From: Chloranthus sessilifolius
Taxonomy: Eukaryota; Streptophyta; Magnoliopsida; Chloranthales; Chloranthaceae
Length of the DNA: 64,000 nt
Direction of reading: 5' to 3'
Assembly (NCBI GenBank): GCA_021018995.1
Contig: CM037585.1
Span: 83,180,646-83,244,645, forward strand
Part shown: one piece after another, positions 1 through 64,000 of the stretch
Layout: each line of letters opens with the position of its first letter
Numbering within the stretch: the stretch's first letter is position 1
Program-made: the position numbers and the translations under genes
Notes under the pieces: generated by a model
Database searches by the model: none
What the model saw: the letters and a program-made list of their open reading frames with translations, nothing else
What the model was told of the DNA's origin: nothing

Positions 1-61
1 CCATCACAACCGGACACATTAGCATGAATCAATCATATCCTACTGCGACAACGAATTTTAC

Positions 62-790
62 CACATCACCATGATCAAAGGCAAGTCCCGTTGCGATCCC
101 AAAACCTCATCATTGTCCCATCACGACAGTCAAGGAGTCACTAGACCAACCCTTCACTGCACACTCATAAACATGTCCCGTCACGATACAACCACAACGT
201 CATCTCATATAACCCAATATCTGCCAAAGAAAGAAACACCATCGTTGTCTTATCACGAAATTGAAACAACTAAGGAATTGACGACATCGCACATGTCCCA
301 TCGTAATGCCACCACAACTCAAGCATCTTGCAAACCCGTTCTATCACGACACTATTACCCAAAACACTCGAACACTACCCGTTACAATACACAATCGAGA
401 AGGGAAGGCTCAACCATGTCCCATCACATAAGCAGGGAGCCTAATCCCCGAATGCTTCACCACGCAATAGTCACCAAACGCCATTACAGTAGAAACATAA
501 GGACAGAGAAATCTCTCTGACATCTTGCCACATCCCGTCTCAGCACGAACATCTCACCATAAAATCTCTGTCGTCCCATCTCACCCATCAAATATCATGT
601 TCCACCGTGCCGACAACTAGCGGGACTCACCTCACCACACGACCATAAGGGGAGAACCACCATGTCTCACCACGAATTTCATCTTCCCAAGATGCTTCCT
701 CACATTGGTGACCATCAGGTCCCGCTACAGTAGAAGTGAAGAACAGAGAGGGAACCCTCTAATATCCCATCGCGATATCACTACAGCAGC
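62..790. repeat. degenerate interspersed TCCCATCACGA motif array
   Basis: The core TGTCCCATCACGA or a close variant recurs irregularly, for example near 112, 174, 248, 294, 341, 417 and 770. Many variants differ at the CG dinucleotide, as expected from deamination of methylated CpG. The array keeps 71-520 free of stops in one frame, which I take as a side effect of repetition rather than evidence of a protein. Confidence 0.5.
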
Positions 791-1450
791 CGATCGAATC
801 CCATTGGCTATAAAATATAGTCGATATTCCTTATAAAATATAGTCAGCTATATTAAGTCAAATATTTTCAAAACCTGTCTCTCTCGACTCGTGAATCACT
901 ATAGTCCTCCCATAAGTGGCCATCATTAGTATTCACCGAGAAGGCTAGACGGAGCATCCGACATGCCAAGTGTCGTCTTGACAACCATATAAATGGTCGA
1001 GTCCACAAATTTTATACTAGTGGATCTATTCAGCGACGTCTCGAAAGCCGTATTTTCTGTAGTTTTACCACCGAATTGATCTTAAGTTAAATTCCCAAAC
1101 TTTCAAAAAAATAAAAATAAATAAACAAACAAATATTTCCAAAATGATTAATGAATAAATCAAAATAATGCATGGGCTCATACCTAAAAAAATTCAATCC
1201 TTATTGCCCCAATTCATTCATTCCCCTGGAAAATCGAACAATGAATATATTCGACTCTAAGAAATCTCAAATGCCTACTGGAAAGGGACAGCTGACGCGC
1301 CATTGGTGTGAGTAATGACGTGCCCGGTCTAAAATGATTTGCGAAAGCCTTCACCATTACATGACATTTTATTTTATTTTCAGTCTCTGGACCTTGTCTA
1401 TGGATGTTCATATGATGCTCCCTGGTACCTCGACTGCGTCATTTCCCTCT

Positions 1451-1690
1451 GTTTGACTGCCCCTTACAGCAGGTCGCGACATGCGATAGGATGCCCCTTG
1501 CACCCACAGATAAGGATTTGATGATTCTCCTTTCTGTTTGACTGTCACTCAAAGCAGGTCGCGCCGTGAGATGGGATGCCCCTTGCACCTGTAGATTAGG
1601 ATACACTGACTTCCCTCGTTGACTGCTATTCACAGCACATCGCAATATGTGGCGGGATGCCCTCTCGCACCCACTGCCAGGAATACACCT
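1451..1690. repeat. tandem repeat, about 84 bp, three copies
   Basis: Three successive units begin near 1451, 1535 and 1618. Each carries the order TTGACTG, then CAGCA/CAGG, TCGC, then GGATGCCC and a GCACC block. The copies are clearly diverged. It lies just upstream of the polypurine tract. Confidence 0.7.
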
Positions 1691-1872
1691 TTCGATAGCT
1701 ACCAGTGGGCCCCCAAATACTCCATTTTAGCTTGTGCTGATAGATAAGGAAGGCAAGCATCTCATGTCAGCATCCCTAGTTCACATTTGTGATTTCCTAA
1801 GAAGAACTAGAAGGCACCTTGGATGACGGGTGTGTACCTCTTCGTCGCGTTCTTCCTTCGCAAGAATGCGCC

Positions 1873-1885
1873 GAAGAGGGGCATC
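1873..1885 (+). other. polypurine tract (PPT)
   Basis: GAAGAGGGGCATC directly precedes the LTR start TGTAGACACC. The same purine-rich GGGGCATC-TGTAGACACC junction occurs on the minus strand at the 3' LTR of Tat-3 (61650-61662) and, slightly altered, at Tat-1 (7992-8004). This fixes the 3' LTR start at 1886. Confidence 0.8.
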
Positions 1886-2007
1886 TGTAGACACCCCCAT
1901 TTTGCCCTCTCAGAGTATATAAGTTTGTTCGATCAGCCTTTGACCTTGACTGTGGCTCTTCGGAAAGGACTTACCTTCTCTGAGGATTTCAAATCATTAA
2001 TGTGGGA

Positions 2008-2310
2008 CCATATGCTAAAAAAATAGTATATGGCTGAACACCGGCTGAAACAATAGCTCTGTGGCTCGAGCCCCATGACCCTAATGTGGGAACCATATGC
2101 TGAAACAATAGTATATGGTTGAACGCAGGCTGAAATAATAGCTCTGTGGCTTACATCCCATAAAGGAGGGGACCATATGCTGAAATAATAGTATATGGCT
2201 GAACGCAGGCTGAAACAATAGCTCTGTGGCTCAGACCCCATAACCCCAAAGTTGGAAACTATGTACTAACATAATAGTATGTAGCCGAAATGCGGGCTGA
2301 AATAATAGCC
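2008..2310. repeat. tandem array of paired dyad motifs GCTGAAAYAATAGY
   Basis: Four units of about 80-85 bp each hold two copies of a 14-bp dyad-like word. The copies start at 2014, 2044, 2099, 2129, 2179, 2209, 2264 and 2296. Within a unit they are 30-32 bp apart; between units the step is 50-55 bp. In the first member of each pair the symmetry is extended by CCATAT on the left and ATATGG on the right. The array lies in U3, about 500-800 bp upstream of the first TATA box. Confidence 0.85.
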
Positions 2311-2824
2311 TCGTGCCTTAGACCCGACTTGAACCTTGGACAATCTTGAATTACGCACACCGAACCATATGCATAATTTGATTGAACGCCACATCACCAG
2401 TGCTCAATCAGTACCCCTCAGACTAGACTTCCCTTCCCTTTGACCGCCTTGAGACCCAATTGCACGCCCCAACAAGCACGCGCATTCGGATTATGCACTC
2501 TATCACCGACGCATAATTGGTCTATTTCAGATCTGGTCTCTAACTCTTAAGACCGCCAAAACGCTGCTATTAAACGCAGTTGGCATGGCATTTAATCGGA
2601 TTGTGCATCCTAAACTCGACGCACAATTAGTCTAATAAGACTAGGACTAGGACACCCCGACTGAGCCATTCAACAGGTCGCTCACTGAGTTGGTCACCGA
2701 CTCAAAGTGGTTAAATGCTTGATACAGGGCGCACAACTCAATTAAGCACCCCGGATAGGGCACGTAATTAAAGTTGATCGGATAATTAAATGCACCCCAC
2801 AGGGCGCGTAATTAGTAAAATACC

Positions 2825-2832
2825 TATAAATA
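2825..2832 (+). promoter_or_regulatory. TATA box 1 of LTR-A
   Basis: TATAAATA is followed by GACCTCTTTACCTC and, about 30 bp downstream, by ACACAATTCAATAC, a likely initiation region. A near copy of the whole segment lies 750 bp downstream. Confidence 0.65.
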
Positions 2833-3575
2833 GACCTCTTTACCTCGACCCAAGACACACAATTCAATACGATTTCCCTCCTCTCTAGAGTTCCTCGCCT
2901 TCAAGCTTAGGATTTTGAGATTCCTCTCTGTAGCCTTGGCCTCAAGTATAATTTTCTTTCTAGTTCTTAATTCTCGGTTCTAGATCTTAGGTTTTTATTT
3001 TTAGTTCTAAATTTTAGTTTCTAGTCTCTAATTCTAGAGGTTAGTCCTTAGATTTAGATTTTAGGTCTTAATTATCAGCTTTGATTCTCAGCCTTAGGCC
3101 GTAATACCTTTTTTTTAAACCGTAGTTTTTAATCTCTAGTTCTAGTTCTTAGTTTTCTAGAATCACTCCTTAATCATATGGTTTATTTTATTTTTATCTC
3201 GGTCCTAATTTCAGTCCTTAGTTTATGATCCCAACCTTTCTCAATTGTCAATCCCATCACTTTTACATTTGACTTATTTTGAAGCATCAAACGAAGTTGG
3301 ATTGGTACAAAATTTGTCATGTTTGAAAGCTTATCGAAGTAGCTTTCCAACAAGCCAAAAAACATGCAATTCTAACATGTATTGAAGAAGTTATGATCAA
3401 TTTTCAGAAGCCGCGCAAAAAGTGACGTTTTTCAAAACTCCTAGTTGAATTAAGATTAGTCTCTTTATTATTTTAGAAAATAGGATTCTTTTCTTTTATT
3501 AGAAATAGGATCAGTTCCCTTATTATTTTAGAAGAATTAGGAATTAGAGTTATGCTAGGATTTATAGTAAAAGCC

Positions 3576-3584
3576 TATAAATAA
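3576..3584 (+). promoter_or_regulatory. TATA box 2 of LTR-A (duplicated promoter segment)
   Basis: TATAAATAA is followed by GACCTTTACCTC and CATTCAATACACAATTTTCC, closely resembling the segment after TATA box 1. Short CTCTACACAATTT words are then tandemly repeated to about 3680. The LTR may therefore have two start sites or an internal duplication of its R region. Confidence 0.6.
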
Positions 3585-4878
3585 GACCTTTACCTCTCTA
3601 GCCATTCAATACACAATTTTCCTCTACATAATTTTCCCCTACACAATTTCCCTCTACACAATTTCGCTCTACACGATTTACACGATTCTTCAGGTAATTC
3701 CTTAGTTCTTAATTTTATGTTTCTAGTTCTTAGGTTTTAGAACCTGTTCCTCTTTTTTTAATTCTAATTCAAGATTTAGGTTCTAGCCCACTAGTTCTTA
3801 AATTCTAGATCTTAGATCTTAGGTTTTAATCTAAATTTCTAATTTTCTGATTCTAGTTCTTAGTTTCTATAATCAGTCCTTAATTTCAGTCTTAAATTCA
3901 GTCTTAGAATTTCAATTTTAGTGCTAGATCTTATTTTCTTATTCTTAGATCAATTTTGACGTTCTAGTTCCTAAATTTTAGTTCTAATTTTATAATCCTT
4001 GATTTTCGATCCGTAAATTCATAATTTATAAATTCAAAAATTATTTTTTTCAATCTATATTATTTTTAAAATAAATCCTAACCAACCAATTTGCCCAAAG
4101 GAGCTTACGGAGGGTACCCGAGAACGGAGCCGATACTCCTTAGCATAGCGGGCCAAAACCCTTTTTTTTTTAGATTTTTAGTAAAATTAGTATATTTACT
4201 TTAATTAGAGTTTTAATAGAATTAGTATATTTTTAATTAATTAGAGTTTCAATAGATTTAGTATATTCTTGATTAGTTTCCATAGGATTAACATATTTGC
4301 ACTCCTAGTAGTATTAGGAGACTTAATTAACTTGATTTTAAATAGGATTAGGATATTTAAATTAATTAGACCCCTAGTAGGATTAGGAGATTTAATTAAT
4401 TCCTAGTAAGATTAAGATATTTAGATCAATTAGACTCCTAGCAGAAGTAGGAGACCTTTTTTAATTAGACTCTTAGTAGAATTAGGAGACCTTTTTAAAT
4501 CAGATTCCCAATAAAATTAGGAGCCTAGATCAATTAGACTCCTAGTAGGACTAGTACGCCAAGTTAATTAAAATCCTAGCAGGAATAGGTAAACCAAATG
4601 AGTTACACTAAAAGCAACCCACAGTTGCTGACATCGGCTGACCGGCGATTCAGTAAAGAAGTTCAACCTGCAAGCCCCTATTTCCCTTTAAAGCGTGATC
4701 AGTGGCGTGTTGCAGCGTCGATTAATATCTGCAGCTGATGATCACATCAACACAGGTATTCTCCATTTAATATTCGCCTCTTTAATTTTAGCAATTTAAT
4801 ATTTCCTAATTTATTACTCCATCATCGCCTATCGCCAAAGTCCACTTGGACCGAGTTGGGTCACTGATTCCGGGGACA

Positions 4879-5352
4879 GAAAGGAACCCAGAAAAAGTGT
4901 GTACCAACATAGAGGTAGTGAAGAGTCATGCAGGACTGGGAGGCAAGGGTGGCAGAGATGCCGAGTAGAGTGGCTGAGATGCTACCATGGTGGTAGGTTG
5001 AGACGATGGCGACATCAAATACCTTGGTCTCTTGCTGGCCTGCTCAGCACTAAGTGCTTGCGACTGACTCTGTCTATTTCTGGTCTGCTCTTCCCGTCTC
5101 TTGATCATATTATCCACATCCTTCTCTGCAATAAGGACTAATCTCACCACCCGATCATAAGTCACTGCTTCAAAAAGGGATATCCTTTCCTTAATGGTCG
5201 GTTTCAAGTCGTACTCAAACTTCTGAGTTTTCATCAATTCGGTGGTCACTAATGCTGGTGCGAACCGAGAGAGTTTTGTGAACTCCGATTCATACTTCGG
5301 AACTGTCATTTCGCCTTGTACTAAGTTGGCAAACTATATCTCCATCTGTCGT
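4879..5352 (-). pseudogene. chromovirus-like gag, downstream part (disrupted)
   Basis: On the minus strand, 5309-4926 is open and starts MTVPKYESEFTKLSRFAP, typical of the conserved gag block of plant chromoviruses. It ends in a proline/serine-rich tail. The same frame extends upstream to 5352 through one stop codon at about 5334. The N-terminal half of this gag is at 58159-58669, on the far side of the Athila-2 insertion, and the reading frame is consistent across the junction once one copy of the target-site duplication is removed. No zinc knuckle or pol is seen to the left; the LTR-A element begins there. Confidence 0.75.
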
Positions 5353-6370
5353 TATTATTCACTGAAAAGTACCACTTTTCACCTCTTAACATAGCCTTTG
5401 ATAGACCTTGAAGCAGTCTAATAATCATTTGTTAAGTGTGTTTTATAGTTAGCAATAATCTATGCAGCTTAACACAAAATCCATTCTTATTGGCCCAAAG
5501 AAGAGAAAGAAGACATACAAAGATGACAGCTGAACCAAAGTCTAATGGAACACCCTGGTAGTGCTCACCATGGTCACCAGGTGCTGATCATCATTGACCA
5601 AAAGCCTAACAGATGAGTGAAGTTGGCTGAGAATGGAGAAACTGTAAAAGTAGCAAGTGTAATGCAGTAGAGCATAGAAAGATAGAGCTCGCAGAGTTGA
5701 GAAGCTCCCTCGTGAAGCTGAGGATGCAGTGGAAGATGCCCTCGCACAGATAAGATGCATAGTTAAGAGGAGAGCTATAAAGACATCGCGAAGATCTCGT
5801 AGATTAAAATCCTCAAAATTTGTAGTTACGGAGCTCTCGCGGAGATCAGGCCTTAAAGCAACTGCACGAAGAACATAGCAAGTCCTTGTGTGAACTGGAC
5901 TAAAATTCACCTCGTAGAGTTCGTGCGTGGCCCTGGAAGAGAGAGACTCCCATAATTCTCCTTGTGCAGATCTTGCACACTCTAAAGCCTTACCAATTAC
6001 TATGCGAGCGTAGGAGCATAATTGCGCGAGTACCTAGCAAGAGAGAGCTTTTGAAGCTCTACTGCACAAGAAGTATAGGCACTCCAAATCATCTCTGCAA
6101 CAGAATTATAGCACAAAGGAACTGCGCGATTAAGAGTTGGTGAGTGGCTTTGGAAGAGAGAGACGCCCAGAATTTGCCTTGCGCAGATCTCGCGCACTGT
6201 GAAGTCTTACCAATTACCTCACGAGCACAGGGGCATAACTGTGCGAGTACCTAGCGAGAGAGAGAGAGCTTTTGAAGCTCTACTGCGTGAGATGTATAGG
6301 CACTCCAGATCATCTCCGTGACAGCAGTGCAATGCAAAGGAACTGTGAGATTAACTAGAGATTAACTGTG
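5353..6370 (+). mobile_element. Athila-2 5' LTR, first part
   Basis: It matches the start of the 3' LTR at 55255 onward, with scattered substitutions, many of them CpG to TpG or CpA. It contains the first 1018 bp, including two tandem copies of a 217-bp unit (from about 5919 and 6134) rich in GCGAG-type motifs. It is broken at 6370 by Tat-1 and resumes at 46204. Confidence 0.85.
6366..6370. other. Tat-1 target-site duplication, left copy (CTGTG)
   Basis: CTGTG immediately precedes the LTR start TGCGAGCATGG; the matching copy is at 46204-46208, immediately after the LTR end GTCTACA. The uninterrupted version of this site is seen in the 3' LTR of Athila-2 near 56270. Confidence 0.9.
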
Positions 6371-7100
6371 TGCGAGCATGGATCCTCTCGAACTCGTCAC
6401 GGCGATGTGCTCTCGGTGGAACAAAATGTAGAGTCGCCACCCGGAGCTTTTGGTGACCCGGGAAACCTTTAAATCGATATTTTGAGCACCGAAATGCTAA
6501 ATATGATCTGATTTACCGGTCTTTGCGAAAGGCTCTAGGGTAGGGGCTTCGGTTATCGATCGGGAAGGATTTAGGCACCCGATCAACCCGCATGTAGCGG
6601 TCTCTATCTATGGGCAAAAATGAAAATAAATGGGCGGAGCTTCCCCTTGCTCGAAGGCAATACGATCCTATCAAACTTTGAGCAAAACCGAAATTTCAGT
6701 GGCGTAACGGCTTGAATCCTTGGACGGAGGAAACACCAAGAAGGTAGAGGAAGAAAGGGGTGAGCCGGAGCTCACGGGCCCTTGTTGCACCAAGGAAGAC
6801 CTTCACTTTGGCGTGCTTCTGATGACTTTGAATGGCTTAAACGGTAGAAGAATGGGTTCTAATGCTAGGATTCTTAGCTAGAAAGTGTAGGATGAAGCTA
6901 GGGACTAAACCTTAACTAAAAGGGGTGATCTAATGGTTGAAAAGGGTTTGAAAAAAAATGAAAATGCATGCTGGAATTCTGGTTGAAAATATAGGAAAAG
7001 AACTTTCTCTCACTAGGGCTCTCTCTCTCCTAACTCAAGCTTTCACCCTAATCTTTTCAACCTTGATTTTTTCAACCATTTTGGGAAGAGGGGGCCTCTC

Positions 7101-7108
7101 TATTTATA
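7101..7108 (-). promoter_or_regulatory. TATA box of Tat-1 3' LTR
   Basis: TATAAATA on the minus strand inside TCTCTATAAATAGAGA. The equivalent box is at 45313-45320 in the other LTR and at 60714-60721 in Tat-3. In all three LTRs the palindrome array lies roughly 280-500 bp upstream. Confidence 0.8.
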
Positions 7109-7387
7109 GAGAAGAGGTGGGTTAGAGGGTTACTTAAGAGCTAATTAGTTTAGCAATTAGGTAATCCTCCATCTAAGGTTTTCTAGGTTTTTAGAGTCTT
7201 AGAGGTTTGGGAAATTGGTTTCAATGGCGGATGATGGGGTGAGACCATGGGTGACTTAAGGGTTGCAAATAAGTTCAAAGGGGGTGCAACCAATCTTAAG
7301 ACACCTTCCTCAACCAAGGAGATGGTCAAAGGGTCAAACCAGATGAAGGAAATTCGAGCACCTGATGACAGTTATTATAGCTAAGTT

Positions 7388-7604
7388 GGGTGTATATATT
7401 ACATACACCCAGTTTATGCACAGTGATTTCCACAAAAATTAGGGGAGTTCTAGGAAGATGATGCCCGTGGTGGGTCCCACCTGTGCTGGGCATATATATT
7501 ATATATGCCCGGCCAAATTTGGCCCAAAACATGTTAGGCGTATATAATATATACGCCTGACCAAAATTGGGCCAGATTTGTCGGGCGTATGTAATACATA
7601 CGCC
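7388..7604. repeat. palindrome array A, Tat-1 3' LTR (four 23-bp copies)
   Basis: Copies at 7388-7410, 7488-7510, 7536-7558 and 7583-7605. Each is a near-perfect palindrome whose left arm is a variant of GGGCGTATATA. Arms co-vary: copy 2 has GGGCATATATA matched by its complement, and copy 4 has GGGCGTATGTA matched by ACATACGCC. Spacing is 100, 48 and 47 bp; spacers often begin GACCAAAATTGG or GGCCAAATTTGG. Confidence 0.95.
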
Positions 7605-7991
7605 TGAGCAAAAGGTTATTATTTTATGTGAAACTTCAAACGACCATAACTCTTGAACCACAACTCCAAATTGGGTGATCCTTGGCTTGTTGGAAAGCTG
7701 GAGAAGTCCTCCTTCCAATGGTATGTGGCCCACCCTTAGCAAGTGTTTGTATAAAAGTCTGTAGCTCTCCCTCCATCAACTGCTTAGAAGGGTTCAAGTT
7801 GAGTCTGGGAAGGGATCCTAGGGTTTAGGGGTGATTTCTAAGGATTGGGGGAATGGTTCTCATGGGTTTTAGGTGATTCCTAATGATCTGTATAGGTTAC
7901 CAAGGGTTCAGGGATGCCATCGTAAGCAGAGGAGTGCATTTCTTCCGGAGTACGGACTGATCGGGCCTTGGGCCGAATTTGGGTGTCTACA

Positions 7992-8004
7992 GATGCCTCT
8001 CTTG
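7992..8004 (-). other. Tat-1 polypurine tract
   Basis: On the minus strand AAGAGAGGCATC directly precedes the LTR start TGTAGACACCC. It is equivalent to the tracts at 1873-1885 and 61650-61662, and marks this as the 3' end of the minus-strand element. Confidence 0.75.
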
Positions 8005-9879
8005 GGTATTCGATCACTAATGATCGGATGCCAAAGACAAGAGACATCCAAGGAGGTCCAAGGCACGTTTGATGGGTCCGCCTGGTTCAACTCAATTCTC
8101 AAACATTCATGGTGATGGTGAGTGTACGTAAGCCCTCTCATTTCAGGATATCGTCCGTGCCTCAAAGCTAATAGTTCTCAAGCGCATTGCGACATTACTG
8201 GGCATAACTGCGATGATCACAAAAAGTGTAAGCCCGCTAGCTAGGATATCATCCACTTCTTGAGGGAAATTATAGATTTGTGATGTTGAGTATTAATCTG
8301 AACCAGACAGCTTCATGAAACGGGATGATCGATCTATGCTTCAGAATCGATGCGAAGCACACAAAGCGAAGGCCTACAAACTTCTGCCCAATCCTGTGGG
8401 ATATTGACAGCTCCACTGGATTGGCCACGGGAGCCCTTACCTAGGTAAGGCTCGGAGTCTTTGGGCGAACCCATAAACCTCAAGGTTGTTTTAGCATGAC
8501 TTACCCGAGTGGAGCGAATGTTGATGTCGCAACACTTCTTGGGAATGCATGCCCATTTTCTGTGTAATAATTTTTTTTGTGTTTTCTTTCGTTTCGAGGC
8601 CTCTAAGCAAAGCTTAAAGACCTCTGGCAACTTTATTCTTGCACAACTCTTTAAGTGGATCAAATGTCAGTTGATACGCTTTAAGAATGCGTGCGCTCTG
8701 CTGGGGATAGGTGCACCTTGGGGATGTGCTCGTTCCAATGGCGAGGTGCTCCTAATTCACATGAATCAGAGTGCCTTAATTATAAACAAAGCTAAAAAGG
8801 ATCGGGCTAGAACCAAACATCCATCCAAAGAGATGGTCAATTTTAGCCTCCGTCCCTAATGAAATTACATCTTTCTAACTATACACAGACAGACACCCAT
8901 CAGGGGCGATAAGCAGCAAATAGGCGCGAATGACAGCCTCGACCCTAAGGTACAATTTACGAGGACAAACGACCATCCTGTGGATACCCAGATGCAAGTG
9001 CGTACATTCAACAGGGACACCGTGCCTATACAGGTTTCAAGCCTGTGTAAAAGGAAATAAAAGGGAATGTGCCCTTCGGTCTGTATGTTTGCACATAGTT
9101 TGGTCGGTTGTAATTTCATTTTTGACGGGTCAGTTTCGACTAACAATAAACTTTTCGAATGGTCTAAAGTCGGGTATACTCTTGGTCAACATGGATCCGA
9201 AGGTGGATGGTCAGAACAAAAACACGGAAGGTGGGGTCAACCTACTCAGGATTTTCACTACATAACAACAGGTTGTTATTCCAAACCTTCTCCTTTTTTT
9301 TTTTTTCTTTTTTCTCTTCATATATATTTTTGCACATGTCAGTTTGAGACTTTGAGCATGCTCAAACTGTTTTTATTTTTGCATGTATCCTTAGGCAGAT
9401 CAACTTGCCATGTTGATATACCTTAGGGACGTGTGCATTCCGGTGATGGGTCCTTGGTTTGCCTGCCGGATCAGGTATGGGGTGTCCCTGTGTAAGACGG
9501 GGTTTGAGAGTTTTTGGGTGAACCCGATCATTCCGAATTGATTTAACACGGTTCTCCGAGTGGCATAAATGGTCATTGCGACGTTCTTTTGAGAACTAGT
9601 GTGACTTTTCAGCAATTTCCTTTTTTTTTTTCTTTTTGGATCTTATGATTTTATGGAGCACTCAGCGGGTGCTTACAGATCTAGATCCGTTTATTGTGGC
9701 ATGGTCCCTTTGGGTCAGTCGAAGAGAGCTCGAAGGGCCATTTGGGGATGCGTGCACCATTGCCTGACGGTATGTGGGCTTCTAAGAGGGACCGAGCCGT
9801 GGTCCATAGCATAGGGGGTCTATCGGGCCTCAAAGCCAAAGAGAATGGCCGGGCTGTTTTAAAACTGCCATTTCTGGTC
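8005..9879 (-). other. Tat-1 3' internal region, non-coding
   Basis: No gene recognised. It is homologous to 61663-63358 of Tat-3: both hold the block ATTTACGAGGACAAACGACC (8952 and 62448), the following CAGGTTT-AAGCCTGT dyad and a GCACATAGTTTG word, in the same order. The conserved order between diverged elements marks it as an element-specific 3' region, possibly the downstream enhancer or terminator for the antisense gene that starts at its far end. Frames open here overlap on both strands without domain support. Confidence 0.6.
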
Positions 9880-9950
9880 GGGCATATATAATATATACGC
9901 CTGACCAAAATACAGCGAAAAATGGTCGAGCGTATATATTATATACGCCT
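9880..9950. repeat. palindrome array B, upstream of antisense gene 1 (two copies)
   Basis: 23-bp palindromes at 9880-9902 and 9928-9950, 48 bp apart, with the same arms and GACCAAAA spacer start as in the LTR. They end about 200 bp before the putative leader splice donor of antisense gene 1. Tat-3 has three copies of its own palindrome at the same place (63359-63482). Confidence 0.93.
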
Positions 9951-10153
9951 GACCAAAATTGGCAGTTTTTAAAGCGAAAACCCTCTCTTTCAAACTCTAC
10001 CTTCTTCCCTCCTTCTTTCTCTAGTCCGGGACAGCCCCTTAGGGTTTTGACATTCGATTTTTTTCCTTGAGTTCTATTGCCGGGAGTTGCGGGTGCGGAT
10101 CAAAAGACGTTCATTCGCCTCCGATTTTGGATCTATTTCCCCTCCCATTTAAG
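9951..10153 (+). promoter_or_regulatory. promoter and leader exon of antisense gene 1
   Basis: After the palindromes comes TTTTTAAAG and a pyrimidine-rich stretch (CTCTCTTTCAAACTC...), then TTAGGGTTTTGAC and a splice donor AAG|GTAATC at 10153/10154. Tat-3 shows the same layout: TATTTAAAAC at 63494, a CCCCCTCTCTTCC leader, CTAGGGTTCC and AAG|GTAATC at 63688/63689. The conservation supports a true plus-strand transcription unit, but the exact start site is inferred. Confidence 0.6.
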
Positions 10154-11164
10154 GTAATCATCGATTTTTCCTTTGAATTTTGATTATGTTGTGTTGTTTT
10201 TTTTTTGGAGATGCTTGATGTTCCTTCTCTCTTTTTTCCTTTTTTTTTTTGCGGCGAAAGATGTATATATTTTTTGTTTATGTGATCCTCATGCATATGC
10301 TCTTCTTTTTTTATTATATTTTTTGTTATATGTGGTTCCTTCTTTTTTGTTGTTTTGTTGTTTCTTTTCCCCTTCCTGCTTTTTTTTTTATATTATATAA
10401 TGCTTGTTTTTTTTTTTTTTTATGTATGTGATGCCCCTTCTTTATATGTGATGCCTCTCTCTCTTTTTTTTTTTTTTATATTTTATATATGATGCCTCTC
10501 TTCTTTTTTTTTGTGTGATGCTTCTTTTTTGTTGTTTTGTTGTTTCTTTCTCTTTTTTTTTTTTATCATATGCAATGCTTGTTTTTCTCTCTTTTTTTTT
10601 TTATGTGTGATTCCCACTTCTTTTTTTTATATTTGATGTTGTTTCTTTCTCTCTCTTTTTTTTTTATCATATGCAATGCTTGTTTTTCTCTCTTTTTTTT
10701 TTATTATGTGTGATGCCCCCCTTTTTCTCTTTCCTTTTTTTATTTTATTTTAGTTTTTATATGTGATGCTTCCCTTTCTCTTTTTTTTTTTTATATGTGA
10801 TGCTTCTTCTTTTTTGTTGTTGTTGTGTTTTTTTTTTTTTTTTTGTGTTGTTTTTGGATTAGTGCCCATATATTTTTGCATTTTTGTTACTTTTCTCCTT
10901 CTCTTTTTTTGTCAGATTTGAAAAGCTTGATGTTCTTCTTTGTTGTAGTGCATTTTTTTTTAGGTATATGTGATTCTTTATTTCTATGCTCCCCTTTCTT
11001 TTTTTTCATTTTCCTCATTATTCATCACCATCCATTCTTCATTCATCCCTCTCTCTTTTTTTTATTGATGGATCAGTGCATTTTTTTTGTGTTATTCTCT
11101 CTCTCTCTTTTTTTTTTTTTTTTTTAGCAGCCCCTTCTTATACTGATGTGTTCCATAGTTTCAG
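10154..11164 (+). other. T-rich leader intron of antisense gene 1
   Basis: The segment starts GTAATC and ends TTTCAG directly before an ATG at 11165. It is almost entirely T-tracts with a repeated word TATGTGATGCC/TT (for example 10430, 10446, 10485, 10694, 10756, 10793). Plant introns are T-rich, but this length of oligo-T is extreme. Polyphenylalanine frames here are artefacts. Confidence 0.6.
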
Positions 11165-13501
11165 ATGTCGGGTGACGAAGGGCAAGGTCCACAGGAGGGG
11201 CCCGAGATGGCCTACGGTCCTCACGGGGAACATTTCATTTTTTCACAGCACTCATCTCACCCTTGGTATGAAATGCAAGGTGAGGCCGCTTGTGCTGGCC
11301 TCATGCATTGCCAGCATACCCACATGTCCAACTTTGGGATCGCTGGTCAGGTAAACAGATGAGCCCCTTTTTCTTTTGCTTTCCTTTGATGCCTTCATTA
11401 TACCACCTTGCCCCTATTTGACTGATGCCTTTTGCTTGCAGCCCCTGCCACACATTATGTTCTGGGGTGGTTAGTTTGACCTCCAGCACCTCATACTTTC
11501 TCTCCCCCAGGTGGTGAAGGACCTGCTCGCCCAGGCTAGTTTTGGGGACATCATTTCATGCCCCACTGTGAGGGCTGACACGGCCTATCTGAAGGCCCTG
11601 ATAGAGCGTTTCCGCCTTGAGACTATGACATTTCACATGGCCATGGCTGAGATGGCCCTCACGCCCGCAAACTGGTCCATGATCACTGTGGTTCGTGTTG
11701 GAGGGGTGCCGGTGATACCTGGTTGCACGCCTGATAGGGAGGAGGTGACTCGGCTGATAGGGGCCTACCCGACCTCTGGGAATGTTCGTGGCTCCGAAGT
11801 CAAGTTATCTTGGCTGGTTGGTTTGTTCGAGCCTCACGAGCTAGTGAACCTGGGCCAACCTGATGCGGCCATTTACCTCGAGCCAGAGCGTGCACTGATG
11901 CTGGCTCGCATCTCTCTGTTGTTCCTCCTGGGCAAGACTCTCCTCTCAAACACCAATGGAGGGCGGGTCTCGTTGTCCCTACTCAGTCTTATGGTGAACT
12001 GGGACACCGTACATCGGTTCGATTGGGGAGGTGCTAGCTGCACGGTGCTCATGTCTAGCTTGGTGCGAGCCGTTCTTGGGGATTCCAGTTCCGTTGTGGG
12101 CTTCTGGCCCGCTCTTGAGGTAATTTATCCTTTGGTCTCAATTCGTCCCCCCCTTCTCTTCTTTTTTTTTTGCATATTTGTTTATATCTGTTTGCTTTCT
12201 CAGGTGTGGGGGTATCTGCATTTCCAACCCGGTCGCCCTCTGCTTCTCTCCAAAGTCCCCACCTTCCCCCTTATGAGCAATTGGCATGCAAACTGCTGTT
12301 GGGACATGGGTATGAAGCACTTGGAGTTAGGGTTGCGCTCTCAGTTCGATCTGCTGATCCTAGAGCAGGTATAACACTTCCTCTCTTTGTAAATTTGATA
12401 GCACTTTTACGCTGTGGGCTCTGACCAAATGTATAAATCCCTTCTCTTTCGTTGAGCAGGCCATCCTTGATCCCTACGTTGGATCCCCCTTTTGGAACCT
12501 GGCTGCAGTGGGTCCTGGTCTAGGGCCTATTACTTAGGGGAGAGGGTGGTTCATTAGTATCGACCTCTCTTTGCCGTGCCCCAAGCTCCTCTAGATGATG
12601 TATTAGCTCCCGAAGGTTCTATTGAGATGCTCACTACTCGCTTTCTCCACCACGGGGTCCCCATTGACGACCTTCTCTTCCCTGGGGGATATCAGATGTG
12701 GTATGAGTCTTTACCCTATCATTCCTTGCTGCCTCGATTCGTGCTTGGTACCAACTTTTTGGCTTTTGGTGGTCCGCGCTCTCAGGTAATGTTCTTTCCC
12801 CTTCCTATTAGCAGCCTTCCATATGATTACCTTAATTGCCCTACTTTTTGAACAAAGACTGTTTCTCTCTATAGTTTGGACGGGGTGATGATTCAGATGA
12901 GGGGGATGAGGCAAATTGTTCTGGTGAAGCCTCAAAGTGGACCTTCCACCCTTCTAGTGTCGTGCTTCCTGCAGTTCTTCGAGGTCCAGGGGACCTTTAA
13001 GCGCTTGGATGATGCCTTTTTGTCGCATGTGTGCCGATGTGGCTGAGAAGGCACGCATATCCGCTGAAGCTATCTAGATTCCACCCCCTGAGCTGATCCC
13101 TGGGGTAATCTCTCCCTTGTTACCTTGCTCTTCTGTTATCTTGGATTATACCTGATGGCCTGCGTGACTGATACCTCTCTCTTTATCTTTTTGCTGCAGG
13201 ATTGTGAGTCGGCCCTAAACCAAGCCGAATATTATCGTAACATTGCTGGTCTTAGGGAGGTCGAGGTGGTGAGTGAATGTTGACCGTATTTACTTTCTGC
13301 TTGTTTCCCTAACTCATATTTACTTTCTGCTTCTCTCCCCAACTGATGGCCCTTCGTGTGCTTATGCAGCGTGCTCGTGAAAAGGAGTCGCGCTCTCTGC
13401 TTGATTGCATCTCTCAGGCGTGGACTCGGGTGGGGGAGACCCGTACTTTTCAGAGTGCGACCCGTCGCCGAAAGAAGTCCAAGGGGGCTGCTCAGGACTA
13501 G
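11165..13501 (+). pseudogene. antisense gene 1: plant mobile domain-like protein, spliced, decayed
   Basis: Plus-strand multi-exon gene, antisense to Tat-1. Proposed exons: 11165-11350, 11511-12119, 12204-12368, 12460-12785, 12875-13104, 13200-13268, 13370-13501, each bounded by AG and GT. The second exon encodes the hallmark plant mobile domain (PMD) block: ERFRLETMTFHMAMAEMALT, then a WSMITVVRVGG strand. Later parts read VWGYLHFQPGRPL. The last exon ends in a basic RRRKKSKG stretch, a likely nuclear signal, and a stop at 13499. Damage: a stop around 11474 if the short exon at 11442 is used, and a stop plus frameshift near 12535-12560. PMD proteins (MAIN/MAIL relatives) act in nuclear transposon silencing or gene regulation; a role for this copy is inferred only. 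Splicing keeps the frame in phase 0 across 12119/12204. Confidence 0.75.
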
Positions 13502-13894
13502 TTTTTTTTTTTCTGAAAGTTTGAAACGATAAAACAGTTTAGATTTTGAAATATTTGGGGAATATGTAATAATTTTCTTTTGATTTTTTTTGGATGGTCT
13601 CACAACTTTTAAGGTTTATATGAATGCTCCATTTATTTATTTCTCTGCCTCTTATGATGATATTTTTTTTTGTGTTTTCTTGCACGAAGCAGGTCAGAGC
13701 CCCTTCCAAAGATGGGGGAAGCTCACGTATGACCACCCACATATGTCCCATGGGTGCCACTTCATCCATGAGCGTGCTTGCCTGTGGGCTGCCCCGAGAT
13801 CAAAAAAGCAGACTAAGCGAAGTCCGCTCCTCTCTTGTGAAGTAAAAAGGATGGGATGACGCGAGGGGGGGCTACACTTCCCTGCCCTTTTACT
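13502..13894 (+). other. intergenic, 3' end of antisense gene 1
   Basis: Downstream of the stop codon; T-rich and then GC-rich with no domain. Small frames on both strands overlap here without support. It ends at the next palindrome array. Confidence 0.5.
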
Positions 13895-14012
13895 GGGCAT
13901 ATATATTATATACGCCAGGCAAACAAAACTGCCATGTTACCCTAGCGTATATAATATATACACCTAGCTAAAAATTTGAATTTTTGGCTGGGTGTATATA
14001 TTATATACACCT
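13895..14012. repeat. palindrome array C, upstream of antisense gene 2 (three copies)
   Basis: Palindromes at 13895-13916, 13943-13965 and 13990-14012, steps of 48 and 47 bp. The third uses the variant arm GGGTGTATATA with matching ATATACACC. The TATA box of antisense gene 2 lies about 155 bp downstream. Confidence 0.93.
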
Positions 14013-14166
14013 CCTATAACTGATGCCCAACTGATTCCCTATAACCCGAGCCCAACCCTCTTGGTCTCACTGTTCACTCGGGCTTTGCCTTTTTGCCCCT
14101 CCTTTTCTTTCTTTTTTTTTCTTTTTCTTTGATAAGCGGGTCCATCGCCCTACATTGACTTGGCTT

Positions 14167-14172
14167 TATATA
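14167..14172 (+). promoter_or_regulatory. TATA box of antisense gene 2
   Basis: TTTATATAGG follows a C/T-rich stretch and precedes the first plausible ATG (14228) by about 55 bp. Its position behind palindrome array C parallels the LTR and antisense gene 1 promoters. Confidence 0.5.
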
Positions 14173-14227
14173 GGACATCTTTGTACGTCTATGGACCCGC
14201 TTCCCGGCCCAAGTTCTCATACGGGGG

Positions 14228-15701
14228 ATGGGGTTAGTGTACTTCCCTGTTTGGACTCACGGCCCAGTTATTCGCAAAAGTGGTGTGCTAGCTTGGCTGA
14301 GGTGAGCTCGCTACTTTAGATCACCTCGGGTTATCCCGTCTTTACTCTCTCCTTGCTGTTCCTTTGTTGCCCGACCTCCTAAAGGCTGCTTTATCGTCAT
14401 GGGACCATAGGGCTCATGTCTTCAGATTCGAGTTCAGGGAGCTCACCCCAACCTTGGAGGAGCTAGCCTCTATCACTGGCTTGAGAATGCATCGGGGGCT
14501 TGCCAAAGTGGTGCCCAAACCGGGGTATGAAAAGGCGGTCTATGCGGTTTTTGGTTTGAAAAAGGGTGGGTATGAGAAGGGCTTCGCCGGTGGGCCCACT
14601 AGGTGCTCGGTGAAATTCCTGAAAGAACATTTTGGCGACTCGAATCTTCGAAAGTTGCCGGTCTGAGATCCTTTCAATGTGAAGGCCTTTGTCCTTTATT
14701 TGCTATCGGAAGTTCTCTTCTTTACTGGGGGCGAGACATTTTCTCTCGGGTTATGCGATGTTTTGACCGAATTAGAGGGAGGCCGCTCATTGGTGCACCA
14801 AGTTTTGGCTGAGATGTATCGGGGGCTGGATGCCTCAGCCTTGGGCTGGGTTATGATTCTACGCGGGAGTTCACTCCTCATTCAGATTTGGCTAGGAGAG
14901 CATTTGGCTATCATGGGGTCCGTACCGAGATTCTACTTGGTAAGAGGGGATGTGGCCCGGGGTTTTTTGACACGCTACTCGAGGCTGCCCCATGGGAGCA
15001 TCGAAGAACTGAGCCTGTGGCTATCTGATGCGGAGCTGATCTGGCATCTTCCCTGGTTGGATGACACCTTTCCGATTGTCTGCTCTCGGGATTGTGAGGG
15101 CATCGCACTTTTGCGGTTGACTAGTAGTACGTACTATTTCCCATCTCGGGTGCTTCGTCAATTCAGATATACCCAACACGTGCCGTGCACTGTGAGGCCG
15201 CCCTTGTGTTCCTTGATATTCTCTTAGGGTTCTCTAAGTGACCTAGATTACATAGCAGCACTCTGGGAGATCCGCCAATCAGCGCATATGTGTAGCTTGA
15301 CTCAGGGAGGTGCCCTTTCTTCCGATTACGAGGTTTGGCTGGCATCTGAGAGCTTACCTGCTCCTAACCCGGTTTCGATAGATGCGATAGAGACAGGGCC
15401 CTGGCCATTCAAGGAGACGGTGCTCTGGACTAGAATTGATTCTCTTTTTGCAGAGAAGTTGGCTTTGACTGAGACATTGGGGAAGGAGAGGGCCAGAGCC
15501 GAGATGGCGGAGGTGAGAGCTGCTACGGCCGAGAGCGAGGTTCTTCGGTTGACTGGGCTTTTGGCTGAGTCTCGCAGTGCAGTTGACGCTTCGCGGAGGC
15601 GGCAGAAGAGTCTTCATGGTACGTGGTTGACCGATCGAAATGCCCGTGAGGACTCTCTTCTTGCAAAGATCAGTGCTTTGAAGCGTGGTTCCTGCCCTTG
15701 A
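14228..15701 (+). pseudogene. antisense gene 2: PMD/DUF7745-like protein with C-terminal coiled coil, broken
   Basis: ATG at 14228 opens MGLVYFPVWTHGPV. A frameshift near 14296 leads into the frame with SSWDHRAHVFRFEFRELTP, the characteristic 'aromatic-V-F-R-F-x-E-LTPT-EE' block of the DUF7745/plant-mobile-domain group. A stop at 14664 interrupts it; the next open stretch (14679-15227) carries FVLYLLSEVLFF and a helical region typical of the same family. A further frame (15288-15701) is alanine/glutamate/arginine-rich, predicted coiled coil. The three stretches join into one product of about 480 residues if the breaks are ignored. Antisense to Tat-1 and head-to-tail with antisense gene 1. Family assignment is from motif memory, not a search. 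Confidence 0.65.
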
Positions 15702-17250
15702 CCAGTTCCTACACATACCTTAGATCATATATACAGAGGGGGGGATGATGCCCCTTAACAGAGATCTACTTCCTTTTTTGGGTTGTTTCTTTTTGTTTAT
15801 TATTGTTGTTTTTTTTTTTTATGTACCTGTAAAGATGGCAGAAGATAGAAAGGGTGTCAGGTTGTTATCTTTTTGGGACGTGACACCTCATATGTGATAC
15901 TTGTAAGAAAAGAAATGAAATCTGCTATACACATATATACATATATATTTTTTTCGGTGTTCGAATTTTCTTCCATACGTCTCGCGACGTAAGGTTTTTC
16001 TTATGGAAAAGGAAAACCTATTATCTTTTTTCAAATTTTTCTCCTACACAGGGTGAGGCTTCTTATGGGAAAGGAAAATATATTATCTTTTTTGAAATTC
16101 TCTCCTTTTTGTGATGTCGGTATTTTCAAGGCCAACCGGCGGGTCCTTTTTTTGAGCATGGTCGAACCCTGTTTAGGAGTTTCCGGCATTTCTTTTTGAA
16201 CGTGGATAGGTCATCTTCCCCGAGATTGATTGGTCTTCTGGCCTTACCTTTGGTCATGTGTTGGACGACGCGGTAGAGATTACATGCCTGGTTAGGATCC
16301 GATCTGATTTTAACATGAGCGGCCCAATCACAAAACGGGAAGGGGCTCAAGGAGTCAGACTAAAAAGGTGAACCAGAACAGATCCTCTCCTAATCTCTCT
16401 TTTCTGACATTTTTTTTTTTTGCTCACAGCGCCCAAGACGGGTTTTCGCCATGCCTGCCATCCCTATTTTTTCCCGCAGCGCCCTTTTGGGTTTTCACTA
16501 CGTCCATGGGTTCGCTCTCTTACCCCAAATGCCTTTTCAGGTTTTAACCTGGTCCACGTGAGTTCGCTGTTTTTACCAATGGTGCCCTTGCGGGTTTTCA
16601 CCACGTTCATCTTGCTTTGAACTCAAATTAATTTTCTTTTCTTTTTTCTTTTTTCTAGAACCAGAGAGCCACGACATGGACAAAGATTCCATCATAATCG
16701 GCTGGATGGGGTTCTGGTGTCGTCTCATGACTCGACTCATGTTGACTTGACAGATATTATGACTGCTTGCGAACCTACAAAGAGGGCTTCCTTCAAGGTG
16801 TAGCTTGGCCATGGGTAGGGTTAGGATTTGAAGGTACGCTGGGCTAAAAAAGTGTTTCCTTGATACGGCTTAAATTTTCTCAACATACTCTCTTCCTTGG
16901 GTTTTTAATATACATGCCCCATGATTCTTCTCTTCTTTCTTTTTTTTTTTGCTTCATTTCAGGCAATCTCTTTTTGAGGTTTTACTTGTTCGATTTTTTT
17001 TTTTTTTGAGTTTTGATAGTAACTCTATACACATGCATCTTTTCTCTCTCTTTTTTGTATACGCAGACATATTTTTTTTGGGGGGGAATGGGTTTATTGA
17101 AAGAGAGGTCCAGGCTCAAATGGGGTAGCAAAGGATATCATCATTTTTAGGGATACTTTCTGGCTATTGTGTTTGAAATGACGGCCTCTTTTGGGTGATT
17201 CTTAAGCAGCCACGTATCTGTTTCATCAATACTTACCTTATCCTGATAGA
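15702..17250. other. spacer between antisense gene 2 and integrase, convergent 3' ends
   Basis: No gene. The plus-strand antisense gene 2 and the minus-strand integrase end facing each other here. The stretch has many T8-T12 runs, a GGAAAAGGAAAA word repeated near 16005 and 16065, and a degenerate repeat at 16430-16612. It may hold polyadenylation signals for both strands, but none is clear. Confidence 0.5.
16430..16612. repeat. degenerate tandem repeat, about 50 bp, four copies
   Basis: The word GCCCTTTTGGGTTTTCACCA and variants recur at about 16430, 16479, 16528 and 16580, each followed by a C-rich CGT/CAT-GGTTCGC stretch. Copies are strongly diverged. Confidence 0.6.
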
Positions 17251-17625
17251 CTAAGAGTAGAACCGTCGGACGTATCCAGCATTGATGGGCTCAGGAAGAT
17301 GATCTCTGTCCATGGTGGCAAGGCGGATGGCGTATCCTGGCAGCACTTCTCGAATGACGTATGGTCCCTCCCAGTTCGGCTTAAACTTTCCTCCTGGATC
17401 GGCGTGGAGGGATGGGAAGATCTTCTTCAGCACAGTGTCTCCTACCTTTAGATCTCGATCGCGGACATGTTTATTGTAAGCGCGTGCGATCCTCCCCTGG
17501 TAAACTTGAGTGTGGCATAAGGCTAGGAGTCTCTTCTCGTCCAATAACTTCAGCTGATCAAAGTGTGATCTCTCTTTCTTTGCTTCGGGTAAGCCTGATT
17601 CGATGAGGATTCGGAGTGAGGGTAC
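17251..17625 (-). pseudogene. Tat-1 integrase C-terminal part
   Basis: Minus-strand reading gives the conserved integrase tail: DEKRLLALCHTQVYQGRIAR, then KVGDTVLKKIF and KFKPNWEGPYVIREVLPG, ending PINAGYVRRFYS and a stop at 17251. This is the GPY/F-type C-terminal module of the Ty3/gypsy integrase. The gene enters from 41724; the Athila-1 insertion lies between. Frame is preserved from 41724 through the GGTAC duplication into this segment. The first few residues of the open frame upstream of 17625 are LTR sequence and not part of it. Confidence 0.9.
17621..17625. other. Athila-1 target-site duplication, left copy (GGTAC)
   Basis: GGTAC precedes TGTTGACAAG at 17626; the right copy is at 41724-41728 after the LTR end CGACA. 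Removing one copy restores the integrase frame. Confidence 0.95.
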
Positions 17626-17878
17626 TGTTGACAAGTGAAAAATACCATTTTTCACCCCTGAACTTGAGTCTTGATAGACCTTTGAGAGAACTAAATAAGT
17701 GTTTTAAGTGCTTATGTTACATCTAACAATAAAGACAGGCTTAACCATAAAAGCAGCTTAAAAGTGCCAATAAGATGACAATCCATATCAATCCAAAGGA
17801 AGAAAGTGAAGAAACAACCTCATCAGCTGTTGAAAGGTCTGAATAGAAGAAGCAAAGACCTGGAAGAGAAGTATGGAA

Positions 17879-18127
17879 CAATTCGAATAGAAAAATGCAC
17901 TACAGAGTCCTTTTCGCAAAGAACCTGTACTTTTCGCAAAGAACCGGAAACTCTGCGAAAAGGAATAAAACTCCAGGCGTAGCATTCGAAGAGCATCTGA
18001 ACTGTTCGAAGAGAGGATTGAACTTCGCGAAAAGAAGAAAACACAATTCGAACAGAACCAGGACATTGCGAAAAGAGCTTCAGGAGTCACAACACTCTAC
18101 GAAAAGGCCCCTAAGCTGTGCGAAGAG
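17879..18127. repeat. phased array of 12-bp palindromes CTNTKCGMANAG, Athila-1 5' LTR
   Basis: Eleven copies start at 17879, 17910, 17930, 17951, 17983, 18002, 18023, 18044, 18064, 18095 and 18116. Steps are 31, 20, 21, 32, 19, 21, 21, 20, 31 and 21 bp, all close to two or three turns of B-DNA. Examples: CTTTTCGCAAAG, CTCTGCGAAAAG, CAATTCGAACAG. The array lies about 360-600 bp upstream of the TATA box. The 3' LTR copy is at 40122-40370. Confidence 0.93.
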
Positions 18128-18482
18128 GCATTCTGGAGATTCACAACTTTAACAAGGGCAATTCAGTAATCTGTTGCATGTGTCCCAATGCATTTTAAAA
18201 TCGACGGACATTCCAGAGGGTTCTAAGCATGAAGCGAAGGAATATTCCACCCCACGTGAGCACCTAGAGAGGGAATAACTTGGCGGGAACTTCTAGAAAC
18301 TCTAACAAACTTTCAAAATGCATAACAGAGTTGATGCCTTTTTCACCTGATTGGTTGAACCAAATCGAGGAATTCGATTGGCGTAATGATCCGGATCCCG
18401 TGCTTTCGACTACCATTGGTCAATACAGATCCGAGAACCTCGATTGGTTGATACACATAGAAATTTGGACACTCGGGAAAGC

Positions 18483-18490
18483 TATAAATA
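18483..18490 (+). promoter_or_regulatory. TATA box of Athila-1 5' LTR
   Basis: TATAAATA in AGCTATAAATAAATGAAGC; the equivalent in the 3' LTR is at 40727-40735. Confidence 0.75.
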
Positions 18491-19477
18491 AATGAAGCAT
18501 TTGCCCAATTGGGGCATCCAGTTTTGAGTTTCATTTCTAATCCCCATTTCCCAACGAAGACATGCGCAATCCTTGTAATAGCCTACTTTGTACTTGCATT
18601 TGAGAGCTGTGAGATACTGCTGTAACTTAAAGGAGAGTTTGCATCCAAGACTACAAATCCGAGAGCTGTTAAGCCGTTGCTCTGTAAATTGTAAGGATGA
18701 ATTTTAAAAGGTTATTGTAAACTATGCATTCTCCATTGGACTCATGTCAAGGATTCCCTCTGATCTCCTTAGTACATTAGACTCCTTTAGATTCATTGTT
18801 TTGCATGCAATTTCCCTTGATTCATTAATCCTGTGAGAATTAGTGTTTGTAACCTAGTCTCTTACAGCATTTGTAGTGATGTTTCTTGTTCTGAATTGAG
18901 AATTTGGATTAAAGACTATTGGATGGTTTGTGGCTATTAAAGTGGACAGACCATAGCCATAAGTGTAAGCCTAATCCTTGAATTAGATTTATCTCTCTTA
19001 CATCTGTGCTTGTAGCCAGATGAAGATTGGATCACCTCTGTTGAGCTGCAGTTATTCTCATTAGATTTCAAAGACCAAATCAGATTTTGATATTACTTCT
19101 CCATCTTTGTTTCAATCATTCCCCCAACTCGGATCTGGATCATTTAGTTTAAATTTTCCTTTGTTCTTAGTTAGTTAAACGTGACAAATTCAATCCTCTC
19201 ATCTTATCAGTTTTCTAGATAGGATAAGAAGCCAGATTTGGTAGCTCAGATCTGGAGGTTTATCTTACATTTTAGACAAATTCTCTGTGGACGATCTTTC
19301 ACTCACTTACTTTTAAAACTTGCTACAATTGGCCCTGATCTTGCAGGTTAATTCTCTTCTAACTGTGCTGATATTTCTTTAATTTTTTATATAGTCTAGA
19401 GCCACTGTAATTTAGCAAATTATAAACTGCTTTCAAAACACATATAAATCAAGCACACTAAGAAGCAACAACAAGTT

Positions 19478-19495
19478 TTTGCGCCGTTCAGAATT
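19478..19495 (+). other. decayed primer-binding site of Athila-1
   Basis: TTTGCGCCGTTCAGAATT begins a few bases after the LTR end. It resembles the Athila-type PBS TGGCGCCGTTGCCGGGGA (tRNA-Asp type) in its first half only. Athila-2 keeps a better copy at 48085-48102. Confidence 0.6.
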
Positions 19496-19663
19496 TGTTC
19501 TAAACTAGGTAGACCTAAGTTTTTACCTTTATTTTTTTATATCATTACTAAACTATTCTATTGTTTATACCTGTGCAGTTATTCATGTCCAATTTTTGAT
19601 GTACGGAAAGTACTTAAAAAGAAATTACAAGGTTTGTGAATAATCGATTTTTTTCCGAGTTGT

Positions 19664-21421
19664 ATGTTTGGTAGGAGGACTCTCAGCCCTGAGATTGTCC
19701 CACTGAATTTAGAAGTTGAAAGACTGCTACGAACCAAACAAACAACACAAAATTCTTCTACTATGGGTGAAGAACCTCGACTTTTGAGGGATTACTTTGC
19801 ACCTGGTGCTTATAATTCTCCCTTTTGCATTCAATTTCCTACTGTTGAAGGAAATTATGAGATCAAGTCATCAACTATACAAATGCTTCCTTCTTTCCAT
19901 GGGTTGAGTAAGGAAGACCCATACAAACATGTGGATGAATTCTTGGCTCTTTGCACCACATTCAACATACTGGACTTGGTCCAGAAGCAACCAAGCTTAG
20001 GCTCTTTCCTTTTTCATTAAAGGATAAAGCTAGAGCATGGTTATCCATGTTAGCACCAAACAGTATCACTTCTTGGAATGATTTGCAGTGTCAATTTTTA
20101 GCCAAATATTTCCCAATGTCTAAAACAAGCCAATTGAGACAAAGTATCATTTCATTCTCCCAAAACTCAACTGAAACTTTCCATGAAGCATGGGAAAGAT
20201 TTAAGGAACTTTTAAGGCAATATCCTCATCATCAAATTCCTAGATGGCAGCTAGTTCAAAGCTTCTATCAAGGAATTGATCAAAAAGGCAAAAATATGGT
20301 GGATGCCTCCTGTGGAGGCACTTACTTGCAAAAAATAGTTGAAGAGGTTTGAGACTTATTTGAAGTGATTGGTGAAAACTCAACTCAACTCGGGAATCTC
20401 GCCAAGAGAAATTGAAAATCCTGCTAGGTTGAACAATCACCAACCCACAAAAGGGAAGATCTATGAGGTGAATGAGTTGGAAAGAAAGATGGACAATCTA
20501 ACCACAAAGTTTGATAGATTGATGGACTCACTTAAAAATCCAAATGTTTTAAGAGTAGAGGAGGCATGTCTGATATGCCAGTCCCCTACTCATTCAATTG
20601 ACCAATGTCCTGTTGCATCACAGTTCCCAAATTTAATGGTGGAACAAGCTCATGCTGCTCAATTATTTGGACAGATGCAGTCAAATGAATATCCATGGAG
20701 AGCACACCCCAATTTGAGGTGGAACCAAGGGAATTACCAATCCCAAAACCAGCAACAACCAAAGAATCAAATGCCTTTCAAAACTACACAGCCGTATCAG
20801 CATAATTTTTATGTCAAACCAACCTTTCAGCAGCCCATTCCACAACAACCTGTGCAGCAGTCTGCCTCAGTTCAAACCTCCTCCAGGTCCCTTTCTTTTG
20901 ATGATCAAGTCCTAAATTCACTTCAGAATTTAGGATCTTTAACTCAGACTGTGAACTTTCACAGCCAGAGCATAAAGAAGATTGAAGAAACATTGGGACA
21001 ACTTTCAAATACCTTGGCAAAAAGAGAGGAAGGAAAGTTACCCAGCCAACCTTTGAACAATCCCAAAGGACAGTTCATGGTTGGAGAAGCTTCTAATTCA
21101 CATGAAGAAGTAAAAACTGTCACCTCTTTGAGAAGTGGAAAAATGATAGATAACAAAGTGGGTACTGAAGAAGAAAGAAATGAGGAAGAGGATAAAAATA
21201 TGCAGCAAGAGCAGCATAGTGATAGCAGTGGGGTTGTTGATGTACCTCAGAAAAGCCAAAAAAATGAAAAACAGAAAATTCAAAAAATTTCTGAAAATAG
21301 TTCTAAAGCTGTAGATGAAAGATTAGTTCCTCATTTACCATTTCCTCATGCAATGAAATCTGTATCCCCTTTTGATAAAGGGAACACAAAAATAGATGAA
21401 ATGATGGAGACTTTCAAGTAA
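19664..21421 (+). pseudogene. Athila-1 gag (frameshifted)
   Basis: Three overlapping frames make up gag. The first (19664-20020) contains LRDYFAPGAYNSPFCIQFP and GLSKEDPYKHVDEFLALCTT. A frameshift near 19980 leads to LRLFPFSLKDKARAWLSMLA and FHEAWERFKELLRQYP, the retrotransposon gag core. A stop at 20350 and a second shift lead to 20369-21421, with a CCHC zinc knuckle CLICQSPTHSIDQC near 20567 and a glutamine-rich, then acidic tail. The last frame is the same as protease, separated from it only by a stop at 21419-21421. The start codon is not secure; 19664 is the first ATG. Confidence 0.85.
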
Positions 21422-22142
21422 GTCAAGATAAATTTACCTTTGCTTGAGGCAATCAAACAAATTCCAGCATATGCAAAATTTTTGAAAGATGTTTGCACTC
21501 ACAAAAGACAGTCTAGGATACAGTTGTCCAAGAAGGTCTTTGCTGTGGAAAGAATTAACCAAGTGTTATCCATTGCTACACCTCCTAAACTTCAAGATCC
21601 TGGAATCCCCACAATCCCTTGCATTATTGGGGAACATACCATTGAAAAGGCTTTATTAGATCTGGGTGCTAGTGTCAACCTACTTCCATATTCTGTATAT
21701 GAGAAACTAGGTTTGGGAGAATTAAAACCCACTCATGTGGTGTTACAACTAGCAGACAGATCTGAAAGAAAGCCAGTAGGGATGATTGAAGATGTATTGG
21801 TGGGAGTAGATAAATTCTTCTATCCTGCTGATTTTCTAGTTTTGGATATGGAACCAACCAAAAGCAAAACTTCCATCCCTGTCATTTTGGGAAGACCATT
21901 CCTGGCTACAGCAAATGCTTGCATCCAATGCAGGTCTGGAATTATGGAAGTCTCTTTTGGAAACATGAAGGTAAAATTAAATGTTTATAATGCAGTCACA
22001 CAACCTCAATTCAGCTCTGAAGAATGTTTTCATGTTGATCTATTGGATGAACTTGTGGAAGGGACTTTACAACAATTTCTGCAGGGTGAAGACTTCACCA
22101 CAGATGTTAAAGATGCTTGGGGATATGCTAAAAAAGAAGCAA
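21422..22142 (+). pseudogene. Athila-1 protease
   Basis: Aspartic protease domain with active-site block LLDLGASVNLLPYSVYEKLG near 21655 (D-L-G variant of the D-T/S-G triad), followed by GLGELKPTHVVLQLADRS and the flap-proximal VILGRPFLATA. It is in frame with the last gag segment, read through a single stop. The coding frame is interrupted at 22142, inside codon GCA, by the CACTA element, and resumes in the same frame at 31682. The dozen residues after 22142 in the open frame are transposon sequence. Confidence 0.88.
22140..22142. other. CACTA target-site duplication, left copy (CAA)
   Basis: CAA directly before CACTACGT; the right copy is at 31682-31684 after ACGTAGTG. Three-base duplications are the rule for CACTA elements. 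Confidence 0.9.
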
Positions 22143-22330
22143 CACTACGTCAAAATGAAGGGAAAACCACTTTAGCTTATTAAAATAAACTACTATTTAA
22201 AATAGTGGTATAATATTTCACTCACTAAAACAGTGATTTTACTCTTAAAACAGTAGTTATCTAAGTTTAAACCACGTCACATCTATTATTGAAAGAAATT
22301 ATTATTCAATCGACTATAAGGGACAGTGGT
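22143..22330. repeat. left subterminal region of CACTA
   Basis: After the terminus there are repeated ACTATTT-AAATAGTGG, ACAGTGATTTT and ACAGTAGTT words and GGACAGTGGTTTATTAA at about 22321, which match words in the right subterminal region. It is less regular than the right end. Confidence 0.7.
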
Positions 22331-23040
22331 TTATTAACTCATGGCCACGAGAGCTACCCGACTTAAATATGTACTCACTTGTGGGATCTTTTCTCTCGCT
22401 CCAAAACCACTCTCATCTACAAAACCCGTCTCTCCATCTCATCCACCTGCTCGTCTCGAATTGCTCACGCTAGCGTCTCTCCATCTGCAAACCCTAACTC
22501 TCCAATTAGATTCAGGTAATCTCCCTCCTCTCCGAACCCTAACTCAGATTTAGGTCATCTCCCTCCTTCCCAAACCCTAACTCTTTGTTTCGATTTGATT
22601 TTGGCCTCGAAATTCATGGAATCCGAGGCAGAAAATCGAGGAGTTTTTGAGTGCTAGAGGTCGAGATCTGAGATCATTTTCATCGGTTTCGAAATTGGCG
22701 GTGCGAGATGAGTTGAAGTTTGTGGAGTCGAATGAGGGAAATGGATCTGCGGTCTCTGTTCAAAGGCTGTGAAAGACGAGATCTATAGATCCAATAGGCT
22801 TATCGGCAACGAAGAAGCCCTAAATCCCCACATGAATTTCTACAAAAAACTCACTTCATCTTCTCCCCCGAATCCATCGGATCTCATCACCGCCATGAGA
22901 CAGCTTTTAAGGAAGAGCTTGGATTCGCCTAGGGTTGTGAGATCGACTCCCAATAGTCCTAGTAGAAAGGAGGATGACATTCCTCGTCACTCACTCGCTC
23001 GATCTGGTAGCTGTTTTTTGATGTTACCTCACTGACAAAG
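22331..23040 (+). pseudogene. captured promoter/first-exon-like segment, source gene not recognised
   Basis: The segment resembles a plant 5' gene end: a CT-rich stretch with AACCCTAACTC repeats, then a frame at 22769-23035 containing HMNFYKKLTSSSPPNPSDLI and RQLLRKSLDSPRVVRSTPNSP. GC content and codon-like composition stand out from the AT-rich flanks. No initiating ATG in good context and no domain recognised. It may be the start of one of the two captured genes or a third one. Confidence 0.4.
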
Positions 23041-24444
23041 AAGATAATCGAACACGAAGCAATTATAAAAAGAAAGAATCCCAAAGGTAATAACTATAGA
23101 TTCTTTATAGCATGTTAGGGTTTTCGTTTAGGTTTCTTTCATTAAATAGTTACTTTTCAGGGTTCAATAGTTTTCTTTTTCGTCTACTCCTTTTTTCCCG
23201 TATTTTGGATTCTTGTGCTGCTTCTTCTAGTGTAAAGGCGTAATTGGTTGGAAACTACCATTGAAGATAGAATTTTTTCCTTTTCTTTCATTTGAAAGTT
23301 ATTTTTTTTCCTTATTTTCTGCTCTGTTTCTCTATCTGGATTTTTCTAAACTTATTCCTTAGTCAGTAACAAAAAACCACCTATTAGGGTAATTCTATTT
23401 GCCCCTACAGTAACTCTAAAAGCTCCCACCTACTTGGACCTGTCAGATCATTTACTGGTAGGGATAGGTGGGTGCTTTTTAAACATGAAAAACTTTTTAT
23501 ATTGATGTAGTGATCGAGGACAAGACCTATTCCCAAGAGAGCTTCTCCCCATTCAAGGAACTGAAAAATGGTGCCTATTGTTTGTTTGTTGTTTTGGCTG
23601 TGACCGCGGCCTCACCTGTTGTTGCAGCAAATCAATTATGGAGCGTTCTCTATCACATCCTGTTTTTCCCGATTTTGTCCAATGGAGCAGTTGGAAAAGA
23701 ACTTAAATTGAGGGAAGTAACCATAACTCAGTTGCATGTAGCCACCTAACAGGTCATATGTATATTTAGGAAATTACAAAGAACCACTATTGTAGTCACT
23801 ATGTTACAAAAGTTATTAAGATAAATTAGTGACCAAGCAATTTGTTGACCAAGCAATTTGGTGGAAGTAACCATAACTTTGCAGAAATAAGAATGCTTCA
23901 ATTTGTTGACCAAGCAATTTGGTGGATAGTTTGTATTATTTATGTTGCCACCATGCATCAAATTTGCTTCTACTGTATTTATATGTTGTTGTTCAATTGT
24001 TTTGGGAAGCCATTTACCTTTGTCGATCATTCTTAGTTCAGTTCACTCATTTCCTTAGCTACCCCATTCTGCATCAAACCCTGAGTTCCTCCATTTCCAA
24101 TATGATCTTGGTTACCAACGTAGCCAAGCAAGAGGGTGATGAAAGGCAACATCAGGTCTTCTTTGATGGCATTATAGATAAATTTGAGAATTTGGAATTC
24201 GATTTTAAAAATTTGTCTATTGCGTGCTCCTTCTAGATTTCCGAAAATATTGCACTTGGGAGTGTCTTCTAGATGATGGCCAAGTTTCCATCAAAAACTC
24301 CCTTGGGCTAGCTAGGCAGCCAAAACTAGAGAACATGATTCACCCAAATAGGTGCTAATCCCAAACCAAGTTCTAAGCTCATCCCACATCTGACTCGCAA
24401 ACTCGTGTTCAGATAGGTGGCCCACTAACGACCAAAAAGTTTAG

Positions 24445-24695
24445 GCTGTGTTTGGCATAGCTCTATGCTAGGTCCCTGCCAAAGTAGGGTTTAGCTGCTT
24501 TACTAGGTTCCCTTTCTCTTTGCTATATCCCTGCTATCTACTTTAGCAGGTCTCCCTTCTCCTTCCTAACTCTGTAAAGCAGGATTTACCTACTCCAGCA
24601 GTTCTCCCTTGCTCTCTGCTCACTCCTTGCCAGAGGAGATTTTATTTGCTCCAGCAGGGAGTTAGCTTCTAGAGTAGGTAAATCCTGCTTTGACT
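24445..24695. mobile_element. small foldback/MITE-like sequence
   Basis: The start GGCTGTGTTTGGCATAGC is a type of beginning seen in plant hAT-like MITEs. Inside are inverted arms AAAGCAGGATTTACCTACTC (24576-24595) and its complement (24672-24691). Outer termini and TSD are not clear. Confidence 0.4.
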
Positions 24696-25983
24696 CCACA
24701 AATATATATGTGTGTGCATTTGATGCATAAATGGATTTCAATCACTGGATATGTGGACTGCCTTGACTCCACGAATCCTGATGGTGGAACTAAACTCCGA
24801 GCTTGACTTATTTCTCATTGGAATTCATGGAATCAAAAGCATTCTACTCATCCCATGGTAGAAAATTCTGTTTTTTTTTTTCACTTGTCTGCATCAATTT
24901 TCTCTATTTCTTGTACTATGATAGTTAAGCTTCAAAAGCCTAGTCAAAATCTTGAATATTTGTAAATTTATGGTATATATCTTTTACATTCAGATGACTC
25001 CAACAATACAGCTCGTATCTATTACTTATGCCAATGCATTTTAGCATTGAATTGTTGTTTTAGTTTACTTTTTGCCTGATCAATAATTGTTGTTTTGGGT
25101 TTGTTATCATATGCTCGTAAGTTGAAGCTTAGGATGAGTTTGTGTTGCCTATGTATATTTTTCACGTGCACAATTATTTGTCATATACATAGGGAGTCAA
25201 TACTGAAAAGGGCAAACTTTGGAAGTATGCCGGCCAGTTGGTGCATTAGCTAATTAAAAACCTTCTAATACAAGGGTGATTGTGATTGTGTATTGTCGTT
25301 CATGACTATTCTTTGTTAGATAAAATGTTGTGAGGAAAACCTCAAAGCTTACATAAGCTTTTCTTAGATGAAAGCCTCTAGCTGTTGGATCAAGTGATGG
25401 TGATTAATGATGAACAACACCATGGCTGGGTGAGTCTACTCTGACTACCAAAAATGGTGCAACAAGTCAGAAATGCTTTGCTTGAAAATGAATGACCAAC
25501 TATGAGTATGATCTACTTTGACTTGTTCCCTATACCAAGTTACCAACTCAAATAATAAATTTCTTGTTCTCAAATCCAGACCAACTAAACTCCAATCCTT
25601 ATAAAGTAAAGGAACTCACAAAATCACGGAACTTGTTACAAAGATTGAACATTTCACGATAATTTGATGATACATTGATCAATGTATCAGCCGATACATT
25701 GATACCTATAGGCCGATACACTGATACATATCGGTTTGGAGGGTGACTGGTACATATCGGTTTACTAGGATTGTGACCATGTTGACAAGTGCTCCGCACG
25801 TGTGCTCGATATGTATTTCTTGTATGAAGAATTCTTGAAAAACAGAGTTTTCTTGTTACATTTGATACTCAATTTGGCTGATACATTGAGTCAATGCATT
25901 ATCAGTGAGTCAGCTTGGTCTCAGCATTGGCCAATTCTTACAATGAAACCAAGACTGGAAACCTTGGTTATTACTGATTTACT

Positions 25984-25985
<2 letters not shown>

Positions 25986-26024
<39 letters not shown>
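25986..26024. repeat. (AC)n-(AT)n microsatellite
   Basis: About fifteen AC units followed by a short AT run. Confidence 0.95.
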
Positions 26025-26796
26025 GCTTTTTTAAGGAGATAAATTATAAAATGGACTATATAATTAGATCCCCTTGTATGTAACGGCGAAACTCATCTTG
26101 GTTTTTAATCATGTGGCGATTTTCAAGTGTAGTCCTTTACTTTGAATAAAATTGTGTTTTCTTGACTTAGTTATCAATTCAACTCACTCATTTGAAGGCT
26201 CACTATCTCCAAATTTCCAATCCTTTCACCTTTGAATAAAATGTCTCCACATATTTTGTCATAAAATTTATAGTAGGGTTTAATGTCTTTGATTCAATCC
26301 TTCTCTTTTTTAAAGAGGAAATCATTTAAGAAATATCATCATCATCGCCTTGTCTCATCTACTTGGGGATGGCATAAAGAGAGAAATAATATTTGAATTG
26401 ATCCTTAGGACCTTTTGTATAATAAACAGCTTTATGGATTCATTCAATATCTTGTTATCACCTTCCAATAAGTTATGTATATTGGTGGAATGGTATTCTG
26501 TGAAAGCGCAACCAGAACTCTATGTCCTTTAAAAAGTTATGTATATTGGTGGAATGGTATATTGGTGAAGCCTGTCTTAGATATTCTTTGGTTAACAGAG
26601 CTGTCCACCCCGATTTCACTTAAAACAGATATTGTTTGGTTAACAAAGCTTGTCTTAGATATATTTTTTCCTAGAAGATGACTTCTTGTGAAGTTTTCAA
26701 TAAGTCCTATAGTGGAATTCAATACTGATATATTTATTTGTTTCTATAGATTGATTCTCTGCTTCAAAATTGATTTTTTATTTTATTTTTTTCTAG

Positions 26797-26960
26797 AAGA
26801 TGTCCTCATGCCTAAATTTGATCAGCAAGGATCTGCTTATGATTTATGGATTTTGATCAGTGATCAGCAAGGATCTGCTTATGATTTTGGAGAGCTGGAA
26901 GATGTCCTGATGCCTAAATTTATGCAAGGAGTTGAGATTAGAATGAAGTTGAGAAAAAAG
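26797..26960 (+). pseudogene. exon-like fragment with internal duplication, source not recognised
   Basis: Bounded by TTTCTAG and AAG|GTAGGC, so it looks like an internal exon. It encodes DQQGSAYDFGELEDVLMPKF after a duplicated, slightly altered copy of the same words (EDVLMPKFDQQGSAYD). The duplication is about 80 bp. It may belong to the CCR4-type gene whose exon lies downstream, but I cannot confirm that. Confidence 0.4.
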
Positions 26961-27393
26961 GTAGGCCCATCATATCCATCTTTCCTTCTTTGATGATGTT
27001 GGAGAGAGACCCATAACTGGTTTGAAATAGTGACTTCCTTTTTACATAACACCAATCATTCTAGGAAATGAAACTTGAATGGTGAGGTACCAAACATAGG
27101 AACATGTCCTCTCACGAAAATCTGTCTTATTTATCTGGGTATTCTGAATTTTTCTTTTTGTTTGCATTGGGTGCAAGACTTTACACAATCAGGCCTCCTA
27201 CTCTTGAAATCTTCCCATCATGGCCAATGAGATTTCAACGAACTCCTAGAGTAATTTTATTTATTAATATCTTACCCATTTTTCTGAAATGGGTCTTTTG
27301 GCATTCTTTACTGTGATATTTGATTTGTTTTCAATCTGGTATGAAACTGATAAACTTGAGTTTTTTATGTTGTTTTTTTTCTTTCTTCCTCAG

Positions 27394-27590
27394 GGGAATT
27401 CTCAGTCAACAGATAGTACTATTGATTCAGGATCTGCTCAGAACACTGTTTCCTGTAAAGCAGATGGTCTTTTGGAATCCGAATCAGTCAGTAAAAGGGC
27501 AATAGATCAATCTTTTCATCAGAATCAGCAAATGGCCAGTGATACCTCTGGAATAGAGATTCCAAATCACCAATCCAAAACCTTAGAAAA
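27394..27590 (+). pseudogene. exon-like fragment, serine/glutamine-rich, source not recognised
   Basis: Preceded by a T-rich stretch ending CCTCAG and followed by AAAAG|GTTGAT. Open throughout in one frame, encoding SQSTDSTIDSGSAQNTVSCK and a polar, low-complexity remainder. No domain recognised. Confidence 0.4.
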
Positions 27591-28903
27591 GGTTGATTCT
27601 TCACAGAATTATTACTTTTTATATTTTATTTTTATGTCATTCTTAAAAAATGGGAGCAAAAACTTTGTATGTCATCATGCTCTTTTTGTTGCAATAGCAC
27701 CACGGTTGAACAGAATTTGGAGAATTGATGGTTATATCGTGCAGTATATTTACGAATTTATCCTCCTATACTTGCATAATGATTCTTACAGAGTAACATA
27801 ATTGCTACCCACTTAGCATCCACCTATTTTTAGATCTCTATCTATATTGGGGGCCAAAATAGCCAATTAATAATTTCTGTTGAAAGCTCAACTTTGTGGT
27901 AAGCATGAGGGTGTTTTAGTCCTAAAATAGAGATGATGGGTGGATGCACAAAAACCTTGGGGTGGATCCCTTGCTACCCTTCACATTATATCATATGATA
28001 TAAATGTATAATATAAATTTTTTATTTGTACTTTCATATTGTTACTTACCAGTGATACTATCATGTTTATGAATTTATCCTATTTACTTACACAATACAA
28101 CTTATATAGGTAATAAGATTTCCACCTGCTTTTTTATGCGTCCACCCATTTATCAATCGTTATTTAATTTAGGACTAAAATACCCAATTAATAATTTCAG
28201 GGAGAACTCATGCATTTAAGTAAGTTCAAGGGTGTAGTTTTGTTTAAATTAAATATGTACTTGTATGTTTATAATTATGTTGTATATGTTATTATATCAT
28301 TAATTACAAGATTAACCATCTATAGTTTATTTTTAGTGAATTGTTGTAATAGTTAATATTTGTTCATCCTGTCTTGGTTTTTTGTGTATCCTGTGTCCCC
28401 TCTTGTTCCCTTCTCTGCACTTTTATCTGTAGCTATATCTGCTTATCATGGGATCTAAGGAAAATTCTTCCTTAAACTAGATTTAAGACCTTCACAAATG
28501 TCAGAATAAGTGGTGGCCTTTTTATTGTCCCCATTCCCTACTGATGAGGCAAATAAAATCTTAAATAAATTCCCAGTTCCAAGCTTGATTCCATCTGATA
28601 ACATGGACAAGTCAAGTTATAACAAAATTTTGATTTCAAGTTACCAATGCAGTTTTCATTCCATTAATAATGGGTAGACCAGTATCAATAGCGGACGGTA
28701 TTTAAAGTTAAGCAAAAGCAAGACTGGTCGCCCATCATGTATTTTGGGATCTTCCATGGACTTGTCCCAGATTAAATTTTATGCACTCCCTTAGATGTCA
28801 ATAATACAATTTATTCCCTTTTATTGCTAAATTATTTTATGTGGTCTATTTCATGTTAATAATTCAACTATGGCTCTTTCTAACCGTTTCCTTATTGGTG
28901 TAG

Positions 28904-29109
28904 CCTCAAATGAAGCCGTGGATAGAACAAGTGAGGTTTCAGAGACTATTCCAGATGCAGTTCCGATTGTTTTATCTGAACCTCCTGTTGAGGAACAACT
29001 GGCATGGCATACACTATGGCCAGAGTCTCACAAGCTGGATGGTCATGGGAATGAGCTATTTTCTCTATGCTGTGACCACGAGGGGAAGCTCGTTGCTTCA
29101 TCATGCAAG
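28904..29109 (+). pseudogene. ELP2: captured exon of Elongator complex protein 2 (ELP2)
   Basis: The exon is bounded by GTGTAG and CAAG|GTATAG. Its translation holds EQLAWHTLWPESHKLDGHGN and LFSLCCDHEGKLVASSCK, the conserved WD40 segment of plant ELP2 (a beta-propeller subunit of the Elongator acetyltransferase/tRNA-modification complex). It is uninterrupted by stops. No other ELP2 exons are seen beside it, so it is a captured fragment inside the CACTA element. Plants typically have a single ELP2 gene, so the parent locus should be easy to find. Confidence 0.85.
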
Positions 29110-30403
29110 GTATAGAATTTTGTTCCCACTATGCTAAGTATTTTCTACTTCGAATTTTAGGTGACATAACATGGTTGTGAATCAAAGCAGACCTCAGATA
29201 AATCACTTATAATTTAATTAGCTGTTGTGTTTCCTAATCTTCATTGTAGTTTTATTTCCGCAATTTAAATTCTAATGCCAGACTTCTTGATTATGCCGAA
29301 GTGATAAGTCTGCCAACAAGCGATGTGTGATTCTCACAACAAAGTGACAAAATGTGGGTACAAGGTTAATACGATGAGCGAGAAAGTCAGGAAGAAGGCA
29401 AAATACAGGAAAAAAGCATGGTAAAAACGCTGTAAACTACGGAAGAAGGAAAAAATGGAAAAATCGAGAAAAAATAGGAAAAAATGAGATAATATTAAAA
29501 AATGTTTAATACGCAAAATATGCATATTATACAAAAATACACATTTTATTGAAAAATACGGATATTATACGTGTTTAGTACATTGTAGCAAAAAAACGGG
29601 TATTATACGCATATTTTTTTTTAAAAAGCCGTATTTTGTCACAATGATTTACAATATCATGCAGACTTGCCTAACAAAAAATAATAAAAATAAAAATCAT
29701 GAAGATTTCCATCTGAATTATTGCATACTTGGATCCTAAAGTTATCTATTTTAGAAGCTTGAGTTTTGACTTTTCAATTCTGTTTAGCCAAGGTTTGATC
29801 AAGGTATGAAAACTTCTACAGTGATGGCACTTCCAATCTGTGGTAACTGGGATAGGTCTGTAATTTTTTGAAGAGGCCGACTAAGAGCCTTTTAGAGCCT
29901 ATAGCATGCCAAAAATTGACATTTACAGATACTAATGCCCTTGACAGCAGTACATGTCAACTCAATCGCCTAATATATATTAGGGTGTAAGCCGCCCTTT
30001 CATTTTCAATTTTTTTAATGAGTGGTATTCTTTGTATTTCCCGATTAGCACATCTGTCTTATATGACATAGACTGCGTTTATTAATTGTCCATTAATTCT
30101 TAACTTTTATCATAAATAACTTTCTTAGTGATGTTGTAATTATAATAGCTTTGATATTTGTGTTTCCAAATTCATATTGCTGCATGAGGAGAACATTGAA
30201 TTCAATAAACTTGGACTTTGAGATGATGTTGTCAATGTTTGTGTTTTGGAGGTATATATGATAGCCAATAGTTAAAGATTTTGGTGTTTTCTGACATCAA
30301 ACTAGATGTTCATAAGTTATTTTTTCTGGCCTGTTTGTTGTGATTCATCGAATCATATTGTTTTATGCTATATGAATATAGCGGTATTCTTTTTCTTGGC
30401 CAG
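29110..30403. other. CACTA interior, AT-rich intron-like
   Basis: No gene. 29350-29640 has repeated ATTATAC/GCATATTATAC words and A-rich tracts. The start may be the ELP2 intron that followed the captured exon. Confidence 0.5.
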
Positions 30404-30453
30404 TCAAGGAGTCCAAGCTCTGCAGGATATGAGTCTGCAGCTTCACTCACAAG
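30404..30453 (+). pseudogene. possible short exon fragment
   Basis: TTGGCCAG before and CACAAG|GTGG after give a 50-bp exon-like island encoding SRSPSSAGYESAASL. Source unknown; the splice-like borders are the only support. Confidence 0.25.
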
Positions 30454-30726
30454 GTGGTTATTGTTTTTTCTTTTAGGTATTTTTTTCGCACTTTCTACCT
30501 CAATGCTAACCATTTTATTCTGTTTAAAACCTAGCATAATTTCACAAATGAGTAAGCAAATCATATTACTTGTTTGTTTGTTCTAGGGGGTGCAAGTCCA
30601 ACATACCCATAAAATTGTTTGGCTGTATCTAATTTCTAACCTGTTGTTTTACTCCGATTGCATAAAATGCCTTCATATAATTTAGTTATATCAGACAATT
30701 TAATTGCAATAATAACCATGTGAGCA

Positions 30727-30855
30727 GGTTCGAGTGCTCCTGGATCGAGCTCACGCTGTTTCTAGGGATTGGAATGATGCTCTTGTTATTGTTTGTGGGG
30801 ATTTCAATTGTATCACAAAAGCAAGACTGATTCTATGGCTCTTCTGTCCTTATGT
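30727..30855 (+). pseudogene. captured exon of a CCR4-type exonuclease (carbon catabolite repressor 4 homolog)
   Basis: Begins after GTGAGCAG. It encodes VRVLLDRAHAVSRDWNDALV followed by IVCGDFNC, the conserved GD-x-N block of the endonuclease/exonuclease/phosphatase fold, where D and N are catalytic. Plant CCR4 homologs (mRNA deadenylases of the CCR4-NOT type) share the LLDRAHAVS...CGDFNC sequence. After GDFNC the reading diverges, consistent with a frameshift or mutation. A further AG-bounded segment at 30983 may be the next exon. Confidence 0.75.
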
Positions 30856-31059
30856 GAAGTATGTGCTTGAAATTTGTTATGTGCTTGGAGTATTATCAGT
30901 TTAATTGCTTAATATCATCAATATCTCAATTTAATTGTTTAATATCATAAATATTTAATTACGTTCTCCTTTTGATTTCAGGCAAAACTTTTCGATTTGA
31001 AGCCCACCTCAAACGGATCACTAGGGGACGGGGATATTTGGCAGGAGAGGCGAAGCATA

Positions 31060-31440
31060 TATATATTTTTTTAATTATGAAACTAGGTCATGGGGTCCTT
31101 AGATTGTTAACTCTTTTTTTTTTTTGGAATAAAAGGATTGAGCATGTAAAGTTTAAAATATTTGATTGATTTGAAAGGTTGGATCATAGGTTGAAATGCA
31201 ATATTTTGTTTGAATAAAAGAATTTGGCATCTATTTTATTTATGGATGTGCTTGAATATGAGATTAATAGCTTTTTTTCTTTATATAATTTTTTTTAAAG
31301 CATTAAAAATTACATTAAAAAAAAGTATTACAAAAAGCATAAAAAATATTGCATTAAAAAAAAGCATAAAAAAAATATTATTTTAAAAAAATTTGCATAA
31401 AAAATTGTCGACGTAATTTTTTTTTAAAAAAAATTTTGTA
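31060..31440. other. CACTA right arm, AT-rich
   Basis: A-rich with short repeated AAAAAGCATAAAAAATATT words from 31310 to 31410; no coding content. Confidence 0.5.
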
Positions 31441-31448
31441 TAAAAAAG

Positions 31449-31591
31449 CCACTGCCCTAAACAGTTGTAAAAAAAGGAGTGGTTTTATTTTACCACTATA
31501 CAAGACAGTGGTTTATGAACTTCATAAACCACTGTCTTGTATAGTGGTAAAAAAAAACCACTCCTTTTTTTACAATTGTTTAGGGCAGTGG
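31449..31591. repeat. 143-bp near-perfect hairpin in CACTA subterminal region
   Basis: Left arm begins CCACTGCCCTAAACAGTTGT at 31449, right arm ends with its complement at 31591; the centre is at 31520 (GAACTTC). The only differences seen are a few bases, including one in the T/A runs and one in CAGTTG/CAATTG. A stem of this length would fold in RNA. Confidence 0.93.
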
Positions 31592-31681
31592 TTTTTTGAA
31601 AAAAAACCACTGTCAAAGACAGTAGTTTTTTGAAAAAACCACTATTTAAGGCAGTGGTTTTTTGGGCTTTTTCACGTAGTG
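31592..31681. repeat. right terminal region of CACTA
   Basis: Repeated CAGTGGTTTTTTG / AAAAAACCACTG words in both orientations end at CACGTAGTG (31673-31681), the inverted terminus. Confidence 0.9.
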
Positions 31682-34600
31682 CAAGTTGTATCTCAAATTC
31701 TGAGGAAATAAATGTTGTGCAAGGAACTCTTAATCAATCAGCAAGTTTCTCTTCTTGGAAACCTGCCACTCTCCCCCTTCCACAAACGTCTAAGGTACCT
31801 TTGTTACCTTCTTTTCTCAGCCCACCTGATTTAGAACTAAAGCAGCTGCCAGAAAATTTGAAGTATGTGTTCTTAGGTAATCATAAATCATTGCTTACTA
31901 TTATTTCTTCCTCTCTCACAAAGGAGCAAGAGGAAGAGCTGTTGATAGTCTTGAAAGAACATAAAAGGGCAATTGGCTGAACTATTGCTGATTTAGGAGG
32001 AATCAGTCCAGCTGTTTGCATGCACAAAATCCACTTGGAAGAAGATGCAAAGCCTTCTAGGGAAATGCAAAGGAGGTTGAACCCTCATATGGAAGAAGTG
32101 GTCATGAAAGAGGTTGTTAAGTTGTTGGATGCAGGGGTCATTTACCCCATTTCAGATTCAGCTTGGGTGGCACCACACAGGTGGTACCTAAGAAATCTGG
32201 AATCACTGTTGTAACCTCAGATTCTGGTGAGCTTATATCAACCAGACAAACAACTGGATGGAGAGTCTGTATTGATTACAGAAAATTAAATGCAATGACC
32301 AGAAAAGACCATTTCCCCCTCCCATTCATTGATCAGATCTTAGATAAGCTAGCAGGAAAAGCTTATTACTATTTTCTTGATGGTTACTCTGGTTACAACC
32401 AGATTCCTGTGTACCCACAAGATCAGGAAAAGACCACATTCACTTGCCCTTTTGGCACTTTTGCCTATAGGAGAATGCCTTTTGGTCTTTGTAATGCGCT
32501 TGCTACCTTCCAAAGATGCATGTATGCCATTTTTTCTGATATGATTGACCAATTTATGGAGATTTTTATGGATGATTTTTCAATCTATGGCGACAGTTTT
32601 TCCCAGTGTTTACACCATCTCAAATTGGTACTACAAAGATGTGAAGAAACCAATCTGGTTTTGAGCTGGGAAAAGAGCCATTTCATGGTCACCCAGGGCA
32701 TTGTCCTTGGCCATGTTGTTTCCCACAAGGGCATTGAGGTGGACAAAGCAAAAATTGATTTAATTGCACATTTACCACCTCTCAAAACTATTAAATAAAT
32801 CAGAAGTTTCCTAGGACATGCTGGATTTTACAGAAGGTTCATCAAAGACTTCAGTAAAATAACCAAACCTCTTTGTCATTTGTTGTGCCAAGATGTCCCT
32901 TTTGTTTTCACTAATGAATGCATGAAGGCTTTTGAATTCCTAAAGAACTGTTTGATTTCAGCTCCAATATTGCAGTCTCTAGATTATTCATTATCTTTTG
33001 AACTGATGTGTGACGCATCAGATTATGCTTTGGGAGCTGTCCTTGGACAGAGAAAAGATAAGCTGCCTCATGTCATAGCTTATGCTAGTAGATCAATGAT
33101 TGATGCACAGCTCAATTACACAACAACTAAGAAGGAGCTGCTGGCAATTGTTTTTGCTTTAGAAAAATTCAGGTCTTATGTCTTGGGTTCACAAATAGTG
33201 GTGTTTACTGACCACTCTGCTTTGAAATACCTTCTGTCTGAGAAGGACACCAAACCAAGATTAATTAGGTGGATTCTCCTATTACAGGAATTTGATTTAC
33301 AGATCAAAGATAGAAAGGGGGTGGAGAATGTGGTGGCTGATCACATGTCTAGAATTTTAACTGCTGATATTGATAGGCTGCCTATCAATGAATCTTTTCC
33401 TGATGAGCAACTTTTTGCCATTAGTGTAGACACTCCTTGGTTTGCAAACATAGTCAACTTTTTGGTTACTGGAAGAATTCCTCAACATTGGAATAGAATG
33501 GATAAAGATCTTTTCTTCTCAAAGGTTAACCACTTCATCTGGGAGGATCCTTATCTGTTTAAGAGTTGTGCAAATCAAATAATAAGGAAATGTGTCCCTG
33601 ACCAAGAATTTCATAGAATACTTTCTATGTGTCATGAACAGGCCTGTGGAGGTCATTTTAGTGGGAACAAAACTGCTACAAAAGTTTTGCAGTGTAGATT
33701 TTATTGGCCTACACTTTTCAAGGATGCCCTGCAGCATTGTAAGTCTTGCCAAAACTGTCAAAAATTGGGCAACATTTCCAAGAGAAACTCAATGCCTTTA
33801 CAGCCTATTTTGGTAGTTGAGTTATTTGATGTGTGGGGGATAGACTTCATGGGTCCTTTTCCTTCTTCCAATGGGAATAATTTCATTTTAGTAGCTATGG
33901 ATTATGTATCCAAATGGATTGAAGCCACAACCACTAAAACAAATGATCACAAAGTGGTTCTAAAATTTCTTAAGGATCACATTTTTTCTAGGTTTGGTTT
34001 TCCTGGAGCCATTATTAGTGATGGGGGAAGCCATTTTTGTAATAGACATTTTGAAACTTTGTTGAAGAAATACTCTGTGACTCATAGAGTAGCCACTCCA
34101 TATCATCCACAAACCAGTGGACAAGTGGAGATTTCCAATAGAGAAATCAAACATATTTTGGAAAAGACTGTGAAGAAGGACAGAAAGGATTGGTCCTTTA
34201 AGCTAAATGATGCATTATGGGCATATAGGACAGCCTATAAAACCCCAATTGGTATGTCCCCATTTAGGCTGGTCTATGGCAAAGCATGCCATTTACCAGT
34301 AGAGTTAGAATATAAAGCTTTTTGGGCCATTAAAACATTGAACATAGATCTAACTACTGCTGGTAATCACAGGAAACTGCAACTTGCTGAGTTAGAAGAA
34401 CTGCGAATGGATGCATACACAAATTCAAGATTGTATAAAGAGAAAGTCAAAACTTTTCATGATAAAAATTTATTGAGAAAGGAGTTCACAGCTGGTTCTA
34501 AGGTATGGTTATTTAACTCAAAGCTCAAGTTTTTCCCAAGAAAACTGAGATCTAGATGAGAAGGGCCATACACTGTCATTCAGGCAACCCCTTCGGGAGC

Positions 34601-34727
34601 TGTTGACATCCTTGATCCAAGTAATGGAAGAATCATAAAGGTAAATGGTCAGAGGCTCAAACCATGCATTGAAAATACCCAGGAGCTTGTGCTGCCCATC
34701 TATCATCACGAACCTCCAAAAATTTGA
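31682..34727 (+). pseudogene. Athila-1 reverse transcriptase, RNase H and integrase (broken)
   Basis: Continues the protease frame at 31682. RT: YYYFLDGYSGYNQIP near 32360 and FMDDFSIYG near 32560 (the Y/F-M-DD catalytic box), followed by LGHVVSHKGIEV. RNase [17 protein letters not shown] near 33000, with DHSALKYLL near 33210. Integrase: zinc-binding CKSCQNCQK near 33740, catalytic D in [10 protein letters not shown] in ISDGGSHF and E in [12 protein letters not shown]. Damage: TGA for Trp at 31978, a frameshift at about 32170, a stop at 32796 and TGA for Trp at 34557. The C-terminal tail runs to TGA at 34725. Typical Athila pol order. All catalytic residues are still present despite the breaks, pointing to recent decay. 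Confidence 0.95.
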
Positions 34728-34797
34728 TGGTAAAAAACTGTACATTATGTTTGTATATCATAGTTTTTGCTTATTTTCTCTGTTTCTGCTTTTATCT

Positions 34798-35101
34798 CTT
34801 TTCGCATAGTTTAAACATGCTCAAAGTTAAGTCGCAAAGTAATAATTCTCTTTTCGCAAAGTCCAATTTACTTTTTGAATAGACTCTGGATCTGTGAGGA
34901 ACTGCTCGAAAGCAAGAATGTGCTTTTCGAATAGTTGGTGCTGAAGCCAATTTCTTTTCGAAAAGATAGTTCTGAAGCTAATTCCTTTGCGAAATAATGT
35001 TTCTGAAGCTGTTAACTTGTCGAATGGTACTGATGCCATTCACAATTGTAAAAAGGTCTCTTTTGAAACTTTTCGAAAACTTAAGGGCACTTTGCGATAT
35101 T
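34798..35101. repeat. phased palindrome array upstream of the Athila-1 3' ORF
   Basis: The same 12-bp motif as in the LTR. Copies start at 34798, 34828, 34850, 34871, 34902, 34923, 34954, 34985, 35016, 35059, 35069 and 35090. Steps are 30, 22, 21, 31, 21, 31, 31, 31, 43, 10 and 21 bp. One copy, CTTTTCGAAAAG (34954), is a perfect palindrome; others have lost the CG to TG, as at 34871. The array ends 10 bp before a TATA box. Confidence 0.92.
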
Positions 35102-35110
35102 AACTTTGAG

Positions 35111-35120
35111 TATATTTAAA
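35111..35120 (+). promoter_or_regulatory. internal TATA box for Athila-1 3' ORF
   Basis: TATATTTAAA follows the palindrome array. A leader follows, with a possible small intron (donor CTG|GTGAGC at 35360, acceptor CAATCTAG at 35424) just before ATG 35426. This suggests a separate transcript for the 3' ORF. Confidence 0.6.
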
Positions 35121-35425
35121 CCCTTTCGACGGTGGGGTTTCATTTCAAACTCTCTCTGCAGAGCGACTCTTTCCACTGAAACCCTACTTCGTTCTTTCCT
35201 TGCACGATTTAAGAAGCTTACTACACTTTTGTCTCTGTTGTTCGATCATTTGCGTTTGCAGAGAAGGATTTCAGCTTTTAATCTGGGGGATTTCTGCAAG
35301 CAAACAACTCATTCAAACATAAACCCTAGATCTCGGTATTTCTCTGCCCATTCTCTCTGGTGAGCATTTAGTAATTTGATTCTGTGTCAGCATCTATTTT
35401 GGGCATTTATATACATCAATCTAGA

Positions 35426-38087
35426 ATGGGAAAAGCAGAGAAATCATTGGCTGCTATGTTCCACAAATCCTCTGCTAAGAAAGTGAGCAAATCGACCCCA
35501 AAAGCAAAAGGAAAAGCCAAAACTTCAGCTAAACGGAAACTATCTATGGATAAAGCAGATAGGGTGGAGAAAGGAAAGAAAATTAGACATGAGGAACCCA
35601 TCCCTGCTGCTACTAGCCCTGAGCCTGAGCTTCCTCCTCTGCCCATTCATTTGGTCTTACCTAACCCCTTCATTGAAGCTCAGAAACTAATACCTGAGCT
35701 GATGGTGGACGAAACTTTTTTCGTCACCAAACCAGATTGCTTACCATCCTTAAGATACATTAGAGAGGCTTCACTAAGCAATATCCTTACCCCCTTGCCA
35801 GAGAAAATTTACCCAAGAATGGTGAAGTTATGGTACCAAAACCTAATCAAGGTCACTGAAAGAGATGCTGATGTCCCTACCCTAGTCATTTTCATTGATA
35901 ATTGCGATCTTACTGTGACATTTGAAGACATAGGGAATGCTTTAGGGATACCATTCCAATTTGATCCCTCTGGTCCTTTGGCTGCTCCAGAAACAGCCTC
36001 CTTTAGAGAGATGGCTGCACATTTAACCCAGGGTATTGTGGGCACTGGGCAGTCCATCATGAGAAGAGACCTTGCCCCCCAATTTCTATTAATGGATTCC
36101 ATTTTAAGGGGAAGCTTCTATGTCACTGGGCACAGCCAAGAGAGGAGAACACCAATTTTAGAGGCCCTCTTTCATTTCTCCAAGGGGCAGTTTTTCAATG
36201 CCCCTATGCTAATTTTCGAAGCCATGGCTGACATTAGTGCCAAGTTGAAAAAGGAGCAGAAGCTAGCTGGCCTACCATTTGGCAGATTGATCACAGCCCT
36301 CCTCAGAGCCAAATTTGACATTGATAGTGAGGAGCCATTTGAAGTCATTACCCCTCACAATTTTGGGAAAAAGGCTTGGACTACAAGCCAGGCTATGCTA
36401 AGAAGGATGAGAGAGGCAGGTGAACCTGCACATGCATGCCCACTCACTTTTTGAACCTCATGTGAGTGAACCTATCCCTGCAGCTGTGAGTGAGCCAGAA
36501 CCCATCCCTACAGATGAGCCTGCACCTGAACCCATCCCTGCAACTGAAAGAGAGACTGCACCTGAGCCTGCCCCTTCAATTTTGCCAGATCCAATTTTGT
36601 CAGAATCAACTTTGCCAGATCCAGTTTTGCCAACTCCTGTGGTGACCAGCTCTTTAGCTGCACCACTTCTTGAACCAACTCTGCCTGTCCCTGTGGTGAC
36701 CAGCTCCTTAGCTGCACCCATTGTTGATAAAAATCCCCTTCCTTTGGTGACCAGCTCTTCAGCTGCACCTACTCTGGAGGACGTTGGCCTTGCACCCTAC
36801 TCCCCTACTCCAGCCCCTGACATTTCACCTATCCCAGCTGTCCCATATCCCACACCCTCCATCATTCAAATTGTGGATTCCCCCTCTACACCAACCACTC
36901 CAACTATTCTCACACCACCAATTTCACCCTCCAATGCCCAGGTTTTAGAGGAGTTAGCTGCACATTTTATTGCCCCATCTCCCTGCACTCCTCTGCTCCA
37001 AAGCCCCTCACCTTCCCCTGCTCATTCAGCCCACACACATGAGGTCTTCCATACACCTGAACTTGCGCCCTTCACTACAGAGGCCTACTCTTCCTTAATG
37101 GGTTCTATTTTTGAATCCATGGAACTTGAACCTACCCCTATACCTGCTCCTCATCACTTCACTCACTTCCCTACCTCTCCCTTTACAGCCATTGCACCTC
37201 CACCCTCCACATCAGTTGTCCCAGTCCATGCCATGCCCACCTCTCCCACACCTGCATCCATTTCCCAAATTCTTACCTACCTCCAATCCATCCAAGCCCA
37301 ACTCCAAATCAACACAGACAACCAGTCTGTAACCAATGAACTGCTCCAAACCTTAGCTTCCACATCCCAAACAACCACCATTACCCCTGTCCCTACTGTT
37401 GATTCCCAGGCCACCCAAACTGACCCAGAGATATTATTGGTTGATCTGACCACCCCCACCACTACTGCCCATGCAACACAAACTGAACCTGAAGTCCCCT
37501 TGGTTGCATCCCCTCCACCACTCCCCATTTTCTCTGAGCAAGCCACTCAGACAGACCCTGCTGTCAACCTTCTAGACACTTCTTCCCCCCCTCCCATAGC
37601 TGGGACACCTTTGGTCCCCTACCATTCCATTCCCCTCCCCCGATACGCCACCCTCATCAAAGCCATGGAAGATAATCCCTATATCCGCAGAGATGTTCAA
37701 AAGGGGCTAGCTGATTTACAAGCTTACATCCGTACCCCTTATGAAAACCAGATTCGAAAGTTGGAGATCTTTATGAAATTTGAAAGAGAGAAAATGAAGG
37801 ACCTGATGGGTCAAACATTTCAGCTGGTGAGGACTGAGCAACACAAGGTGTCCATGTTGAAAGCCCAACTTGACCAAGAAATATTGAAGACCTCTAGCCT
37901 TAGCAAACACCTTGGCCTCACAAAAAAGATCAAATCTGAGGAGTATATCGAGCTATAAAACACCATTCCGGAGAAAGCTCAATCAAGTTCGGACTCCAAC
38001 ACTGACTCTAGCTCTGATTCTGACAGTGACTCCAGTTCGGAGCCACTTGAACCAACCTATGATACAGATTTTGACCCCAGTTATTAG
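35426..38087 (+). pseudogene. Athila-1 3' accessory ORF (env position), frameshifted
   Basis: ATG at 35426 (MGKAEKSLAAMF). The N-terminus is strongly basic with nuclear-signal-like KKVSKSTPKAKGKAK and KGKKIRH. Then comes a domain with LVIFIDNCDLTVTFEDIGNA and a GIVGTGQSIMRRDL stretch, which I relate to the 'putative plant transposon protein' family found in Athila elements. A frameshift lies at 36420-36454. The second part is a long proline/threonine-rich linker (36450-37600), a predicted coiled coil (37640-37900) and an acidic serine/aspartate tail; a stop at 37956-37958 interrupts it, and the frame ends at 38087. No signal peptide and no membrane segment are visible, so it does not look like an envelope protein despite its position. 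Confidence 0.8.
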
Positions 38088-39855
38088 CTCTCATTGTACT
38101 TTTTGTGTTATAAAGTTGTAATAGAAAATTCTGTTTTGTGTATACTACTGTGCATTTCTATCTGTCTTCTTGCCATCATTACTTTTGTTGTTTTTCTTTC
38201 TTGCATATATTTTTCCTCTGTTTTGGACCAGTGTGGACCCTGCTACCCTTTGGTTTGGGGGTGTGACAGAAATAGCAATAATCAATAAAGGAGTTAACAT
38301 CAGTACAGTTTTGGATCAGCAATTTTTTTTTTATATATTTTTCACACCTGTTGTTTTGAAATATATTAAGAAGTTAAAAGAAAAAAAAAAAAAAAAAACT
38401 CTTTAAAATTAATTTCCTGTGTAATTCTAAAAGACTTTCATGAAGTAAATGTCAGGAAATTTCCAAAAGAAAATTGATGTTTTAGTAAACCTAAAATGAA
38501 GGAAAACAGTGAAGATATACCTCAAGAAGTTGATATAAAACCACACCCGGCGAGGTTTGGGCCTGAAATGTATTCTTTGGAGGTATGCTTTGGCAATCTT
38601 TTCTGCTTTTGGGACTATGTGAATTTGCTTACTTACACTAGAAGTTACACGTATCCAAATCGAAATAATTTGACAGCACTAATGATATTAAAGACATGAT
38701 GTAAGGCCTCCTTTTGGACAGTTTGAACCTTACAAAGCCCCACCTTTTGAAACTGCCCTTGATACACACCATTTGAGCTAAATATATCTATGATTCCTTT
38801 GAAATCTCCCCCAATAAACCCCATCAACCTCATTTAACCTAACCCTACCCCGAGAAGGCAGAAGATAAAGGAAAGAAAGCTGAGGAAGGAGAATTGAGTA
38901 ACAATTTAATAACAAAAGAAGGGTAAAAGTTGAAGGCAATGATGAAACAGCAGAGGGAATGTGGCATGCAGTCAGTGCTAATTCGAAAAAGAAAAGAAAA
39001 ATATTTGAGCAAAACAAAAGAAAGAAGGCATTTTCATTGGAAGTTTGAAAAAGAAAGAGAAAAAGATGGCCACTTTGGCTCTGGAAATTCAAAAGAAGAA
39101 GATGGAACTATGCTAAAGAAGAGTGGGTTTGTATATAACCTCCTGACCTTGACTGACTTCTCAAATATGAACACCATTCCAACCCTTTTGAGAAATTTCA
39201 CCCATAAGCCACAATAAAACCCAAGTAAAAGTCCTTACTGATCAATGATGGATTGAGCTATCACATGGAGATAAGAATTTGTGTAATCTATGGTGAAAGG
39301 CGGTGAATTTATAACTAAAAGCAATGCCTATGCTCACCTTACGATCCTATTTGAGGCTATGGCGCTCTTAATTATGTGAAATAGTACAACCCTCTCATTT
39401 GCTTATTGAGTGAAAATCCTGGTGAGAATTGGTTTTCAAATCAACTGATTAGGGCAACATCGAAGCTAGATTCCTAAATCAAAGGCTAGCTGTTCGTTAA
39501 TTTTCCTTGTAAATGGCCTCTGACATAAATCGACTGAGGAGTAACAAGAATTACTGCAGAATTTTAGTTTTTAACTGATATCTCTCTTGAAAAACCTTCT
39601 TACAAAATAACTGATGCAGGTGTGAATAATCAATTGAGGAAAGTGGCTGTAACAGAACTGCAGTGATCTTAACTAACTTATTGAAGAAGTTTGTGGGTAC
39701 CTTCACTGAAAACCCTCAGGAGACTTCACTCCTCCACTAGGGATCACCTAGGGGTTTAAAAGGCTTGTTGCATATGCTAAATGCAACTGTGCTCCCTACA
39801 AAAGTGGCTCTTTACTTTGTTCTTTTTTTTCTTTGCTCAGGGACTAGCAAAGCTT
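38088..39855 (+). other. Athila-1 3' untranslated region
   Basis: No gene. Contains A-runs (38380-38398). The final 200 bp (ACCTTCACTGAAAACCCTCA from about 39699, then CACTAGGGATCACCTAGG) match the equivalent of Athila-2 (from about 55073), showing that this part is shared by the two families. Confidence 0.6.
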
Positions 39856-39868
39856 AGGTCTGGGGGTG
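39856..39868 (+). other. Athila-1 polypurine tract
   Basis: AGGTCTGGGGGTG directly before the 3' LTR start TGTTGACAAG at 39869; Athila-2 has AGGTTTGGGAGTG at the same place. Confidence 0.75.
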
Positions 39869-41723
39869 TGTTGACAAGTGAAAAATACCATTTTTCACCC
39901 CTGAACTTGAGTCTTGATAGACCTTTGAGAGAACTAAATAAGTGTTTTAAGTGCTTATGTTGCAGCTAACAATAAAGACAGGCTTAACCATAAAAGCAGC
40001 TTAAAAGTGCCAATAAGATGACAATCCATGTCAATCCAAAGGAAGAAAGTGAAGAAACAACCTCATCAGCTGTTGAAAGGTCTGAATAGAAGAAGCAAAG
40101 ACCTGGAAGAGAAGTATGGAACAATTCGAACAGAAAAATGCACTACAGAGTCCTTTTCGCAAAGAACCTGTACTTTTCGCAAAGAACCTGAAACTCTGCG
40201 AAAAGGAATAAAACTCCAGGCGTAGCATTCGAAGAGCATCTGAACTGTTCGAAGAGAGGATTGAACTTTGCGAAAAGAAGAAAACACAATTCGAACAGAA
40301 CCAGAACATTGCGAAAAGAGCTTCAGGAGTCACAACACTCTGCGAAAAGGCCCCTAAGCTGTGCGAAGAGGCATTCTAGAGATTCGCAACTTTAACAAGG
40401 GCAATTCAGTAATCTGTTGCATGCATCCCAATGCATTTTTAAATCGATGGACATTCTAGAGGGTTCTAAGCATGAAGCGAAGGAATATTCCACCCCACGT
40501 GAGCACCTAGAGAGGGAACAACTTGGCGGGAACTTCTAGAAACTCTAACAAACTTTCAAAATGTATAACAGAGTTGATGCCTTTTTCACCTGATTGGCTG
40601 AACCAGATCGAGGAATTTTGATTGGCCAGAACAGATCTGGATCCCCGTGCTCGACTACCATTGGTCAATACAGATCTGAGAACCTCTGATTGGTTGATGC
40701 ACATCTGAGCTGGACCTGGGGAAAGCTATAAATAGATGAAGCATTTGCCCAATTGGGGCATCCAGATTTTGAGTTTCATTTCTAATCCCCCATTTCCCAG
40801 CCAGACAGCTTGTCTGCAATCCTTGTAATAGCCTACTTTGTACTTGCATTTGAGAGCTGTGAGATACTGCTGTAACTCAAAGGAGAGTTTGCATCCAAGA
40901 CTACAAATTCGAGAGCTGTTAAGCCGTTGCTCTGTAAATTGTAAGGATGAATTTTAAAAGGTTATTGTAAACTATGCATTCTCCATTGGACTCATGTCAA
41001 GGGTTCCCTCTGATCTCCTCAGTACATTAGACTCCTTTAGATTCATTGTTTTGCATGCAATTTCCCTTGATTCATTAATCCTGTGAGAATTAGTGTTTGT
41101 AGCCTAGTCTCTTACAGCATTTGCAGTGATGTTTCTTGTTCTGAATTGAGGATTTGGATTAAAGACTATTGGATGGTTTTTGGCCATTAAAGTGGACAGA
41201 CCATAGCCATAAGTGTAAGCCTAATCCTTGAATTAGATTTATCTCTCTTACATCTGTGCTTGTAGCCAGATGAAGATTGGATCACCTCTGTTGAGCTGCA
41301 GTTATTCTCATTAGATTTCAAAGACCAAATCAGATTTAGATATTACTTCTCCATCTTTGTTTCAATCATTCCCCCAACTCGGATCTGGATCATTTAGTTT
41401 AAATTTTCCTTTCTTCTTAGTTAGTTAAACGTGACAAATTCAAACCTCTCATCTTATCAGTTTTCTAGATAGGATAAGAAGCCAGATCTGGTAGCTCAGA
41501 TCTGGAGGTTTATCTTACATTTTAGACAAATTCTCTGTGGACGATCTTTCACTCACTTACTTTTAAAACTTGCTACAATTGGCCCTGATCTTGCAGGCTA
41601 ATTCTCTTCTAACTGTGCTGATATTTCTTTAATTTTTTATATAGTCTAGAGCCACTGTAATTTAGCGGTTATAAATCTGTTTTCAAAACACATATAAATC
41701 AAGCACACTAAGAAGCAACGACA
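39869..41723 (+). mobile_element. Athila-1 3' LTR
   Basis: 1855 bp, matching 17626-19473. Phased palindrome array at 40122-40370, TATAAATAG at 40727-40735. Where the array copies differ between the two LTRs the change is often at the central CG, for example CTCTGCG here versus CTCTACG at 18095. Confidence 0.95.
40122..40370. repeat. phased palindrome array, Athila-1 3' LTR
   Basis: Same copies and steps as 17879-18127 in the 5' LTR, offset by 22,243 bp; first copy CAATTCGAACAG at 40122, last CTGTGCGAAGAG at 40359. Confidence 0.92.
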
Positions 41724-42934
41724 GGTACTTCAACCTCTACCAGGAGGACGGCCTCGGTTCCATACACAAGGGAGAATGGTGTTGCCCTTGTAGCGGTACG
41801 GATCGATGTTCGGTAGTTCCACAAAGTAAATGGCAGCATTTCACTCCAATCTCGATAAGTGATGACCATTTTCTCGAGCATGCAGACGACTGTCTTGTTC
41901 GTGGCTTCCATGGCTCCATTAGTTTGAGGCCGATAAGGGGATGAGCGATGGTGCTTGATCTTGTATTGCTCGCAGAAGTCCCGGATGCGCTTATTCGCAA
42001 AGTTTGTGCCGTTGTCCTTAATGATATCTTTGGGTACACCAAATCGGCACACAATATTATTCTTGAGAAATTTCTCAACGTGACCGGCAGTGATGTTGGC
42101 ATATGATGCCGCTTCTACCCGCTTGGTGAAGTATTCAATGGCGACGAGGATGAATCGGTGTCCGTTCGATGCTTTCGGATTGATCATTCCGACAACATCA
42201 AGGCCCCAGGTAGCAAATGGCCAAGGGGTGGTCATGCAGTGAAGATCAATGGTAGGAGCGTGTATCAGACTGGAGTGTTCCTGACACTTATAGCATTTTT
42301 GAACATGTTTGCAGCAATCAAATTCCACGGTGGTCCAAAAGTATCCATGTCGTAGAATTTTCTTAGCGAGCATGTGACCGTTGACATGGGCTCCGCACAC
42401 TCCCTCATGGATTTCTTTCATAATACTGACCGCTTCACTTTTAGTAAGGCACCTGAGTAAGATGTTATTGTATGATTGCTTGTAGAGGCATTCCCCGCAA
42501 ATGACGTAACCTGCCGCTAAATGTTGAATGGTTCTACGGTCTGTTTTGGATGTACCCTCTGGGAAAGTTAGGTCTTGAGGAAATTCTTGATATCTGAGAA
42601 CCAAGGTGGCTCATCATCGGGCTTTGTAGGTTCCTCAATCTGGAGGCAGAAGGCCAGCTCATTCCTCTGCTCGATCATGATCGGCTTCATCTCAACACCA
42701 TAGGGGATTTCAATTATTGGCACCAAAGTTGCTAATGCGTCGACAAAGCGATTCCTTATCCGAGGGATGTATGAGAAAGTTACATCTTGGAAGCAAGCTA
42801 TTAGATCCTCGAGGTGTTCATGAAAGGGGATCAGTTTCTCTTCTTTCGTCTTCCAGTCACCATTCGTCTGACATATGATTAACTATGAATCGCCAAAAAC
42901 TCGAAGGTGAGTTACATTCAAATCAAGGGCTGCC
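41724..42934 (-). pseudogene. Tat-1 RNase H (C-terminal part) and integrase core
   Basis: Minus strand. 42934-42620 reads the end of an RNase H: VFGDS near the start, WKTKEEKLIPFHEHLEDLI and RNRFVDALATL, with a stop near 42884. A frameshift near 42570 leads to the integrase frame: EGTSKTDRRTIQHLAAGY, zinc-binding CCKHVQKCYKCQEHS, catalytic D in TWGLDVVGMI, D in IIKDNGTNF and E in NGAMEATNK. It runs to 41724, where Athila-1 interrupts it, and continues at 17625-17251. RT, protease and gag are missing upstream. Tat/Ogre elements often carry an additional RNase H next to integrase. Confidence 0.9.
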
Positions 42935-43561
42935 TGTAGACCGGGTAAGGGCCGAATACCTTCCGTTGACGAGTGTTGTATCGATGCCTTGGGTAAGGGC
43001 CAAATACCTTCCTGGTTCTCCTTCTACGAGCCGGGTTTGAGGTTGCCGTAGTGACGGTCACACCAAAATATATATTTTTTGTTTTTTTCTTTTTTCATTT
43101 TTTGTTTGGTTTTTAGAAAATGATTTTTTTTTGGTTTTTGAAGATGATTTTATTTTATTTTTTTGTTTTATTTTTTTTTGTTTTGAAGATGATTTTTTTT
43201 TTTATTTTTTTTTTTATGATGGAAATTAACTCCCCTCTACCTAGATGAATGATGACCTGGTGCCCAGGGTCAATTCCCGTCTTGGGTGGTATATGCACCT
43301 TTAGCAGGTCCCCCGACGGGATCCGACACACTTCGGAAGAAGCGAAAGGGAACCCTTTCGTTCTATTGAAGGCGAGGGAATCCACGCAAACGACCCGATC
43401 CCCCGGAGCAGATCAATGAGAAGTTGCCTTCTCTTAACCGGGCGGGGGCATGTTGGGTGTTATCAAATGTGGGAGGCTACTGCGGGTACTAATACCGCTA
43501 ATCGAAGAATTGGGGTGGTGGATTGGGCCTCAGATCAGGTTGCTGTGACCCAGTTTATACT
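42935..43561 (-). other. Tat-1 leader side of the internal deletion
   Basis: No coding sequence. Contains a short duplicated word GGGTAAGGGCC-AATACCTTCC (42945 and 42989), a 150-bp tract of T-runs (43060-43215) and a GC-rich block. The deletion that removed gag-PR-RT probably has its junction here, between 42935 and 43220. Confidence 0.5.
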
Positions 43562-43725
43562 GGGCGTATATGTTATGCACGCCCGACCAAAAAAGGGCAG
43601 ATTTAGCTGGGCGTATATATTATATATGCCTGGCTTAAATATGGGGATTTTGGCTGGGCGTATATATTATATACGCCTGGCTATTTTCTAGGGATTTTGG
43701 CTGGGTGTATATATTATATACGCCT
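43562..43725. repeat. palindrome array D, Tat-1 leader (four copies)
   Basis: Copies at 43562-43584, 43609-43631, 43656-43678 and 43703-43725, exactly 47 bp apart. Spacers share GGATTTTGGCT. On the minus strand this array lies about 850 bp downstream of the PBS. Confidence 0.95.
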
Positions 43726-44558
43726 GGCAAAAACAGCTTTGTCAGTTAATTTTGACAGTGAACAGCAAGCCCAAAAATGGGTCTTTGAACTGGTTTCCTG
43801 AGAGGAATGCTCCCGGGGACTGCTGTGTATGTTATCGGGTCCCTCCTTTCCATTTCCTAGGGATACACGGTTGAATTCGAGTTGTCTACGCTCTCACCAA
43901 TGCGGGTTTGACGGCTTTATCAAAATTGGCAACCCAACTGATATACCTCCAGCGGAAGCGCCTTCTCAGGTATTGAAAGGGGTGGTTCTTTTCAGGATCA
44001 TCACAACTAGGGCTGCCGCCTTACTGGGAACCGGGTAAATTATATCTGTGCCTAAACCCCCCAAAAACTATCCAAAATACATAAAACAGATTTGATTAAG
44101 TCCTCGCACTGTTGGTTCATTTTTTATTACAGATTTTTAAAGGGGAGTGAAATTAAGTCCAAAATCAGGTCGGGGATGACAAGCCCGTGCCGCCTCAACG
44201 GGCCGGCGTTCAATGGTGAGATATGATGACTGAAATGAAAAGTGCACGTAGTCCCGCCAATCGGCTAAGGCTCGTAAATGACTGAAATTTAAATGACGTG
44301 AAAAGTAAATGCGAGCGGGCCCGCCAAACGGCTAAGGCGACTTAAATGACAAGAATCGTAAAAACAGAAATTTAAGGGCGCACGTAGGCCCGCCAATCGG
44401 CTAAGGCACTTAAAGGACTGAATCATAGGGGTGAGTACGCTAGTAAAAACAACAAAAATAGAGAAAAAATAGCAGGAATAAAATAAAAACAAAAAAAAAA
44501 ATAGCTATGGTTAGTAATAAAAAGAAAGGCCAACAAGAGGGGAAGCGCTAGGGTGATT
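43726..44558 (-). other. Tat-1 5' leader
   Basis: Non-coding region between PBS and palindrome array D. It contains three direct repeats of CCCGCCAATCGGCTAAGGC at 44253, 44320 and 44389 (period about 68 bp). Confidence 0.6.
44253..44407. repeat. 68-bp tandem repeat in Tat-1 leader
   Basis: CCCGCCAAWCGGCTAAGGC at 44253-44271, 44320-44338 and 44389-44407 with A-rich stretches between. Confidence 0.85.
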
Positions 44559-44576
44559 TCCCCAGCAGAGTCGCCA
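44559..44576 (-). other. Tat-1 primer-binding site
   Basis: Minus strand TGGCGACTCTGCTGGGGA, four bases inside the LTR end. It ends in the TGG expected of a tRNA 3' complement and matches the tRNA-Arg-type PBS known for Ogre/Tat elements. Confidence 0.85.
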
Positions 44577-44580
44577 TCTA

Positions 44581-46203
44581 TGTGAGCATGGATCCTCTCG
44601 AACTCGTCGCGGCGATGGCTCTCGATGGAATAAAATTTAGAGTCACCACTTGGAGCTTTTGGTGACCAGGGAAACCTTTAAATAGATATTTTGAGCACCG
44701 AAATGCTAAATATGACTCTGATTTACCGGTCTTTGCCAAAGGCTCTAGGGTAGGGGCTTCAGTTATCGATCGGGAAGGGTTTAGGCACCCGATCAACCCG
44801 CACTTACTGGTCTCTATCTATGGCCAAAAATGAAAATAAATGGGCGGAGCTTCCCCTTGCCCGAAGGCAATACGGTCCTATCAAGCTTTGAGCCAAACTG
44901 AAATTTCGGCGGCGTAACGGCTTGAATCCTTGGACGAAGGAAACACCAAGAAGGTAGAGGAAGAGCGGGGTGAGCCGGAGCTCACGGGCCCTTGTTGCAC
45001 CGTGGAAGACCTTCACTTTGGCGTGCTTCTGATGGCTTTGAATGGCTTAAACGGTAGAAGAATGGGTTCTAATGCTAGGATTCGGTAGCTAGGAAGTGTA
45101 GGATGAAACTAGGGACTAAGCCTTAACTAAAAGGGGTGATCTAATGGTTGAAAAGGGTTTGAAAAAAAATGAAAATGCATGCTGGAATTCTGGTTGAAAA
45201 TATAGGAAAAGAACTTTCTCGCACTTGGGCTCTCTCTCTCCTAACTCAAGCTTTCACCCTAATCTTTTCAATCTTGATTTTTTCAACCCTTTTGGGAAGA
45301 GGGGGGCCTCTCTATTTATAGAGAAGAGGTGGGTTAGAGGGTTACTTAGGAGCTAATTGGTTTAACAATTAGTTAATCCTCCATCTAAGGATTTCTAGGT
45401 TTTTAGGGTCCTAGAGGTTTGGGAAATTGGTTTCAATGGCGGATGATGGGGTGAGACCATGGGTGACTTAAGGGTTGCAAATAAGTTCAAAGGGGGTGCA
45501 ACCATTCTTAAGACACCCACCTGAACCAAGGGGATGGTCAAAGGGTCAAACCAGATGAAGGAAATTCGAGCACCTGATGATAGTTACTGTAGCTAAGCTG
45601 GGCGTATATATTACATATGACCAGTTTATGCACAGTGATTTCCAAAAAAATCAGGGGAGTTCTGGGAAGATGATGCCAGTGGTGGGTCCCACCTGTGCTG
45701 GGCGTATATATTATATACGCCCAACCAAATTTGTCCCAAAACATGTCAGGCGTATATAATATATATGCCTGACCAAAATTGGGCCAGATTTGCCGGGCGT
45801 ATGTAATACATACGCCTGAGCAAAAGGTTGTTATTTTATGTGAAACTTCAAACGGCCATAACGCTTGAACCACAACTCCAAATTTGGTGATCCTTGGCTC
45901 GTTGGAAAGCTGGAGAAGTCCTCTTTCCAATTGTATGTGGCCCATCCTTGGCAAGGGTTTCTATAAAATTATATAGCTCTCCCTCCATCAACTGCTCAGA
46001 AGGGTTCAAGTTGAGTCTGGGAAGGGATCCTAGGGTTTAGGGGTGATTTCTAAGGATTGGGGGAATGGCTCTCATGGGTTTTAGGTGATTCCTAATGATC
46101 TGGATAGGTTCCCAAGGGTTCAGGGATGCCATTGGAAGCACAGGGGTGCATTTCTTTCGGAGTACGAACTGATCAGGCCTTGGGCCGAATTTGAGTGTCT
46201 ACA
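44581..46203 (-). mobile_element. Tat-1 5' LTR
   Basis: 1623 bp, matching 6371-7991. TATAAATA at 45320-45313, palindrome array 45600-45817. The TSD CTGTG follows at 46204-46208. Confidence 0.93.
45600..45817. repeat. palindrome array E, Tat-1 5' LTR (four copies)
   Basis: Copies at 45600-45622 (decayed right arm), 45700-45722, 45748-45770 and 45795-45817; steps 100, 48 and 47 bp, as in the other LTR. Copy 2 here has GGGCGTATATA arms, whereas its partner at 7488 has GGGCATATATA on one side and the matched change on the other. Confidence 0.95.
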
Positions 46204-48078
46204 CTGTGCGAGTGAGCACTTCCCCCCAACCAAAAGCTATTCCGTGAAGGCCCTGCAACTGTGCGAATAAGTAAATGCATATGGCAGCCTTGCGAAACAT
46301 AGGCTCCCCACTTCTCAGGTTTAACTTAAGGACCTTTTGGGAATTTTCCAAGGCTAGGGCACAGATCCTGAGGCACGGATTTTGAGACACATGACTCAAG
46401 ACATTCAAGGGATATAACAGTGCCACATTTGCTGGAAAAATTAGGATTAATCCCTTCAGAGCCAAGGCAACATGGCCAGAGTATATAAGCTACACTTAGA
46501 GTCTAGTTTTATGATCAACTCTTCTTTTCATCTCTATTGACTGCGAGCTCCAGCTGGCTAGGGTTAGGGTTTAATCACCTCTTTTTCCCCTTTTCCTTCT
46601 CTCTTAGCCCAACACTTGCTGGGTAATCCCCCTGTAAGTAGGTAGGTTTAGTTTTATTTTAGTTTGTAATAGGTTTTTGTATACATTGGGATTGTGGATG
46701 AGCAGTTGTGTACAAGCTGCAACCTAGAGATAGTTCATTGTAAGTTTTATGTTTATCAATGGATTGTTGTTTTAATGCCTAATTGGATTTAAAGATCTTA
46801 TAGTTTCTTTAGGTGTCTATAGGATCCATGTATTTGGGATTAGCCCATTCAATTTCTAGTAGATCTATTATTTATCATCTGATTTCCCTTGGTTTGATAG
46901 CCCTATGGAAAGTAATGCTGGATCTGTAGTGAGATTTAGGGAGCTCGGAGGCCTGTGGACCATGGTGGTTGCAGCAATTTTTATGTTCTTTCTCAGGCCT
47001 TTATGGTATGGACAAACCAATGGGATACCCTGTGACCATTCGAGTGGATAGAGTATAGCTCTAAGGTTGTGTCCATTCACATGTTTGAGAAGGATTCTTC
47101 TCCCCTGCACATGAGCTTCTAGAGCCTTGTGAGGAGGTTTGTACAAGAACTGTCACCCCTTTATTTTACCTAGATGATATCAGATATTAGATCTGATCTC
47201 TTTATAATAATTGTAGCTTGTGGTTGAGTCATTGCAAGCTATTTGGAGCAATGCCCAGTTGAATCTAAAGCCCTATTCAACCTATTGTGTGGTCCTTTTT
47301 GTGGGCACTACTGAGTCGTTGGCCTTAGCAAAGTACTTAGGATCTTATGGGTTGGAATACCTATGGATGTCAGCCAAGCCTGTGCGCAGATCTGGGGAGC
47401 TCATAGCACTGGCATTATATAGTGCTGCAATATTTGTCTAGTGGCTAGGGAAATGATCAGTCCACTCCTCTGGACTAGATGGGCAACTTCTAGTTTAACT
47501 AATGGGATTTGACAGACTCTATAGGATAGGTTGTGACCATTTGAGTGGACAGCCTATAGCCTTAAGAGCACCCAAAATGGCATGGGTTAAATCAGATGTT
47601 TCTACCTTATTGAGGCTTTTGATAGCCTCTCAGCAAGGAGCACTGCAGAGACAGACTAAATCTGAGTTACATTACTGTTTAAACTCTGAACTTAACCTGC
47701 TTACTTCTCACCATTTTTTTTTACATTTTATTTTGGTACACACCATCACCATCTTCTTCTTCACCCTTTCTTTAGGATAGGGATATATTTTATTTATCTA
47801 TTTTTAGGATTAATTTAGTGTAGTCGTGACACCCAACTCCCTTTCTTTAGGATTGTCAGATCTATAGCCAGATCTGGAGGCCTACTACTATAGCCCATTT
47901 TTGGGTTCTTGATCAACTTCTCGGTGGGACAAACTCTTACTTATCAAAACTTGCTACAATAGACCCTGTATCTTGCAGGTCTAGGAGTACTCTAGCTATG
48001 CTAATTCCATTTTATTTCATTTGTTTTTAATTGGTTTCCACCACACAATAAATTAAAGCACAGCTGAAATAACCAATA
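46204..48078 (+). mobile_element. Athila-2 5' LTR, second part
   Basis: Matches 56270-58158 of the 3' LTR. TATATAAG at 46482 and a TAGGGTTAGGGTTT leader word. Minor substitutions; the last bases are AATA instead of AACA. Small frames here have no domain. Confidence 0.88.
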
Positions 48079-48084
48079 AGTTTT

Positions 48085-48102
48085 TGGCACCGTTGCCAGG
48101 GA
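48085..48102 (+). other. Athila-2 primer-binding site
   Basis: TGGCACCGTTGCCAGGGA, two differences (both at former CG positions) from the Athila-type TGGCGCCGTTGCCGGGGA, complementary to tRNA-Asp. Confidence 0.85.
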
Positions 48103-48423
48103 TGTTGATCTTTTTGGTAGACCTGAGTTGTACTATAATTTAGACTTCCAAATTCTTTATAGTTGTACCTAAACTAGAATAAAAGTACTACTGATTCTTT
48201 GTGGAAATTTGCATAAATGGACAGCAGAAGAAGGGAAAAGCTAAAGCTGCATTTGTAGTTAAGCTACCTCTGTTTGCACCTACTTATCCCTAAAATCTCA
48301 GTCCATTAATGTTTACTTCCCTGTGCTTGTTTAGTGTATATCTACGTAGTTGTTAATTTTTGTTTGAACTATTATTTATGTGTACTTGTGAGCATTTTCT
48401 GTAGTTACTGTGGGTGTGAGTTC
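48103..48423 (+). other. Athila-2 leader, no gene
   Basis: AT-rich sequence between the PBS and the gag ATG; nothing else recognised. Confidence 0.5.
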
Positions 48424-49897
48424 ATGGATGGTAGAAGGTCTTTAAACCCTGAGCTAGAACTTCCAAATCTAGAGGTTGAAAGGATCCTTAGACCTAGACG
48501 CACCCCATAGGGCCCTGCTATTAAAACTGAACCAGCTATCATAGCTAAGAGGCAGAGAACACTAAAGGAGTACAATACACCTGGGGAGTCCACCTCTCCC
48601 TTCTGCATTCAATTCCCTCTATTGAAGGGAATTATGAGATTAAATCCTCCACCATCAATATGCTGCTTTTGTTTCATGGGCTTAGTAAAGAAGATCCCTA
48701 CAAGCATATAGATCAATTTTTAGCACTTTGCACTACCTTCAATATTGCTGTCTTAGGGCTAGAGGCCACCAAACTGAGGCTTTTTCCTTTCTCATTAAAG
48801 GACAAAGCCAATACTTGGCCATCAAAACTCCCAGCCAACAGCATACAGTCATGGAGTGACCTTCAAACCAAATTCCTAGCCAAATTCTTTCCCATAAACA
48901 AAACCAACCAGATGAGGACAAATATTTTGTCATTCATTCAGTCCTCCACTTAGGATTTTTATGAAGCTTGGGAAAGATTTTAGGAGATGTTAAAACAATG
49001 CCCCCACCACCAAATCCCAATGTGGCATCTTGTCCAAGTATTTTATCAAGGAATTAATGCTAAGAGCATGGATATGGTGGATGCTTCTTGTGGTGGTAGT
49101 TACCTCCACAAGACAGCTGAGAAAGCATGGGAGTTGTTTGACATAATAGGGGAAAATTCCATGCAACAGGAGTCTCTGTCACACAATGATAGCCAGACTC
49201 CAGCTAAGATGGTAAAAGAGGCCACCCCTAGAGGTGAAATATATGAAGTGAAGGTGCAAGGTGATCTGGAGAGAAAGGTGGACAACCTGAGCTTGAAATT
49301 TGACAAACTCATAAATGTAATGCAGCCTCAGATCGTTACACAGGTGGGGGAAGCATGTCTGATATGCCAGTCTCCCACACATTCTATTCATGATTGTCCA
49401 TTTGCCACCCAGTTTCTAGACTTTGTTATGGAGCAAGCCAATGCTGCTCAACTTTTGGGCAGTAGCCTGCTGGGTATTCTTGGAGGAACCACCCAAATCT
49501 AAGGTGGAGACAAGATTCATATCCTCAACCCCAGCAGCAGCAAATGGTAGCTCCTTACAGACCCTAGCACCAGTTTAATCAAGGTTACCCACCAAGGCAA
49601 AATTTTTTGTTACCTGCTCCATAGTCTAACCAGTTGGCCCTGCCCCCACTATAGCCCAGATCCTCTTCATTTGAAGAGCAGATGTTGACTTCAATGCAGA
49701 ATTTGGGGAGCTTGATGGAAACTGTCAATTCTCATGGACAAAGCATCAAGAAGATTGAGGACCAGCTGTGATAGATTGTAATGCTCTGAATAGGAGGGAA
49801 AAAGGAAAATTGCCTAATCAGCCTCTGACAAATCCGAAAGGTCAGTATATGATTGGTGATGCATCCTCTACTCAGGAGGAAGCTAGTGCTCAGTGAT
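48424..49897 (+). pseudogene. Athila-2 gag (broken)
   Basis: ATG at 48424 (MDGRRSLNPELELPNLEVER). A stop near 48508, a frameshift near 48625, stops near 48951 and 48980. The core blocks GLSKEDPYKHIDQFLALCTT, LRLFPFSLKDKANTW and DASCGGSYLHK are conserved with Athila-1, as is the zinc knuckle CLICQSPTHSIHDC near 49355. Frame breaks at 49500-49760 lead to GKLPNQPLTNPKGQYMIGDA, ending at 49897. The protein stops exactly where Athila-1 continues into the linker to protease. Confidence 0.85.
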
Positions 49898-50420
49898 CCA
49901 AACATTGGTAATAAGTGTACCATATGTATGAAAATTCTATTTTGATTTGGGTTCTATAGAATTCTGTCAATGGTATTTTTAGTGTAATGATGATTTGCTT
50001 GTCTTACTTTATCTGTTTGTTTTTGAATTTTGTGTTGAATTTTATGTTGGATACATGTGCATTTTTGTCATTGGAATTTGCTATTTATAATTATGGATGA
50101 TTGGTTGAGGTGCTCTCATCATAATTGCATTGAACTTGATCTGAAAAACTATCTTTAGAATCCTGCAATGTTGATGATTTGTTGATTTAAATGGGCATAT
50201 GTGTTTCATGATTGAAGTGAATTACCTATCTGAGGTTTGGTGCCCATGCACAACGGTTGGGTGCACAATAGCATGAATGCACTAACCACTGTGCTGCAGT
50301 GAGCTAACTGAGTAAAGGTTGAAAAGATATGCTGTCCTGCAAAGGTAGAATGCTTAAATTTGCTATGCGAACCACCACTTGGCTTCCTCATGCACTAAAA
50401 GTCTGAGCAATGGCTATCAA
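49898..50420 (+). other. Athila-2 pol deletion site and spacer
   Basis: No protease, RT, RNase H or integrase sequence. This stretch directly joins the gag tail to the region upstream of the 3' ORF, so about 5 kb of pol is absent. T-rich, no repeats recognised. Confidence 0.7.
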
Positions 50421-50423
50421 AAT

Positions 50424-50680
50424 GCCTCGCGGAGCTGCCTTTCTGCTCCGCGAGCTCAAGCTGTAAGAGAAGCATGGCTCAGTGTGGTTCTACGCGAGCA
50501 CCATGCGAGATAAATTTTTGAGGCAACACATGGCCTAGTGCACTAAAGGTAAAGATTTAGCTCCTCGAGTTTTCAGTGTGAGGCAGTTTGTTCTTCAGTG
50601 CAATAGAACGTCTCGCGGTCTTAAATGCCAACTACGCGAGAATTTTACTCCGTGAGTTCCTCTTGCCAACTTCGTGAACC
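50424..50680. repeat. CGCG-centred motif cluster upstream of Athila-2 3' ORF
   Basis: Copies of CTMCGCGAG or its complement include CCTCGCGGAG (50426), CTCCGCGAG (50447), CTACGCGAG-like (50491), ATGCGAGA (50503), CTCCTCGAG (50561), TCTCGCGG (50611), CTACGCGAG (50632), CTCCGTGAG (50648) and TTCGTGAA (50671). Several steps are about 21 or 44 bp. Many copies have lost CG to TG or CA. A TATA box follows at 50694. Confidence 0.75.
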
Positions 50681-50693
50681 GTGGGATTTGCTC

Positions 50694-50700
50694 TATAAAC
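50694..50700 (+). promoter_or_regulatory. internal TATA box for Athila-2 3' ORF
   Basis: CTCTATAAACTC about 20 bp after the last motif; the next ATG with coding support is 51072. Same arrangement as in Athila-1. Confidence 0.55.
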
Positions 50701-51071
50701 TCAGTGAAGCCCCTCATTTTCTTCATTTCCTCTATTCACCTTAGTTTCTCAGCACAAGAATCGATGTCCCTTTCCCCTCCTTTCTTCTCTACTTTGTAAT
50801 CCACACTACCTCAGGCATTTTCCTCCCATCATTTTGTTCCCTAGCTACTCTTGGTTACTTTGAACGAGGTTTGGGGGGATTTGAGATACTGTGCACAATT
50901 TTAAGTGGAACCCTAGCTCTCAACTAGTACGATCTCCATTTCTCTCTCTACCATGTGGTTGATTTAGTTAAAAGAAGATAAGAAGGGGAGAATTTGAAGA
51001 TTTTGTGCTTATTCTGAGTGAGTGGTATTTTCTCAAAGTTGTAAACCTAAATTTTGCTAATCTGAGAACCT

Positions 51072-53338
51072 ATGGACACGGGTTCAAAATTTGTAGATAC
51101 CCTTACTGCGATGCTGAACCCATCCATCAGTGGCAGTCTTGTAGCCACTAGAAAGTCTGCTAGGATTGCAGATTCCTCCACATTGGAGATCTCTGAGGCT
51201 CCCTCACCTGTTGTTGAGCCCTCCATTCCAAAAGAAAAGAAGAAATCTACTCCAAGGAAGAGGGCCAGAGAGCACCCACCTTTTAAGAGCCCTAATAAAT
51301 AAAAAAAGAAACAGAAAATGGGCAAAGCTGTGGCCCCTGAGATCCCTGAGGTTGAGGAAGAAGAGACTACTGAACACCTCAGGGTCCCTTTTGAATTTGT
51401 GCAAGCAATTCAGCTAGAGGCTGAAACCATTTTTGATAAAGCCTATTTTGAGGAGCTACCTGAGACTTCTGCCTCTATTGAATATCTAGCGAAGGCATCA
51501 CTACTGCCCCTGTTGAGACCCTCAATGTAGCTGGTTTTCCCAAGATTTGTAAGATTATTTTATCAGAATATGAAGTTAAAAATTGGTGATGATGGGAACC
51601 CAACACTACTGGTTTTAATTGATAATTTTGAGATGCTATTCAACCAGGCAGACATTGCAAGGATACTAGGGATACCAGCCAAGTATAAGCCTGAGTGGGG
51701 CTTGGGTCCTCCTTTGACAGCCATCATTACTGAGATAGCCAATGAGTTAACTGGAGGGATCACTGCCTCAGGTGACTCAATCCAAAAGAGGTATCTGCAC
51801 AACAACCTCAGGCTAATGGATGCTGCGGTGCGGAAAAATATATATTGCTCTAGGCATGAGCAGGAGAGGAGGTACCCCATAGCTGATGCCTTCTTATCAT
51901 TCATAGAAACCACTACTTAGATGCAGCCAAGTTAGTTTTTGAGGGGATTAGAGATTTATGCGAGAAGGTGAAGATAATGAAGAAACATCATGCCCTTCCC
52001 TACTGTAGATTGATTACTGCATTGTTGAAGTTGGGGAAGTACCCATTTCAAAGGGAGGAGGAGACTGTGACACTGAACCCCAAACAGAGTGGGAAGAAGC
52101 AATGGGGAATCAGTGGCACCATGATAGGAAAGAAGAAGAAGAGGGAGGAGTTACTAAGAGATGCAGCCCCCACCATTCAAGAAGTAACTGCTGCTTGTAG
52201 CTGCTATTGATGTTGCTGCTACAACCTCTCCCCAACTTGTGCCAACCAGCACCACACTCACCCCCTCATCCATTACCTTTACCTCCCTGCCAGCTACACC
52301 TTCCACCCAGACATCATAGCCCATCACAAGCCCACTACCCTTACCTGACCCTATAACACCAACCACCATAGCCACAGCCACCCTACCAAGGTCTATCCCC
52401 CTACCTATTTTTCCAGCCCACCCTGGCCCACCTGTCGAGATCCCATACCAAAAGAAAAGGAAAACTTCCAAAACCCCTACTGCACCCCAACCCACCTATA
52501 TAACCCAAACAATTCCAATCCCGGAAACCACTACCATTCTAAAACCTGCAGCCCACACCTTTGAAACCCCACATTATTCCATTGAGACTTCCCCACCTTT
52601 TGTACCTATCATTGGTGAGCCTGATGACCAATCCATTCCCTTCTCCCATGATCGTGAGCCACTTTCAGGAGAGGAATTTTCCACTATGATGTCCACTATC
52701 CTAGGTGACATTAACCTTGAGTATACACCCCTCCCAGACTCATCTCACCGTCCACACTTTACCCCTCCACTTCCAACACTACCACAGGCCACTACCTTCA
52801 CTGATAGACCCATATCTCCCTTCCAACTAATTTCACCTATCCAACCCACACCCAATACCATACCAGACCTCTTACCCCAAATCCTGCACCTCCTACTCTC
52901 CCTACAGTCCCAAATGCTGGCTAACACCGAAAACCAAGCCTCCGTTGAGACATACATTCAATCCCTAACCTCCACTCTCCAAACCTAGACCAACCTCGAA
53001 ACCTGCCTCCAAGCCATTCACTCCACTTTGGCTACCTTACCCCATTCCTTACCCTTAGTAGGGCCCCCTCCTACTTACATTGAAGCCTCCACATTAACTG
53101 ACCAAGATATCCCCTCTATTGTAGCCACCTCCGTTGCTGCAACAGATATGGATGACCTAATACCCACCTCTTCCAGGTCAATCCAAACAGAACTTGATCA
53201 GGAACCCCAACCTCAGCTTCAATATGCAATTCTGGAAAGACAATTAGCTCAAGCGACTGGGAGAATATCTCCACCTGTTGTTGGGGAGTTCAAAAAAGGG
53301 AAAGGAGTCAAAATTAAAGATGAACCAGGAGATATTTA
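51072..53338 (+). pseudogene. Athila-2 3' accessory ORF (env position), multiply broken
   Basis: ATG 51072. Open stretches 51072-51302, 51318-51530, 51570-51920 and 51968-52210 correspond in order to the Athila-1 ORF: a basic segment KEKKKSTPRKRAREHPPFKS with nuclear-signal character, an acidic helix, then LLVLIDNFEMLFNQADIARI and RRYPIADAFLSF, matching the same domain as in Athila-1. The remainder (52211-53338) is a proline/threonine-rich linker with stops. It is the same protein family as at 35426 although sequence identity is low. No signal peptide or membrane helix seen. Confidence 0.78.
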
Positions 53339-55240
53339 GCCACAGACTCAGAGGCTAATGAATTTTGCACATGTATTTAGTAGGAAATAGTTTACTTCCA
53401 CCTACTTTGTACATACTTTAGCTGTATAATAACATTGCTCTTTGTTTTATTTTCTTTAGTTTCCAATCTATCTTTCTTTATTTCTATGTGTTTATTTTTA
53501 TATTGTTTGTTTTGTGTATTTCTCTCTTGTAGTTCATGTTATGTTAATTTCTATGTCTTGAGCCTGCTGCACATCCACCTTTAAATCAGTGAAGACACTG
53601 CTCCTCATAGGTTTGGGGTATGGCAAGCTAGCTCTGTCAATGAAGCAGTTAACTTTAGTGTAGCAGTGTTGGTTTAAATGGGATGAATAAAATTAATTTC
53701 CACCTAACTTGTTAGAATGAGAAAATTTGTGGAAAATTAAAATTTTTTGCAGATATGTTGAAACTAAAAATTTCAAAATCTTTGCACCACCATGAAGGTA
53801 ACATCAGAAATTTTTTTCAGTTAGTACTTAGTGAACCTAAGAGGAGAGAAAAAGGTAAAAATACACTCCATGGGTTAATTTGAGGATCATACCTAGTGAG
53901 ATTTGGGACCCATCATTTTCTTTTGAAGAGTGTGTTTGGCATTATTTCTGCTCTGAGGACTGATTGAGTCAAGACCTTTTTACTAGAAGTTAGGCACCTC
54001 CAAATCAAAACTGATTGACAGCACTCATGACACTAAGGAAATGATCTAAGGCCTTCATTTGGATAGTTTGATCCTGAAAATCCAACCTTTTAAAACTGTC
54101 CTTTTACATACACGCATTGAGCCTTAAAAATCCTACTTTTCTTTGACAAACACTGGAGTACTTGCACCTTAACCTCTTGACCTGATTCAACTGTACCCTC
54201 ACTCTGAGAATTCAGAAGGTAAAGGAGGAGTTGAAGATAGTGAGAGTGGTCCAATATTTGGTGGAAGGAGAAAAAAAGCAACATATGAGCAACAGTGTAT
54301 CAGTAGTTCTTGTGTGGCAGTTCATCCTATAAATAAAATTTTTTTTAAAAAAAAAAAGAGAAAAGAAAGAGAAGTCTAGAGAAGGGCATCATCTAAAAAT
54401 TGAAAAGAAGAGGAGAAGCTGGCCACTTTGATTCTGAAATATATCAAGTAAGATGAAGTTGTACTGAAATGAAGGTAGTGAAGTCATTAATCACTCCTTA
54501 CTTTGCTGATTTCTTAATATTTAATCCCTTTTTACCCTTCATTCTTTATATCCCTCACCCATAAGCCACATTACAACCCATTCAAAAAGACCTTGTAGAT
54601 CCAAAGTGAAATGAGTTGTCATGTGGAGATGAGGAGTTTTCTAATCTATGGTGAAAAGTCATGAGGATGCCAGAAATCAGAAGCTTTGCCTATGCTCATG
54701 CTTGCAGGCCCATTTAGGGTCTGTAACTGCTCTTGAGCTGATGAGAATGTAAACACCCTTTTGATTTTCATGATTGAGAGATAGCCCTGGTGAGAATTGG
54801 GTTTGAATTTTAACTTCTTTAGAGTTGTATCCAACCTGATTTTTAAATTTAAGGCAAGCTTTGTACTGATTATATGCACATTGTATCCCTGATGTGAACT
54901 AATTGGTGGTGATGCACATGCATGTTGATTTTTGAGTTTTAAATGGTTGCATTACTGCTGTAATTTCCTCTTATTTTAAAAGGATAGTTGTGGACTGAGC
55001 CTTTATTCATTGAAATTTGTTTTGTCATTGACTACACTACCTTTAACTGTTTTAATGGTGAAGTTTGTTGGTACCTTCACTGAAAACCCTCAGGAGACTT
55101 CACTCCTCCACTAGGGATCACCTAGGGGTTTAAAAGGCTTGGTACATATGCTAAATGTATCCATGCTCCCAATGAAAGTGGCATTTAAATTCTTAGAATA
55201 GTTGTTTTAAGTTTTCCTTTGCTCAGGGACTAGCAAAGAT
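53339..55240 (+). other. Athila-2 3' untranslated region
   Basis: No gene. The order of short words parallels the Athila-1 3' region (for example GTTGGTACCTTCACTGAAAA at 55067 versus 39695). A-runs at 54340-54360. Confidence 0.6.
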
Positions 55241-55241
55241 T

Positions 55242-55254
55242 AGGTTTGGGAGTG
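55242..55254 (+). other. Athila-2 polypurine tract
   Basis: AGGTTTGGGAGTG just before TGTTATTCACTG at 55255. Confidence 0.7.
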
Positions 55255-55589
55255 TGTTATTCACTGAAAAGTACCACTTTTCACCTCTTAACCTAGCCTT
55301 TGATAGACCTTGAAGCAATCTAATAATCATTTATTAAGTGTGTTTTGTAGTTAGCAATAATCTGTGCAGCTTAACACAAAATTCATCCTTATTAGCCCAA
55401 AGAAGAGGAAGAAGACATGCAAAGATGACAGCTGAACCAAAGTCTAATGGAACACCCTGGTAGTGATCACCGCGGTGACTAGGTGCTGATCATCATTGAC
55501 CAAAAGCCTAGCAGATGAGTGAAGTTGGTTGAGAATGGAGAAACTGTAAAAGTAGCAAGTGCAATGCAGCAAAGCATAGAAAGATAAAT

Positions 55590-56340
55590 CTCGCAGAGTT
55601 GAGAAGCTCCCTTGCGAAGCTGAGGATGCAGTGGAAGACGCCCTCGCACAGATAGGACGCGTAGTTAAGAGGAGAGCTGTAAAGACATCGTGAAGATCTT
55701 GCGAATTAAAATCCTTAAAATTTGTGGTCGTGGAACTCTCGTGGAGATCAGGCCTTAAAGCAGTCGCGCGAAGAACATAGCGAATCCTTATGTGAACTGG
55801 ACTAAAATTCACCTCGCGAAGTTCGTGCATGGCCTTGGAAGAGAGAGACGCCTAGAATTCTCCTCACGTAGATCTCGCACACTCTGAAGCCTTACCAATT
55901 ACTACGCGAGCGCAGGAGCATAACTATGCGAGTACCTAGTGAGAGAGAGCTTCTGAAGCTCTACTGCGCGAGATGTATAGGCACTCCAGATCATCTCCAT
56001 GACAGAATTGCAGGGCAAAGGAATTACACGATTAAGAGTTCGTGCGTGGCCCTGGAAGAGAGAGACACCCAGAATTCTCCTCGCGCAGATCTCACGCACT
56101 CTAAAGCCTTACCAATTACTACGCGAGCGCAGGAGCATAACTGCGTGAGTACCTAGCGAGAGAGAGAGCTTCTTAAGCTCTACTGCGCGAGAAGTATAGG
56201 CACTCCAGATCATCTCCGCAACAGCAGTGCAACACAAAGGAACTGTGCGATTAACTAAAGATTAACTGCGCGAGTGAGTACTTCCCACCAACCAAAAGCT
56301 ACTCCGCGAAGGCTCTGTAACTATGCGAATAAGTAAATGC
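55590..56340. repeat. CG-centred motif cluster in Athila-2 LTR
   Basis: Numerous variants of CTCGCRNAG and CTGCGCGAG, for example CTCGCAGAG (55590), CTCGCACAG (55643), CTCGCGAAG (55813), CTGCGCGAG (55963 and 56183) and CTGCGCGAG (56267). The same word family is found upstream of the internal promoter (50424-50680). It lies 200-950 bp upstream of the TATA box. Spacing is not clearly phased here. Confidence 0.75.
55822..56255. repeat. 217-bp tandem duplication in Athila-2 LTR
   Basis: Two copies start at TTCGTGCATGGCC (55822) and TTCGTGCGTGGCC (56039). The 5' LTR has the equivalent at about 5919 and 6134. Confidence 0.9.
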
Positions 56341-58158
56341 ATATGCCAGCCCCACGAAGCACAGGCTCCCCACTTCTTAGGTTTAACTCAAGGACCTTTT
56401 GGGAATTTCTCAAGGCTAGGGCACACATCTCGAGGCATGGATTTTGAGGCGCACGACTCAAGACATTCAAGGGATGTAACAGTGCCACATTTACTAGAAA
56501 AATTAGGGTTAATCCCTTCAGAGCCAAGGCAGCATGGGCAGAGTATATAAACTACACTTAGAGTCTAGTTTTATGATCAACCCTTCTTTCCATCCTCTGC
56601 CGGCTGTGAGCTCCAGCAAGCTAGGGTTAGGGTTTGATCACCTCTTTTTAACCTTTTTCTTCTCTCTTAGCCCAGCACTTGCTGGCTAATCCTTCTATAA
56701 GCAACTAGGTTTAGTTTTATTTTAGTCTGTAATAGGTTTTTATATATATTGGGATTATGGATGAGAAGTTGTGTACAGGCTGTAGCCTGGAGACAGTTCA
56801 TTGTAAGTTTTGTGTTTATCAATGGATTGCTATTTTAATACCTAATTGGATCTAAAGATCTTATGTTTTCTTTACATGTCTGTAGGATCCATGTATTTGT
56901 GACTAACCCATTTAGTTTCTAGTAGATCTATTGTTACCATCTGATTTCTCTTAGTTTGATAGCCCCATGGAAAGCAATGTTGGATCTGTAGTGAGATCTA
57001 GGGATCTCGAAAGGCCTGTGGACCATAGTGGTTGTAGCAATTTTCATGTTCTTTCTCAGGCCTTTGTGGTATGGATAGACCAATGGGATATCCTGTGACC
57101 ATTTGAGTGGATAAAGTATAGCCCTAAGGTTGCATCCATTCACATGTTTGAGAAGGATTCTTCTCTCCTGCACATGAGCTTCTAGAGGCTTATGAGAAGG
57201 TTTGTACAGGAACTGGCTCCCCTCTGTTTTACCTAGCCGATATTAGATGTTAGATCTAATCTCTTTGTTGTAATTACAGCTTGTGGTTGAGTCATTGCAG
57301 GCCATTTGTAGCAATGCCCAGCTGAATCTAAAGCCCTATTCAACCTATTGCATGGTCCTTTTTGTGGGCACTAGTGAGCCGTTGGCCTTAGCAAAGGACT
57401 TAGGATCTTATGGGTTGGAATACCTATGGATGTCAGCCAGATCTGTGCGCAGATCTGGAGAGCTCATAGCACTGACATTATATAGTGCTGCAATAGTATT
57501 CCTGGCTTGATCTGGTCCAGTGGCTAGGGAAATGATCAGTCCACTTCTCTGGACTAGATGGGCCACTTCTGGTTTAACTAATGGGATTTGACAGACTCTA
57601 TAGGATAGGCTGTGACCATTTGAGTGGATAGCATATAACCTTAAGAGCACACCAAATGGCATGGGTTAAACCAGATATTTCTACCTTGTTGAGGCTTTTG
57701 ATAGCGTCACAGCAAGGAGCACTGCAGAGACAGACTAAATCTGAGTTACATTACTGTTTAAACTCTGAACTTAACCTAATTACTTCTCACCATTTTTTAT
57801 ATTTTATTTTGGTACACACCATCACCATCTTCTTCTTAACCCTTTCTTTAGGATAGGGCTACATTTTATTTCTCTATTTTTAGGATTAATTTAGTGTAGT
57901 CGTGACACCCAACTCTCTTTCTTTAGGATTGTCGGATCTGTAGCCAGATCTAGAGGCCTACTATTATAGCCCATTTTTTGGTTCTTGGTCAACTTCTCTG
58001 TGGAACAAACTCTTACTTATCAAAACTTGCTACAATAGGCCTTGTATCTTGCAGGTCTAGGAGTACTCTAGCTGTGCTGATTCCATTCTTTTATTTCATT
58101 TTATTTTTAATTGGTTTCCACTACATAATAAACTGAAGCATAGCTGGAATAACTAACA

Positions 58159-58669
58159 GTCTCCTTTCCAGTGCTGGAAAGTATTTCTCATTAAAGACTT
58201 TGGTAAACTCAGTCCATGTCCAAAGTTTTCCCAATGCCCGAGTTCTCTCCACGGACTTCCACCAAGGGTCTGCTTCTCCTTCAAGTTGGAATGATGCCCA
58301 ACTCACCTTTTCCTCTTCAGTGCACCTAATCCTCTAAAGGATCTTCTCTATTTGATTCAACCACTGTTCTGCCTCAAACAGTTCAGTTTGACCATAGAAG
58401 CTTGGAGGTCTCAATCCCCTAAACTCCTGACACCTTGATGGATGGTCTCTCTCCACGAGCATGGTCACGACATTTGCGACGTTCTCTAATAACTGTTGGT
58501 TGTTTCCAGCATTCCTTTCGGCTGCGAGAGCATTTCCCAAATTGTTGTCCACCCCAGAATCATTGTTATTGTTGCCGAGCGGAGTGTCATTTGGTTCCGT
58601 GACAAATCTTTGATTGTTGGTCACACCTCCGGTATTCACTATTCCATGTCTTCCTCTACTCGGAGGCAT
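58159..58669 (-). pseudogene. chromovirus-like gag, N-terminal part
   Basis: Minus strand, ATG at 58669 (MPPSRGRHGIVNTGG). Conserved gag words LRPPSFYGQTELFEAEQWLN, then SWASFQLEGEADPWWKSVE and FTKVFNEKYFPALERR. A TAG at about 58334 replaces a codon in frame. The frame runs to 58159 where Athila-2 begins, and continues at 5352. Confidence 0.85.
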
Positions 58670-58803
58670 GCTGACTTGTGATGGTCACACAATACTAAAT
58701 CAGATCAACCGGATCGACTCTAAGAGCCTAACCTAAGAGTTAATAGACTTAAATGCCATTACTTCTAACACGTCATAACTATGAATGCCCATGCGACGTA
58801 TAA

Positions 58804-58821
58804 CCTAGCGCTTTGATACCA
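58804..58821 (-). other. chromovirus primer-binding site
   Basis: Minus strand TGGTATCAAAGCGCTAGG, two bases inside the LTR terminus TGTCACA; it resembles the initiator tRNA-Met type PBS TGGTATCAGAGC. The gag ATG is about 135 bp downstream. Confidence 0.8.
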
Positions 58822-58823
58822 CC

Positions 58824-59994
58824 TGTGACAGCCCAAGGCTTCCTTACCTAAACCCTACGCCATCAGATCGTGCATGATTTGAATTACAGTGATGCTAGGG
58901 TATCGATATGTTCAACTAGTCTTCCTGACAACTCGATCTTTCCTCACATCAATAATAGGAAGGATCAGGCCATCAGTTAATGGTAAGCTTACATGAGGCA
59001 AAATCTAAGTAGACAATGTGGAAGCATATTAGAGCAATGGTGTAAGCAATATAGAAAAATAAACCTACAAGATGTTCATTCACACGTATATCGAAACTAT
59101 CAATCCACCGGTGAAGGCTGACCTTCACCTAAACAGTGGAGAGCAAAACACGGAAGACAAGTATTTAACGAGTATTTTTACCGTATAGTTTACAAAAGCC
59201 CAAAATAACTACACTTTCCACTAGTCCACTAAGCAAAGTGTTCTTTTGGCAGATCCTCTTGCTTGTCAGGATTATAATCTGTGTCCTCGGCTTGCCCAGG
59301 ATCCCTCGTCAAATCTTCTCCTGCAGCTGTGACATATAGTCGAGGGGTGAGCAACAATCTAAGCTCAGTAAGGAAAACACATTGCTCAACCATCTTTGAT
59401 TGTTCTGATTCATGGTCTTGTTGCATATAAACAAAGGAAAAAAAATCAAGTCGTGCTTATCACATGACTTGGGTTTCAAAAACAGAGCACTTCTTTAATG
59501 TATCAAACATGGCGTATCATGAAAACGTAAAATATGCATAACAATAAGTAGTAAATCAGAAGATCATATTAGAACATGAGTACATATCGAATGAATAACA
59601 CGAGGGTGTATACAAGGACCAAGCGAAGTCAAAAGGATCAAGCCCCTGAGCTACGTTAATATGGTCGCCCGAACCAGAAGGCCAAGCCCCTGAGCTATGT
59701 TAACATGGTCCCTTAAGCCGAGCAGTCAAGCCCCTGAGCTACGTTAGCAGGATCACTTAACTCAAAAATCCAAGCCCCTGAGCTATGTCAACAGGGTCAT
59801 TTGAATCAGAACATAAACAAAAGTCATAGCAAAGGTGCGATGTCAAACACATATACAAAGTAGTTAATAATTGCACAAGGAATGTAAGAACAATCAGATT
59901 TCATTGAAGTGAACACAAGATGTAACAATATGCATTGCACATAAGCGTATAAATCACGTATGTGTATCAATTTAAATTCTCAAAAATATATCAA
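58824..59994 (-). mobile_element. chromovirus 5' LTR, partial
   Basis: LTR 3' terminus (minus strand GGGCTGTCACA) at 58824; the LTR extends right until it is cut by Tat-3 at 59995. Contains a 44-bp tandem repeat. A small minus-strand frame at 59426-59229 has no domain. Confidence 0.7.
59639..59814. repeat. 44-bp tandem repeat, four copies, in chromovirus LTR
   Basis: CAAGCCCCTGAGCTAYGTTA begins at 59639, 59683, 59727 and 59771, exactly 44 bp apart. The copies differ mostly in the second half. Confidence 0.93.
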
Positions 59995-61649
59995 TGTGCA
60001 ACCGTGGGAATCGATGCGGTCCCCATCGCGACAATGCACTCCCTAACGAAAAAAAAATATAGAGTCGCCACCCGGAGCTTTCAGTGCCCCGGGATACCTA
60101 GTTCATTTTTATGAGCACCTAAGTGCTAAAAATATGACTCTGAATCCGGTCTACACAAAAGGCTCTTGGGTAGGGGCTTCGGTTATCAATCGGGAAGGTT
60201 TTAGGCACCCGATCGACCTGCTTAGCGCAGTCTCTACTAATGGCCAAAAATAAAATAAAGTAGAAGCAAATAAAATAGCTTCCTCTTGCCCAAAAGGGCT
60301 TAGAATCCTATTTGTGCTCCTTCGTTCCTACCAAAAAATTGGCGGCGTAACGGCACAAATGAGAGGATGGAGGGAGCTAGAAAGAGATAGGAGAGGAAAG
60401 GGGAGAGCCGGAGCCCTCGGGCCCTTGTAGCACCATAGAGGAGCCTTGCGTGGCTTGCTTTGATGAGCTCTTGAAGGCCTTGTATGGTGGAAAATGGGGT
60501 TCTAACTCCTAAGACTTAAAGCCAAGAGGTAGGGAAGGGAGGCTAGGGGATCACACACACCTAGGCTATGGGTTTTGGATGTAAGAACAAGCTTGGAAAG
60601 AGGTTTTGGAATTCTGGAATTTCGATGAAAATAGTGCACAAAAGGGAGGAAGAACTTCTAACTTTGAACTTCTCACTTGGAACTTCTCACTTCTCACAAG
60701 GGGTGGGGGGCTCTATTTATAGGAAAAGGGTGGGTTAGGAGGCCACTTAGATGCTAATTGAGGTTAGCAATTAGGTGATCTCAAATCTAAGGTTTCCTAG
60801 GATTTTGAGAGCTTGGAAATGTGTGAAGGTGGTTCTAATGGTGGATGATGGGGTGAGGCTTTAGGCCACTTGGAGGGTTGCAAATATGTAAGGAATGGGT
60901 GCAACAGAACTATCAAAACACACTCCAAAGGTTGAGGTGGTCAACAAGTCAAACCCCAAACATAAATTTTGGGGCAAAAACCCATTGTTACTGTTCATAT
61001 GCCTGGCGCAACTAATAGTTGCGCCAGGATAAAGCACAGTAAAATAGTGAGGAATAGTGCTGGAAGTTAGCTCGCGGGGTGGGGGCCACCTTTTAAACTT
61101 GGCGCTACTATTAGTTGCGCCAGGCTTAAAATCTGGGAGAATTGGCCTGGCGCAACTAATAGTTGCGCCAGGAAAAATTTATACCTGGCGCAACTATTAG
61201 TTATGCCAGGCCATTTATGGGGAGAAATAGCATGGTAGTCGTGCCAAATCCCTGCGGGGCCACCTCGAAATTACCTTCCTGCCCTCCGGGTTCGGATTGC
61301 CACATCTTCTGATATATACCTCCGATTGGGGCGATTCCTGAACCGTTGGAAAGCTAACGACCTCTACCCTTCAATGGTATAGGAGTTGGTCACTATAGAG
61401 GGTCGTAGCTAGTTCTGGTGCACCCCTCCTCCTTATTGCCCGGGGAGGTTAGGTTGGGGTTAAAAAGAGGGTTTCTATGGGTCGGGGTTGGCTTCTAAAG
61501 GTTCGGGGTAGGTTCTTGGGGGATCTAAGGTGATTCCTAAGGGTTTAGGGTGATTCCTAAGGGTTCCATACATGCCATCAAAAGCTCAAAAATGCGCTTC
61601 TCTCAAAAGGTGTTTCGATTGGGCCTTGGGCCAAATTTGGGTGTCTACA
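59995..61649 (-). mobile_element. Tat-3 3' LTR
   Basis: 1655 bp. Plus-strand reading starts TGTGCAACCGTGG and ends GTGTCTACA. TATAAATAGAGCC (minus strand) at 60721-60714. Four 27-bp palindromes at 61002-61210. U5 contains GAGTCGCCA at 60062-60070. The possible left TSD is ATCAA (59990-59994); its partner is outside the window. Confidence 0.88.
61002..61210. repeat. palindrome array, Tat-3 LTR (four 27-bp copies)
   Basis: Copies at 61002-61028, 61098-61124, 61146-61172 and 61184-61210. Left arm CCTGGCGCAACTA with its complement; the centre is AAT or TTA. Steps 96 (2 x 48), 48 and 38 bp. Distance to the TATA box is the same as in Tat-1 (about 280-490 bp). Confidence 0.95.
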
Positions 61650-61662
61650 GATGCCCCTCTTT
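61650..61662 (-). other. Tat-3 polypurine tract
   Basis: Minus strand AAAGAGGGGCATC before TGTAGACACCC. Confidence 0.8.
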
Positions 61663-63358
61663 GGTATCCGATCACTAATGATCGAATGTGAAAGAAAAGA
61701 GACATCCGAAGAGGCCAAGGCATTACTGACGGGTCCGCTGTATTCAAAATGAACTTCAAATATCAGGTGAGTAACATGGTGAGAAAATGAAAGCCCTAGA
61801 GTGCCAGGCTAATCATTTGTTTCTCGAGGTAATCGGTTCCCAAGCGCTTAGCGACATTACTAGGCATAATTGAGGTGGAATGAGTTGCGAAAGCCCAATA
61901 GCTGGGAAAAACATTCGCCTCTTGAGATTTTTTGAAGGTGATTGATGTTCAAGATTCATTCTGAATCCAACAGCTTCGTAAGTAAGAGGGGTGGTCGACC
62001 CACATTCAAAGATAAGCACGAAGCAAACATACGCAAGGCTCCACAGTTTGCGTCCAATCCTACAAGGCATTTGGCGACCTTATTGGATTATTCGCGGGTG
62101 CCCCTACTGAAAGCAGGGTTCGAGATCTTTGGGCGAACCCATCGATCCCAAAGTTTATTTAGCAGGACCACCTGAGCGAAGTGAATAGATGTCACAATGC
62201 TTTTTAGGGGTGCGTGCCATTTTTCAAAACCCGCCTTAGATCCACATGACCCAGAGTGTCCAGCTTCAAATACCACTAAACAGATCCAACCAGTTATCTG
62301 GTGCTAATCCAAAAGGGACATCCAATCCTGGTTTCTGCCAACAATGATCATAAGCATCAATTAACTATGCATAAACATGCACCCATTAAGGGCAATAAGC
62401 AATAACAAAGGCGATGGAAGCCCCGATCTGGACCCACCTGGGTACAATTTACGAGGACAAACGACCATCATATGGATACTCAGACACATGGCGTACACTT
62501 TATAAGGATACCACTGCTCATACAGGTTTTAAGCCTGTAAAAAATAAAAGGGAAATGAACCCTTCTGAATGCATGGTTGCACATAGTTTGATTGACACAT
62601 AATCTCATTCTCGACAGGTTGGTTTCAACCAACGATTGACCTTTTGTAACGGAGAATCTGAAGCTTAAGGCACTTTAGTCCACATGAGTCCAAGCGCTTG
62701 TCGCAAGTATTTAGCAGTGGAGTTGACCTGATCGAAACATTGATTGTTTGACCGAGACCGACACCATTGCTCCTGCCTTAAGGCAGGATCCATAGATCCG
62801 AGGCGAACCTCCTACTCAGGACTTTGATGTGGCACAGCTGCATTGCTGATAAAATATTGACGTTTTACCGCTTTATGCTTGTGCGCTGTACGGGTTTAAA
62901 TCTATTTTTGTTTTTTCCATCATTTTATGCAATTTTTTTGAATTTTTCAACTGTTATTTTATGGGATTTTTTGAATTTTGAAGCTATGTGAATTTTTTGG
63001 AATTTTGGAGTTATTATTTTACGTGAATTTTTGTTGGAATTTTTGAGTTATTATTTTATGTGAATTTTTTGGCATTTTGGAGTTATTATTTGGATTTATC
63101 TCATGAATATTTTCGGCTTCTTTGTGGGGATTATATTTTTTGTTTTTTTGGATTTTCCTTGTGTGTAGGACCGGGGTGCTCATTGACCTTGGCCTGTCCT
63201 TATTTTAGCACGGCTCTCTTGGCAAGTCGAAGAATGACCGAAATGTCGCCTTGGGGAGTGCGTGCATATGTCGGAAGTGACAAAATGAACAAACAAAAGG
63301 AAGTGGGGGACCGGTCTTCCCATCTAACTCGTACTAGGCCTAAGACCCGACCTGAGTA
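61663..63358 (-). other. Tat-3 3' internal region, non-coding
   Basis: Blocks shared with 8005-9879 of Tat-1 in the same order, including GATCACTAATGATCG near the LTR and the ATTTACGAGGACAAACGACC block. Repeated TTTTGGAGTTATTATTTTA words at 62940-63080. No gene recognised. Confidence 0.6.
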
Positions 63359-63482
63359 CCTGGCGCAACTATTAATTGCGCCAAGCCATTATGGGCCCAA
63401 AAAAAAGGCTGGCGCGACTAATAGTTGCACCAAGCCAATGGAAGGCAAACTTTTGCCTGGTGCAACTATTAGTTGCGCCAGG
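63359..63482. repeat. palindrome array, Tat-3 antisense promoter (three 27-bp copies)
   Basis: Copies at 63359-63385, 63408-63434 and 63456-63482, 49 and 48 bp apart. Same palindrome as in the Tat-3 LTR, with a few mismatched arm positions. Confidence 0.95.
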
Positions 63483-63688
63483 TTTGGCTGGGTATTTAAA
63501 ACAACCCGAACTCGGGTAGTGGGGTCTCATTTCGAATTCTCCCCCCTCTCTTCCTCTTTGAAACCGAAAACCGCTCCCCCTCCCCCTAGGGTTCCTTTAC
63601 GTTGCCTTTAGCGTGCCCATTGCCGTTGTTTTGCTTGCGGATCGATCGCGAGCCTACGCCAGACAAAAAACCCCTTTTTCTTCATAAG
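63483..63688 (+). promoter_or_regulatory. promoter and leader exon of Tat-3 antisense gene
   Basis: TATTTAAAAC at 63494, about 12 bp after the last palindrome, then a CT-rich leader and the splice donor AAG|GTAATC. Mirrors 9951-10153 of Tat-1. Confidence 0.65.
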
Positions 63689-64000
63689 GTAATCTTTTAA
63701 ACTTTTTTTTTCTTGATTTTTCTTGCTTCTTGTTATGCAAATATGATCAAGATCTTGCATTTCTAGATGAAGAATAGTTTATTTTTGTTGTAAGCATATT
63801 GGTTGATGATATGTGAATGATTTTTTTTTTTATGAATGATGCCTTCTTCTTTTCTTTTTTTGATTTTATGCATAATATATATGTATATGCAAATGATAAT
63901 TTTTTTGTTTTTATTTGTGCCTAAAAAAAGGGGGTTTTAATTCTATTACTTTTTGTTTTCTTTTTTTTTCACCTCAAAGCAAGGATTTTATACATTCTTT
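63689..64000 (+). other. start of T-rich leader intron of Tat-3 antisense gene
   Basis: Begins GTAATCTTTTAAAC and is T-rich with a TATGAATGATGCC word, like the intron at 10154-11164. The coding exons should lie beyond the window. Confidence 0.55.

Follow-up and report, generated by a model that had tools for sequence, protein, structure and literature searches.

The 64-kb window (the whole stretch of DNA that was analysed) contains two related LTR retrotransposons, Tat-1 and Tat-3, both on the minus strand, with Tat-3 extending beyond the upper end of the window. Tat-1 is bounded by a 3' LTR at 6371..7991 and a 5' LTR at 44581..46203, which lie on the minus strand and are 93.8% identical to each other. 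Within a few bases of the 5' LTR, on its inner side, TGGCGACTCTGCTGGGGA at 44576-44559 on the minus strand may match tRNA-Arg and is a candidate primer binding site. The integrase core (rve) occupies 41711..42610 on the minus strand, and two genes on the plus strand, antisense to integrase, lie between pol and the 3' LTR: gene A, whose PMD exon spans 11475..12374 (PF10536, E=3.6e-19), and gene B at 14191..15701, whose frame is broken in the window copy and which matches PMD above the cut-off for 14667-15227, with a weak DUF7745 match upstream. An extra ORF with PMD (PF10536) in this place, which both Tat-1 and Tat-3 have, is a trait of the Tat/Ogre lineage of Ty3/gypsy, and integrase and PMD together resemble those of Gypsy elements, an assignment made by gene content rather than by tree.

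The Tat-3 3' LTR was placed at 60002..61649 (minus strand) from the sequence and from alignment to the paired Tat-1 LTRs; its lower end is approximate, and its upper end is marked by a terminal TGTAGAC, adjacent to the purine tract 61650-61662. It contains a TATA box, TATAAATAG, at 60713..60721 on the minus strand. Antisense gene A of Tat-3 has within the window, on the plus strand, a TATA-like box, TATTTAAA, at 63493..63500 and a presumed leader and first intron at 63501..64000, and its PMD exon follows just outside, at 65276-65923 in the frame of the window (L035:2276-2923; match to PMD with E=1.2e-15). Further out lie gene B, for which the PMD match is partial, at about 76473-77956 and integrase at 80608-79742 on the minus strand.

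Both elements carry arrays of palindromes, with a GGCG..CGCC core and TA-N-TA at the centre, next to their promoters. In Tat-3, seven palindromes of 25-27 bp, mostly spaced by ~48 bp, lie at 61002-63482 within two arrays. The U3 array (61002..61209; type B, arm CTGGCGCAACTA; 25-mers at 61003, 61099, 61147 and 61185) lies upstream of the LTR TATA box at a distance of 280-490 bp, and the second array (63359..63482; also type B; 25-mers at 63360, 63409 and 63457) directly precedes antisense gene A, whose TATA-like box starts ten bases past the last palindrome. Two palindromes, at 61002 and 61146, are perfect 27-mers, and the remaining five are 1-3 bases off type. Tat-1 has type A palindromes (arm CGGGCGTATATA) in the U3 of its 3' LTR, again upstream of the LTR TATA box (7387..7606; sites at 7387, 7487, 7535 and 7582), in its 5' LTR (45599, 45699, 45747 and 45794) and before antisense gene A (9879..9951; 9879 and 9927). 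Arrays precede the second antisense gene in both elements, at 13894..14013 in Tat-1 (type A; 13894, 13942 and 13989) and at 76001-76302, outside the window, in Tat-3. On the far side of pol, a leader array of Tat-1, 0.85-1.0 kb inside the 5' LTR (43561..43726; 43561, 43608, 43655 and 43702), is also of type A. A sequence-only reading of this DNA had reported 27-bp palindromes in Tat-3, with this spacing and in these two positions relative to the LTR TATA box and the antisense gene, and all seven were recovered where it had placed them.

In the window the type A and B palindromes are confined to the arrays, and the Tat-3 palindrome recurs in the genome. All 24 type A or B sites in the window (at most 7 mismatches) fall inside Tat arrays, and a search of the window for nearly perfect palindromes with mixed base composition returned 14, of which 10 fall in the Tat-1 and Tat-3 arrays and four outside (25667, 25679, 31508 and 31587); five first-order Markov controls contained none. 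The exact Tat-3 27-mer, with its central base free, has 1549 copies in the 2.17-Gb genome and its reversed control has none. Across all sequence examined we counted 57 A and 43 B sites, after four duplicates from overlapping loci had been dropped, and 45 of the 57 adjacent same-type pairs closer than 250 bp were spaced by 47-49 bp, which bears out the spacing proposed earlier. Within each type, the inner 12 positions hardly vary (the A sites deviate in 19 of 684 cells and the B sites in 8 of 516), and the CpG positions deviate more (42/228 and 25/172); the one-sided CpG changes, with counts of 19 and 12 for C>T and of 17 and 9 for G>A, have the look of deamination affecting both strands and show no pairing bias. 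A random or microsatellite-like insertion in these copies only, which had been named as an outcome that would count against a regulatory role, is ruled out by the 1549 exact copies, by the equivalent positions in the two families and by the restriction of the window sites to arrays.

The two palindrome types resemble each other more than had been thought. In register, 8 of the 12 positions of the A and B arms agree (binomial chance 0.0028), and seven of nine tested Tat-1 sites map centre to centre onto Tat-3 sites with an offset of 0, whereas the spacers between the palindromes align poorly between the elements. The types differ symmetrically, on both arms. Positions have thus been kept while inner bases have changed on both arms, in every array compared, and the A and B palindromes look homologous, that is, like diverged descendants rather than unrelated replacements. 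The earlier description of a completely different palindrome on a retained architecture accordingly stands for the architecture and fails for the palindrome.

Palindrome type goes with the type of the PMD gene beside it. We took 30 Tat-1-like loci from 131 listed PMD matches and 30 Tat-3-like loci from 150 listed; type A was visible at 21 of the 30 Tat-1-like loci and type B at none, and type B was visible at 11 of the 30 Tat-3-like loci and type A at none, so that the 32 loci with a visible A or B type all match their PMD type, with none crossed. Of the loci without a visible type, most were covered by little upstream sequence, and in many cases the array nearest the gene falls outside the 1.5 kb covered; when fuller upstream stretches of 10 Tat-3-like loci were inspected, nine had type B and one (L074) had no site. 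Four Tat-1-like loci (L007, L027, L032 and L033) carry a third, CGATATA-type palindrome in the same region, which at L007 is the only type within the stretch examined, and the PMD tree does not place these four together, which speaks against a strict one-to-one code. The match concerns two PMD-palindrome pairings. A distant PMD family, represented by six loci, has no array in about 2 kb upstream, and we therefore reject the notion that arrays are a general feature of PMD genes.

The antisense proteins have been kept, and they differ between the families. Median pairwise dN/dS of the PMD exon is 0.23 among Tat-1-like and 0.16 among Tat-3-like copies (30 each, stop codons skipped), and judged by these ratios the gene A PMD protein is under purifying selection. 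Between Tat-1 and Tat-3, the PMD exon has 57% amino-acid identity (dS 1.39) and gene B 61% (with synonymous sites saturated) and 53%, compared with 84% (dS 0.24) for integrase; near-identical antisense proteins, the other outcome that would have spoken against a regulator, were thus not what we found. Fixed differences between the families occupy 48 of 216 PMD columns and, within the PMD exon, show no clustering in one segment (permutation p = 0.46), contrary to the expectation that divergence would concentrate in a single domain. Neither a protein search nor the PDB gave a scoring sequence relative for the PMD exon, and a single-sequence AlphaFold model of it (pLDDT 36.8) was too poor to show a DNA-binding fold.

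The unequal divergence of antisense genes and integrase has a sharp boundary. Identity between Tat-1 and Tat-3 breaks at 16480..16660 of Tat-1, just 3' of pol, from about 54-66% on the antisense side to 85-94%, non-coding DNA included, on the pol side. At third codon positions, the window Tat-1 integrase differs from that of Tat-3 by 0.144 and from a Tat-1-type integrase (L083) by 0.47, while its PMD exon differs from that of Tat-3 by 0.523 and from a Tat-1-type PMD exon (L011) by 0.176; L011 and L083 belong to one Tat-1-type element elsewhere, whose integrase is the sole Tat-1-type integrase compared. These opposite distances imply that in the window Tat-1 a 3' block of Tat-1 type is combined with an integrase of the Tat-3 kind, and this one documented copy indicates that the block of PMD gene, palindromes and U3 can move as a cassette between pol backbones. 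Another exchange, at C9:52942362, is suggested from position and identity alone. An integrase matching that of the window Tat-1 lies near 8 of 150 Tat-3-type PMD matches and near 1 of 130 Tat-1-type matches (the window's own excluded; Fisher p 0.04), a comparison that is only supportive because both lists are of top-scoring matches. Retroviral replication copies the U3 of both LTRs from the 3' LTR, so a single exchange at a point between pol and the antisense genes would carry the putative regulators, their operators and both U3s together. By the same token, the match between palindrome and PMD type could come from linkage alone, because both sit in one exchangeable block, and their co-inheritance could need no interaction between them.

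More types were found on the frame that A and B share. A degenerate pattern built from the bases common to the two types (GGCG-N-A-NN-TA-N-TA-NN-T-N-CGCC) matches 30,184 sites genome-wide, and its reversed control matches none. The first 50 of these, which all lie on contig C1, include 35 whose six arm bases are symmetric (CAACTA 21, TATATA 11, CAAGTA 2 and CATGTA 1), against 34% expected if half-sites were independent, so that at least four symmetric arm types occur among the 50 sites listed. The other 15 have unequal half-sites, five of them the same mix of CAACTA and CATGTA, and none of the 14 multi-site clusters among the 50 mixes TATATA with the CA types. The survey of further types suggested earlier has been productive as regards arm types, within a frame set by the search pattern.

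We propose that the Tat elements encode a dimeric regulator that acts through family-specific operators, a reading of the sequence to which we assign a probability of about 0.5. The palindromes would be the operators, serving as dimer sites for a protein that the element itself encodes in antisense; the PMD protein of gene A is the likeliest candidate, and gene B may take part. Through the arrays in U3, before the antisense genes and, in Tat-1, in the leader, one protein could act on all promoters of the element as well as on its own, and the 47-49 bp spacing of neighbouring sites would allow several dimers to be loaded. The families have retained the site positions and much of the palindrome, including GGCG and the central TA-N-TA, and differ in the inner arm bases, and from these differences we propose that the protein of each family reads its own copies. 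Antisense genes and U3 form one linked 3' cassette that can be swapped between pol backbones, an exchange by which, we propose, regulator and operators would stay matched. We infer the binding by the PMD or gene B product, the dimeric mode and the role, be it activating, repressing or anti-silencing; our leaning is towards a protein that activates or protects the LTR while autoregulating. The sequence-only reading had seen here the product of a co-evolving regulator-operator pair. The agreement of palindrome and PMD type, the diverged antisense proteins and the genome-wide recurrence of the sites favour this idea; the homology of the two palindromes, the dispersed differences in the PMD exon and the sufficiency of linkage weigh against it. 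The frequent unequal half-sites and the very stable RNA folding of the arrays also count against protein-bound operators.

The main competitor is that a family of host transcription factors binds the palindromes, with element families tuned to different factors and the antisense genes merely linked. Palindromic repeats upstream of the TATA box and of env in Sirevirus LTRs have been discussed as sites for nuclear factors (PMC2829016), and linkage within the 3' block could account for the PMD match under this explanation as well. However, one arm type occupies every Tat-1 array, whichever promoter it precedes and whichever side of pol it lies on, and the same holds for the three Tat-3 arrays examined; moreover, at least four symmetric arm types in one genome would require several host factors of the same family. 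We regard host-factor sites as the less likely reading.

Still less probable, in our judgement, is a role at the level of RNA, in processing, export or packaging or as a source or decoy of siRNA, in which symmetry would be kept for base pairing. The leader and U3 arrays would indeed sit in genomic RNA, and RNA folding of the arrays is much more stable than that of shuffled sequence (z -7.4, -12.6 and -6.8), but such folding energy is expected of any palindrome array. Sequence beyond mere complementarity is conserved within families, including TA-N-TA in what would be the loop, the unequal half-sites noted above make up 15 of the 50 listed, and the Tat-3 array nearest gene A stops ten bases short of the TATA-like box. 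The CpG changes, with their lack of pairing bias, also argue against hairpins, as weak evidence that reflects decay after insertion. Neutral hitchhiking of functionless, minisatellite-like arrays, homogenised by slippage or conversion and drifting into types after an old divergence, would suit the tandem repeats of unknown function often described in Retand elements (PMC11963269), but it is improbable given the equivalent positions at three separate locations, with offset 0 at seven of nine sites, and the nearly invariant inner bases amid poorly aligning spacers.

Returning to the self-encoded regulator, we consider a more far-reaching version of it tentatively, at somewhat less than even odds. 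In this version the element families would use a private operator code, in which a PMD dimer reads one dyad frame at every promoter and the inner arm bases serve as the key to the family, and recombination would shuffle this lock-and-key cassette between pol backbones, giving rise to modular, mutually insulated regulatory networks over tens of thousands of sites in a single genome. Reports of PMD genes in Gypsy elements go back years and, to our knowledge, assign them no function; a palindrome whose spelling tracks the PMD clade offers a concrete candidate for a PMD target. Titles and abstract openings of the open-licence literature yielded no work that joins PMD genes to promoter palindromes.

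Several known systems share parts of this arrangement. PF10536 is reported in 57% of Ogre elements (PMC6317226), and these Gypsy elements with a PMD extra ORF probably represent the same lineage as Tat-1 and Tat-3; the function of such extra ORFs is questioned there, and the words 'palindrom' and 'antisense' are absent from the main text. PMD is likewise described as an extra ORF of Gypsy elements in PMC9289625. Like the Tat elements, Sireviruses have family-variable, CpG-containing palindrome arrays that precede both the LTR TATA box and an additional gene (PMC2829016). Sireviruses are, however, Ty1/copia elements with an env-like gene and a CGG-CCG rather than a GGCG..CGCC core, and that account, as far as it goes, gives no pairing with an element regulator. 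Arabidopsis MAIN and MAIL1 are PMD proteins tied to transcription, to the silencing of transposable elements and to the promoter DOWN motif (PMC7156037; PMC9899485), although contact of their complex with chromatin is described as not established (PMC9899485). They are encoded by host genes, and the DOWN motif, CATGCAGTTT, is not a long dyad, unlike the Tat palindromes. Retand elements also have antisense genes between pol and the 3' LTR, encoding TRP28 proteins for which DNA binding and regulation have been proposed (PMC11963269); they carry Transposase_28 and tandem repeats, with no target sites named in that account, whereas the Tat elements carry PMD and promoter palindromes.

If the proposed regulator is real, it would extend to LTR retrotransposons the VANC idea of an element-made protein that recognises only its kin, and it would explain how such pairs remain matched, by travelling in a single exchangeable 3' cassette to which the U3 of both LTRs belongs. 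VANDALs, the source of VANC, are MULE DNA transposons. The comparison with VANC, already drawn in the sequence-only reading, is apt in its logic of a self-encoded protein and family-specific clustered motifs, and clustered non-coding motifs that differ between related families, a VANC-type trait, are present in Tat-1 and Tat-3; it does not extend to the protein itself, as PMD is not VANC. In the Arabidopsis VANDAL/VANC system, the element protein reads short, clustered, family-specific non-coding motifs with which it co-diverges (PMC5735166; PMC10398659), a relationship that for the Tat elements is proposed only. For VANC21, which recognises a 9-base motif in tandem repeats, both binding and loss of methylation have been demonstrated (PMC5735166; PMC10398659). 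The Tat elements, unlike VANDALs, are LTR retrotransposons with integrase that carry 25-bp dyads at fixed promoter positions, and the candidate for the protein that reads them is PMD.

A further palindrome type was found among copies whose plant mobile domain (PMD) is of the Tat-1 kind. A palindrome with CGATATA arms lies upstream of the PMD at four loci (L007, L027, L032 and L033), and in some Tat-1-like copies this palindrome accompanies or replaces type A, the Tat-1 palindrome; the copies that carry it are dispersed across the PMD tree. Separately, five of the 50 sites listed from the degenerate-frame palindromes have the identical asymmetric combination of a CAACTA and a CATGTA half-site (contig C1 of the same genome, positions 35533407, 48142745, 48966200, 61217207 and 2723749), a recurrence that would fit joint recognition of two half-site types, or the gradual displacement of one by the other.

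A distant PMD family is represented by six copies (L077-L082), which are high-scoring Pfam PMD matches ranking below host-like genes. No palindrome array was found within about 2 kb upstream at these loci; four of the six copies share a lone palindrome, TCCACCCAC..GTGGGTGCA, located 1.4-1.9 kb upstream of the PMD.

The window's Tat-1 copy appears to lack gag and RT, judging from length, because only 1.6 kb (42942-44581) separates its integrase region from the 5' LTR. Nested within its integrase gene is a + strand LTR element (17626-41723) with LTRs of 96.1% identity, a Transposase_32-like ORF (PF20167 match below cut-off) and an 86-bp inverted repeat (31434-31606; 1-base gap, 93% complementary).

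In near arrays of the Tat-1 type, which precede antisense gene A, the main pair is bracketed at a distance of about 30 bp by another palindrome, GGGCAGTTTTAAAACTGCC. It flanks the array on both sides at L008, L011, L024 and L031, on one side at other Tat-1-like loci, and persists in degraded form in Tat-1 itself (9849-9970). GGGCAGTTTTAAAACTGCC contains GCAGTTT, which also occurs within the PMD-linked DOWN motif of Arabidopsis, CATGCAGTTT (PMC9899485), a sequence match that may be coincidental.
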